Shown here piece after piece: positions 1-64,000 of a stretch of DNA of 64,000 bases. Within the stretch, counting starts at the first letter, position 1. Every line of letters starts with the position of its first letter. Source of the DNA: Sipunculus nudus (lineage: Eukaryota > Annelida > Sipuncula > Golfingiida > Sipunculidae). Under the pieces are notes generated by a model. That model did no database searches. It was not told the origin of the DNA and was given only the letters and a program-made list of their open reading frames with translations. The position numbers and the translations under genes are program-made. The stretch is from contig CM049313.1 in assembly GCA_026874595.1 (NCBI GenBank), positions 42,932,659-42,996,658 on the forward strand, read 5' to 3'.

Positions 1-1200
1 TTCCTCACGGATTATGTTTGTCACTGTTTGATGATCAACTCGATTAACTCTATTTAATGATATTCCTGGTGCATTATGTGTAATTTTTTAATTATTTTTT
101 TTGGTGGAGGTAACCGCCTGCACTTTTAATTATCTAAATATCAACCTAAGTATGTATATCTGCAGAGTTTCAATTTTGGTCTGAGACTACCCGTAAGGGC
201 GGTATTTCTCGCTTCCAATCATTGTATCGCCAGACAATGTCGGGGAGATTTCGGACGCGATAACTCGAGAAAGATTTCACGGATCTTTACCAAACTTGAA
301 ATGTGCATAGATATGGATGAGAGGACGAAGCCTATTAAAAATGGGGTCATGACCTTTATTTTGAGAGGGACCTTGACCTTGAAAATTTCTTTTTTTGTGG
401 GTTTACCAAAATCATGGATAGTGTTGTCATGTACCGGAAATGATGGCGCCACCTATTATCCTTTTTTTTTTTGTTTTCGTGTCGTATTAAACCCCCATTA
501 TTGCCACTTGACAGTAATGTGAGCATTATAAGTAAAAACTAATGGACAGATTTCTTTCCTACCATGCATATACATAGGTATGGGTTATGGGATAATGTAT
601 ATTTAAATTGAGGTATGACCGTTCCTATGAGAGTGGCCTTGACCTTGAATATTGCAATATAAAGTGAAAATCACACAAAATCATAAATATCTCATTGAGA
701 GATGCATGAATTGGATCCAAAAATCAAACTGACCGAAGATCTTTGATAGCTTGTCTTCTGCGAAAGACTGGTGGCGCCAACTTCTGTCCTTTTCTTGTTT
801 TCGTGCCTTATGATACTTCATCATTGCCACTTGACAGTACTATGAGCATTATAAGCAAAAAACTAATGGGCAGTAGGGCTGAATTTTGCATGTCCATTGA
901 CCGCGGATGCCTCCCTCCTGTATTCTAGACAGGTGGATCCATCTGCAATCGTTTTTGTGTGGCGTTCATCCGTACGTTTTCTTTAGGTGAAAATTGCTCA
1001 TATCTAAGGAGTGGTTCAGTGTATTGGTCTAAAATTTGGCACGTACATCCATCTTGGAGAGTTTTTTTCGTACAGCATACAGATGGCGCCCCCTACTTTA
1101 TCGTTTTCATAGTTAAACTGATGCCCTTTTTCAGGAATGATTTGCCGTATTGGCCTTAAATTGTGCATGTATGTATAAACATATAATTAAACATAGGGAG
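1..1200. repeat. Degenerate tandem repeat, about 320 bp unit
   Basis: No gene is visible. Three related blocks begin near 445, 771 and 1083, each with a 'tggcgcc' core followed by a T-rich run and 'gttttc'. The first two continue into a shared stretch ending with 'actaatgg'. Spacing is 326 and 312 bases. Phrases such as 'ccttgaccttgaa' recur. The same 'ggcgccacc' core appears inside elements near 25330 and 57915, so this is probably part of the same interspersed family. Short open frames here are chance. Confidence 0.6.
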
Positions 1201-2149
1201 CAACCACCAAGGAGCAACCTTAAAATGTGATTCGAATTTGCCATTACTCATTTAATATTCATGAGAAAAGCAAGAATGAATATGTTAGGTTTGTACCCAT
1301 GCATTTTCGATGTGCTAAAAATAGACAAAACCAATTCGTAAGTGTATTTATGAATGCCATCGCCACCAAATCACATACAAAACAAAGGATGTCATATGTA
1401 ATGATCAGAAGCTGGTCTTCCTTTTTATAGTTTAACCAGTGGACGCAATATCGAGATGCATAAAAGAAAGTGGATTTGCATATGATGTAGACCTTGTCAA
1501 GAGTTTCACGATTTTACTACAATAAATGTGGCAAAATTATACAGAGAGAAATTGTGACATGCTCCATTTCGTGCTTATACTGAGCATCTGAACATTTAAT
1601 GCTCAGATCTGAACATATAAGCATCTGAACATTTACTAAAAAAGAAGAAGCGCTGCAAAAAAAAGCTTGTTATCTGTACAAATAAACTATTTTTTTCCAA
1701 ACAAGCTTATCTTGAGTTCAAATGTACGGTAATTCGTTTTTTTATGTCTAATTGGATTTGCAGAAGTTTTATATAATGTTCTGACCACTTCAGCTGAGTA
1801 TATAAAACAGCTATTTCCTATTAGCCTGTACAATGGCTGCTACACAGTAGATCAACCATCATTCCAACTTTGTCGAAGTCTGGTAAATCTTTCCACGTGA
1901 AAAACGTGTCCAGTACTGATTATCTCTTCTAAAAAGTTCGTGTTGAGGAATGGCAATTTTGTTAACATGAACACCCCCCCCCCCCCCCACTTCCAAATAT
2001 TGTTTTTTGCACCTCTGTTGCCTTTGATTTATTGAGAGTGAATATGTCTGGGTTATAATGATCTTGGTCGGATAAGATAGATTGTACATACGACATGGCA
2101 TCGTTATGATATGCCGAGATCACAAGTCGAATAGTGATGCAATGCTGTA

Positions 2150-2970
2150 TAATCTTTATTCAAGTTGAAGTCGAACATACGAACTTGAAGTTGTACTTTT
2201 TTTCTATTGATAGTATTGTTTATTAAAAATCAAACTTACAGGTATGTACACACCACATATGTATACTAGACTTAAGAAACAGATACTTCATGACAATTCA
2301 AATTTAAAACATACAACAAATTTATACGCTATCTATTCAAAACAAGTCTAACTCGAAAAACTACTTCTAATTGAAAATCATCATTTACTGTACACAAAGC
2401 ATTATGTGTTCACATAAAACTCTTTACATTTCTGTTTACTACTAATCTCTTTCCTTTTATATGAAGTATATTCTTCCCTTATTCGCCTCCTCACTAAACT
2501 GAAAAAATAATCTATAGAATTTAAAGGCTTAGTTTCCAACCGTTTCTTTTTACAAAGCAAATACCACTAATCAACAAAAAATTAGGAAATAAATACAAGT
2601 TTCATTAAACATTCGCTATTAATGGCTGAATCCAAAACAAATGGTTAACAGATTCAAACATATATTTTGTTCTGCAACTCTTAAACATATCTAATTAATC
2701 TTTGTTCTAAAACAGAAAGCAACAGTACAATCTGTAAATATGTGGAGGTTTGTCTCCTTTCCTCCACATACATCACAAAACTAACTATTTACAAATCCAC
2801 ATTTATATAAAAATTCTTTGATTGGTAAAGCAAAATGAATAAATCTCCAGTTTAAATCTAACCGATCCTTCTCATTTACATTATTTTAGCATCGACTGAA
2901 AACATGTTTACATTCTAAACTATTATTACAAATTAAACTTGAACTTGTACATACGTTGTCGAAAACTGAT
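2150..2970 (-). mobile_element. LINE ORF2 C-terminal remnant (decayed)
   Basis: On the minus strand around 2700-2870 a frame reads a 'W-R-F-I-H-F' start followed by a C-x2-C, E, H, C arrangement (FCDVCGGKE, then H and C). This fits the zinc-ribbon-like segment that follows the reverse transcriptase in CR1/L2-type LINEs. A stop lies between the parts and further frameshifts follow down to about 2150. It is a dead 3' fragment with no counterpart seen in unit B, so it probably inserted after the duplication or was lost from B. Confidence 0.55.
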
Positions 2971-4230
2971 CAAACTAGCTGGGCCCTCTAACCCCTAATT
3001 ATACCCTAAGGGTGGATTGAATCTGCACTAGCTAAATCGCCTGAACTTACGATTGACCAATCAGTATTTGCCTATGCAGACTAATCAGCGGGCGCGGTGA
3101 TGACTAATCGTCACGGTTGACTGCACTTGACCAGTAACACTCAATGGGTGAACTACATTGCATTATTTTAGTTGGTGAGGGAAGATGAGAGTAAATAAGA
3201 GTAATTTCATCTCCGACTTGTGATTATACAGCACTCTTAATGTCTGTTATACGTAGACTGCTTGTGAAAGTACTCATAAACGCAGTTAAAGAGTTCCGCT
3301 AAGGCTATTTCATGCTGCTTTTATTTGTCGATCTTTGTCAGTGTATTAGAATTTTGCGACTATTGGTTTGGAGTGTATCAAGCTGTTGAGTTCGGCCGTG
3401 ACCTTGACTGACCTGAGGTTGAACAACAGATCCAGTAGGCCGACACTAGTGTGAGTTTTTTTTAACAAACTTTAATCTATGATGTGGAGAGCAGTTATGT
3501 TCTATATACGTAAATCCTTGTTTTGCCAATTAGTTGTGTTGATATAATATGTATTTAAATAATGAGTCTTTAGAGGCATGAACACTAGAAAAAACCTTTT
3601 TTTTGATTGTTTGGACATATAGGGAGTATTTTAGTATATTAACTACAACAGATGTATGTACATGTTATATGATATTGTTATCAGGAGACAGAAGTGTTGA
3701 TCCAGATTTATATTAATATGTCTCTGAAATAATAGCTGTATGTTTCGCTAAATTTCACACATGTATATTAGGTACAGTTGTAGGTGTCTGGTCAGCACAT
3801 GGTCAGTCTGCAGCCTTCAGATCGCAGGTAGTAATGTCCTAAGAGGTTCACATGGAGGGATGGTATGCACTTTGTTCATAGTAATTAAACCATGATTATT
3901 GTAGACATGGTGTGTTAATGATGTCGCTGACATACTTAGTGTCATGAACCTATGTGCATTTGAACTGAACATTACACTTAACATAATATTGAGGACTGAA
4001 CTATATTTTCATACAAGTTTACTCTTTATCTCTTTATAATTTTCCTATGAGTATATATATTTAATTAAGTAGCTTTATAAGGTATACAGGTGCAAACAAC
4101 CTTTCTTTTTTTTTACCTGTATTTCTTGTGTTGTACCTGGGTTCGTCCGCCCTAAATAGGATGCGTTTGAATAAAACAGTCATCGTGCGGTATCGTGATC
4201 AGTTGTGACTCCCAACCCCTTACATTAATA
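2971..4230. other. No gene seen; flank of lectin gene A
   Basis: I see no coding frame, RNA gene or clear repeat in this AT-rich stretch, which lies downstream of gene A. A GC-richer island lies at about 2980-3170. The bases near 4170 include an AATAAA on the plus strand, with no gene to attach it to. Confidence 0.5.
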
Positions 4231-4250
4231 TGTCTAGATATCCATGCATG

Positions 4251-4473
4251 CTAGCAATAGGAGGAGGAGGCGGCGGGAAACTCGTCAATATGAACGATGC
4301 CCATTCCGCCGTCTTGTGACGTAGCAATGGACCTGACCGGCAGTGACGCACCAACCTTTGGGGTGTTGTCTGCAGAAGGTCCTGTCTGCTCAAGGTCATT
4401 GATGTCCGCGTAAAAACTAAATATTTGAGACTCATAACTGTTTGCTGACGTATCACCCTCCGATCTAAATCGA
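4251..4473 (-). pseudogene. Gene A last exon: cytoplasmic tail
   Basis: The acceptor is 'tttcattag'. In the frame shared with gene B this exon encodes an acidic tail of 74 residues with SYESQIFSFYADINDL near the start, and ends at TAG 4251-4253. It needs a phase 2 donor, supplied in gene B by the transmembrane exon. With that exon missing, joining the stalk exon (phase 1) forces the next frame, which stays open to a stop at 4220 and yields 84 basic, unrelated residues. Confidence 0.7.
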
Positions 4474-4623
4474 CTAATGAAAGAAAATCATACATTTTAT
4501 AACCATATCAAGAAAATAAATATAAGGTTATATTTTTTTTGTTTCTCATGCAGGCAAACATAATAACCTTTATATTGCATCAAATTTAGCGAGAAAAGAT
4601 TTTCATAAGGTTATAACATATTT

Positions 4624-5108
4624 TAAAAGGTAATTCTGGACATGTATCTTGGCAGGGTTAAAATCAACGCGATAAGTCGTAAAACTGAATAAATTTTAAA
4701 TTTAACTTACCGTTGGTAACATTCGTTTTCTTTTCTATTTCAGAGTAATTTGTATTCGGCGCTGTCCAATCTGTATTCAATATTTTAATTAAACATTTTG
4801 AACAAAGTAATCTCGAATGATGCACATCCCATTGATTTGAATTAAACTAGATAAAAAATATATATACACTGCTCAAGGCTGTAAATTGAGAGGATGTATA
4901 GATGGTGACACTAGTATCACTGTATAAAAGAAAGTGACAAAAATGCTTCAGTCGCTTAAACGTCAAATTTGAACTTAGTTGCATAAATCTAGGTCAAAGA
5001 TAAATAAAGGTATAAAAAGATGGGTTTCCAACTCATTATGAGAGTTTGCTATGGCATGAATCCTTTTTTATAGAAGCAATATTGATATTAACATTAGGAT
5101 TAATAAAG
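4624..5108 (+). repeat. Tandem duplicate carrying an extra stalk exon
   Basis: This block of about 480 bp is repeated almost perfectly at 5293-5772, with 184 bp between. Both begin 'aaaaggtaattctgg' and end 'cattaggattaata'. In unit B the corresponding left-hand position holds the transmembrane exon instead. The duplicate thus seems to have replaced that region. Near-identity suggests a young event. Confidence 0.85.
4711..4770 (-). pseudogene. Gene A duplicated stalk exon
   Basis: This 60-base exon-like unit has the acceptor 'ttgaatacag' and a GTAAG donor. It reads WTAPNTNYSEIEKKTNVTN in phase 1 to phase 1, the same as the exon at 5379-5438. Being symmetrical, it can be added without shifting frame. 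It provides an N-glycosylation motif (NVT). Confidence 0.75.
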
Positions 5109-5292
5109 ATGCCTGTAACTCGTAAAATAGTAAATGTGCATTAATATGTGCGTATGTATTTGACGCAGATAAAACATGATGGGTATTTTGACCTACTAGT
5201 TTTCACGTATGATTTACAGTTACATTCGTTGTATTTAGATGCTGGATCGCATGGTGAAAATTTTACTTAAAAATACCTGTAGGTCCTAGAAT

Positions 5293-5772
5293 AAAAGGTA
5301 ATTCTGGACATGTATCTTGGCAGGGTTAAAATCAACGCGATAAGTCGTAAAACTGAATAAATTTTAAATTTAACTTACCGTTGGTAACATTCGTTTTCTT
5401 TTCTATTTCAGAGTAATTTGTATTCGGCGCTGTCCAATCTGTATTCAATATTTTAATTAAACATTTTGAACAAAGTAATCTCGAATGATGCACATCCCAT
5501 TGATTTGAATTAAACTAGATAAAAAATATATATACACTGCTCAAGGCTATAAATTGAGGGGATGTATAGATGGTGACACTAGTATCACTGTATAAAAGAA
5601 AGTGACAAAAATGCTTCAGTCCTTAAACGTCAAATTTGAACTTTGTTGCATAAATCTAAGTCAAAGATAAATAAAGGTAAGAAAAGATGGGTTTCTAACT
5701 CATTATGAGAGTTTGCTATGGCATGAATCCTTTTTTATAGAAGCAATACTGATATTAACATTAGGATTAATA
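5293..5772 (+). repeat. Second copy of the 480 bp duplicate (ancestral position)
   Basis: This is the copy in the place collinear with unit B (about 52900-53640). It carries the original stalk exon at 5379-5438. It differs from the other copy by only a few substitutions and short gaps. Confidence 0.85.
5379..5438 (-). pseudogene. Gene A stalk exon
   Basis: A 60-base exon between a 'tacag' acceptor and a GTAAG donor, phase 1 on both sides. It is lined up with 52975-53034 in gene B. The peptide is hydrophilic and lysine/glutamate rich, as expected for a short juxtamembrane stalk. Confidence 0.75.
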
Positions 5773-5923
5773 ATTTATATTAAATGTTTGGCCGATGACC
5801 ACAAGTTTATGTAACCGTTGCATTTGTAGCCATATTCTGTAAATTTAGTAACAATTTTTTTTTATTATGAGGAATCTGCTCGATGTGGGGCTCGTAAAAA
5901 GAAGAAACCGTTTGAAATCTCAC

Positions 5924-6095
5924 CAATACACATCACTGTGACGTTGTCAGAGCATGCGCGCTGGGCCCATCCTACGTCACCACCTCTTTGGAGCAAAACT
6001 CCGCAGTTCATTGTTCCTTCAAAATCATTGGTAAAAAACTTGGTGGGAGGCACACCTGCGAGAGCGATAAATATTAAAGGCGTCCATTCAAATTT
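5924..6095 (-). pseudogene. Gene A exon 5: C-terminal half of CTLD2
   Basis: A 172-base exon with acceptor 'acgtcag' and GTGAGA donor. It encodes the second half of a C-type lectin-like domain: the NCGVLL cysteine, then GWAQRACSDN and VTVMC, which match the conserved cysteines three and four and the intervening tryptophan. No WND triplet is present, so calcium-dependent sugar binding is not supported. It starts in phase 0, which does not fit the end of exon 4 as I read it. Confidence 0.75.
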
Positions 6096-6109
6096 CTGAC
6101 GTGTTTTAG

Positions 6110-6740
6110 ATAAAGATATTTTCTTTTAAAAACTATTATAAGAAAAAACTAGAAGCGCCGATCACACGATGACAGACTGTCCATTTAGTTTATAGCCAAA
6201 TGTTTGTAACAAAATGGCCACAGGTCGTAAACCAAACACGCCCAACAAGGACAATATTCAATATATACTGTATTATATAGTTTGCTAAGTGGCTGTGTAT
6301 ATGATTTATTTCAAAATACAGTTTTTCTAGATTTACACGTCAAACTTATGCATTACGGCGGATTGACCAGAATCCTTTAATATCTAGGTCTTTTGCCTTA
6401 AGGGATATAGTTAGTTCTGAAGGATCCGTGGGATTTTAATATGCTGTATTTTTCTTTTACCATGAAATTGAAACGAGGGGAATAAGAACATTATATATAC
6501 GTTTCTGTTCTGACGAGCAAAAGACTTCATTTACATTCAAGACGAAGTCTTGGCATGACCTCTCGTTCCATGATGGCAGGTTTCATACCCTGTGGCTGTT
6601 AGTTAGTAGACAGGATAAATTATTGAAGTGAAATATAATTAAAATTAACGTGTTTATTTATTTATTTATTTTTACTAGATGGTTTTCTTAAGGGATGAAG
6701 CCCCTCACAGCAAGGATAAACGAGTTGAATTAGTGATAAT
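6110..6740. other. Intron remnant shared with unit B
   Basis: 6110-6530 is collinear with 53957-54510 in unit B and has no coding frame. Beyond 6530 the similarity ends where the inserted mobile DNA begins. A TTTA tetranucleotide run lies at about 6652-6673. Confidence 0.5.
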
Positions 6741-7459
6741 CTGATAGAAAGGCCGGCGTGGCCCGGAGCCCTATTTCCCTCTAATTGACGCCCAGGTCAA
6801 TGTTCGTTTACAACATTGTGTGCAGGGCCCATCCTTGTCTTCGGCACAGGATCGAGATTCGTCGAAGCTTGTCGGGGGTGGACGTAAGCCTAAGTCACAT
6901 ACATCGCACAACACATATGACAGGTCTACGACCAAAAATTTGGGAAATTCTTAGGATAGTCGTGGGTGTGTCGTACAAAATTCAGGTGTTTGGTGACGGA
7001 AAAAGTTGTCGTTGAATTTTGAACACGTTAAACATTTTTTCAGCGTCGTAGGTTATGCTTTATGTCATGCCGATTTCGTAGGTCTGTTGTACGATGCCTT
7101 ACGACTGTGTTACGATAAACCTACGACTTTCGTACGATTTTTTGGTTATCTGAGGCCCTACGAATCATTGGATTATCCTACGACAGCCACACGGTTGATG
7201 CACGTTCTACATATGACGGTCCTACGATTGTTCTACCGTTGTAGGTCATTAATTCGACCGCCATGGGTTTGTCTTATGTCTAAGTTACATACATCGCACA
7301 GCACATATACGACAGGTCTGGGACAGAAAATTGGTACATTTTATCTTTTGTATTACGACCGCCGTAGCCTCGTAGGGACCTCATACGACTGTCGAAGGAA
7401 GAGCGTACATTAAGCTTAGACAGCCCTGACCAAGTTTCCCGCGACCGTCGTGCAATATA
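6741..7459. repeat. CTACGAC/TACGA-rich segment left of the DIRS element
   Basis: GC-richer than its surroundings and packed with degenerate copies of 'ctacgac', 'gtacgat' and 'gtcgtag'. It also contains a direct repeat of about 60 bases (near 6890 and 7275) that includes 'catacatcgcaca' and 'gacaggtct'. Two frames of 76 and 135 codons run through it, but their peptides are low-complexity products of the motif and match no family I know. The motif reappears in the opposite sense at 12984-13440, so the DIRS element may have inserted into, or be framed by, a separate repeat. Confidence 0.5.
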
Positions 7460-7504
7460 GATTCTACCCCAACATAGCCCTTCGTACTACAGGGTCACGC
7501 GAGA
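7460..7504 (+). repeat. DIRS left inverted terminal repeat
   Basis: The 45 bases here match the reverse complement of 12758-12803 with about four differences and one gap. The shared core is 'gtactacagggtcacgcgag'. Confidence 0.8.
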
Positions 7505-8650
7505 TTGCGCCGATATCTCGCAAAGGTCAATGCGCTCGCTGAGAAGCGAAAGAACTTGTGGAAGGCTCAAAGAAAAATACGGGGTGAGGAAGAGACCCTC
7601 CCGACGAAAACACAAACAAGAAAATCAAACGCAAGGAGATTGAATCAGGTAGGCAAGATGGCCGACATGATGCAACACTGGCCCCCGTTTCAACGGTGAG
7701 CACCGCAGATAACTAGAGCATACCGCAGTGGGCCCTCGCTTTACAGCAAATGCATCTGCAACAACAAAAGAGGTCTACGGGAGAAAAAATTGCGAGCCTG
7801 CAGGCCGCAGTTAATCCAGGTCTGAAAGGCAAAAGACATAGTGTTAGTGACGACGGGAGCGTGAATGCCCCGGTTGATGATTTCCAAGATGGCGGCCTCA
7901 TGAACAACAAAACACTGATCATACACCGGGCGATATTCGAGAGATGTTAGACTCCGACGCGGAAGAAGGCGAAAATACAGATTAGTAGATTAGTGACTTA
8001 GCTCAGGATTATGGACAGGCAGTGGCGCTATAGGAAAGGAAACTTCCCCAAAACTTGCGGACTTAGTAAATGTGATCATCACCAAACCGTGCTCAGAGGA
8101 AAAACAGAAAGAACTGGAAGCAAAGTACCCGCAGCCGGCGAACTGCCCGAATATGGTGACTTCGAAAGTGAACCCAGACATATGGGCTTAGTTGACCAAA
8201 ACCTCTAAGGGTAATGATTTAAAAATACAGAGAGGGCAAGACTTTATTATGGGAGCAATGAGGCCTATTGACGCGGTCACAGATAAGTCACTGGCTACCA
8301 GAAACAGTTAATCAGTGTTGACTAAAGAGGAAATGGACACCACCGTTAAAAATGTCGTGGATGCTACAACTATGCTAGGCTGTGCAGACCATGGTTTGAA
8401 CAAGGCAAGGAGAGAAATCATCAGACCAACGCTGAAAGACCGCTACTAACACACTTGCAATGCTAAGTTACATTTGGAGAAGGGAGAATGGCTGTTTGGA
8501 GATGACCTAAGCCAAACTGTCAAGCAGGTGGAAGAGGCCAATAAACTCGTCCCAAAGATCATGGGAGATTCCCATTCATTCGGATATGGGACTCAACAAA
8601 ATCCCATGCCCATCGGCCATATAAAGGTGGATTTGCCAGTTCAGGAGATA
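7505..8650 (+). pseudogene. DIRS gag-like ORF, frameshifted
   Basis: Pieces of one protein lie in different frames. The N-terminal piece is basic and coiled-coil-like. Around 8140-8200 there is a segment reading as 'NCPNMV...SKVNPDIW'. Around 8371-8450 comes 'GCADHGLNKARREIIRP', then 'EWLFGDDLSQTVKQVEEAN' from about 8486. These resemble the capsid-like ORF1 of DIRS elements as I know it. Stops at 7699, about 8190 and 8449 break it. An in-frame reading resumes at 8474 and runs into the polymerase N-terminus. Confidence 0.65.
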
Positions 8651-10344
8651 ATAGCCACAGTCATTCCAACCAAACACAACCCAAGAGGCAGTTTTGGGGA
8701 AAGGTCAAGCGGCACGGGGGAAATCCCCTCCACAAGCCAACAACAGGGCAAAGTGGAGATACTGAATAACATGCCTTCAACTGAGTTTCAGGTAAGATCA
8801 ATTGCTACTGAGCACCTTAAGAGTAATATTGACTCTGTCAAGCAACTCCTTCAGCAAGAAGCAGCTAAATTCAAAGCAGGCTGTATTTCATGTTTCCGTC
8901 AGAAATGGGAAAACATCACTTCAGATATGTGGATTTTGGATACAGTGATTGGGTGCACATTAGAATTCTCATGTAAACCATATCAAGTCATTCTGCCAAG
9001 ACAGATTAAATTTCTAACAAAGAAACTGATATAGTATAAGCTGAAATAGACAAACTGTTAAAAACGCGGGTGGTTGTACAATGTAAACCTGATAGGAAGG
9101 GGTTTTTTCTCTAATGTTTTCATTAGAAACAAGATGAATGGTACATATAGAATTATATTAAATTTATCAAATTACAATAACTTTATTGTGTACAAACATT
9201 TCAAAATGGAAACTTTGCATACAATGTTGACCTTGGTTCAGCCTAATAGCTTCATGGCCTCCATCGACTTAAAAGATGCCTATTACTCTGTGCCAGTATG
9301 TACAACAGATCAAGATTATCTTTAATTTAAGTATAATGGAGATCACTTCAAATTTACCTCCATGCCCAATGGGATAGCTTGTGCACCGCGTCTCTTCTCT
9401 AAGTTACTTAAACAAGTATTTGCTCTCCTCAGAGGGAGAGGACATGTGGCAGGTTACATAGATGATAGTTTGATCATAGGGGAAACTAAAGATGAGTGTT
9501 TATCATTCAGTAGCTGCCATGTGTAACCTTGTCAGGGAACTTGGGTTCGTTGTTCATCCAGATAAGTCTGTATTGCAATCATCACAGAAGGTAAACATGC
9601 TAGGGTTTGCAATTAATTCAGTTGACATGACTGTCTCATTGTCAGGAGATAAATGTCCGAATATCACAAAAATGTGCAAAAAGCTTCTATCTAAACTGAA
9701 GGCTACCATGCAAGAGATAGCTGAAGTTTTTGGGGTTATGGTTGCATATTGTGAGGGAGCTAAATATGGGAAGTTGCATTTTAGGCAACTGGAAATCCAC
9801 AAAACACAGGCCCTTAGAGCAGCTTAAGAGATGTTGGTAAATCAATGAAAATAACTGGTCGGATGAGGCAAGACCTACAGTGGTGGGCAAATACTGATAA
9901 CCTCAAAGCAAAACCTTTTAGATTGGAAGCCCCAGCTATCACAATCCAGACTGATGCTTCAAAACAGGTTGGAGGACAGTTTGTGAATCTCAGAAAACAG
10001 GGAATAACTGGAGTAATGACTTTTCTGATAAACATATAAAGTTTTTGGAGCTTAAGGAAGTTTTTTCAGGTCTCCAAATTTGTTGTAGCCATGAGATACA
10101 CTCTCATGTCAGAATCCAAATGGATAACACCACTGCTGTGGCCTATGTAAACAACATGGGGGGAAACGGCAGTGTTAAATTCTGTGGCACATCACATGTC
10201 GAAATGGACAGAAAAGCGAATTTGTGGATTAGTGCTGCACATTTGCCTGGTATAGACAATACAGAAGCAGATAGACGGTCTAGATTATTTCATTACAATA
10301 TTGAATTGATTATAAATCGAGCATGTTTTGCCACATTAGTTTAA
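8650..10344 (+). pseudogene. DIRS reverse transcriptase and RNase H, frameshifted
   Basis: The polymerase starts near 8890 with KWENITSDMWILDTV. RT motifs follow: SIDLKDAYYSV (about 9255-9287), MPNGIACAPRLFSKLLK (about 9361-9411) and YIDDS at about 9457, which is the YxDD catalytic box. Next is FVVHPDKS and a GFAINS segment. RNase H signs are TDASKQVGG near 9950, RIQMDNTTAVAYVNNMGG near 10111-10164, and LPGIDNTEADRRSR near 10240. Stops or frameshifts lie at about 9035-9075, 9325, 9490, 9827 and 10037. The encoded enzyme would copy element RNA into DNA; this copy cannot. Confidence 0.85.
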
Positions 10345-10383
10345 CTATGAGGCAAACCTACAGTAGATTTATTTGTATCATCT

Positions 10384-11405
10384 TTGAATAAACAGTGCAA
10401 CAGTTATGTATCTTGGAAGCATGCAATTGCAACTGATGGTTTCTCTCTCGAATGGAATGATTCGGTAATGTATGCTTTCCCACCCTTCAGTCTGTTGAAC
10501 AGAGTACTGGAAAAAGGTGATTACGGATTAAGCAGAACTGATACTGATTGCACAGATATGGACGACGCAACCATGGTTCGCGCAGCTGACCAGATTGCTG
10601 ATAGATTGCCCCAGGCTTCTACCCCCCACCAAACAAGCAATTGTGCTACCCTACGACAAGAAGGCAGTACACCTACTGAATCACATGAAACTGGCAGCTT
10701 GGCGCCTGTCTGGCAATCCTTACAAGACCGAGGAAATCCGAATAAAGCTGCAGATGTCATCATGCAATCATGGAGACAAGGAACAAAAACGCAATATGAC
10801 ACCTTTATCAGATAATGGGTACAGTTTTGAGACAAAACAGGTGAAAATTCACATACACCATCTTTGAGCAATGTGTTGTCATTTTTCGCAGAGTTATTTG
10901 AACAAGGTTTTAGTTATAGCGGAATTAATATAGCACGTTCCTCTCTTTCAACATTCATCTCTCTGGACGGGGTGCCAGTAGGGTCTCACCCCTTAATCAT
11001 CAGATTTGTTAAAGGAGTTTTTCAATTAAGACCGCCACTTCCCAAAAACACCATGGTTTGGGACACTAATGTAGTGCTAAAATACATTGGAAATTTGAAA
11101 GATCCTCTGTCACTAAAAGACCTAACATGTAAAGTGGCTAGCTACACTGTTAGAATTAGTTACAGGACAACGAGTACAAACACTGTGTGGGATTAATGTT
11201 AAGGATGTCAGGTTCTCTGACCAGAAGTGCGTTATAAAAATTGCATCGCTGCTTAAAACAACCAAATCAGGAAGACATCAACGGGACCTACAACTGCCAG
11301 AATACAAACATGACTAAAAATGTTGTCCTCTGTTCAATGTGAAAACTTACATAGATAGGACACAACAACTCAGAGGTGAAACTTCTCAATTGTTCATATC
11401 ATATA
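10384..11405 (+). pseudogene. DIRS tyrosine recombinase, N-terminal part
   Basis: Begins with a linker (NSYVSWKHAIATDGFSLEW) typical of the region between RNase H and recombinase in DIRS. It continues through WRQGTKTQYDTFIR (about 10771-10812), a SAM-like core-binding segment (SNVLSFFAELFEQGFSYSGI) and the start of the catalytic domain (LLKTTKSGRHQRDLQLP, near 11250-11300). Frames change near 10815 and 11196, and a stop lies near 11316. The reading stops where the Helitron inserts at 11405|11406. Confidence 0.75.
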
Positions 11406-12381
11406 CTAGCTAATAAACCCGGTATACCGGGCTTTTTACCGCGGTTTGGGAGATATATTTACTGAGATATTGAATGTTGGTTCATTTTTAGTTTTTTTTT
11501 TTTTAAAGTTAAAAGAAAATATAGATTTTTAGTGGGATACTCTCGGAATATGATATGTACAAATAATTTATTACTGTTATTTTGTGGCGCTGTGCTCGTG
11601 GCAAAAAATCATATCCCGATATGTTTACCTTGAAGACCTGGTCAGTGATGGTTTTCATTGCGAACCGGAATGAGACGCGGAGGCATACAGTGTTTCGTTG
11701 ATATTTGACTGATTTATATCGTTTGACGTATAAAGAACAGGTTTGTGTGAGGAAAACATGAAAGATTAATTAAATGTACGTTGCAAGGAAACTGTTCCTG
11801 AAGAAGGAAACAGAAATATGCATGCATCGTAAGTAGCAATAGCGGACCCAGCGGGACTTTATGCAGTGGGCCCGTATCCCATTTTTAGCCACCGCAACCC
11901 TTTTCATCATATTAGACAAATTTTGAGGCCTGAAACCCCCGACACCACCCCAGCCCTGTTCCTGAAATTGGAATCCTTAAATTAGGTTTTGTCATTAATC
12001 CTCCTGGGTTGAACTCTCCATTTCATAAAGCGAGTAACATGTGTTTTTCTCTTTTACTGACCACGCACGTGGGTCAAATCCCTCATTGAAAGCAAGCGTT
12101 ATTCATAGGAACAATAGTCCTTAGTGTTAGAGGTCCACGATGTTAAGTGACCACGATGCACGCATTCCGGTGATTACCGAAGGCAGTTCGGCTGTGTTCG
12201 GTAAAGAAACGGAAAAATCACTCAAATTATATGTATATTAAAAATTATTTATTTTCATATCGCCTATGTCACTGCGGGTATAATGACCTTTAAAATGATG
12301 TATGGCACATTATTGTACACAACGCGGTTTTAGAGAACACTGCGAACAAACGTGAACCGAATTCCTTTTATAAGTATTAGA
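11406..12381 (-). mobile_element. Non-autonomous Helitron copy 1
   Basis: Read on the minus strand, the element starts with TC (TCTAATACTTATAAAAGG). It ends with the hairpin CCCGGTATACCGGG (11418-11431), nine bases, and CTAG, fitting the Helitron CTRR terminus. The flanks are A at 11405 and T at 12382, the expected A|T target with no duplication. A second copy at 40366-41274 shares both ends. The 976 bp hold no Rep or helicase frame. It interrupts the recombinase ORF, which continues in the same frame on the far side. Confidence 0.9.
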
Positions 12382-12725
12382 TTAAACCACATGGATCAGT
12401 CTCAACAAACACCTTGTCCCGATGGATCAAATGTATTATCCAGGCTGCTGGAATAGATACGAATCAGTTCAGTGCTCACAGGTGTAGGGCAGCTGCTACA
12501 AGCAAGGCTAATGCTTGTGCTGTGCCTATAGAAACTATCATTAAAAATGGAGGTTGGACCAACAGTAAGACACTTGCTAGGTTTTACAATATACCTATTG
12601 CTAACTCAGATACTTTTGCAAACTGTATTTTAGATGATGCAGTTTTAGGATCATGGATACACTGCATTGTTGTGAACATTTTGATTGATGGATCTGGTCT
12701 ATTAAAACTTGTATATTTATTTTGA
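12382..12725 (+). pseudogene. DIRS tyrosine recombinase, C-terminal part
   Basis: Continues the recombinase directly after the Helitron. It contains SAHRCRAAATSKA near 12472-12511, the H-x2-R box of tyrosine recombinases. The catalytic tyrosine context GGWTNSKTLARFYNIPI follows near 12552-12602. It ends at the stop at about 12723. The H, R and Y residues are preserved. Confidence 0.85.
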
Positions 12726-12757
12726 ATTTTTAATTGTTTGTTGACATACTTTTAACA

Positions 12758-12803
12758 TCTCGCGTGACCCTGTAGTACAAAAGGCTATGTTGAGGCAGAA
12801 TTC
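12758..12803 (-). repeat. DIRS right inverted terminal repeat
   Basis: Reverse complement of the left terminal repeat at 7460-7504 with a few changes. It lies just 3' of the recombinase stop, as expected for a DIRS-type element. Confidence 0.8.
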
Positions 12804-12840
12804 AACAATTAAACCAGACTTTCAAGTTGAAATTTGATGG

Positions 12841-12983
12841 GAATTCTACTGAAACATAGCTGAGTACGAAAGAATCACGTGCCTTCCCTAAGCACCCACC
12901 CTGCTAGGCAGTGTCCACTTCACAATTAAGCTTTAAATATTGACCTTGACCCTTTCGTACTTAGCTATGTTTCAGTAGAATTC
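12841..12983. repeat. Palindromic pair beyond the DIRS right repeat
   Basis: Arms 12841-12872 and 12952-12983 are reverse complements over 32 bases with one mismatch, separated by 79 bases. The arms resemble the outer part of the terminal repeats ('gattcta', 'acatagc', 'gtac'). They may represent the complementary region DIRS elements use to close their circular intermediate. That role is an inference. Confidence 0.7.
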
Positions 12984-13470
12984 AGTAGGTTCCATCTGTC
13001 GTAGCTCTGCTGAAATCGTACGGCAGTAAAGATCGTTGGATTTTTGTGACCTTTAGGCTTTTACCATGAATTCTGGTGTCGTAGGTTGCTGCCAGTGTAG
13101 TCGTAAATTGCGTAGATGCGATCGTAGGTTGTCGTAGGTGATTGTCTTTTGTCTCGGCCATTGTGTCGCCGGTTGTCGGCAGCTTGTCGTAGCCTAAGGT
13201 CTCATGGGCGTCAACCTGTTGTAGCTTGTCGTAGACTTTGTCGTCGCCTTTTTTTTTTTTGTTTTTTTTTTGGCGACCCGTCACGACCGCAACCACTCGC
13301 ATACAAAGTCGCCTACGTGCATGGGCGAGACCTGTTAAGCCGTGGTTACACTACACGACATTCGCTGGTCGCATGCACGGTCTAACCGATTATCGTAGCT
13401 GGAGGCGCGACAAGGTTCGACGACAAAGTCCTGTTAACACTTGCCGATTATCGCTGCCGATTTTTATATA
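12984..13470. repeat. GTCGTAG-rich segment right of the DIRS element
   Basis: Degenerate 'gtcgtag' and 'gttgtag' motifs recur, mostly in the opposite sense to those at 6741-7459. An uninterrupted T-rich run lies at about 13249-13271. Frames of 60-106 codons are byproducts of the repeats. No gene recognised. Confidence 0.5.
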
Positions 13471-13691
13471 TATTAAAAAAATATATAAATAAAATATCTT
13501 TATTAATATACAATATAAACATTTTATATATATACATGTATTGTATATACAAGAACAAGTAAACACATTTACTTATGTAAATAATATAGCACTTGAATAT
13601 AAATATAGATATAATATATATATATAATCATACCTATTAATTAATTTATTATATATTTGTACAAACTTTGTTAATGTATATATGTATTTAT

Positions 13692-13731
<40 letters not shown>

Positions 13732-14783
13732 AATATTTATTTATTTATATATGTAAATTATATAGTCTTTAAAATTTAATTTCTGCACTAACACACACCA
13801 TTACACACACACACGTATATATATATAAAGTAGTTCAAGGGGTCCTTGCAGGGGTGGATACAGAAATTTAGAATGTGGGGGGTCTCACATTGCAAGGCCG
13901 CGTAGTGGACCATGCAGTCGATACGCGAATGGGGGGGTTATGACCCAGAAGTATAATAATATTTTGATAAATTCAAAATTTCGGTTGTAATCGTGCAATA
14001 TGGGGTTGCTTTAATGCATTATAAGCAACACATATATTGTAACTGTTCTATACACTTGGTGTACACTGTACAATGATCCCCCCCCCCCATATTTTGGGTA
14101 AGGTCGAAAAAAGGGGAATTCTCACTGCTCTCTCATTTCTCACCTGATTTACTTTGTCAGCAAATTCACACATATTTAATGAGGTTAGAGGTCACAAAAT
14201 ATGCAACGGGCGTATATTGCAAGGTTTCTGAAGGGGGAGGGGTGAATATAAAAATTCGTGTTTTACAGCCATGAATATAAAATTTGTGTTTTGCAGCCAA
14301 GAACATTGATATAAGTATTTATAAGTGCTAAATCTACACACAAATATGCAAAGCTCGCAAAAAATAGGTCACAGTGACCAACCTTGATATTAAATAAGGC
14401 ATTTTTATGGTTTCACGTTTACAGTTTGTGCCTTGTTGATGACAAAAGACGAGTCGTAATATCCCGAGTCCAAAAAATACAACCATACGTGCGTAAAAAT
14501 GAAGCAAATATAGATGACACCGAGAGCCTTCAATACATGAAGGAGAAATTCAGCATTTATAAAAGTATTATATTTCAAAACATAACATACAACAATAACT
14601 GAGATTTCTTAGTTTTTGTACGAATTTCATTTAAACCAGATTAGACAGACTTTCTTCAAAATTTCCATGGTGATATATACTTTGTGTTACTAAAGTACCT
14701 TCATCAACAGCCCAAAATGTAAAACTTCCGCATTTAAGTGGTACAGTTTTGAAGGACTGGCTGCTCTAATTTATTTTCATTTT
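13471..14783. other. AT-rich spacer with (TA)n and a G-rich repeat
   Basis: 13480-13830 is almost pure A/T, with a (TA)n run at about 13698-13728. 13831-14300 resembles a dispersed element with runs of G and C ('aggggtggatacag' near 13850, a poly-C at 14082-14089), similar in style to 44375-44580. A 72-codon frame at 14384-14602 has no recognisable features. Confidence 0.45.
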
Positions 14784-15655
14784 AGCTCAGCTGACTAAAT
14801 GTCAACTGAGATATAGGTATGGCGCTTTGTCCGTCGTCCGTCCGGCCGTCAGTTAGCAAGGCACAGATCGTAACCACTGACTTTAATAACTACTAAGTGA
14901 ACATCCACAGAGGTCAATAAAATTAGGTCCCTGTGACCTATATCCTCTGAGCTGTGGGGCTTGTAAGTACCCCTGAGAATAATTATAAAAATTATACAAA
15001 ACTTCCAGTATTTTCATAATTAATGCATGGATTGTCATGAATCTTGCCTTGAACAGTGACAAAGACTAAATTTTGTCAGTTCCAGAGAACCTGTTTTTTC
15101 TAATTTTAATGGGTATTTTTCTATTTTCAGACTTAAATGACAATCATTTTCTCAGCTATGTTTTTTTTGTGGCATGAAAACTGGTGTGTTTATTGATGAT
15201 AAGCGGGTGCCCTGTTGTAATCACCCTGTTCGCCCCTCCGTCTATTCGTTTGTTCGCCTGTCTGTCCGTCCGTCCAATCACAAATTTGTTACAAAATGAT
15301 AACTCCATTTTGAATCGACATGCGGATTTCAACTTATGAATGGGAAACCTCTAAAGCAAGAACTATTTTAGGTAATCAGGGCAAAGTTCTAGGTCAATGG
15401 ACCCACTTAAGTAAAAAGATTGTCGATGTATTTTAAGCCAAACTTCTCATGCAAAACTTTCCATGTTACGCATATAACTCCAGTTTGGTTTGATATATTG
15501 TTTTAAACTTCATATAAATGGCCTACTACAGAAGTCTGAATCCTATCGATATTAGGTTTATGAGGTGAAGGGTCAAGGTTACAATAGCACCATTTTGAAA
15601 GAGCTAAAAAATATCCTCCTAGACATATTCAGCTGAGCGTCGAGACCCATGGGTC
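14784..15655 (+). mobile_element. AGCTCAGCTGAC-type interspersed element, copy 1
   Basis: Starts AGCTCAGCTGAC, followed by a 'ccgtccgtccgg' block. Ends CAGCTGAGCGTC, then the palindrome ACCCATGGGT. The same ends bound 19928-23112 and, reversed, 56645-58239. There is no coding capacity. It resembles non-autonomous elements common in bivalves, but I cannot assign the class. Confidence 0.65.
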
Positions 15656-15923
15656 ATATAATACTGTTAACTGTGCAGATGATGAACATTGTTTTTCTTG
15701 ATTGAACGCAAACATTTGAGTTGCGGAACAGAACACTAGTACAAGTTCCACAAATATACAACCATTACCTTACCCGTAGAATGTAGGTCACAATAACCTT
15801 ATTTTTGGTTTGCAAGAGACCGACCTGGGGATGAAGTATATAATTTGTTCGTTAATAATCTTTTAAATTTATTGCAGTTTGAATTATTTATCATAAATGA
15901 TTATGTCTGTTCGCTAAAGTGTT
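15656..15923. other. Spacer with no recognised feature
   Basis: Low-complexity AT-rich DNA between the element ending at 15655 and the short tandem repeats beginning near 15924. No frame or RNA gene was seen. Confidence 0.4.
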
Positions 15924-16120
15924 TATACATTATCGGTTAATTTTAATTTAGCAAATGTTGTTACATAATCGGATGATTTTGCATTACATTTTGGTGTTAC
16001 ATAATCGGTTGTTTTTTTATTACGTAATCGGTTGGTATTACATTATCAATTTATTTGTTATTACGTTATCAGTTCGTGTTACATTATCGGTTAATGTTAC
16101 ATTATAAGATGATTTTTAAA
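15924..16120 (+). repeat. Degenerate TTACATAATCGGTT tandem repeat
   Basis: About eight variants of TTACATAATCGGTT occur (for example near 15924, 15961, 16001, 16020, 16061 and 16079), spaced 18-40 bases. Variation is mainly at the middle (taat, tgat, ttat). No gene is present. Confidence 0.65.
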
Positions 16121-16282
16121 TTATCAGTTGTAACAAGCCCTATTACTCACCCGTTTTGTAAGTTGCTTCTCGTTAATACGTAAGTTGTAACACTAAAATA
16201 TAATAAATAGTTGTTTTTGAGTAACCAAGCCATAGAAAGATGAACATGACCGACTTTTCCCCGTACGTTAAAATTCATGTAC

Positions 16283-16507
16283 CTTTCTCTGGGGTTTCAG
16301 CGTACCAGCCCCGCTTCCTGAGTCCTATCCATAGATCCTCTTCCCTAGAAAACTGACCCGCCACGGGGACCGTCGTACTTAAATTCCCACCGAGTGACAA
16401 GCATTGTTTCACGGCTTCATACCAGGTGGCGTCAAGTGTAACTTTGCCGAGGCACGACCGCTGTCCCGAATACCGCTTACATCCATATGGCGTGCAGCTT
16501 GAACAGT
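16283..16507 (-). pseudogene. Gene A exon 4: N-terminal half of CTLD2
   Basis: After the acceptor 'aaaattatag' the exon reads DCSSCTPYGCKRYSG (first residue completed by exon 3), then ATWYEAVKQCLSLGGNLST and DLWIGLRKRGWY. These are the N-terminal cysteine pair, the W-x3-A-x3-C-x3-G-G-N-L core and the W-I-G-L strand of a long-form CTLD. It is open throughout. The likely donor GTACAT gives a phase 1 end. It is close to identical to 54653-54890. Confidence 0.8.
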
Positions 16508-17326
16508 CTATAATTTTAAAATATGAGAAATAGCTTGTGAGTTGTATTATGAATATCGCTATCTTTGTGAGAACACATAAATTACTCGTCTCTCTGTGAA
16601 TAACAAGGGAATTAAAATGTTCAAATCATTATCTTTTGGGGCAAATATATTACTTTAATGTATTTAAATGGAATTGGATATGTAACAGTATAGGCCTATG
16701 CTAGTCGATGTGCTTTCTATCCTTCACATAATGAATACAATATATCCAATGCATAACAAACAAATGACGTGATAATAGTGATAACATAGTGGTCAGAGAC
16801 CAAAACAACCTCCGACAGGATCCTAAATAAACTACACAGTAACATGGGAATTGTGCGCCACGGTTCGACAACTCCATATACTGGTTTACTAGTTTCTCTA
16901 AGTCTCAACAGAGACAAAAATCATACAATGATAATTCAGATTACTGCAAAACATTAATAGATTTTTCCAAGGAGTAAAAATTATAAAATAAAAATAGTTT
17001 TTAAAAATCACCGGCTCGCGCCATGGTATGGTTCTCTGAGTCCGTAGAATGATTTTTTTTTCAGGCCTCCTTATCACGTGTTATTGACTAGTATATTGTT
17101 CTTTTAAAACATTTATTAACGCAATTAATCATAGTATATATAAATACTGTATAATTCCTGAATGTAAAGCATTTTACATAAATTAGTGGAGTTTCCAAGA
17201 TATGCTAATAATGTCTACGTGATGCGTAATCTGTTGAAAATAAATTTCATGAATTACACGTGACAGATAAATAGGAAAATAGAATGGGAACTTATAAATG
17301 CTTGCTATATTTGAGGCGTTACTTGC

Positions 17327-17443
17327 CTGTCCACTGACACACGTATCCGTGAAGCTCCGTTGTACATTCCGCAGCGTAGATATACGTGCTCACGTAAGCA
17401 CACGAGAATGATTCTTTATCACGAAGTACATCATCGCTTGAAG
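17327..17443 (-). pseudogene. Gene A exon 3: C-terminal half of CTLD1
   Basis: Acceptor 'gattgcag'. Reads SSDDVLRDKESFSCAYVST, then AAECTTELHGYVCQWT, giving the last three CTLD cysteines. It is 117 bases against 123 in gene B, a two-codon difference. The donor is GCAAGT, a GC-AG intron shared with gene B. Phase 1 on both sides. Confidence 0.8.
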
Positions 17444-17798
17444 CTGCAATCAAAATCATATCCTTATCATAAATCATAACCATATTTTTGCGGGGGGGGG
17501 GGGGGGCTTAATTTTAACTAAATTCGCGTGGATAATTATTTCTCACAAACTGACGACGAATGCTGTATTTAATTGTGCCTTAAATTCCCAAACTTACTAT
17601 TCTTAAACCTACACCGTACTTATAATCATAACAATCCATTTTCAATATCATTCTTGATATAACTAGAACACTGACAGGTCAAAATGGGCCCCTCAAAAAG
17701 GCCCATAGACTTCCAGTGAGGGCTGATTAATGCCTTTTATATGAAGAGACAGGGAACTGACTCAAAACAGTATTTTAACAACTGAACAAAGATGTTAA

Positions 17799-18450
17799 AG
17801 GGGGTGGAAGCCTTAAATCTGAACCTGCTTAATTCAATTAATCCATCCATGAACATCGTAAACAGGGATGGCATACGCGCTATATGATCACAGTTAGTCC
17901 AGTAATTAAGGTAAAATGAGAAAAAAACAAGGCCCATGGGCGCTGCCGTGTTGGCTTGCTCGCCCCAGCACTGCTGACGTAACGGGAACCCTACTGTAGC
18001 AGCACAGTGATTGGCTTCAGGGCTGTAACCTCCAGCTGGGAGGCTGGTCAGTTGTGTGCCATCTGCTTGCGCAGCAGTGGTTTCTGCGCGGAGGTTAGGG
18101 TGAAGGTCATACTGAGAAAGCAGCATGACCACTTGCTGAACAACGCGCGAACTCAGCGAAATTCAACCGTATTTGACGAGCCAGAGATATGACAGTGTGA
18201 ACGAGTACTGCAAAATGACAAAAAAACATTGTCGGACGAGGATGAAAACACTTGGCGGGATTGTCATGCCTTGGATTCATTCATGGTCTCGACGCAGTCA
18301 CTTGTTACCGACGCAATGCCGACCAGGAGGTCACGCGAGTGCTACAGAGCTTAGAGAGGTGTCCGCGCGTCTGACTTGGCCGAAACCGATTGTGTCATCT
18401 AACCTGCCAGCTTTACTTTGTCTGTCGGAGGCGGTGCTTCGGACGTGATT
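17799..18450 (-). pseudogene. Left end of the THAP transposon, possible transposase C-terminal remnant
   Basis: The minus strand holds an open frame (about 18132 down to the left end) containing MGLVFFSFYLNYWTNCDHIA, and upstream of it broken frames rich in serine. Its position opposite the THAP end would suit the 3' part of the transposase gene. I do not recognise a catalytic motif, so this is positional inference only. Confidence 0.3.
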
Positions 18451-19927
18451 TTCCAGACACCTTATATCGAAAGTTGAAAGGAGATCGGTACCTTACATAA
18501 TGACTAATAGTAACAGGTAAGACCAGAAGGACTTTCAAATAAAACAATAATAATTACGTACGATATGCGTACGATCGTCAGTACTTTACTCCTGCATATA
18601 TTTTATATCTTTATATTTGGCCCTTTACACCTTCTGTCTTCCCTTTTTACTTTTTAAAAATTATTTGTGCAACTATGGATGTACCGGTAATGTATTGTAT
18701 CATTGTATGCATGTAAATAAATATTTTTTTATTATATTGTCCCTTCAAGTTTAACTGTGAAACTACCGCAAATGAAATATGTCATATATTATGTATACCA
18801 TACTTAAAATGAGTATTCATAACGTTAGGGGATAAGCTTCTTCATTCATACAGCTGCAAACTTGTTGGAAAGATTCTCACAAGCATGAATAGGGGAATAA
18901 AGCAGTGAAGCTCATAGCCATATACAAATGAACTTTTATAATAGTCTTGCAGTTTTCTTGTATTCATACATTTATTAAAACTTTAAAAAGTGGCCATGCA
19001 GTGAAATAAGGCATGTGCAAAATTTAGAAACATCTCACAGAAACATAAAAGATGTTGACCTGGACAGCAAATAAATGAACACATTTCACATTCATATTTA
19101 TAATACATTTTATTTTCACATTCAAAATCGCAAATCTGTAATCACTGTGCTGTATTTGTTCCAGGCAGATTAGGCTAATGGCTTTCAGACAACTGCCAGC
19201 CTGGATACACATTGGCAATATCTGGGAAGGGCAAACAGGATCACTCTGCCATCAAGAAGTGCTGTAGCCAGATCCAGATCCAGATGACAAGTACCCTGGT
19301 TTCAAAGAAGTGGAGGAAGCCCTGCAATAAAAATAATATTATAACCATTAACCACAGAATAGTGTTACATTCAGTGATATTTTTTTCTGATCTACCAATC
19401 AATGTTATAATTTAAATGTTTGCCTGTGTGTCAGAAGTAACATGAATATACAACATTTATATATTTATATTGAGAAAGTCTACTCCCAGTATTATAAGAC
19501 GGTAAACTATTATTTTATGTGTGCGTGTGTATATATATATTTATACATTTATAATATTGATATTGAGTGCATGTCATAAGTAACATTAAAATAGTTTTTA
19601 TGTATACTTGCATAAAGAAAATGACACTGAGGAGAGGTAAAAAATAGTGATTGTATTTATACATGTATATTATTTAATTAATAAAAAATCAATACAAAAT
19701 ATTGTTCACCTGTGTAAAAATTGTAAATAATAAAAAGTATGTTTGATCTGCGGAGCAGACCAAGTTTCTGACAACTGCCAGTCAATCCTTTATAAAAAAC
19801 GAGTGTCGAGTTTGATACTAATCGACATTTGACAAAAGTTCATGTTAACAAGAAAAATTCTTAAGATTCTTAATTTCAAGATACCTTTTATCTGTCCTTC
19901 CCTTTAATAATTGTTCAGATAATTTTT
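18451..19927. other. No gene recognised within the THAP transposon
   Basis: AT-rich sequence with no convincing frame. Two short frames (64 and 67 codons near 19024-19415) lack features. The material may be original transposon interior or later insertions. Confidence 0.4.
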
Positions 19928-22900
19928 AGCTCAGCTGACTATAAGTCATCTGAGCTATAGTCATGGTCCATTGTCCGTCCGTCTGTCTGTCCGTCCGGCC
20001 GGCCGTCCGTCCGTCCGTCCGTCTGTCTGTCTGTCCGTCTTTCTGTCCGTCCGTAAGACTGGCACGTTTCGACACCGTTGGACCTACGAATCTGAATTTC
20101 GGCATACGGTTAGATGTCCCCATAATCTCCTACCATGCCAAAAATTGGGTCAATAGGACTTCGTTCCTTTGAGATATTAAGGAAAAACCTCATTTTTTTA
20201 TTAGAAATCTATTTTCACACTTCTGCAGGACTGCCTAATATCAAAACCACTCATCAGGTTTTCTTCATATTTACCATAAATATTCCTCTATAAAGTTCCT
20301 ATGTACATGCCAGATATTAAGTCAGTATTATATAATTTAAAAAAGTTATGGGCCCAAACATAATGGACTTTGTAAAAAAATCAGGAAGATATTTGGTCAC
20401 TTAAGACCAAAAGTGTTAAAGTTAGGGACTTTTTTTCCAGTAATACAACTTTAATTAATCAAAATTTAATTGTATACCAAAAATTAGATCAAAATTTGTT
20501 AATTTTTTTTAAATATTGGCAAAAATATAAAATTGGTACCTTAAATTTTGCCCAACTTTGGCCATGGCACGTTTTTTTCCTGTGAGTACTGTGGATTTAA
20601 TTTTCACACCATGTATACATAAGGATTTAATCTGTTAAAATCTGAAATTTGAAAATAAAAGCTGCAAAATTAGGCTAGTTATTGAATTTTTTTGGAGGCT
20701 CTTGTTGTATTCCCTTACATTGTCAAGCAGTCCACTTTGATCCCTGTAGGTCATTCAGTGCACATCTTTATGCTCCCCAGGCTGTTGACATAATTTTAGA
20801 TGTCCCCAAACTCTCCTACCATACCAAAAATTGGGTCATTAGGACTTTGTTCCTTCGAGATATTAAGGAAAAAAACTCCGTTTTCCATAAAAAAAAAAGC
20901 CATTGTTACACTTCAAGGCTGCCTAATATCAAAACCACTGATCTGTTTTTGATCGTATTTAGTATTCACATTCTTTTATACATTTTCTATGAACATACCA
21001 AAAATTAGGTCAGTGTTGGGTATTATTTTGAAGTTATGGGCCAAAACATAATGCAATTTTTAAAAAAATCAGGAAATATATTTACTCACCTAACATGAGA
21101 ATTGCTGAACCTAGAGACTTTTTTTCAGGAATATAACTTTATTTAATCAAGATTCAATTGTTTACCCAAAATAAGATCTGAATTTTGCAAATTTTTCAAG
21201 TTATTAGCATAAATAAAAAATCAATACCTTAATTTTTTTTCAACTTTGGCACTGTTGATTTAATTTTCCCAGCATATATGCATAAGGATTTAATCTTTTA
21301 AAATCTGAAATTTCAAAAGAAATTGATAGGATTAAACAGCTTTTATTCATGTTTTCATACACCATGTCAAGTGTTGTTTACATCTAGCCTACCTAGTAGT
21401 ACAGCCTTCACTTGCATTATGTAACACCCCAGGCAGCTTACCTTTGCCCAGCTTGGCCACTACTAGCAGGCTTTCCCTCTGCCCTGCACTCATCCCCCCT
21501 CCAGCTGGTGCATAAACTAGATGAATGTTATAATTTTTCTGTATTTTATTTTATTCTTGGACATGCTACATTTTAGATTTTGTATTGAACCACCAGGATT
21601 ACAATGATTAAAGTTTACATTTAATTGTGTCCACAAAATGGTGTATTGCTGTGAAAGTGTGGATGTTCATGAGATAAGTAATTCCTTACTTCAGAAGAGT
21701 AAAAACTTCACCAGGTGTGAAATTGACTATTAATTCCAGTAATTAATTAAAACTGGGATAGTAATTAGCACAATGATATTGTTTGTCCCTCATTCAACCA
21801 ACAGTGTGTATACTTTATTTGAAAAGATGTTTTATTTTATCAAATTTCCTTTTATTTTATTTTGGTGAATAAAATTAAGCATGTCCTGAAAACTCCAATG
21901 TGCAAAACTTTTTAATAGTGATTCAAGGAATATTCTTGTAGATGCCATGTTGTGGCATTATTTTCTTTTAAAATCAGTTTAAACATTTATGATTTAAAAA
22001 TAATAAAATATATGTGTATGCATAAAATGACCCAATGTTTTCTACTCTGTATATATATTGATTGCAACTTTTGCAACAATTCTAATATTTTAACTTATAT
22101 TTTTAGGTTTTTTAATTAAAAATTTATAAACCTGTAAATAAAAAAATGATTCAGATAAAAACTTCTTAAAGGAGAAAGTGGATCTGCTTAAAAAAAAATA
22201 GGATTATATATAAACTTAAATGCATTATTCTCTTGAAAGTGAAATAAAGGTATTAGTCCATTCTGTCCACTTGCCTGTCCATCTGTAAATTTTCGTATGC
22301 AACACGTGCAGTATCTCAAAACTTTTACTGTTTTTCTTCATGACAGTCTTGTCAGAGTATTAGTTTGCAATCATATATTTAGAACTTTACTATAACCAAG
22401 TAGGAGGGCCCCTTTTCATCTTAGCTTTTCATATTCTTATATAAATGAAAAACATTACAATAGAATATTTCTACATCCACCTTCGTGCTGCTCTCACTTT
22501 GCCCTTCTCCGAACCCCATCCCAAAGTCAGCCTCAGTAAGCAAGAACAAGACGAATCAGATATATTCATACTTTAATATTTTGTATAACTATTCGTCCAT
22601 AGGTACCTATGTACATGCCAGAAATTATGTCAATTTTGTGTAATATGTCGACATAGTGGGCATCACAATAATGTACCTTGTCAAAACTAAAGAGATATTG
22701 TGTCATACAGTCACATATTCATAAATCACTTCATCAGCATATTTAATCATAACATCATATCTGTCAAATTGAACGCTTGCAGACTACCATTCACTTTAGA
22801 TCCTTCAACAAATAGCCGTATCATCATTCTACTACTGCTTATTACTGCTGTCATTGCATTCATATTTGCTCAAATATATCTCAATTTTCAACCCCTCCTA

Positions 22901-23112
22901 AATAAATAAAAAAATAAACCACTTTATTTGACTCTATTAATCCATCAGTCAGGTAATTTCATTCATCATTTACTCACATATTACATTACATTCCTTTATA
23001 ATAGCCCAACATGTACATGATATTCATAAGCTTTATCGACTCGATATAGTATCACAGTGGAGAAACATTTATAGTCCAATCACGATCAGCTGAGCGCCGT
23101 GACCCATGGGTC
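19928..23112 (+). mobile_element. AGCTCAGCTGAC-type interspersed element, copy 2 (nested)
   Basis: Starts AGCTCAGCTGAC at 19928, then a long CCGT/CTGT run to about 20055, and ends CAGCTGAGCGCC plus ACCCATGGGT at 23112. Inside are two related blocks about 690 bases apart (from about 20113 and 20801), both with 'tctcctaccat' and 'gagatattaaggaaaaa'. No coding capacity: the DGQTDRRTDG-like frame at 19926-20123 is the translated CCGT repeat. It is nested in the THAP transposon. Confidence 0.6.
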
Positions 23113-23489
23113 CCTTGATTTTTCTGAATATGAAATTCACCTTTTTAAGAGTAGGCCTACAGAATTATTTCTCACTTTTTGCAAAAGGACCCCGAAAGAA
23201 TAAATAATAACCCTGACGTGGGCGATGATGGGAACACAAGGTGAAAATATGACCCCAGCGTCTGCAAACTGCCAGGAATTTGATAAAAAAAAGCCTCATA
23301 CAATTTTAATTTTTAAAAGTCTCAAAAAAAGTTTAAACATAAAAAGTTTCAGTAACTGTCGAGATCTTGTTAACTGTTAAGAGACGTGACGGCACTTGCC
23401 TGCTTTTGCTCTCGTCCGCTTGACGGCCGGGCGAGTTAGGACCTCTGTCCACATCTTGGATCTTGTACACAAACAATGCTGTTATTGCA

Positions 23490-23777
23490 TCATGCCTCAG
23501 CTGTTAACATCTCATACTCTTCTTGTCCGTCGTTAGTGCTGTATTTGTCAGGTAGTCTTGAGTAAAATTTCCCATGCAGAAACCCCAGCCCTTGCCGAAA
23601 GGATGGGTGACCACTGCATGGCACCGAGTTGCCACGCCCACGGCCGATGTTGTGGAGCCTTTTTTGAGCTAATTCCCGTTTACTCGGGTCTCTGCGGCAA
23701 TTAGGGATCATGAAGAAAGCAATCCTCGTAGTGTTCACTCGACGGTTGGAATAATCGACCGCTTGACACTGAGGCAT
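23490..23777 (-). pseudogene. THAP zinc-finger domain, N-terminal part of a transposase remnant
   Basis: The 95-codon frame starts MPQCQAVDYSNRR, matching the start of THAP domains (M-P-x-C-x-A-x2-C-x-N-R). It then reads IAFFMIPN, a fit to the conserved phenylalanine/proline strand, and ELAQKRLHNIG. The second zinc ligand is tyrosine instead of cysteine, and the expected tryptophan near AQK-x-LHNIG is arginine. After about residue 50 the similarity fades, and the downstream CH ligands are not seen. It begins about 300 bases inside the right transposon end. Probably dead. Confidence 0.65.
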
Positions 23778-24082
23778 CTTTGATTTTGTAGTTGATAATT
23801 TGAAGGATTTGACGAGGCTTTAAGTAATACACGTGCACCGTAAGTGACAGTGTTTGGGTTCCCACCGCGTCATAGTCCCGTGTTATCTCGCCTTATCACG
23901 GGGCAGTTCACGGCTGCAGAAGCTGTCATGGCAGCGCCCAGTACTGCGCTTCTCGACTGCAATTCCATATTATTACATATACAGATTCTGATTATAATAT
24001 ATTTTCAATGTGCCCGGGCGGCCCTTCAGGTGTGACTTATCCATATATGGGGATTAAATTGCAAGGCTTCCACCCCCTTTAA

Positions 24083-25420
24083 GGTCTGAAGCTATGCTAG
24101 TTGTGTATAAGGATATAGTAGTGGATCATTCCAAGCAACAGAGGCATAATTACATCGGATGTATTAAACTTAAAGCCTGGTTGGCATATAAATCAACAGG
24201 AAGGTTGTGTGACCTTGACCTTTGACCTTGCGATGCCAAAATCAATTCCCCTATTGTTAGATGATCCATAAATGAAAAGGGTTATGGTTGAATACTTTGC
24301 TTAAAATGCGTCCACATGCTTTTTCCAGAAGTGGTTGGTGTGACTTTGACCTTTTACCTTGAGGCCTCAGCCTTAAAAAATCTCATATTTGCAGGAAACC
24401 ATATGTGAAAGATCGAGGGAACGTTGTCTTGAAATGTATCCAAAAGCTTTTAAGAGTCCACAAGCTATTTTCACAAATATATGGACAGATGACGCTTTGA
24501 CCTTTGGTATGAATAGTTTCGCTTAAAATGCATCAACAATCTTTTAAAAAAGTGGAGCCTGTGACCTTGACCTTTGACCTCATGAGCCCAAAATCAAAGG
24601 GTTCTTACTTTATTGATAGGTCATATTTAAGTCACGTTTTAAATCATTCTGTGTTTTAAAAAATGGAGTTATCATACTTAAACAAATCTGTCGATAAATA
24701 ACCCCTGTGACCTTGACCTTTGACCTTGTGGCCCAAAACCAACATGGTTCTTTCCTTGATTCCAGATCAGCTAAAAAAGGTGTGGGATTAATTAAAATTT
24801 TAAACTTAAAACCGATCCACAATCTTTTCAAAGAAGTGGATCCTGGGACTGAGACCTTCGACAACATGAATTCAAAATGTACACAAAATGTTCTTGCTTA
24901 AGTGTTGGGCCATGCATAATTCAAGTTTGAAATCAATATGTCAATTCAAACCGGAGTAATCATATGGAAACGAATATGTGGACAGACGGACAGACTTCCA
25001 AAAGGACAGACTGACAGACAGGGTGTTTACTATAATGCGCTCGCTTATTAAAGCAGGGCTCTAATCAACACACAAGGTTTCACACACAAGGACTCTAGAT
25101 GAAACCACAGTTTAGGAGCTGATAGCACAATAATTTTGCAGTTTCAATTAAAAAGGAAAAATACATCAATAATAGAAAAAAATACATGTGGCACCATCAG
25201 TCTTCAGGAATTGAAGAATCTAATCATGATCAATGAACACATCAGGTTTCGGGACACTAGATGAAACCACAGCTGAAAAAATGACGTGATTGCTGTCATT
25301 TGACGGTCTCGACAATAGAAAAAAAATCAGGTGGCGCCACCAGTTTTCTCGAACTGGCAAAACTGGTCATGGTCTTTATGCAAGGCAGGATTTATGGAAA
25401 ATTGTGCTTTAATTATCAAG
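24083..25420 (-). mobile_element. Partial older AGCTCAGCTGAC-family element shared with unit B
   Basis: Collinear with the interior of 56645-58239 (shared phrases 'ctctagatgaaaccac' and 'ggcgccaccagtt'). The outer end is missing on the right. The left part lies beyond the THAP transposon at about 17590-17794. It was therefore present before the segmental duplication. Confidence 0.6.
24210..24730 (-). repeat. Periodic TGACCTTGACCTTTGACC repeats
   Basis: Perfect or near-perfect copies occur at 24210-24229, 24562-24580 and 24708-24727, with degraded copies near 24341 and 24490, giving spacing of about 70-150 bases. On the minus strand they read AAGGTCAAAGGTCA, a DR1-type arrangement of the nuclear-receptor half-site AGGTCA. 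They are part of a repeat, so function is not implied. Confidence 0.65.
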
Positions 25421-25582
25421 ATCATGGGGTTTTTGTGTAAAATACCAAATTATTTTTTATATAAAAATATATCTTAAATAAGTATGCATATAAAATGTTT
25501 CAAATCAATGTGTGTATTCATGTAATAAATAATTGTGCACACACGTTTCATGTAAATCATTGACTTATTAAATCAAACTTGC

Positions 25583-25765
25583 CCAGCAGTATTCCGTTGA
25601 TCCACCTCCAGTGATCGTCTCGGTATCTGTGAATGTTTAACCAGACTGATGTCACGTTCAGTCGCTCCATGTGGTGTCGGATTAACTCTCTTTCCTTCTT
25701 ATCATTGTCAGATGGTAAATACATCTTGTTTTTAAGACAGAATCCTTGAGCTTCAGTAATATTTC
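25583..25765 (-). pseudogene. Gene A exon 2: N-terminal half of CTLD1
   Basis: 183 bases, phase 1 both sides, acceptor 'tttaaag'. Reads NITEAQGFCLKNKMYLPSDN, then HHMERLNVTSVWLNIHR and DDHWRWINGILLG: the first domain cysteine, the W-L-N-I strand and the W-x-W-I-N-G turn. The donor is GCAAGT, whereas gene B has GTAAGT at the same place. Fully open. Confidence 0.8.
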
Positions 25766-27098
25766 CTTTAAAAAAGGCAAAGAGGAGTAGGAAAATTTAT
25801 TTTAAATATCAGGACAATTGTTTATATACATCATATTATATTTATGAATATATTGTTAACCGCATTCGAATTTTATCATATTTGCAACATCTGTTGACAC
25901 TCAAAACTTAATAGAGCGCTAGGTTGAATACATTCATTGAACAAGCAATAACATCATTAACTAAATAAAGATCGAATTTGTAAATTAAAATTAACTAATC
26001 ATTTTATGATTAATCAGTAACGATTACCTTGATATATGAAGATTAGCATATTTAAATTCTCGACTCTCAGTCAGAAGACAAACCAAATGTTTGAACTTTG
26101 ACCTTTATACCAATGCATGACTTTAACATAAAACATATTTGATTATTATTTGGGTATATTTAGGTATCCTTGGAGAGTGAATTTTTTTTACTGTGTTATC
26201 ACGAATCCATAAGTACAGATGGCGGTTACAACATTTTTTAGAGAATGTATTGCTTGTTCTTTCGAGAAACATACACACAGATATATATATGTGTGTGTGT
26301 GTGTGTGTTAATTTCAATACGGGAATTGTGAGGACTTCGTTATAAAAATGATAGTAACCATGAAATACAATACAACGTTCATCATCCATCTGAAGTATGG
26401 ATATTCAACCAGTTCGGTTGTGCATTTCATTACATAAATACATAAATAAATCAAAGAAAATAGCCAGATACGTGTTTTGTGTGATAAAAATATCTGCATA
26501 TGCATCTTTTATTAATTCGAGATACAGATATTTTAGACTATAATTGCTTCAAAATGTTCACAGTTTTAACTGGTGAATATTTTGACTTTAACTCTGTAGA
26601 TGCAATATTATGAAATATATGACCAAACATACTATGTACATTCGTACACACTCTGCTATCATGTCATTTAGCTTAACTGATCTGCAGACCTGGGGTCAAT
26701 TTCAATCCAATCAAATTTAACACTTTTTATGACCGTCTGTCTTTTGAATAAACTACCAATTCCGATTAAACGATGGTTTCCTCTATTTCAATTTAGTTAC
26801 CCATTAAATAAAAATTGGCAGCAGTTAAGCCATATATTGTTCATTTCTCCCATATAGAGGCATCTGTATTTGACTTCATCCAAACGCTGTTCATATGGCT
26901 GATCAGTAAGTACTTCAGTTCTAATCAGTGAGACTTGAAACATCTATCAGTTCATCTAAATTCATGCATTTCAGTAATTATTTTTTTTCTGATTTTCAAT
27001 TCTATTCCAATTAATGCAAACGTTTCTAAAATTACAATTCAATTCCCTTCCAATACAGAATTCCCCCCCCCCCCCCTGTCAGCTAATTGTTGACTTAC
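25766..27098. other. Gene A intron 1 with TG and poly-C runs
   Basis: Collinear with 59539-60493 of unit B. Contains a TATG/TG run at 26281-26308 and a C run at 27064-27076. No extra exon seen. Confidence 0.5.
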
Positions 27099-27267
27099 CG
27101 TGACTAATGATGACGAGGCCATCTGCATTCTCAGTGAGGGATGCTGCTGTGTTAACGAAGTCGGCCTTTATGCTAAATGGCTCTGTGTCAAAAGACAGGA
27201 GAAGAACGTAACACAGTAAAATATAACGTAGGTTTTCCCAATGTAAATGATAATTATCAAATCTAAT
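27099..27267 (-). pseudogene. Gene A exon 1: N-terminal hydrophobic segment, start codon lost
   Basis: Same length as gene B exon 1 (169 bases, phase 1 end, donor GTAAGT). The hydrophobic segment LRYILLCYVLLLS and following ADFVNTAASLTENADGLVII are kept. The codon aligned with gene B's ATG is ATT at 27265-27267. I see no replacement in-frame ATG nearby. Confidence 0.7.
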
Positions 27268-27460
27268 ATCAATATCAAATCTTGAAATCGAGTGGCTTTG
27301 TCCCCAAACTGAAGTTTACACATTGACTCAGACTGAAAAATAGCAGATAAGATTAAATTGTGAGTCATCAGTGCGCTGGGAAAAGGCACCCGATTTGTAC
27401 GTATCTTTGCAGATACCCAGCAATAATAGAGCTCTCTCACAAAACACATTAAATGTCATA
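27268..27460 (-). promoter_or_regulatory. Conserved block upstream of gene A exon 1
   Basis: Matches 60663-60870 upstream of gene B, including 'cagtgcgctggga' and 'cacccgatttgtacgtat'. It lies immediately 5' of the coding start, so it is a candidate 5' UTR or promoter. No definite TATA box or initiator could be assigned. Confidence 0.35.
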
Positions 27461-28832
27461 ATATTCAAGGTATCATATGAGTATACGTTTTTTGTGAATT
27501 GTATAATGTGTATAACATTGAGTTATCTTAATTAGATTAGCGAATAACATTCTTTAATAGTAACGTTTGTTAATATTCTGTCATATATAATAGTTTCTAT
27601 TTTAAAACAACTGACATAATTTTTTTTTAATGATGATCAATGATGAAAGGAGGAATAAAGATAATTTATCTCTGAGACATCGGTAGAGAAGAAATGTATG
27701 AAAAATGAATTATGGAACAGTATTGTTTAAGACTATTCGGAGGGGGGATTTTCTTTTATGCTTCAGTGTACACTCGTCTCCTTAACAGTGGCCTCATTAC
27801 ATTAATATTACCGTGTTTCCTTGATCTGCCTTATTTAGTCGCCGGGGCAAACGATGTCTCATAAAAATAAACGCCGGCCTTAAAAAGGCGCCGGTCTTGT
27901 TCAGAGGCCGGATGTCAGAGTCTTTTCCATTTGGCCGCCAGATGTCTTTTCCCGTGATTATAATTGGTGCATTTACTGGTTAAAATGATAGGAGATTGTT
28001 GCATTAATGTTGGTCTGTGCTTGTGTTGATAATATGTTTAATATGTTTAATTTATATTCTATAAATCTTTATTTTTCTTTTACACATCCCTGTTTCCATA
28101 AGGGACACAAAATATTCCCGATATTCATCCATTATAATTAAATCCGATCACCGATATAGTAAATCACTGCTGTCAAGCTAGGTAAAAATATTTCCGCCTG
28201 AGAATAGCGGTACAATTTGGTACGGTGAAGGTCTACCTCATGGATGGTTGAACAGAACCAAATGAAGGTGTCAAGTGGTACAAATTCTTGCTCCTGTCAA
28301 GACAAATAACGCCCCTTGTTTTCACTTTTGAAGCGCTTAAAAGTGCGTTGACTGTGTTACCGAAACCATGCTTCTGAGATAATCTTAAAAGCTATAGATA
28401 GTATTTACTATCTATTATTTATTTCGACAAATATCTAATCAGTCGAATATTCCCGTATATAAGTACCAATCCCCGTATTTCGAGGGAACTAATGTTACCA
28501 GTGTTGAACGTGGTGCACAGTTTATGGAAGAGCCACCCCGTGTTCAGATGGAAACAATGTTGTCAACTGCATCCAATGTAAAATAAATGGAACAGCCACA
28601 TGAAACACCGGAATACCTGGTTTCGAGAGGCCCGCGCGGACAGACACGTGTGGACATCTGCAAACTCTCGCTAAGATTATCGGTAAATTTTATAATGGTG
28701 CGTAATTGTGGAGATTGCGCAACCCATATCCCTACGGCAGCTAAGGATATTTCGTAAACACAATCCGAGTACCGGCAATGATTTCAATTGTAGTGACCGG
28801 CGAGTTTATTGTTTCGATGTGTTCCTTTTCAG

Positions 28833-28891
<59 letters not shown>

Positions 28892-28991
28892 GTATGGCCC
28901 ATGTTCTGTCTGTATCAATATTATCGTTTTAGCAATAATTGTATAATTGCAACATAATAACATGCACCTCATAGGAATCTCTACATTTATT

Positions 28992-29048
<57 letters not shown>

Positions 29049-30600
29049 GTTTGTGTATAATGTAGTGGTGTGTCAACTAATCGATTATATCGATGATTGG
29101 CCCGTTTAAGTTGTAGTTGCACTTTCTCATAATCGATCACAAACTATTATGTATGCACATGTTAAACATGTTACATTTAATAAAAGCCAGAAAAAGATTT
29201 TAATCCTCTAGAGATATAAGAAAGAGGGGACAAAGTTTAGTGAACAGCATTAAAACTGAACCTTGTGCAGCAAACAGGTGTCAACATCCCGGAAGCTATC
29301 TTTTCCGGTTAGTATGATGCAGAAATAAGACTGGATTTACCCGGTCAATATTTAGGTATAATTCTATAGGCAGATTTCATGATTATATAAAAGGTTCTAA
29401 AAATAATCGAATAATAATCAATCGTCGGCCGTATTATCACTTTCAGTCATCAAACATGATTTCCAAGCTTATAAAACAGGCTCAAGTTTGGAAGATCCTC
29501 TTTCGGGCACGCGCACTCTAATCCTGATTATTTAAACCTTGGGTTAGTCTCCTATACTTTCTATAACCAAAGACAGACACGTAGGTGGTTTCCAATTATC
29601 AATGTATTATATGATTATCGTATCAGTAAACTGTTAATTTAAGTATTGTTTATCAGTAGTTAAAATGTTTGCCATACATTATGGTGTTAAGTGGTATTTG
29701 TGACGCGGTTAATGAATATTTAATGTAGTTTTATTATCAATATGGTTTTGTCGCAAATGTCGATTTTATAGCACCTGTTGTGCATATAGTGGTAAATATA
29801 TATTTTCCTGCCGTAAGTAAGTGTACAGCTTCAATGAACCATTGGTCTTAACGCCATTTCTATCAAATAATTGTTCATATTATGCTGCAATCGTTACCTC
29901 TCGGTTATATATTAAAAACGAGTTGACACGTATAAAGTAGCGTTCCACGCGTAATATTTGTCATGATATACTGTATATTCTTGTTATTTCATACCACACT
30001 AAATGAGTCCGACAGGCTTCTCTCTCTCATTTACAGCTTTCCTCAATTATTTAAACTTGGTATGAACATTTTTATTATTATTCCCTTTTTTTACTGATTT
30101 TGTAAATTTAATCTTTTCTACATTCAAAGCCTGTCGCACAAGTGGATAAAGAGTTATATAACGGTATAAGATATCACCCACCTTGACCATTACGGTCAAG
30201 CTCTGCACCTTGAACGATTATATTTGATAAGACTCATGCCAGATGGAAGCTTACTATAATACTATTCGGTAAACGCACAGATAGATGATATCACTAGACA
30301 TCATTTATAATTGCACTGTATGTGAACTTTAACCTTACATGAGTGAAACCAACAAACTGTCCCTTCATTTTATTAGCCATTATACAAGGTGTAGTTCAAC
30401 TTGTCCCTCTGGCCAATGTAGTGGATTGGGTGGCGTGATTGGTTATGTTTCAATGAGAGAGAGAGAACAAAAAGCCATGATATGATTATGTGGGATTTTT
30501 TCAACTCTACACCTATTAACTTGATTAATGTACTTACACTTATATTTTATTGGATACTACTAAAGAATAAACTGGTCACCTACGTTGCCGAATTCATCTC
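27461..30600. other. Upstream intergenic part of unit A with (AT)n microsatellites
   Basis: No gene recognised. Long (AT)n tracts lie at 28834-28886 and 28996-29044. A GC-rich hairpin-like stretch (27870-27895, arms 'cgccggcctt' and 'aaggcgccgg') lies in an insert not shared with unit B. 29270-29780 is collinear with 62460-63190. Frames of repeated I-Y come from the microsatellite. Confidence 0.5.
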
Positions 30601-32097
30601 TTTTGTGGCTGTATGCCACAAACTTGTGTGAGTGGGAGCGTGAGTTTAAGAACATCAAAATATAGAATCTTTAACTAAAGTAACAGAACTTTACAACGTG
30701 GACCCAGTGGCATTTACAATTGGCGAATGGGAGCTGGTTGGAGTAACTACGTTAACTACGGCAGTGACGGATTCCAGAGACCAAATAATTAGACCCCGAT
30801 TTTGCTAGAAAAAAATAATACTTTTTCGTGAAAATAAAATTGAACAAATGTGAAATGAAACGTATATAAATCATCAGTTCCTGTTAGGTTACTAAGACAA
30901 CCTAGACGTCCGGCTATTGGGAGTTACTGGGTACAGAACGGTTAACAGTCGTATGCACCACCTGACATATGGTGATCATCGAAATTCCAGAGGTAACAAA
31001 TGTAGCATCAGGGCCTACCCATTACATTTCCACTTTGTTCATCGACTTATTATGACTTTAAGACTATTGTTTCGTAGCCAATGTTGTTACATCTCGTTTT
31101 GACTGACCGCTCAACGGCCCGACAACCGCGTGCAAAGGCCCCGTGCCAAGTTTAGGACGATCATGCAGATGACAATAAAATTCCAGTCACTGGTAACAGT
31201 GTAGAATATGTAAAAGGAAATTAAAAATTAGCAGTAGAATCCAGTTAAGTAGTAAAATGGTGCCTGGAAATTGGCATGGGTGCAAACCCAAGTAAATTCC
31301 AAGCAATCATGTCAAATGACTCTGAAAATAACCTTAGTTCTGTTCACCTAAAATTTACCCTTATTCAATGTGAGCCAGTTGTAAAACTCCTGAGGTAAAT
31401 CTTTCATATCATATTTCTGAGTTGGTAAAACAAAAAAGTACACAGAAATTAAATGCTTTACGACGCACCAGTAATTAACCTTAACCTTAATACTAAAATC
31501 TTACTTTACAAAAGTGTTATTCTTTCATATTTTAATTACTGGCCAATCGTCTGGCACATTTGCAGCTGTTCAGGTAAAAATAAAACAAGAAAACTGCATA
31601 AGCGAACTTACGGTGTATTCTAAACGATTATATCTCGGACATAACAGCTTGCTATCAAAAGTAATCATGTCAACTTTACACCGCTTAAGGTCTCATGATC
31701 GTCAAACAACCTTGGTTTAATTTGGCTTTAGAATTCATATTAAAATGAATTCTAGCCACAATAATATATATACATATTTGAAATCCTTTGAATATCTGCT
31801 GTTGGATAAGATATAGATAAACATTGTCTCATATTTTCCTTTGAAGATTTTAAACTTTAAATTATTTAATTTATATTTTTTTAAACGCGATATATCTCAC
31901 ATTTGGCAAAGAGTATGTATGCAAAAATAGTATCACATTGAAGTACATACAAATATCTCAAGGCGTTTTTTTACAATGTGTTTATAATCTTTTTTTCTAG
32001 TGAATTTTCAATTTAAAATAAAATTATGATACAAACAATGCATATTTTTTTAATGGTGTATAACTGCTATACCAAAACAGATATCGGAAAAGAAAAC
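30601..32097. other. Unit A flank, no gene recognised
   Basis: 30670-31000 and 31550-31688 match 63440-63850 of unit B. After 'caccgcttaag' (31688) unit A carries an insert of about 2.5 kb absent from B. Short frames (61 and 68 codons) show no features. Confidence 0.5.
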
Positions 32098-33650
32098 TAG
32101 ATGTGTCGGAACGACACGAATGCCCCCGCCTTGGGCAAATTAGAAACATTGGTAAAATTTGGAAAATTTTTTAAGTTCAGGAGGTGTCGTATGGTCAAAA
32201 GTAGGTCAACAAGGGCAAAATGCAAACTCGATCTGTAACGGGTCATTATCAAGCAACACACCAAAAATCATGCCAGTATATGCAGGCATTGTGAAAAAAA
32301 GTCCATACATTGTGCATTTTCCATAAAAATTTCTGTCTTTCATGAAATTTTCTATGTTTAGGAGCCGTAAAACAATCAAAAGTAGGTCAACCGGGATGAA
32401 ACGCAAACTCGATCTGTAACTGTCATTATCTGCCCACACAAAAAAAATCAGGGTGGTATCTGCAGGCATCAAGGAAAAAAAGTCAGTACATATGCATTTG
32501 TTATGAAAATTTATATTTTCCATGAAACTTTCTATGTTCAGGAGCAGGTCAAATGGTCAAAAGTAGGTCAACTGAGACAAAACAAGAACTCGATCTGTAA
32601 CTGGTCATTATCTGCCTACACACCAAAAATCAGGCCCGTATCTGCAGGCACTGCGAAAAAAAGTCCATAAATGTGCACCTTTTTATGAAATTTTTTTATG
32701 TTAGAGCACCGTCAAACGGTCAAAAATAAAGTCAACTGGGACAAAACGTGAACTTGATCTGTAACTGGTCATTATCTGCCAACACACCGAAAATCAGGCC
32801 AATATCTGCAGGTATTGTGAAGAAAAGTCTGCACAAGTGAATTTGTCATGAAAATATATTTTACATGAAATTTCTATGTTCAGGAGCCGTAAAACAGTCA
32901 AAAGTAGGTCAACCGGGACGAAATGCGAACTCCATCTGTAACTGGTCAATATCTGCTGACACACACCAAAAATCAGGCCAATATCTGCGGGCATTGCGAA
33001 AAAAGTCCGTACATGTGTATTTGTCATGAAATTTCATATTTTTCATGAAATTTTCTATGTTCAGGAGCCGTAAAACAGTCAAAAGTAGGTCAACCGGGAC
33101 GAAACGCAAACTCGATCTGAAACTGGTCTATATCTGCCCACACAAAGAAAATTAGGCCAATATCTGCAGGCATTGCGAAAAAAAAGTCTGTACATGTGTA
33201 TCTGCCATGAATATTTCTATTTTTCATGAAATTTTCTAAGTTTAGGAGCCGTAAAACGGTCAAAAGTAGGTCAACCTGGACGAAATGCGAACTCGATCTG
33301 TAACTGGTCTATATCTGCTCACACACCAAAAATCAGGCCAATATCTGCAGGCATTGCGAAAAAAATTACGTACATGTGTATCTGTCATGAATATTTCTAT
33401 TTTTCATGAAATTTTCTAAGTTTAGGAGCTGTAAAACGGTCAAAAGTAGGTCAACCGGGACGAAACGCGAACTCGATCTGTAACTGGTCTATATCTGCCC
33501 ACACACCAAAAATCAGGCCAATATCTGCAGGCATTGCGAAAAAAAGTCCGTACAACTGTTTGATTTCGGAATGACGGAAGGACGGAAGGACGGAATGACG
33601 GACATGGGTAAAACTATATGCCCCGGCCACTTTGTGGCGGGGGCATAAAA
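32098..33650 (+). mobile_element. Interspersed element with eight ~180 bp tandem units
   Basis: Begins near 32105 with a 'gtgtcggaacgacac' palindrome and 'atgcccccgcc', and ends with 'ggcgggggcat' (about 33638-33648) plus an A run. The inverted G/C-rich ends bound a tandem array. The marker 'tcaaaagtaggtcaac' recurs at about 32195, 32375, 32557, 32720, 32898, 33079, 33260 and 33440, spaced 163-182. Units closer to the 3' end are more alike. Minus-strand frames reading repeated 'MPADIGLIFGVWADIDQLQ' are translations of the array, not genes. Lies in a region absent from unit B. Confidence 0.7.
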
Positions 33651-34283
33651 AAAAACATTTTAGATTACATGTCAACTTACCTATATGCAAAATTTGAAAG
33701 CTCTGCCTGTGGTGGTTTTTGAGATATATTGCGCCGAAGACCGTGCAGTCGGTTGAATTGTTGTTTTGAGAAAATGGCCAAAAACTGTTTTGGAAAAGTA
33801 ATTTCGTTTTCAACGGAAAACAAGAATATCAATGCAAGTGACAGTCGTATATTTTCATTAAATATTCTGATCTGAATTGGTTTCGATAAACAAAATTGAA
33901 AATTAAATAGTTTGTCATGGTGAAAAAGACGAAATTTTAACATGGAATGACATCTCAAGGACTGTAAAACAGAAGTAGGCGGAGTTTACTGCTTCGAGTG
34001 GCTGGTCACCGGTAATTAGGTCATGGGCCACCGCGTCAGGTGTGAAGTGACTGATTAACAACGATTACTCTAATCACTATGAGCAAATATTCTAACTGCC
34101 AATGTATCCCCCGCTTACAGTCATACTTGAACACTGTAGACACGAACTAACTAGCAGCAACACCTGCTATGTATAGCTATTGGGTGTTTTAAATCCATGC
34201 ATCAGCCTTATCCTACATATATAAATGTGCTGTTCGTATAAGAAGCCAGAGGTTATTCTTTGAGAAAATAAATACCTTTAAGC
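33651..34283. other. Spacer and end of unit A similarity
   Basis: No gene seen. Similarity to unit B resumes at about 34170 ('tgtatagctatt') and continues to about 34260. Confidence 0.5.
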
Positions 34284-34430
34284 TTCACTAGGTCCTTCAT
34301 GTATTTTGGTGCAAATCTGTGGATTGAGCTACCAGACCACCTAAGAAAAATGAAATTAACTTTTAGCCACTTTGAATCCTTGACAAAGGACTGGGTAGGA
34401 ACAACCTGTATATGCTCTCTGTGTTACAAG
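34284..34430 (+). mobile_element. LINE ORF2 C-terminal fragment
   Basis: One frame reads RSFMYFGANLWIELPDHLRK, followed by a phenylalanine-rich stretch. This matches the 'F-G-x-x-L-W-x-x-L-P' C-terminal signature seen in many non-LTR reverse transcriptases. It is about 50 codons and isolated, a truncated remnant separate from the LINE that follows. Confidence 0.5.
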
Positions 34431-34747
34431 AACAAAGCATAAATTCTTATCTCTTTAGTATAAAGAGAGTATAAAGAGTATAGAGTTTGCGCATGCGCGG
34501 CTTGATCAGACAGCAGAAAGGCGACTCTTAGAATTTCATATCGTTTCTGCTTTAAAAACGATATTAAAGGGACGTGTATACAACATTTCTTCAGTACTCT
34601 GCATAGAAGCGAGAGAAGCATTTCTTGTGGATCCAGATTCAGAATTTGTCAGTTATTTGTGACATTCGTATAAGGGCCCTGTATTATCGCTCATTGAGTG
34701 AGTTCCTTTTGTTATCGCTCACGTTCACGCTGAGCTGGCATTTCAAA

Positions 34748-35506
34748 ATGCGCCCATACGGCGGACCAGGTTCCAACTGCGTGTCAGCAGGGTCATGTGA
34801 AGTCTGTAGAGGGAAAGATGGTGTTAAACTTCATATCAGTGGCGACCTTTGGTGTAAGAAATGTCGCAACAAAGACGCTCCCGTTGTTCAGTCAAATGAC
34901 GAGGTAGCGGCCGACCTTATGGCAGACGAAAACACAGCAGCTTACAGAGGTGAGACCCCCGATAAAGAAGTTGAATCAGTAACATTGACAGAGACATCGC
35001 CCAGTGCTAGTAACAGAGAGAATGAACCACTTGTCTGTGTTAATGAAGTATTGTGCTTTGTGTCAAACATGATAAGTTCAATGCCATATGATATGCTAGT
35101 TAAATTATGTGAAGACACATACAATGAAGATGAAATAGTGATAGCTAAAGACAAACTGTCCGAAACTGGATTTATTGATGGTCGAGCAGCACCACGGAAT
35201 GTGCGACGTAGAGGTCCAACCAAACGACGAAGTGACCTTCAAGACATCGTGAATATCTTTCTTAAAATGCCCCCAACATGTAACACTGTTTATGTAGCTA
35301 AAGATTTGTCTAGGCTCCCGCCATTATCCATTAACAATTTTGATATCTCGAGTCTAGTCAAGGAGATGGAGACAGTCCGACTCCAGATTGGTATCATCCA
35401 GGAAGCCCAAGAGCAATGCACACGGGCCTGTAGAAAAATGATTGAGAGATATGTAGAGCAAACTATCACAGATGTACAGGGGGCACTGACAGACAAGAAG
35501 ACCTAG
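34748..35506 (+). pseudogene. LINE ORF1, N-terminal part
   Basis: Open for 252 codons from MRPYGGPGSNC. Two cysteine pairs, CEVC and CKKC about 20 residues apart, form a possible zinc ribbon. Next come an acidic linker, a segment EVLCFVSNMISSMPYDMLVK, and a helical C-terminus (ISSLVKEMETVRLQIGIIQ) likely to form a coiled coil. Such ORF1 proteins bind element RNA. Upstream codons to 34625 are also open, but I chose the ATG at 34748 because homologous proteins as I recall them begin just before the cysteines. Confidence 0.65.
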
Positions 35507-36274
35507 CAGAGGAGGAGGTTACAGTTATGCAGCAAGAGCCTGCAATACAACTAGAAGTTCCTGAAGGTGAGGCTGATGCATCAGCTGATGCTGAAAGTGA
35601 AACATGTACGATGGAATCCCAAGAAAAAATGATTCAATACAGGCCATCAAAACTGACCCACGGAGTCATGAACAACAGCTTAAACAACAAGAAAATCAGT
35701 CCCTAATACGCCAGTGTTCTGATAGCTATTCTGAGGTCAGCCAGTTATCTTTTAGTGACACTTTGCACATTAAGAACCAAACTAGAGTTTACTCACAGAC
35801 TTTCACAAACTCTGACAAACGTAACAGAGCGAAAACTGCACAGGAGCTAGGAGTTACTAATCATACCGACAGGCGAGACATCACATGTGCTAGAAGCAGT
35901 ACCAGTTCCCACCGACAATCATACTCTAGTAGACACCAACCTGGTCACACTGCTGGTGGCAGCACTGCAGGGGTACATCTAAATACAAATAATTTAAAGA
36001 AGTCTGGCATTATACAAGGCCAGGGTCGGAATTTCCTCATACGTTCTAACAAGCCACAGCGAAGATGCATCGGTATCTTTGTCTCAAGGCTGGATCGCCG
36101 AATGCAGTGCCCCGATATTCACAACGAGACTGGTCTGAGACTCGTATGTGGCAACTGACTACGAAATATAACTCATACATATCCTTTTGTATTCGTGCTC
36201 CAAACAAGTTCCTGCATCGACTTATGGATCCAAAAATATGGCCAATAGGAACACTGGTGAAAGAATATATGCAG
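35507..36274 (+). pseudogene. LINE ORF1, C-terminal part in other frames
   Basis: A stop at 35504-35506 and frame changes split the rest. 35604-36158 encodes a serine/glutamine-rich linker leading to RRCIGIFVSRLD, and 36150-36274 continues with YNSYISFCIRAPNKFLHRLM then PKIWPIGTLVKEY. This resembles the RRM-like C-terminal module of LINE ORF1 proteins. Confidence 0.55.
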
Positions 36275-36341
36275 TGAATAAGCCCTAAGTGTTATCACTA
36301 TGTCTTAACTGGTGCTGTGCATATTTTAATTTTTTTAGTTT

Positions 36342-37170
36342 TATGGATAATAAAACTCAGTTGCGCCTTGTATCTTTTAATTGCTATGGATTGAAATTCT
36401 CTGTATCTTTCATTCAAGAATTGTGTAAAGATAATGATGTGTTATTTCTTCAAGGAACATGGCTCTTAAATGAAGAGCTGGTAATTTTTAAACAGATTCA
36501 CAAAGATTTTACTGGTTTTGGAGTGTCAGCTATGGATTACAGTGAAGGCCTGGTTGCCGGACGACCACATGGTGGTGTTGGTATACTCTATCGTTAACAA
36601 CTAGTAAACATATGTAACGAAGTTTTTTACACTGATAACAGATTTTTAGGTTTGGAAATAAGCACTAAATCTCTTGATAAAATCTTATTTGTGAATGTAA
36701 ATCTACCATAACAAAGTTTTTCCACATATGAAGACTATATGGAGTGTCTAGGTTATCTTCGGTCAGTTATTGAAACATGTGACACATCAATTAATATTGT
36801 CATTGGTGATTTTAATGCAAGTATTAATACTTTGTTTGAAGAAGAGCTTTTAGCTTTTTGTAATGCGTCAAATATGATAGTAGCTGATTACGAAAAGATT
36901 GGTAGAGACAGCGGATTCTACACTTTTATCAGCCATGCAGACAACACCACTTCATGGTTAGACCATATTTTGTGTAGTGGTAATGTATATCCGTTAATTA
37001 GTGATATTTGTGTTAGCCCAAAAAGTCCGTGCTCAGATCACCTGGTACTTCATGCTGTTATGAATATCTCGCTGAATAAGGAAAAACGTTCTCAGATGAC
37101 TAAAGTTACAGAATGTTTAATTAATCAGTTCTCAGTTGTAAATTGGTCAATCACTGATGAGATAAGTTAA
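36342..37170 (+). pseudogene. LINE APE-type endonuclease
   Basis: Starts MDNKTQLRLVSFNCYGLK, the N-terminal strand with the conserved asparagine. Then FLQGTWL, where the usual catalytic glutamate of Q-E-T is replaced by G. Later motifs are VIGDFNASIN (36800-36829), TSWLDHILCSG and SDHLVLHAV (the D-H pair). Stop codons near 36596 and around 36710 break it. It would nick target DNA to prime reverse transcription. Confidence 0.8.
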
Positions 37171-37481
37171 ACAGTTATAGGGATTATACCCAGAATATGT
37201 TGTCGGATATTTAATAACCAAAAAATACTTTACTGTGTTCAAATGTCAGGTGTACAGACCCAACTCACTTACGTGATATTGATGTTCTGTACAAAAGCAT
37301 CTGTGAATCTCTGCGATATGCTGGGTACAAAACGTATACTAAATGTAAAAGTAATTCTCATAGAGATTATATTGTACCAGGTTGGAATGATTATGTAGAA
37401 GCTCTTCATACCGAAGCACGTCATAATTATGTTATCTGGAGAGGCCAAGGCAAACCAAGGTCTTGACCTGCATGTGAGTCC

Positions 37482-39215
37482 ATGAGACGTTCTCGTCTTC
37501 AGTTTAAATATGCTCTAAGACAATGTCAACAGACTGAGGATCAGTTGAGAGCTGATGCTATGGCAAAAACTGTTGAAAACAGGGATCAAAAATTCTTTTG
37601 GAAGGAAGATCGTAAACCTTATAATTCTAAGGTACCCCTTTCTACTAATATTGATGGTGTGGTTGGAGAACAGAATATATCTAAATTGTGGAAAAGCCAC
37701 TATTGTAACCTTCTGAATTGCATTAAATCGTCAACACATAAACATCAAGTCATGCACCAGTGTAACAAAATTTGCAGTAAAAGAATTAATTTTACTTCCT
37801 TAGAAGTTGCTGACGCAATTTAAAGTTTGAAGTCAGTAAATCTGCTGGATTGGACTGTCTGAGTGCTGAGCACTATAAATATGCTGATAAGCAAATAGAA
37901 GTGTTACTGTCTTTTTTGTTCTCATTTAGTGTAAATCATGGCTATATTCCTACAGGTTTGATGGATACTATAATTGTTCCTTTTAGTAAAGAATAAAAAT
38001 GGTTAAATAAATGAAAAGAATAATTATAGACCAATAGCTCTTGTTACTATTATGTCAAAGATATTTGAATTTGTTTTGTTGCTTAAAATAAAGAATATTA
38101 TTGGTATATGTGATAATCAATTTCGATTTAAGAAAGGACATGGTACAGATTTTGCACTGTATACACTAAAAACTACAGTAGAATACTACAGGAAATTTAA
38201 TAGACCCGTCTTTGTCTGTTTCTTGGATGCTTCTAAAGGATTTGACCGAATAAATCACTGGACATTGTTTCGTAAGCTTATTGCTAGAAATGTACCTATA
38301 CTTGTTGTTCGTATCCTTGTGAACTGGTACCAGAATCAATGGTTTTGTGTGAAATGGGGTTCATGTACATCAGAGTTTTTTAATGTGACTAATGGTGTCA
38401 GACAAGGAAGTGTGATATCGCCACACCTGTTTGCTTTATATGTGGATGACCTAAGCTATTTACTAAACAAGTGTAATAATGGTTGCCAAATTAATGACCT
38501 TTCAGTAAATCATATTTTTTATGCAGATGACCTTTGCCTTATTGCACCAAGTGCAAAAGGACTACAGAATCTATTTGACATTTGTCAAAACTATGGTACT
38601 TCTTGTGATATTATGTATAATCCTCAGAAAACAGAATGTTTGGTTATTAGACCAAAAGGTTATACTCTTGTCTGTCCAAAGGTGACATTAGGAGGCTTGG
38701 AAATTAAGTTTGTATCAAAAGTGAAATATTTAGGCGTTGTAATTCAAGATAATCTGCAAGATCATGAAGATATGTTAAAGCAGTTGAGAAGTTTATGTGC
38801 ACGAAGTAATATTCTTTTGCGTAAATATAGTAAATGTTCACAACCGGTCCTTGCATCCTTGTACCAAGCATATTGTTCAAATTTTTATAATGTCACACTG
38901 TGGTGTAATTATTCAAAACAGATGTACAGCAAAATCAGGACTGGTTGTAATAACGTACTCAGACGGTTTCTTAACTATTCTAGAATGGATAGTGCCGAGG
39001 CAATTTATGTAGATAATGGACTAGATAACTTTGATGTGGTAATACGGAAAAATATTTATAGATTTATGTGTAGACTGGAAAATAACTCAAACATTATTAT
39101 TAAGTGTTTATATGATAAAAATACTATCATGTCTGGCGTCCTGTGGTCTACTTGGCAAACTTGTACACACCAAACCAGGGGTGATGGTTTGCATACAGTA
39201 AGTTATGGTTCTTAA
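37482..39215 (+). pseudogene. LINE reverse transcriptase
   Basis: 37482-37823 holds the RT upstream region (QFKYALRQCQ...FFWK). The polymerase continues from 38052 for 387 codons: FRFKKGHGTDFALYTLK, VFVCFLDASKGFDRINHW (first catalytic aspartate), GVRQGSVISPHLFALYVDDL, and FYADDLCLI, the F-Y-A-D-D catalytic box at about 38518-38535. KVKYLGVVIQDN marks the end of the palm. A gap in frame at 37823-38052 and a possible deletion of the zinc-ribbon C-terminus (it stops at 39215) are the visible defects. Confidence 0.85.
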
Positions 39216-39265
39216 TGTTCCATCTTTTTATTGTTTTCTTTTAAATGTTTTTTTTTTCCTGAAAT

Positions 39266-39290
39266 AAAAATATCTTATCTTATCTTATAT
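39266..39290 (+). repeat. LINE 3' tail of ATCTT-type repeats
   Basis: After an AATAAA at about 39263, the pentamer 'cttat' repeats about four times and then decays. A simple-repeat tail instead of poly-A is known in several CR1/jockey-type LINEs. Confidence 0.65.
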
Positions 39291-39538
39291 TTTATCATAT
39301 AATATTTTATTTCTATATTTATTATTTTAGCCATGTTTAATACTTTTATTTATTATCATGTCTCATATCTGTTTTAATTTTCATGTCATAATCAAATCAC
39401 CACTCGGTGATATTAGCCATTATGGCTAGTGTTATTTGTTCTGTAAACCAATTTATAAATGAACTTAATATCAGTTACTGTTGTTGTTGTATGAAGCCTA
39501 CGCTGTGAAACTGTACTTTTGCAGTTAAAAAAGGTACA

Positions 39539-41492
39539 GACTAAAACCCGGATGTCAGTAGTTTGATGCCGGATGGCAAGTCCGATGCCTATAGCCGGAC
39601 GTCAATCTTGGATGCCATGTTAAATTTCAGTAACAGGAGAATAAATCCATACATGTGCTTTTTCAATGTGATCTGTATATGAGTATGTAGAAACATGTTT
39701 ACACGTGTATCAAATTAATATTATACTAGCTTCTCACTGTTATAAATTTACAGTGACAGTAAAAGAGTGATGTCTAAATATTCTTGTTTAATCATTACCT
39801 GTGAGATACCGAAAGCAAAGTACAATTAAAACCATGCATAATTGTACATTTTTATTGTTTAATTTGACCCTGACAACCAGGATATATGACTTACATATGA
39901 GGCATCTTTTGTATAAGAATAATGAATTTTCAGCTTAAATAATTGATTGCATGCAAAGCAATTACAATTTTTAGAAATAAGATTTTCAATATATAATTTC
40001 TTCATTTTAAACCATTTTAAAATGATTCAGTCATTCTTGAAATGTAATAGCAGAGAAAAATAACAGAATCTTTGCAGTATGCATTGAAGATATTGGAATT
40101 TGATTAATAATGATAAACGGTGCCTCGATTTCATGCAGAATAAAAACGGGCTAAAAGATAAAACTTATTCCATAATCTTTTTGTCTTTCGAGCAAAGAAC
40201 ATATAGATTAAAGGTGTTAAAATCAAGAAAACCTGCTCATCAGGAATAGGTATAAACAATAAAATATTTAATTACCTGAAAAATGTTATAAGCCTCGAGT
40301 ATCTGGCAGGCATATAATTATTCTTAAGAATATAAAGACGTCACATTTTTTAATTTTATTGTAAACTAGCTGCTAAACCCGGTATACCGGGCTTTTTATC
40401 GGGGTTGGGGAGATGAATTAATTAGGATTAGGAATGTTGGCTCTTTTTTTATTCTTAAAGTGAAAAAAAGGTTTTAAGTCGGATGCTTTCTCAATAAGAT
40501 TTGTACAAATATTTTTGTATTTATTTTGCTGCGTTCCACTCGAGTCAAAAAAATTCATATACCGGTAATAAGAAATTCATATCTTACCTTGAAGACTTGG
40601 TGAGTAATGTTTACATTTGCAAACCGGAAAGGGGCGCGGGGACATTCAGGGTTTGATTATCTTTGACTGGTTACAATTGTTGGATACACAAAGAATAAGT
40701 TGATGTGAGGAAGACATGACATATGAATTAAATGTACGTTTAAGGGCAAGGAAACTATACCTGAAGAAAGATACGGAAACATACATACCTCGTTAGTAGC
40801 ATAAGCGGATCCAAATGAAGTCACAACCGTTTTTTATTCATAAAAGACCAATTTTGAGGCCTGGAAAACCCCACCTCAACCTATACTCACCCCTGTTCGG
40901 GAATGTAGACCTTTAATTAGGGCACTTGTTTAAGTCCCTCACTGCAAGAAAGTAGGGTTATTTACAAGCACAATAGACCTTTATTTAAGCCTCTTAATCC
41001 CGTGCTTGAGCGATTTTTGTGAATAACGAAAAGATCGCCTTCCGGTCTTTGCCGAAGGAAGTTCGGCTGCTTTCGTCAAACGATACTCTCCCCCGCAATG
41101 TGGAAAATCACAAAAAAAACTTTGTGAACATGATATATTATTGATTGTCATAGTGGCCATGTCACTGCGAGAATGATAACCTTTAAAATGAGGTATGGCA
41201 CAATGTCATACGCATCGAGGTTTTAGAGAATATTTAGGACAAAGGTGAAGCGAATTCCTTTTATAAGCATTAGATAAAGAGCAGAAAGAAGCTTTATATA
41301 AATTAAATTTAACACGTGTATATGTTTATACACATTTATAAATAAATTACACTGTATGCACACAGATATGTTATGATTTTCTTCTGTTTGCTGACATAGA
41401 ATATGGCATCCGAGCTTGACGTCTAGCTTAGCATCCAACCAGACATCAGACTTGGCATGAGTCATCCGACTTTCGACAACCAGGTTTTAGTC
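39539..41492. mobile_element. Fold-back (TIR) element hosting Helitron copy 2
   Basis: Left arm 39539-39618 and right arm 41403-41492 are inverted copies of each other. Both begin from the outside with 'gactaaaac' and contain several 'ggatg'/'ggacgtc' motifs and 'ggatgccat' at the inner end. The 1.95 kb includes the 909 bp Helitron, so the original was about 1.05 kb. No transposase frame, hence non-autonomous. Target duplication not resolved. Confidence 0.6.
40366..41274 (-). mobile_element. Non-autonomous Helitron copy 2
   Basis: Minus-strand start TCTAATGCTTATAAAAGG, end hairpin CCCGGTATACCGGG (40378-40391) then CTAG. Flanks A (40365) and T (41275). Length 909 against 976 in copy 1. Similar throughout but diverged by many small gaps, so the two inserted independently. 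Confidence 0.9.
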
Positions 41493-42167
41493 GGTATCGT
41501 TAAAAAGTAGGTCACAGTAAAATTATTTCAGGTTTCCAAGGAGATTTTTATTGACCTCCCTGAGAGTCATACATGAAGGTTCTTTGCCAAAAGGATACAA
41601 TTTGTGCCCCCTCTGACACAATGAGTGCTTACAAAATATTTCTACTCTCCTAATTCGCAAATTATAGGTCATCATGACCTAATTTCAGGTGCCCAAGGAG
41701 ATTTTTGCCTAGGAACTCCCTGGATGTACAGTTAGAAGTTTCTAGTCTAAAAGTAACGCTTTGTGCCCTATAAACAGCCACACCGCCTCATTTGGAGTTA
41801 TAAGAAAACAATGTGTAAAAATTCGAAAAAAAGGTGGCACCACCAGTCTTCAGGAATTGATGAAACACTCATAGATCAATACGCATGCAAGGATTCATGG
41901 CAATCAATGCATTAGTTCAGATACTGGAGATTTTGTTTCAATGTTTTAATTATTCTGGGGGGGGGGCATAGGAGTCCCATAGCTCGGAGGATATGGGTAA
42001 AAGGGACCTAATTTCAGGTTTCCAAAGAGATTTTTCGTGGATCTCCGTGGATGAACTGTAAGAAATTTCTAGATCTAATGATTATGATATGTGCCCTGTT
42101 CACGACTGGACGGACGACGGACAATGAGTGATCGCTATAGCTCAGATGACTTTCAGTCAGCTGAGCT
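41493..42167 (-). mobile_element. AGCTCAGCTGAC-type element, partial copy 4
   Basis: The reverse-orientation start AGCTCAGCTGAC lies at 42156-42167. Its interior shares 'ggtcacagt' and 'atttcaggt' phrases and the 'accaccagtcttcaggaatt' block with the copy at 56645-58239. No terminal ACCCATGGGT was found, so it is truncated on the left. A G run lies at 41957-41963. Confidence 0.55.
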
Positions 42168-43535
42168 AAAAATGAAAAATTAAAAAGATAGAAAATAACA
42201 GTGGATCAACATGCATAGCACATTTCACAGCAGTCAACACATCGGATATTGACACTTTGGAACCTTGTGTGGAATTTAACTCAAACTGGACCAATCAGTT
42301 TACGGACTGTCGGAAAGTTATATACAGGGCCACACTATTTGAAGTTTATGAAACAACGTAAAATGTTTGTTCGACAACCATGAAAACTGAGGATTGTCTG
42401 TGGTGGTCATAAGCATGACTTTGTCCCCGAACTCTAATTTATATTGGTCGGATTTCAATCAATCTGGCTAAAATTGTGAAGATATCTGAGATAAATTTTA
42501 AGTATGCCGAATTTAAGTGCGACGTAAAGACATTACAGAGGAATCTGAAGGTTTGCTTGTATTTGAAACTACAATGGGCCATAAGGGTGAATTTTTAGTC
42601 ATGATAATGCACAACTCATTTAGCTTCTTTCTTTTTCTACTTCTTCTTCATGGATTGCCTTGAGAAAACGATAGATGTGTGGGTAATGCACATGGTTTTG
42701 TATTTGTGATGCAATGTAAACAATTTTCTATGCAGAGCGTAACATGTGATGTTGTAAGAAAATGGTAGGATTTTATAAGTCTCGCAGGTCATACCACCAA
42801 TATCGTTTAAAGTAAAATCAGACTGCGCCTTCAAGCAATCCTCAAATTCTGTGCAGCTAATGGCCGATTATCCGTGAGCATTTCCCATCTGCTGGCAAAA
42901 GTTCTATGGCCGATTTTAGTCAAAATTTGCATGGTGACAATGGACATACGAGTATGGATATGACGAATTATTAATTTTTATAATTCAATATACATGAGCT
43001 TCGTTCAACAACTATAAACACTGACGATTAAGTGTCTAACCTAAACTGGTCAGAATCATTCTGAGCACGAAGAAAACAGGCCACAGTGATCCAATTTCAG
43101 GTTCTCGAGGAGATCTTACACAGTCCACGATGGTTGCCACATTATAACCCTGGCAATAGAGATGCTAAATTATATTTGTAGTTACAATGTGTGCCCTGTA
43201 AGCGGACGGCGGTAGAATAATCACAGAAAAATCATATCGCAATATCTCAACATGGCTTGTAATCAGCTGAACTAACAATTCCAATTTGTGTCGAGAAAAT
43301 TGTTAATTGTGGGTTGCGCAAACAGTGAAGTTACAGCACAGGACTGCATTAAATAGCTTCACACAAATAAAAACATCCCCTGTATAATTAATGTACACTG
43401 CCGCCAATTAATTGTTCTTCGCAGGCCTTACTGGAAGACGGCCAATATGGGGGACGCCATACTGCATCTAGTATCTAATGGAAACATCTAAACTATTTTG
43501 AAAGAAAACAAAATTAGAAAAATTTGATATGCGCT
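42168..43535. other. No gene recognised
   Basis: AT-rich with weak fragments of the preceding family (for example 'tcagctgaact' near 43264). No coding frame beyond 65 codons. Confidence 0.45.
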
Positions 43536-43650
43536 GTAAAAGCACGAAATAACTCACCACTGAAAGCTAAAGCGCGAAATAATTCTATTCACTAAAGTAT
43601 AATATAGAGTGCGAAATAACTCTATACTATCGTACAAAGCGCGGAATAAC
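43536..43650 (+). repeat. Short GCGAAATAACTC-type repeat
   Basis: Variants of 'gcgaaataactc' occur four times (near 43541, 43571, 43608 and 43641), spaced about 30-37 bases. Function unknown. Confidence 0.5.
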
Positions 43651-45727
43651 TATAAGCACTTTCTTTGAGTCCAGGTAACTTGGAATCCGAGTTCAACGCA
43701 AATCTCCTTTTTCTCCTTTAAAAAATTAAATGGAAGGAAATTTGAGATTATCGTGTGTATTTTATGTTAGTTTACCTGCACATGTTTATATATGTAAGCT
43801 GAATGTTTATTTACATTGAACTGTCGATATAGAATTATTACTTGGTAAGTACAATTGTATAGTCTTCTTGAGACCTAATATTGTGTTGGTAGTCTGCACA
43901 CGTACATAAGTGATAGAGCTTTTTTTCTTACTGGGCTCGAGACGAGCTTTATCTGATTTCTAAAGTCCCCCCCCCCCCTCGAATCCCAGTGCAAGTCCGT
44001 GTCCAGGACCATCAAAGTTTAAGTCCGAGTCCCTAAAAAGGTGACTCAAGTCCGGACTCTGGTCCCCAAAAGTCCCACATCCCTACAACGGCCTTTACGA
44101 AACAATAATCTCAAAACCTGTTCAAGTTGAGCAATATGATGGTATTTTGTAATATACTTTCTTCTGACAATGGAACTATGAACCAGAACAAAGTGTGACT
44201 TGGTTGTTTAACTTGATTATGTACTTTAATTGTAAATTGATCTGTAATAAAGCGGTTTAAACGTTATGGACCTAAGGAACTGTGGAAACTTTCGAACAGT
44301 CATTCATAAAACACGCAAGCCTCAGGTCTAAAATGACACAGTACTTTTGTAAAAAAAAAAAGTTCCTTTCCACGAGTACAGGGCCGGATACAGGATTTGG
44401 GAAAAGGGGGGGGGCGGGGGGAGGTCCAATCCAGGAGGACTTAGGAAACACCTAAAAAAAAGGTCCCCACATCCGGAAAAGGGGGAGTCCAGTCCGAAAA
44501 ATTTTGTCTAAAACCCTTAAAAACGGTTGCATCAGATGAAAAGGGGGTGTCCGGACCCCCCCCCCCCCCCCCGGATCTGCTACTGAAGTATGTTTACATT
44601 GCCCACACAACTTCTGTTGTATCCCATGCAGTGGGATCCACTTATCCTAACTAAGACATGTCTCATGGCATTTTTAAAAAAAAATCTACTTACCGATGAT
44701 GCCATTTTGATTCTGTGACATCACTAGATTCAAAGTAATCAACCATATATACCAAAGCATCCGAAAAATTTCTGGTAATGCCATTGCATGCGCTTTAGAT
44801 GCTGGTATCTTTTTCTCGGCCGCAAAACATGTGATCATATCTGTGACAGCCGGCCTGCGGTATGTATAACTGTTCTCTCTTTCAAGATATGTTTATCGTA
44901 GGTAGCTTCTGCGCGGGTTTAATTAATATAACCACGTAAGGGGAGACCAAAGATACCAAGGCCACGCCAAAGACTCATTAAGCCTACGGTCTCTGAGTCC
45001 AAAACCAAGCAATGAAATTTGTTTTCTTTTTTTTTTGTAAAATGGTCGAAAAAAAAATAAAAGACAAAAACATACTTCAGTTTTTGAAATGGTACAAATA
45101 TGACCAACACAATATTCGATATATTTTCATTTATCCCTCTCCCTCGCGCAACTGTGTTTTATGAAGTACAAATTCCAGAACATTAATTAGCAACATCCAC
45201 GAGGATTTTGTACACATTACCTATACAGACGATACTTTAGGTGGTGAATCCGTCAAAATATTTTATGTGGCCTAATAAGGGATATTCAGTCATTGTTCGT
45301 CACGACGCTGTGTCCAATAATTATTAGCGATGTTCCTTTGATTTATTTTATCACCAGATTATAGCAGCATTACAGGCCTGTTTCCAGTGGTAATATAAGT
45401 GCACTTATATAAACACTTTCTGGCAACGCTTTCCCAGTCAGCCACTGAAACGTGTTATAATTTTGAACTCACAAAAGACACGGACTGGGCAGGAATTTAA
45501 GAATAATTTGCTTATAATTCTTGTTCTTACATAATCGTGTTAAATTTGTTTACGTATAATTAATGCCTATATTTAAATACCTCCGTTGCATTTGTTAATA
45601 TCAGAATGTACAAAAACAGTCTGGATTTATGTTTTATTTGTCTCTATTCCAAAAAAATCAATGGTATATAACTTTTATCACCAATTTCCTTGTCTCATTT
45701 CCTTCTTCTGTATAGCATATAAACTTT
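43651..45727. other. Repeat-derived spacer with G/C homopolymer element
   Basis: No gene recognised. 44375-44580 is a dispersed element with runs of G and C ('ggccggatacagg', a C run at 44556-44572). Similar elements occur near 13850. Single T, A and C runs lie at 43969-43978 and 45030. Confidence 0.45.
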
Positions 45728-46396
45728 GTGCGGCAAAAAGCACACTCTATATTTTTCCAGAAATTTGCTAATGAGTATGGATTCTTACATGTTGCCACTA
45801 GCCCATATCATCATAATGGTATGGTAGAGAGAACTATAAAGACAGTAAAAAGATTAATAAAGAAATGTAAACACTGTGGAAATGATCTGAGCATGGCATT
45901 GTTATGTCTTAAAACTACTCCTGTAGATTCACATTTACCATCACCTTGTGTATTATTGAATAACAGAATGTACAAGTCAAACTTGCCAAATATGTCACTA
46001 ATGAATACAAAAGTTGTCAGCACAAGTTCAATTTCATCATGATGATGTAATACACAGGCTGCTTGATAGACCAGAATCTCAGAAAAGGTATCATGATAAT
46101 GGTGCAGTACGCTTACCAGAATTAGCAATAAATCAAAATGTTGATGTACAAGACCCAATGAACAAAACTTGGGCTGCAGGAAATATTGTTGATAGAACTC
46201 AGAATTGACATGGCAGAGAATATATGTAGAGGTAGATGGAAAACAATATCAGAGAAATAGACATCACGTCCAACCCAGGATTGTAGACAGAACAGGAGAT
46301 GTTGATTATGAACCTGGTGATGAACCTGGTGATTGTGAGCATTATAGGACATCCAGGGGAAGGCTGATTAAAAAGCCTGATAGGTTAGATTTGTAA
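45728..46396 (+). pseudogene. Ty3/Gypsy integrase C-terminal remnant
   Basis: Begins inside the integrase core with FANEYGFLHVATSPYHHNGM then VERTIKTVKRLIKK. The glutamate in M-V-E-R is the E of the DDE triad. Next are MALLCLKTTPVDSH and LPSPCVLLNNRMY, the C-terminal core helices. After a frame break at 46042, the GPY/F-like module follows (QKRYHDNGAV, VDVQDPMNKTW, and VDGKQYQRNRHHVQPR from 46230). The upstream part of pol is missing. Dead. Confidence 0.8.
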
Positions 46397-46659
46397 GTGA
46401 ACATTGTATAAGTATGTGCATGTTTGTATATTTTCATGTAAGACATGTATATCTGTAATCATTTACAGACACCAAACTTTGGATATTTCACACAGTTTAT
46501 TAACATGATAATATTAGAAACAATACATCATGTAAAAGGTTCAATCAGCAATCAGGTATTTTTCAATATGTTACTTTAAGAAAATAGTGACAATAACCAA
46601 GTTTAATACCATACATAAATTATATTAAACTATGTTATTTCTTTTCTAAAGAAGTGGCG

Positions 46660-46935
46660 TGTAACATGATGTATATTGCATATTGTCGACTATTATAATG
46701 TTGTTTGGCGCCGTATGGTGGCGACACCTGTCGACCATCATTGGTACTATATTAAGGGATGTGACGTGTATCGTAATAATGATCTTCCGGTAGAGACAGC
46801 TCATGGCGTGAACTCGGCCGAGCACATGTTAACCAGTCTAAAATAAAATAAGTAGAAACCATCCTAGACTTTATGATATGTTTACCTAGGGTACTAGAAA
46901 CATAATACAGTGTAAACACAGTACACATAGCAAAT
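46660..46935 (+). repeat. Candidate 3' LTR of the Gypsy remnant
   Basis: About 260 bases after the integrase stop, the purine-rich 'aaagaagtgg' is followed by TGTAACATGATG, as at an LTR start. Downstream are TATATTAAG (46748-46756) and AATAAA (46842-46847), a plausible promoter and polyadenylation pair. With only one copy in the window the right end is a guess. Confidence 0.4.
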
Positions 46936-47879
46936 GTGTTGCTATCTTGAGTTTTCATTGTATGAAACCTGTTGATTTAGGATTCGATTTACTTATCATA
47001 CACAGACTAAACTACATCATAATGGGGTGTGCTAGCGATGACAATCTTATCTCCGTGATTTCGTGTATTGTTAAGAATTATTGATGGTTACAGAGCGAGC
47101 CTAAATGTTAAATAAGAATATGCTGTACCTTCATTTGAAGACTAACTTAACGGACAAAAAAGAGACCGGCACACCCGCTGAACGTAATGGCTCAATGACC
47201 GACCTGCGTGTGAAAATATTGAGGATATAGGAATTTATATATATATTGTGATAGGCTTATATTCAAGAACTCAACGTCATCTGCATCCTGTTACGGCGTC
47301 TCAATCTTTAATTAAGATATTTTAACGACAAATCTCTGAATCTTCGACAGTTTGCCTTAAATTATTCTTTAGTATTTATGTCACAAAGTGCATGCCCTCA
47401 CAAATGTCGTGTTTTGCATCTATGGTAATACAATTAGTTTTCATTTCTTTCAAAAAGATATTTACAATTAGATAAATGTATCTATTATTTTTAGTTGTCA
47501 GTCTGATCTATAATAGTCACATTATGACCACATCTAAACATAATTGTAACATTTAGATTTTTATATAATATTATGAATTATAACACATATATCAATTATC
47601 TAGTTATTTTGAAACAAAAATACAGAATCGGTAGACACAGTTAATAAACAAGAGCCCGTGGACATAATGCTTTTTTCTAAACTTTAAGTATCTGAACATA
47701 TCATATTTCAATGTTGAATTTTTTTTCATTTATTTTAATGGCGGAAAATTACTTTTTTTTCAGATAAAAATCACCAAACAGATATTGTGCCTAACCTGCT
47801 TTATGTCATAATTTCATGTAAATGCAGGACCCATACTCATTAACTGTTAAAGATAAATCAACATTGAGTGTATATCTGG
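46936..47879. other. No gene recognised
   Basis: AT-rich sequence. A repeat-like start 'aacaagagcccgtgg' occurs at about 47647. No coding frame seen. Confidence 0.4.
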
Positions 47880-48240
47880 TTTGTATCCACTTTCATAACT
47901 ATTGTCTTCAACTATTGTTTTGTGCTAAAAATGGACAAAATCAGTTCGTAAATGCATTTAAAATATTGCTTGCCCTACCAAATCACTACGTCGGCTAACT
48001 TTATATGTCCACCACACATGTCCATATTCAAAACAAGGAAACCGTTGTCAAGAAAACGTGTGAACAGACAACTGAAGACGCCTGGGAAGAACTTCCAGGT
48101 AAGCTAAATCTCAATTACTTTTGTACAAGTTGTTTTCGCTTCTTCCTAGCACGAGCTTGTTGTTCAGTCATCAGCACTGTTAGTTCGAACTCTAGGGGCC
48201 AGTGACACCTCGATGCGAAAACAGTTATCATATAACAGAT

Positions 48241-48490
48241 AGGCGATTTCATGTTTTGTCGACATACGTTCCCCGATGCCATAACCAGTTAGACAGGCCC
48301 AGTCGATATGATTTGACTTAACCTGAGTAGGTGATTTCATATTTTGTAAACACACATTTCCTGTTACCAGGACCGGTTATACAGGCCGAGTCGATATGCT
48401 TTGATTAAACCCCAGTCGGCGATCTCATACTTTGTAAACTCATCCCTGTTGCCATGACCAGTTAGAGAATTAGGCCAAGAAGATATGATT
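48241..48490 (+). repeat. Three tandem units of about 88 bp
   Basis: Units begin at about 48241, 48329 and 48417, each with 'ggcgatttcat'-like bases, then 'ttttgt', a 'ccagttagacagg'-like stretch and 'gatatgatttga'. Not coding. Confidence 0.65.
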
Positions 48491-49476
48491 TAAATAAAAA
48501 GTTCTCATTTAATGAATGATAAGTATTATTGCCGCGAGATGTGATCATATTGTAAAACTAATTATAACAAAATACGATCTCTAAGATAAGATCCTACAAG
48601 GATATGAGTTAACAAATAGCTCCATAGGGGGCGACGGTTCTTTTGCATATTAATAGGTTTTATATAAATGCTAAAACAATTGTCAGGGCGACACACTCTC
48701 TAACATTAAAAGTAGGAACCAAAGATCATGAAACTGCAGACGGATTTTCTGCGGACTCAAATGCAGGCTTCACTCACAATCGAAGGTTTGACAGGCGACC
48801 TTTTACAAATATGCAAATATCGAAGATCCACCTCATTCGCTTGACATAAGCTAGCACACGCAGTTCCTGATTAGATGGCGTCCATTCAGACAGTTGATTA
48901 CGTGATCTCTAATGGTCTGATATTTTTAATGGCCAGACAGCTGGTCTTTCCTTGGTTTTAGTGTCAGCAATCGATGCAATATTTAGATGCATAAAAGAAA
49001 GGAGATTTACGCAATAAATGGACTTTGTCAAGACTTACACCTTCTTTGCTATTCATTTCCACTTACAACACACCTTTCAAAGTTATAAATAAATACCTGT
49101 ATACAAGACTCTGCTCTAGGAATAAAGAATACTTGTTTTTTGTGTTTTATTTTGAAAGTTAAATCTTCGTTCATAGTCCATATCTTTTATAACATTTATT
49201 CAACATACTTACACACAGAAAAATTGTGAAGTGTATACTAGTTGTACTTAAGCTGTACTATGGAATGGTTATGTAATATTATAATCTTACATATACCAGA
49301 ACAAAATAAGAAAGAAAGTGAGTGCTAAAGAGTTATTTGAGTTATCAGATAAACTACTTCTTTGCCAACAAACCTGGGTTCAAATATATTTTCACCGTGC
49401 TTGTTCATGTCCCCATATGTCGCAATTTTGTTTATATAGAATAAGCTCCACCACATCTCCTTAAAAAAAACAAAGT

Positions 49477-49980
49477 AAACCAATTTACAGGGTCCTGGGA
49501 ACCTGATTAAGAATGGTCAAATTCCCCAATTAAAACAAACCAATTTATAGGGTCCACGGAACCTGATTAAGAACGGCTAAATTTTTAACATATAAAACCT
49601 CACTCCATAATTACACATATGAAAAATTGCTCCATCAAGGAGCAATCTTAAAAAGTGAATGGAATTTGTCATTGCTCATTTATATTCATGATAAAAGCAA
49701 GAACTAATGTGTAAGGTTTGTACCCACTTTCATTACTATTGGTTTCAATGTGCTAAAAAATTCACAAAAAACTGCGGTTTCCCATACTCCTGTACAATGG
49801 CTGTTGTTCAGCAGAACAACCTTCAGATCAACTTTATCGATGTAAAAAAATTAAAAAAATAAACCAATTCACAGGATCCTCGGAACCTGATTAAGAACGG
49901 CTAATTAACCAATAAAAACAAAGTAAACCAATTTACAGGGTCCTCGGGACCTGATTAAGAAAGGCTAAATTAGAATGTTT
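49477..49980 (+). repeat. Four copies of a ~46 bp AACCAATTTACAGGGTCC repeat
   Basis: Copies lie near 49477, 49535, 49860 and 49930. Each continues 'ggaacctgattaagaa' and 'ggctaaatt'. They are grouped as two pairs about 330 bases apart, suggesting duplication of a larger unit. Confidence 0.65.
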
Positions 49981-51864
49981 AATGTTGCTCCTTAAATACA
50001 CATATGGATAATTGGTCAATCATGGAGTCACCATGAAATAAAAAATGTGAGTTGAATTAGTCATTTTCAATTGATCCTGGTCCGCGTGCTTGCGTGTGTG
50101 TGCAGGAACACTTTTCTTAAATTGGGTTTTCTATATATTGCATGTAAAGAACAATTTTATTTAGGTTGAAATAGGGTCTTCTGATGCCTTTGATTAATAT
50201 TGAGAGTGAATGTGTCTGGATTATAATGAATGACTTGGCCGGAACGACTGGTAAGATTGATTGTATAAATGTCATGGCATGGTTACGCAACATGTCGCTG
50301 ATCCTTAAGTATCTCCAATAAACTTGACTGCAGCATTATCAATGGCAGCGGAATATTTTTCTTTCATATCCCATTCCCAAGTTTTAAAACGCAAACAAAC
50401 AGGATTCTGGTTAATATTTAATACTTAATTATCTGCTGATTCGATTGTATTCATTGAACCGAAAATGCCAATTTTTTTATACATATTTAAGCCCGTCTAC
50501 CGATCTGGCCTGCCTGTCGATTGGTCTGACCCATATAAGGGACCGATAATGGACAGCCCAGTTACTGATGCACTGCTGTGTAAATACATTGGTCCATCTG
50601 TAGATAATAACTGATTTAATTTTTTTAATAAAATGTTAATGTTCTAGTCTGGCAGTAATTTCTTTTGTTTCAGACAAATACATCACGGTAATGAATTTCA
50701 GTTTATTGTAACATAATCACATTTTACAGAGTTTTTCCATTCTAATCCTTGACATCATTACATACAAGTGAATTCATCATTGCTCGAAATTACAATAACA
50801 ATTTCTATGTTTGTTTCGGAAAAGTGTCTCATACATTCACTATCTAACACGCGTAAGGAATCTTTGGCGTCAGGGTGATGAAGGCTGGTGGGAAGTCGGG
50901 CAGCACTCTTTAAATGTTCAGACAGAGGCGAGATTTAGTTAAGTCTCGACAAACGGTTATAAAAAATACAAATATCACAAGCAAGGAGCAAATCCTGTCT
51001 TTAAAAGATTTTCAGACAATACCCATTTTCAATCAATTTTGATCTTTAAATTTCATTTGGACTGTATGATTTCACTTTATTTAGGTTTCTATCACCAACT
51101 ATCAGATTGTGAATATGAGTTCATTTTGTATAATTTTCTATCAGCAATTTATCATTAACATGTCAAAACACATTTGATACCCGAACAGTTACAGATATTA
51201 TATTTTAACAAATTTGTTATAAGGGCAATCCAATGTGCATCCAGTGCATTACATCAGTAATTATGATGAAGATGGGCAGCCCAATAACGGATCCTTTATC
51301 GAAGGGCTCCAACATATATATATATATATATATAATTTTTCATACACAGAATCAAATACTTTTTATTTTCTGTACGATTTAGCTGTCTTGAATGAAATGG
51401 TGAGGTACCAACCCGTCCCGGAGGCCGTCTTTGTACGAAAGAATGCTTCGCTCGGGAGGATGTCTTTTCGTTGCGTTTACTGAAGGGACCCATCGTTTTT
51501 GGCACGTGTTCATGTAACTCTAGGAGAGGTTCTTATTCCAGTGATTTCACTCAAAGAGATAATTGCTTGTTTCGGGCCGTTGAAAGGGAAAGGGTGTTGT
51601 GTCTTTGGGGGCATCAACTCCCTTGAGATGTGTGCAAAATGCCCCCCCCCCCCATTTACACAGGGATGTAGTGGTATTACACATTAATATCATATACGAA
51701 ATATTGGTATATAATATCAACACATTGAATGAAACGTTTACATATCTGTGATCACAACGTCGTAACAAATCGAGAAAATCCCTATGTCATGCTATTTCCG
51801 TAAATCTGATGACACATGAAACTATCATTTTACCAATGCGTAAAGATTTATTTTGACATGCCGC
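49981..51864. other. Downstream flank of gene B, no gene
   Basis: 50170-50300 matches unit A 2020-2160. A (TA)n run lies at 51315-51334 and a C run at 51643-51652. Frames of 60-80 codons lack features. Confidence 0.45.
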
Positions 51865-51869
51865 TATTA

Positions 51870-51875
51870 TTTATT
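51870..51875 (-). terminator. Candidate polyadenylation signal of gene B
   Basis: AATAAA on the minus strand, about 90 bases beyond the gene B stop codon at 51965-51967. Position is reasonable, but there is no transcript evidence. Confidence 0.45.
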
Positions 51876-51964
51876 ATATGTTATAAAGTATAAACCTTTT
51901 TATATCCATATAATAAATGACACTATCCCTTTCATATTTACTTAAGCACGAATTATTAACATAT

Positions 51965-52208
51965 CTAGTTATCAATGCATGCTAGCAATAGGAGGGGGGG
52001 CGGCGGAAAACTGTCGTCAATATGGACGCTGCCCATTCCGCTGTCTTGTGACGTGGCAATGAACCTGACCGGATGTGACGCACCAGCCTTCGGGGTGTCG
52101 TCTGCCGAAGGTCCTGGATCCTCCTTAAAGTCATTGATGTCCGCATAAAAACTAAATATCTGAGACTCGTAACTGTTTGCTGACGTATCGCCCTCCGATC
52201 TATACCGA
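51965..52208 (-). CDS. Gene B last exon: cytoplasmic tail
   Basis: Acceptor 'tttcattag', start phase 2, stop TAG at 51965-51967. Reads RYRSEGDTSANSYESQIF, then SFYADINDFKEDPGPSADD and IDDSFPPPP near the end. YADI fits the Y-x-x-hydrophobic sorting motif. Several serines follow. The other minus frame of this exon is also open (51982-52230) but does not continue from the upstream exon. Confidence 0.75.
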
Positions 52209-55200
52209 CTAATGAAAGAAATACATACATTTTATAACCCTATCAAGAAAGTGAATATGAGGTAATTTTTTATTTATTTTATTTTTTTCTCACGCAAACA
52301 TAATTACCTTTCTTTTGCATCAAATTAAGCAAAGAAAGATTTTCTTGAGGTTATAACATATTTTAGAAACATAACAGAAAATATCTCATTTACGCCAAAT
52401 ATACCTATCAAATTATCTCGAATTGGGTTTCTCAAAATGTCTCTGACTTCCTTCATACGTACCTCCGACTGGTGACCACGAATTTTCTGATAGAGAAGAG
52501 CGTTATCGTAAGGATCACCACGGCAACCAGAGCAACTGTTACGTAGAGCCAGAACAAAACGCCTGGCATATAATAAATAATTATTGATTATCTTAACAAA
52601 TCCATAAGTGTATGTGGATATCTAATTGTTGAACTAAATTTGCCAAACATATTTATTCAGATTTTGAGAAGTTTGAGGGAATTTAGATCTTTTATATATA
52701 TTCTAAATTGCCTGCGACTCATAAAATAGTAAATGGGCATAATATAAATATGCGCGTGTGTATTTGACGCAAATAAAACATGATGGGTATTTTTACTTAC
52801 TAGTTTTCTGGTATAAATTACAGTTACACTCCTTGTATTTAGATCCCTTATCGCATGATGAAAATTTTACTTTAAAATAGCTGGTCCTAGAATAACAGGT
52901 AAACGTGTATCTTAGCGGGGGTAAATAGCAATGCGGTAAGTATTAAAACTGAATAAATTATAAATTAAACTTACTGTTGGTGCTGTTCTTTTTCTTTTCT
53001 ATTTCAGAGTCCTTTGTAGTTAGCGCTGTCCTATCTGTTTTAAATATTTTAATTAAACATTTTGATAAAAGTCCTCTTGGACTGGTATGTGGATAAATAA
53101 TTTGGCATAAAGACTGGCAAATGTTTACGGGTAAATGTTTGGTATTTCATTTTTTTTTCCATTTGTCGGTCCCAAATATTTAAATATGAAATTAAATGGC
53201 TCTGGAAGATTTCACAAAAACACATTATTTTTTTCACGAGTGGAAACTGAGAATTTATAGCAAACATGTCAACAGAATAAATGATCAGATCAATTTCTGA
53301 TAATCCATCTGCATATTTGCGGGATGAGGCACATCCTGTCGATTTGAATTAGATAAAAAAAATGATATACACCGCTCAAGGCTGAAAATTGAGGGGAAGT
53401 ATAAATGGTGACATTGGTATAACTGTATAAAAGAAATTGAATAAAATGCTTCAGTCGCTTCGACGTCAAATCTTAACTTTGTTGCTTAAATCTAAGTCAC
53501 AGATAAATAAAGTTTAGAAAAGATGGGGTTCAAAACATCAACAAATTATGAGAATTTGCTATGGCATGAATCCTTATTTATAAAAGATCGCAAACGGTGC
53601 CGGTCCGCAATATTGATATTAACATAAATCAGGATTAATTATCTATGTTTGGCCGATGACCACAAGTTTATGTAACCGTTGTATCTGTAGCCATATTCTG
53701 TAAATTTGGTAACAATTTTTTTTTATTATGAGGAATATGCTCGATGTGGGGTTCGGAAAAAGAAGAAACCATTTGAAATCTTACCAAAACACATCACTGT
53801 GACGTTGTCGGAACATGTGCGCTGGGCCCATCCTACGTCGCCACCTCTTTGGAGCAAAACTCCACAGTTCAACCTTCCCTCAGATTCATTGGTGAAAAAC
53901 TTGTTGGGAGGCACACCTGCGAGAGCGGTAAATATTAAAGGCGTCCATTCCAATATCTGACGTGTATGATATAAAGATAATTTCTTGAAACTTTTATAAA
54001 AAAAAATAAGCCAAAGAAGCGGTGCACAGACTCTCCATTTTGTTTATATCCACATGTTTATGTGGGGGCACCAACATGTCCACCGGTCCTAATCCAAACA
54101 CGTCCAACAAGTCATCTGCCGATAAATCAAACCAAGTAGAATATTTAAAAACAAAACTAAGTTTTTCCCACCATTTAAAAATTTTTAATTAGATCGAAAC
54201 TGAGGCCCTATAGTGATATACACACCGAACAAACTGATGTACGGCAACGTCATTAGATGTGAATATTCTAAATATAGGTCAGCATATTTTCCTAAGTATA
54301 AACGATATTCATAATAATCAATATATATTCTAATAGTTTGCTCAGTGCCTGTGTATATCATTTATTTAAAAATACTGTTTTTCTAGATTTACACGTCAAA
54401 CGCCTGTAATTCGGCGGAAAGATTAGACTCATTTAATATCTAGGTCGTTGGCCATAACGGATAAGGACATTATATATACATTCCTGTTCTGACAAGCAAA
54501 CTCCTTTTGACATAATACTTAATAAAACCCACTGAACCGATATAATTTTAATAATTAAAAAAGTTTTCCCGATAAATCTTGTTACCGCGACAAAGATATT
54601 CAGTTGCACCTGGGAGTGGATTGTCCTAAAGCAGACAAGATGGAAGTGTTACCTGCCTGTTTTTGTAAGTTCTGGGGTTTCAGCGTACCAGCCCCTCTTC
54701 CTGAGTCCTAGCCACAGATCCCATTCCCCAGAAAACTGACCGGCCACGGGGAACGTCGTACTTAAATTCCCACCGAGTGACAGGCATTGTTTCACGGCTT
54801 CATACCAGGTGGCGTCACGTGTAACTTTGCCGAGGCACGACCGCTGTCCCGAATACCGTTTACATCCATATGGCGTGCAGCTTGAACAGTCTATAATTTT
54901 AAAAGAAGAGAAATAGGTTGTGAATTGTATTATGAATATCGCTATATTTGTGAGAACATATAAATTACTCGTCTCTCTGTGAATAACAGAGGTTTTGAAA
55001 ATGTTCAAATCATTATCTTTAGGGGCCAATATATTAGTTTAATGTACTTTAATTGAACTGGATATGTATAGGCCAATGTTAGTCGATGTGCTTTCTATCC
55101 TACACATGGTGAAACAAATGACGTGATAATAGTGATAACGTAGTGGTCAGAGACCACAACGACCTCCGCCAGGACCCTAAATAAACTACATAGTAACACC

Positions 55201-58200
55201 GGAAATGTGCGTCACGGATCAACAACTCCCGTTACTAATGAACAAGTGTCTCTTGGCATTGACAGGGACAAAACTCATACAATGATAATTAAGATAAATG
55301 CAAATGGTTAATAGATTGTTCCAAGGGTACCTTCTTATCCTTAAAAAAATGTCATCAAAACCTGTTTAGTTCCATTTGCGCAAGGTTGCTGACAGACAAA
55401 CCAAAGTGCCAAGGGTGAAATATAATATTGCTAAACTTCGTGACCGTTGACATATTCACATGATCGTTAAGCTGTAAGCCATTTTGCAGCATCGCTTTTT
55501 ATAGATAACACGCACGAACAGGTGAATGCACAGGAATTCTTTATTTCTTTAGTTAAAACTAATCAAATGTTTTTATGATGAGGATTCGTATTTAACCTTT
55601 GACAATTTTTAGATATATTCACGTGATCGGTAAGCAGTCAGCCATTGGCAGTGAGATCGTGTTTTATCAATAATAAATGCAAACAGGTGATATACACTAT
55701 TTTTTTCCGTAGAAGTTGTAGAAATTATAAATGAATAAAATATTTGAACGAGTGAAAAGAAACATAATTAAATGAAATTTCCAAAACAGATAATTTTGGA
55801 CCCTCTTATTAAAACGAGATACACACGCAATCCATCAGATAGCAATTCATAGTATTAATGTGACGGCTACAAACTTGGAGATTAACACCCCGTTTATTTG
55901 AATAGCCCGCTAAAATGAATATAATTGGTTGACAAATACGATATTCAATTAAACGGGGCCGACTGTACCTATTGCCACCTTGCGGACAGAAACCTACAGG
56001 AGAGACACATCATCCGGACTCCTGCAGTACGTTACTTTCAATGTTCTCCTACACTGTTATATGTTCGTACTCTTCCCTAATGTTAACGGAGGTATGCAGT
56101 ATTCCCCATTAAGGTTAAGAGACGCAGTTAGGTCCGCCAAGGAAGATAGGGCCTTCGTATTATTGCAAGAAATAGGTTAGAATGTAATAGGTAACTCGCT
56201 GACATCATGGCAAGAAATATGATGTCAGGGAACATAGGATTTTGAGTTGATAGGATGTTGATAAGATGTTCTCAAAATGTGTACGTGATGCGTAATCTGC
56301 GGGGCTATATTTTATGAATTACACGTGACAGATTTATTATAAATAATAAGAATGGGAAATTATAATTAATTCCTTGATTTGGGAGTAACTTGCCTGTCCA
56401 CTGACACACGTATCCGTGTAGCTTCGTTGTACATTCTGCAGCGTAGACATACATATGTTGGTTCACGTAAGCACACAAGAGTATTTCTTTATCACGAAGT
56501 ACTTCTTCGCTTGAAGCTGCAATAGAAATCATATCCTGTAATTTCATATTTTTTTGCGGGGGGGAGGAGTTAATTTAAACTTTATTCGTGTGGAAATTAA
56601 TTCCCAAAAACTCATGACGAATCATATAAATATATAAAACCAGGGACCCATGGGTCTCGACGCTCAGATGAGGGTTTTTATTTTCAAAATGTCTGTCCTG
56701 TGACCTTGACCCATAACCTTGTGAGATAAAAATCTTAGAACTAACTATCCTACACCATACTTATTTTCATAAAAATCCATCAACTCATTCTTGACATAGC
56801 TAGAACACTGACAGGTCAGAAAAAGCCCCGCAAATAGGCCCATAGACTTCAAGTGCGGGCTGAGTTATGCCTTATTACATGAAGAGACAGAGGCGACTGA
56901 CCCAAGACAGTATTTTATCCACTTAACAGAAATTATAAGGTCTGAATCAATGCTAGTAGTGTATAAAGATATAACAGTGGAACATCTCAAGCAACAGAGG
57001 CATAATTACATCCGATGTGTTAAACTTTAAGCCTGGTTAGCTCAGCAGGATGGTTGTGTGACCATGACCTTTGTCCTTGTGATGCAAAAATTCAATACCG
57101 TTCTTTCCCTATTGTTAGGTGTTCCATAAATGAAAGATGAGAGGTTTTGGGTGAATACTTTGCTTTAAATGCGTCCACATGCTATTTCAAGAAGAAGGAG
57201 GGAAGACATATGTAAAAGATAAAAGGATGGAATGAAAACGTTGGCTTGAAATGTGTCCAAAAGCTATTTAGAGTCCACAAGCTATTTCCACAAATTTGTG
57301 GACAGATTGACCTTGTGACCCCAAAATCCTTTAATCAAAAAAGATCTTCCACTATTGGCAAGTGCACAATATATTGAAGATGGAAGGTTTGGGATGAATA
57401 GTTTGGTTTATAATGCATCTATAATAGTTGACCTTTGAACTAATGACTCCTAAATGTACAGGGTTTTTTTACCTAAGTGATGGGACAAACAAATTTCGAG
57501 TTTGAAATCAATATTTAATTTCAAACTGGAGTTATCATACGGAAACGATTTTGTGTACAGACAGACAGACTTACAAAAGGAAAGACCGACGGACAAGGTG
57601 ATTACTAAAAGGCATCCGCTTATTAAAGCAGGGCTCTATTAAACACACGAGGTTTCAGGACTCTAGATGAAACCACTGTTGGGGAACTGATCAATAAATT
57701 TGCAGTCTCAAAATAAAGGAAAAATACATCAAAAAGAGAAAACATACAGGTTGCACCATCAGTCTTCAGGTACTGAAGAAACCAGTCATGACCAATAAGC
57801 ACATTTAGTTTCGGGACACTAGATGAAACCACAGCTGAGACACTGACATGATTGCTGTCATTTGACGGTCTCAACAAAAGAAAAAAAAATATCATAAACA
57901 TTAGAAAAAAATACAGATGGCGCCACCAGTTCTCCTGAACTGACAAAAATGGCCATGGTCTATATTCAAGGTACGATTCATGGCAATCTATGCATTATTT
58001 ATCAAGATACTGGAGGTTTTGTGTCAAATAAATAATTATTCTCCGGAAACTTACTTCAAAGCTCGGAGCATATAGGTCAAAGTGACCTAATTTCAGGTAT
58101 CCAAGATATTTTCCCCCTTTTGGATTTTCACTCATAAGTTTCTTAGGTCAGCGGTTACGATTTGTGCCTTGCTACCGACGGCCGGACGTCGGACATAGTG

Positions 58201-60662
58201 ACATACCTGTACCTCAGTTGACATTCTTTTAACTGAGCTAAAAATGGCTGGTCTCCCTTCGTTATCAAATAACAGTTAAAAGAGGTTTGTTTCTTTCACT
58301 GTCAACTAATTCCCAATAATACTTCAATAAATACATTTCTTTGCATTTGCATTAATTCTGAAGTGGAAAAAAATTGGTTTTCATTCAATTTTCAACCAGA
58401 TATATTTGCACATACGTTTCCTATAAATATGCGCATGTTTCAAATAAATATGCAAATACATGTTTCAAATAAAAAGTGCACTTGCATGAGTTTTTCAAAT
58501 AAATGTGCACATGCATGTTTCAAACAAATTTGCTCATATTTTAAATAATTTATATAAGCAAAAAATGCAAAATAAATGTGCCCATACATGTTTCAAATAA
58601 ATGTGCCTATACATGTTTCAAATGAATGTGCGTATGTTTCAAATAAATGTGGATATGCTTTTTTTAAATATGCATACACGTTTCAAATAAATGTGCAGAT
58701 GCTATTTCAAATAAATGTGCCTATACATGTTTCAAATAAATGTGCACATGTAAGTTTCAAATAAATGTGCATATGCAATTTTTAAATGAATATGTATACA
58801 CGTTTCAACTTAATGTGCAGATGCATGTGTCAAATAAATGTACACAAACATGTTTCAAATAAATGTGCGTATGTTTTGAATAAATGGGCACATGCAAATT
58901 TTGAATAAATGTGCAATCAAATGTTTCAATTAAACGGGCAGATGCATGTTTCAAAGAAAAGTGCACAAACATGTTTCAAATAAATGTGCGTATGCTTCAA
59001 ATAAATGTGCATATACAATTTTTTTCAATGTGCATATTAATGTTTAAAATAAATGTGCAGATGCATGCATGCTTCAAATAAATGTACACAAGCATGTTTC
59101 AAATTAATGTGCACATACATATTTTAATAAATGTGCATACAAATGTTTCAACTAAATATGCAGATGCATGTTTCAACTGAATATGCACAAACATGTTTCA
59201 AACAAATATTCGCATATTTTAAATAATTTATTTTTGCATATAAATGTTTCAAATTAATGTGCGCATACATGTTTCAAATAAATGGGCATATACATGTTTT
59301 AAATAACTGTGCACACACGTTTCATATAAATTATTGACTTATTAATCAAACTTACCCAGCAGTGTTCCGTTGATCCACCTCCAGTGATCGTCCCGATATC
59401 TGTGAATGTTTAACCAGACAGATGTCACGTTCAGTCGCTCCATGTGGTGTCGGATTAACTTCCTTTCCTTCTCTTCATTGTCAGTTGGTAAATACATCTT
59501 GTTTTTACGACAGAATCCTTGGGCTTCAGTAATATTTCCTATAAAAGGAAAGATGAGTGGGAAAATTTATTTTTAAATATTAGGACAAGTGTATTATACA
59601 TCATATTATATTTATTAATATATGGGTAAACTGCATTCGGATTTTATGATATTTGCAACATTCAAACACATTCCTTGAACAAGCGATGGCGTCATAAACT
59701 AATGTTTGTGTGTGTGTTAATTTCAATACGGGAATTTTTTGGACTTTGTTATGAAAATTATAATAACCATGAAATACAATTTACATTATCGATCTGAAGT
59801 ATGGATATTCACCCAGTTCGGTTGTCCATTTCTTAAAATACATAAATTAATCAACGAAAACAGCAAGATACGTGTATTGTGGGATAAAAATATCTGTATA
59901 TGTGTCTTCTATGTATTCGAGATACAAACGTCTTAAACTAAAATTGCTTTAAAATGTTCACCGTCTGAATTGAAGTGAATATGTTTACTTTAACTCTGTA
60001 CAGATGCAATAGAGTGAAATAAATGGTTAAATATACAATGTACATTTGAACACAATCTGCAATCAGGTCATGCCAGTTAACTCATCTGCTGACCTGGGGC
60101 CAATTCAAATCCAATTCAAATTTAACACTTTCTATGACTTTCTGTCTGTTGGATAAAGTCCTGATTGGAATATTGTTTCCTCTATTTCAATTCAGTTAGC
60201 AATTTAAAAACAAATGACAGCATTTAAGCCATATATTGTTCGTATCATCCACAATGAGGCATCTGTATTTGACTTCAGCCAAAAACTTTATATAGCTGAT
60301 TAATAATTGAAATACTCCACTTTTATTGGCGAGAACTGGAACATATCAGTTCATCTAAAATCATGGATATTAGTTATTAATTTTATTTTCTTCTTTTTCA
60401 ATTCAATTCCAATTCATGTGAACGTTTCTAAAATTCCAATTCAATTCCCTTCCAATTCAGAATTCCCCCCATGTCAGCTAATCGTTGATTTACCGTGACT
60501 GATGATGACAAGGCCATCCGCTTTCTCACTGAGGGAGGCTGCTGTATTAACGAAGTCGGCCGTCATGCCGATCTGCTCTGTGTCAGAAGACAGGAGAATA
60601 ACGTAACACAGTAAAATATAACGTAAGTTTTCCAACTGTAAATGACAATCATCAAAGTCCAT
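51965..60662 (-). CDS. Lectin gene B: predicted two-CTLD type I membrane receptor
   Basis: Eight exons give about 430 codons: hydrophobic N-terminus (likely signal peptide), CTLD1 (exons 2 and 3), CTLD2 (exons 4 and 5), a 20-residue stalk, a transmembrane helix and an 80-residue acidic tail. Phases agree between exons 1-2-3-4 (all phase 1) and 5-stalk (1)-TM (1)-tail (2). The 4-to-5 junction does not fit with the splice sites I see, so a small exon may be missed or this junction is broken. Neither CTLD shows EPN, QPD or WND sugar-binding triplets, so a protein or other ligand is as likely as a glycan. Recognition or adhesion at the cell surface is an inference from the architecture. Confidence 0.75.
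52463..52562 (-). CDS. Gene B transmembrane exon
   Basis: 100 bases, acceptor 'atatgccag', donor GTACGTATG, phases 1 to 2. Encodes SVLFWLYVTVALVAVVIL followed by TITLFSIRKFVVTSRR: a single hydrophobic helix ending in basic residues, as expected for a type I anchor. No equivalent exists in unit A. Confidence 0.85.
52975..53034 (-). CDS. Gene B stalk exon
   Basis: 60 bases, acceptor 'ttttaaaacag', GTAAGT donor, phase 1 both sides. Reads RTALTTKDSEIEKKKNSTN. Contains an N-glycosylation motif (NST). Confidence 0.75.
53785..53956 (-). CDS. Gene B exon 5: C-terminal half of CTLD2
   Basis: 172 bases, acceptor 'cacgtcag', GTAAGA donor. Reads ILEWTPLIFTALAGVPPNKF, then RLNCGVLLQRGGDVGWAQRT and CSDNVTVMCFG. 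It holds the closing cysteines of the domain and an N-glycosylation site (NVT). It starts in phase 0. Confidence 0.8.
54653..54890 (-). CDS. Gene B exon 4: N-terminal half of CTLD2
   Basis: Acceptor 'aaaattatag'. Reads CSSCTPYGCKRYSGQRSCLG, then ATWYEAVKQCLSLGGNLST and EWDLWLGLRKRGWY. The 3' end diverges from gene A after 'gaaaccccaga'. The donor is either GTAACA at 54651-54652 (phase 2) or GCAGGT four bases earlier (phase 1, like the GC donor of exon 3). Neither joins exon 5 in phase. Confidence 0.75.
56394..56516 (-). CDS. Gene B exon 3: C-terminal half of CTLD1
   Basis: 123 bases, acceptor 'tctattgcag', phase 1 both sides. Reads SSEEVLRDKEILLCAYVNQ and AAECTTKLHGYVCQWT. The donor is GCAAGT, so the intron is GC-AG type, as in gene A. 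Confidence 0.8.
56645..58239 (-). mobile_element. AGCTCAGCTGAC-type interspersed element, copy 3 (intron)
   Basis: Minus orientation: starts AGCTCAGTT at 58231-58239 and ends CATCTGAGCGTC followed by ACCCATGGGT at about 56646-56670. It contains 'tgaccttgaccc' and 'ggcgccaccag' blocks shared with other family members. It lies in intron 2 of gene B, and a partial collinear copy is in gene A. No coding capacity. Confidence 0.65.
58400..59330 (+). repeat. Minisatellite of ~25-40 bp TTTCAAATAAATGTGC units
   Basis: About 25-30 degenerate units of 'tttcaaataaatgtgc' plus a variable 'atatgcatg'-like end. At the collinear place in unit A (25480-25560) only one or two units are visible. Frames reading repeated FQINVPIHVSNKC are translations of the array. 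It lies in intron 2 of gene B. Confidence 0.75.
59356..59538 (-). CDS. Gene B exon 2: N-terminal half of CTLD1
   Basis: 183 bases, acceptor 'ccttttatag', donor GTAAGT, phase 1 both sides. Reads NITEAQGFCRKNKMYLPTDN, then HHMERLNVTSVWLNIHRYR and DHWRWINGTLLG. Three N-glycosylation motifs (NIT, NVT, NGT). Confidence 0.85.
60494..60662 (-). CDS. Gene B exon 1: start and N-terminal hydrophobic segment
   Basis: ATG at 60660-60662 in the context 'caagcccATGG', close to the animal consensus at +4 though with C at -3. Reads MDFDDCHLQLENLRYILLCY, then VILLSS, a hydrophobic core fitting a signal peptide, followed by ADFVNTAASLSEKADGLVII. Donor GTAAAT, phase 1 end. Confidence 0.7.
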
Positions 60663-60870
60663 GGGCTTGAAATCTAGTGGCTTGTCGCAAAAATGTTCTT
60701 TTTTTATTTTGGGACTTTACACATTCACTCAAACCGACAAAATAGCAGATTATTTTTCACGGAAAATTGTGAGCCATCAGTGCGCTGGGAGAGGCACCCG
60801 ATTTGTACGTATCCTTGCAGTTACTTAGGAAATTTGAGCTCTCTCACAAAATATAGTTAACATCATGAAT
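60663..60870 (-). promoter_or_regulatory. Conserved block upstream of gene B
   Basis: Matches 27268-27460 of unit A better than much of the surrounding intron sequence, including 'cagtgcgctggga' and 'cacccgatttgtacgtat'. A candidate 5' UTR or core promoter. On the minus strand an 'actatatttt' lies near 60865. No transcription start can be fixed from sequence. Confidence 0.35.
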
Positions 60871-61801
60871 ATCCACAGTATCATAGTAATATAAATATAT
60901 ATGAATATATAGTATTTTGTGTGTGTGTGTGTGTGTGAACTGTACTGTATTTAACATTCAGATATCTAAATTAGATTAACCAATAATATTCTTCAATAGT
61001 TACGTTTGTTAATATTCTGTCATATATTATAGTCTTTATGTTAAAACAACTTACATAATAGGGTAGTAATTTATGAAAATAAATTATGAAGCAGTGTTGT
61101 ATAAGACTATTCGGGGGGGGATCTATTTTATGCTTCAGTGTACACTCCTCTGCTTACACACTGGCCTAATTCCATTCCTATTAGTTGGTTTATCTCATGC
61201 TATATGAATGAAATGAATTAACAGGAATGGAATGCGATCGCTACGTGAGAAGTGAATTCATATCCATCGTTAAATCTCTCTTAAAAAGATATAGAGTGTA
61301 TTACTTCACCAGAGGGGGCATTATCACAGATTTACTTTGCAAATCAATTGTTGGGCTAAAATCAATTATTTCAAAATTTATATATTGTCAGAAAAGTTTG
61401 GCGCTTGCAATATATGGCGTTCATGATTAAAGGGACCCATCACATACCAGGTATGTTAAATATATACCCAAAATGTAATATACTCTCTTTAAAATATTAT
61501 GACATCCGGCAATAGTTGAAATAAATTTTCATCGGGCGTGATAAGTGACGCAAAATATAAACATAGCAAGCTGGCCACCTCGTTGCCGTAAAGCACAACA
61601 TTACAGATTTAGGTTTGTTAAGCTCCCAGCTCTGTTTCGTATATGTTTTCCCACTTTTACCGTTCTTCTCCTTGTTTGGGATTAGTAGCGCAGGCGCAAT
61701 ATCGGACCTCCGGTCACGCAGTCTTGTTTTTGTAAACAGATACAGCTGGACTGTGTTTACTCTCACCCAGAACAGTAACAACGTATAAAACTATAGATAT
61801 A

Positions 61802-61855
<54 letters not shown>

Positions 61856-62212
61856 TATATATATAGTGTATTGGAATATGTTGGAGTGTCGGGATTTGTT
61901 TGCTGCAGAAAATTGTATTCAGTCAAATTAGACTTAAATAGCCTGAGATAATACACATATTGATTACAAAGGTGAATGTGGTTTAAGGATAATTTTATGG
62001 GTCTCGAGGCCAATTTTCACCACCGCCAAATCGTTCTTCTGGAGATCGTTCTTGTGATTTAACTTCTTGAACGTAACCCGGTACCTACCGTGGTTAATGT
62101 AAATGGCGCTGTCCGTTTCGTTACTCTTCCTGGATGCTGCTGAGCTGTTCGTTATATTGTTCATTTCTAAACAATAATGAAACCATATATATGATTACAT
62201 GCACTTCGTAGG
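60871..62212. other. Upstream intergenic DNA with TG and TA tracts
   Basis: (TG)n at 60918-60937, G run at 61112-61119, long (TA)n at 61797-61866. 61200-62200 has no match in unit A and may be an insertion: its minus-strand frames of 94 and 66 codons (61497-61781, 61964-62164) have no domain I recognise. Confidence 0.45.
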
Positions 62213-62726
62213 AAATCTAGATATATATATATATATTTGTGTGGGTGTGTATTTGTATAATTTATTGGTGTGGCAATTAATTGAAAAAAATCAATTAATG
62301 GTCGTTTGAGTGATGGTTGCACTTTCTCATGATAAATCACAAACTATTATGTATTCACATGCAAACATGTTATATTATCGAAAAAAATATTTTAATCATG
62401 AAAGAGATAGAAGAAAGACGGGATAAAAGTTAGTGAACAGCATTAAAACTTAATCTTGTACAGCGAACAACCCAGAACTATCTTAACTGGTCAGCGTGCT
62501 GTAGAAGTCAGGCTGGATATACTCGACCAATATTTAAGGTTAACTCTATTCAGCAAATTTAATGGTAATATAGAAGGTACATACAAGGATAAATTAATAA
62601 TCGATCATCGGGCGTTTTATGACTTTCAGTCATCAAACATGATTTCCAAGTATATAAAATAGGCTCAAGTTTGCAAGATTTTCGTGTAGGCACTGTTTGC
62701 TTCAAAAGAGTAACTAACTGACTAAC

Positions 62727-62782
<56 letters not shown>

Positions 62783-62783
62783 C

Positions 62784-62814
<31 letters not shown>

Positions 62815-64000
62815 CCTATATATATACATGTATATGTAAACGTATTTTTGGGCAGTTCTGACTGCATGCGCGCGCACAGTAATCATGAATATTTAACCCT
62901 TGGGTCAGTCTCCTATACTTTCTATGACCAAAGACAGACACTTAAGTGGTTTCCAGTTGTCAGTGTATTATATGATTATCGTCCTAGTATACCTGTAACT
63001 GTTAATTTAAGTATTGTTTATCATTAATTAATATGTTTGCATTAAGTTATTGTGTGAAGTTATATTTTGGTCGCGGTTAATGATTATTTGATGCGGTTTT
63101 TTTATCGATATAGTTTTGTCGCAAATGGCGATTCTATAGCACCTATTGTGCATTTAGTGGTAAATATATTTTCCTGCCGTTAGTAAGTGCTCATACACAA
63201 TGGCCTCTTCGACCCATAAACTGATTTTGCCTACAGCATTTATATTTGCTATTTAATAATCATGTGACCATTTCAGCCAATCATAGAGGCTGTGTCTTCC
63301 AGCATCGGGGCTCATCTGATTGGACCAAAATGCAGTGCTTCCCTCTGGTGTAGCGACTCAGGATACGAGGTCAAAACAAACAGCGCTTATGATATAGGTA
63401 GTAAGCCTATAGGTAAAGCACTGTGTAAAGAGTGTAGTGAACTGGGGCTTGTTGGAGTAACTCCATTTGACCCACTTGGCGACCTTCACCTTCAACTGCG
63501 GCAGGGACGGCATCCAGAAAACAAATTATGATACCCCGATTTTACTAGTGAAAATAATATTTTTTTTACATAAAAATTGAACAAATGTGACATGAAACGT
63601 ATGTAATAAATTATTTCCTGTTTGGTTACTAGGACAAAAAAGACATCCAGTCATTAGGACTTTTATGGGGTACAGAACGGTTGCCAGTCGTACACACCAC
63701 CTGACATCGGGTGATCACATTTGCAATTGTTCAGATAAAAATAAAATTGTAAAAACTGCAAAGGCAAGCTTATGGTGTATTCAAAATGATTATTTCTGGA
63801 CATTACAGCCTGCTATCTATAGTGAGCATGTCAACATTACACCGCTTAAGATGTATAGCTATTTGGTGTTTCATATTCATGCATAAGCCTTATCCTACAT
63901 ATATAAATGTGCTGTTGGTATATAAAGCCAGAAGGTATTCCCTGAGAAACATAAATCAGTTGTACAGTCGCTTACAGTTGCTTATGGTACCAAATCTTTT
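62213..64000. other. Right flank of unit B, no gene recognised
   Basis: Collinear with about 29000-34260 of unit A in blocks. (TA)n with TACA interruptions at 62731-62833. A 79-codon frame at 63292-63531 has four cysteines (LWCSDSGYE, CKECSELG), but it is not preserved in unit A and matches nothing I know. Confidence 0.4.

Follow-up and report, generated by a model that had tools for sequence, protein, structure and literature searches.

What remains of a membrane receptor gene when the exon encoding its anchor is gone, and what could such a gene still make? The question is raised by gene A, one of two related genes (A and B), both on the minus strand, in a window of 64,000 nucleotides from Sipunculus nudus (positions 42,932,659 to 42,996,658 of contig CM049313.1, here C8), which lies within an 80.9-Mb contig of a 1.43-Gb genome. 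Further copies, genes C and D, are located outside the window. In a preliminary description of this DNA it was proposed that gene A had lost its transmembrane (TM) exon to a duplication of the stalk exon, exposing an alternative frame of the tail.

Modelled exons and encoded domains

The exon chain was modelled from GT-AG or GC-AG borders together with matching phases, and all exon borders given here belong to that model; some of the modelled splice sites are weak or of the GC type, as scored with consensus frequencies. In the chain CTLD1 takes up three exons and CTLD2 two; these are followed by a 21-nt microexon, a stalk exon of 60 nt and phase 1-1, in gene B a 100-nt TM exon leading from phase 1 to phase 2, and a tail exon.

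27099..27182, minus strand: gene A, CTLD1 first exon (model), leader and start tentative
25583..25765, minus strand: gene A, CTLD1 second exon (model); the open reading frame holding it matches Lectin_C, E 1.2e-5
17327..17443, minus strand: gene A, CTLD1 third exon (model)
16283..16507, minus strand: gene A, CTLD2 first exon (model)
5924..6055, minus strand: gene A, CTLD2 second exon (model)
5816..5836, minus strand: gene A, 21-nt microexon with a weak donor (modelled)
5379..5438, minus strand: gene A, parental stalk exon (model)
4711..4770, minus strand: gene A, duplicate stalk exon, 60 nt, phase 1-1, with the same donor and acceptor as the parental copy
4220..4473, minus strand: gene A, tail exon; its alternative basic frame (phase 1) stops at 4220, its original acidic one at 4251
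53677..60577, minus strand: gene B, microexon (53677-53697), then CTLD exons (53785-53916, 54657-54890, 56394-56516, 59356-59538, 60494-60577) (model)
52975..53034, minus strand: gene B, stalk exon (model)
52463..52562, minus strand: gene B, TM exon, 100 nt, phase 1 to 2 (model), hydropathy 2.75 over 19 residues
51965..52208, minus strand: gene B, tail exon, original acidic frame with SFYADI (model)

Lectin_C (PF00059) is matched in two stretches by each spliced protein, with 44.9 bits for B and 45.5 bits for A (cut-off 22.6); the single exons of CTLD2, taken alone, gave no PF00059 match. The best sequence matches in the PDB are killer-cell lectin-like receptors (E 1.3e-4) and the asialoglycoprotein receptor (E 2.4e-3). 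EPN or QPD together with WND are the canonical calcium and sugar motifs, which mark sugar binding and not the fold. None of them was seen when the spliced A and B proteins were read by eye, and therefore the ligand may perhaps not be a Ca-dependent sugar. The ITIM consensus, S/I/V/LxYxxI/V/L, belongs to cytoplasmic tails, and SFYADI, which all four copies carry in their original tail frame and which is absent from the alternative frame of A, is one short match to it.

The intron between the end of CTLD2 and the microexon (window positions 5784-5923 and 53644-53784) is identical between A and B at 81 of 87 positions, as high as in the exons. Where the microexon is read through, translation leads in both genes to GYINLWSSAKH and, soon after, to a stop, so that an alternative secreted end is possible; as supporting evidence this read-through was set aside, owing to the equal conservation of the adjoining intron.

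The local array

Genes A to D form a local array, and the exon model assigns to it a receptor with two CTLDs, a short stalk and an acidic tail. Searched for as DNA in the whole genome, the tail region of A turned up in at least four full places (A, B, C and D) and, in two pieces, at a fifth (Z), all on one strand of the contig that holds the window. The tails of A, B, C and D start at C8 42936878, 42984613, 43032527 and 43080286, which gives a spacing of 47.7-47.9 kb; it is this even despite the well-diverged sequence of A and a modelled gene span of 22.9 kb in A and 8.6 kb in B. The identity between C and D is 99.0% over 18.7 kb, and B is identical to C at 98.1% and to D at 97.8% over 11.1 kb. 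Beyond the A-D loci, the matches of the whole-genome protein search (105 of 337 candidates scored) are 25-38% identical; among the same scored candidates is a distant CTLD paralogue (C8:42905780-42908916, minus strand, 30-33% identity) about 28 kb downstream of the A tail. As expected for an animal gene, no relatives were found at E 1e-3 with a 224-residue CTLD query in the bacterial and archaeal set genome_contigs (21 pattern matches), nor with the A/B alignment in the set viral_contigs (130 pattern matches).

The window also holds a LINE-like element (36712-39215, plus strand), with RVT_1 at 38007-39215 (E 1.1e-31) and an endonuclease-like stretch at 36712-37170 (E 3.1e-5, below the Pfam cut-off). 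A broken element on the plus strand (9326-12725), presumably DIRS-like, contains one piece of a reverse transcriptase (E 8.6e-7) and another that resembles a tyrosine recombinase (Phage_integrase, E 1.8e-4); neither of them reaches the Pfam cut-off. There is a tandem array at 32164-33554 (181-bp unit, 7.8 copies, 82% matches), and a minisatellite at 58434-59331 (25 bp, 36.6 copies, 68% matches) lies within gene B, where it adjoins the second exon of CTLD1.

Rearrangement in gene A

Along the plus strand gene B has its tail at 51965-52208, its TM exon at 52463-52562 and its stalk exon at 52975-53034, which is the order given in the preliminary description, and the exon model, in which the TM exon is 100 nt long, likewise reproduces its change from phase 1 to 2. 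When the two genes are aligned, the tail end (A 4224-4628 to B 51955-52368) and the stalk side (A 5110-5476 to B 52709-53072) match at 82-85% identity, whereas 339 bp of B at 52370-52708, holding the TM exon, are without counterpart in A. Where the TM region should be, gene A has 483 bp (4624-5106) that are a copy of its own 5292-5773, with 98.1% identity over 483 columns, and the near-perfect stalk copy described earlier is thus borne out. The order in A along the plus strand is tail, stalk copy, intron piece, stalk.

4624..5106, minus strand: gene A, duplicate of the stalk-exon region, standing where B has its TM region; 98.1% identical to 5292-5773, 5 substitutions assigned to it via B
5107..5291, minus strand: gene A, intron stretch parting the two stalk copies; in B (from 52709 up) it lies between TM region and stalk exon
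5292..5773, minus strand: gene A, parental stalk-exon region, from comparison with the duplicate and with B
52370..52708, minus strand: gene B, TM region missing from A; at least three genome places (B, C and D)

The possibility of a TM exon elsewhere in the window was followed by tblastn with the TM sequence, and the best match after B itself (44114-44191) reaches only E 0.058 at 31% identity. Over 19 residues, hydropathy peaks at 0.83 in the modelled A protein (leader excluded) and at 2.75 in B, and between stalk and tail no TM helix was found in A, whereas B, C and D have one. That A lost its TM exon and has a stalk copy in its stead is established for this assembly.

At both junctions the flanks have two to three bases in common, according to our own reading of the sequences, and this fits either a tandem duplication with a deletion or template switching. 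The stalk region together with the following intron piece (about 667 bp) would have been duplicated in tandem, after which a deletion would have removed everything from the second intron piece up to and including the TM exon; alternatively, one template-switching event could have yielded both the duplication and the deletion. The end state would be stalk, intron piece, stalk copy and tail.

Direction and age of the loss

Considering that the TM exon is found in B, C and D alike, at the same position and with the same phase, it was A that lost it. The TM region of 339 bp was found by the whole-genome DNA search in at least three places, B, C and D, and the whole-genome protein search matched the TM stretch at the same three among the 105 of 337 candidates scored; the stalk region occurs at least twice in A and at least once each in B, C and D. 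In C and D the TM exon has the borders, length and phase of that in B, and the frame is open up to the tail stop. Gene A is the sole full copy without a TM region in the genome search, and the coupling of exon loss to stalk-exon duplication, as first suggested, is right, with C and D giving it its polarity.

Between the two stalk copies of A, 482 aligned columns show 8 substitutions and 1 indel (1.7%); with B as reference, 5 substitutions fall in the duplicate and 3, with the indel, in the parental copy, none of them in the exon. Three nearby A/B intron stretches have identities of 0.839-0.865, that is, they differ at 13.5-16% of positions. Against these introns the divergence of the copies makes the loss look young, falling in about the last tenth of A/B history, under the assumptions of a clock and of no gene conversion. 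The ratio is loose (about 9-24%), since four other non-coding A/B stretches have identities of 0.817, 0.868, 0.884 and 0.931. The loss may be near in age to the amplification of B, C and D.

Reading frames of the tail

Joined to the stalk, the tail of A is open for 84 codons up to the stop at 4220, and the out-of-frame join of stalk to tail put forward in the preliminary description stands in this respect, with the correction that the duplicate stalk exon, being 60 nt long and of phase 1-1, adds 20 residues in frame. The suggestion that this frame is new to A does not hold, because it is open in all four copies (75 codons in B, 81 in C and 81 in D), and neither does the weight placed on its openness. 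When the A and B tails are recoded synonymously, the frame survives in 8.4-19.7% of cases. An excess of silent changes in it was not found between A and B (21 substitutions, 191 columns), with 6 seen versus 5.95 expected (P 0.57), and with the original frame treated as constrained there were 6 versus 4.56 expected (P 0.27). In these comparisons the 84-codon alternative frame is no sign of function. Its pI is 10.8 versus 4.2 in the original frame.

The original frame, which requires a preceding phase-2 exon, is the conserved and ancestral one, because the B and C tails differ by 4 silent and no amino-acid changes. Over its first 68 codons the silent and amino-acid changes are 4/0 for B/C, 3/0 for B/D and 1/0 for C/D, in pairs that are not independent. 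In A this frame is kept at 81% identity to B over 69 residues, and its A/B dN/dS is 0.43 (bootstrap 0.17-1.25); about two tail substitutions are expected since the loss, too few for a test of selection.

The last tail codons (4251-4290 and 51965-52010) vary by indels, so that the copies differ in their C-terminus. A and Z alike have a tail 2 nt shorter than that of B, C and D, and 1 nt that is present in A and C is missing from B. The 2-nt difference had been considered as damage in A and was dropped, because Z also has the shorter form.

Constraint and fate of gene A

The modelled CTLD exons of A hold no stop and no frameshift, and dN/dS, an average over both branches, is 0.37 versus B (bootstrap 0.23-0.66), 0.37 versus C and 0.36 versus D. 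Taken together, this suggests that A was kept under constraint for most of its life. Among the other copies the silent and amino-acid changes in the CTLD core (2/5 for B/C, 2/6 for B/D and 0/1 for C/D) are too few to show constraint.

A transcript of the gene would splice both stalk exons in frame, both being of phase 1-1, and the tail would follow in a frame other than its old one. The product would be a protein with two CTLDs, a doubled stalk and a basic tail of 84 residues, with neither anchor nor SFYADI; on the exon model the likeliest product, if there is any, is a two-CTLD protein that is secreted and has an altered tail. Secretion is assumed here, because no convincing leader exon was found in the unit of A or of B: the strict search gave no candidate in either, and the single weak candidate per unit from the relaxed search was not accepted. 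Such a soluble form or decoy, if made, could bind the ligand of the family. In our judgement the probable explanation of the locus is that A lost its TM exon by duplication and deletion, that its product, if made, would be secreted, and that the gene is a barely tested derivative, in which the alternative tail frame would be a by-product of codon overlap and not an adapted part.

Two fates are open to this one structure, and their probabilities overlap with that of the explanation just given. On the one hand, A could be a nascent pseudogene or silent, the rearrangement having been tolerated since the copy no longer mattered, and to such plain decay we give an even chance. In its favour, no in-frame ATG was found upstream of the first CTLD exon in A, whereas B, C and D have one shortly upstream; this, however, is qualified by the start codon of B being itself a guess, and the acceptor CACAG common to all four copies could make the absence irrelevant. 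Polyadenylation signals point the same way, A having only ATTAAA at 4065 and weaker variants within 3700-4300 versus two AATAAA in B (51875 and 51852) soon after the tail. So does Z, a decayed orphan tail exon about 8 kb downstream of A (L011 5555-5814, C8:42928554-42928813) with stops in all three frames; tblastn with the B protein from Z up to the A tail found no other receptor exon below E 0.5. The intact CTLD exons and their dN/dS argue against decay. On the other hand, these same exons, together with the splice sites kept by the duplicated stalk exon, would suit a gene that is transcribed and secreted as a soluble form of the B/C/D receptor. The stop falls in the last exon in either frame, so that the transcript would be no obvious target of nonsense-mediated decay, and there are precedents in LILRA3 and equine CEACAM41. 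We hold such adoption to be a tentative possibility, as the alternative frame shows no sign of selection and the ATG is missing. We think that A is currently a barely tested derivative, for which decay is slightly likelier than adoption.

Other readings carry much less weight. Two haplotypes or a mis-join in the assembly might have made the stalk duplication and hidden the TM exon; in animals of high heterozygosity allelic divergence can reach levels such as 1.7%, the difference between the copies lies within that range, and a single assembly was available. However, the junction flanks match over two to three bases, too few for an overlap-based mis-join, and there is no N in the window of this 80.9-Mb contig, and we regard such an artefact as improbable. 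It is more doubtful still that a cryptic acceptor inside the A tail exon keeps part of the original frame. Four AG sites would be suitable (first bases 4444, 4381, 4369 and 4312), but SFYADI is kept only by 4444, the site before it is purine-rich and looks poor by eye, and since the protein would lack a TM helix in this case too, its tail would end up extracellular. Hardly more probable is the bolder proposal of a secreted two-CTLD decoy born in one step, in which stalk duplication and TM-exon deletion would together have turned a signalling receptor soluble, with a ready-made basic tail in an overlapping frame already used by TM-skipping isoforms of B, C and D.

Comparison with known systems

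Loss of the anchor is a familiar route by which receptor genes come to solubility or decay. What gene A adds is a young loss in an array whose three other full members are anchored, with molecular steps that can still be read. An expressed A would exemplify the origin of a soluble lectin-like protein from a membrane receptor, and a silent one would be a textbook example of a pseudogene in its first stage. The case also illustrates that an open alternative frame is by itself no evidence.

LILRA3 is described as a member of a receptor cluster without TM region and cytoplasmic tail, and soluble (PMC8562567). Gene A resembles it in lacking the TM region by its own gene structure, but LILRA3 has Ig domains and is a known protein, whereas A keeps its tail exon, which would be read in another frame, and is known here from a gene model. 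KIR2DL4 and KIR3DL2 transcripts skip a TM exon of 104/105 bp, for which a 'possible soluble receptor' is named (PMC6288254); there the loss is by splicing, in A it is a genomic loss of a 100-nt exon. For equine CEACAM41, transcripts without the TM exon are reported after duplication, with the receptor paralogue secreted (PMC5856374), and the difference is that alternative splicing leaves the genomic exon present, whereas in A the exon itself is gone. The repertoires of C-type lectins and similar proteins in bivalves are expanded, and their signal peptides, TM domains and domain numbers have been annotated; lost TM exons are not mentioned in the excerpt of that study (PMC10140915). The titles and opening lines of abstracts that were listed name no CTLD paralogue without TM of the kind of A, which does not exclude one in print. 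At best, gene A is a further case of the soluble relatives of membrane immune receptors.
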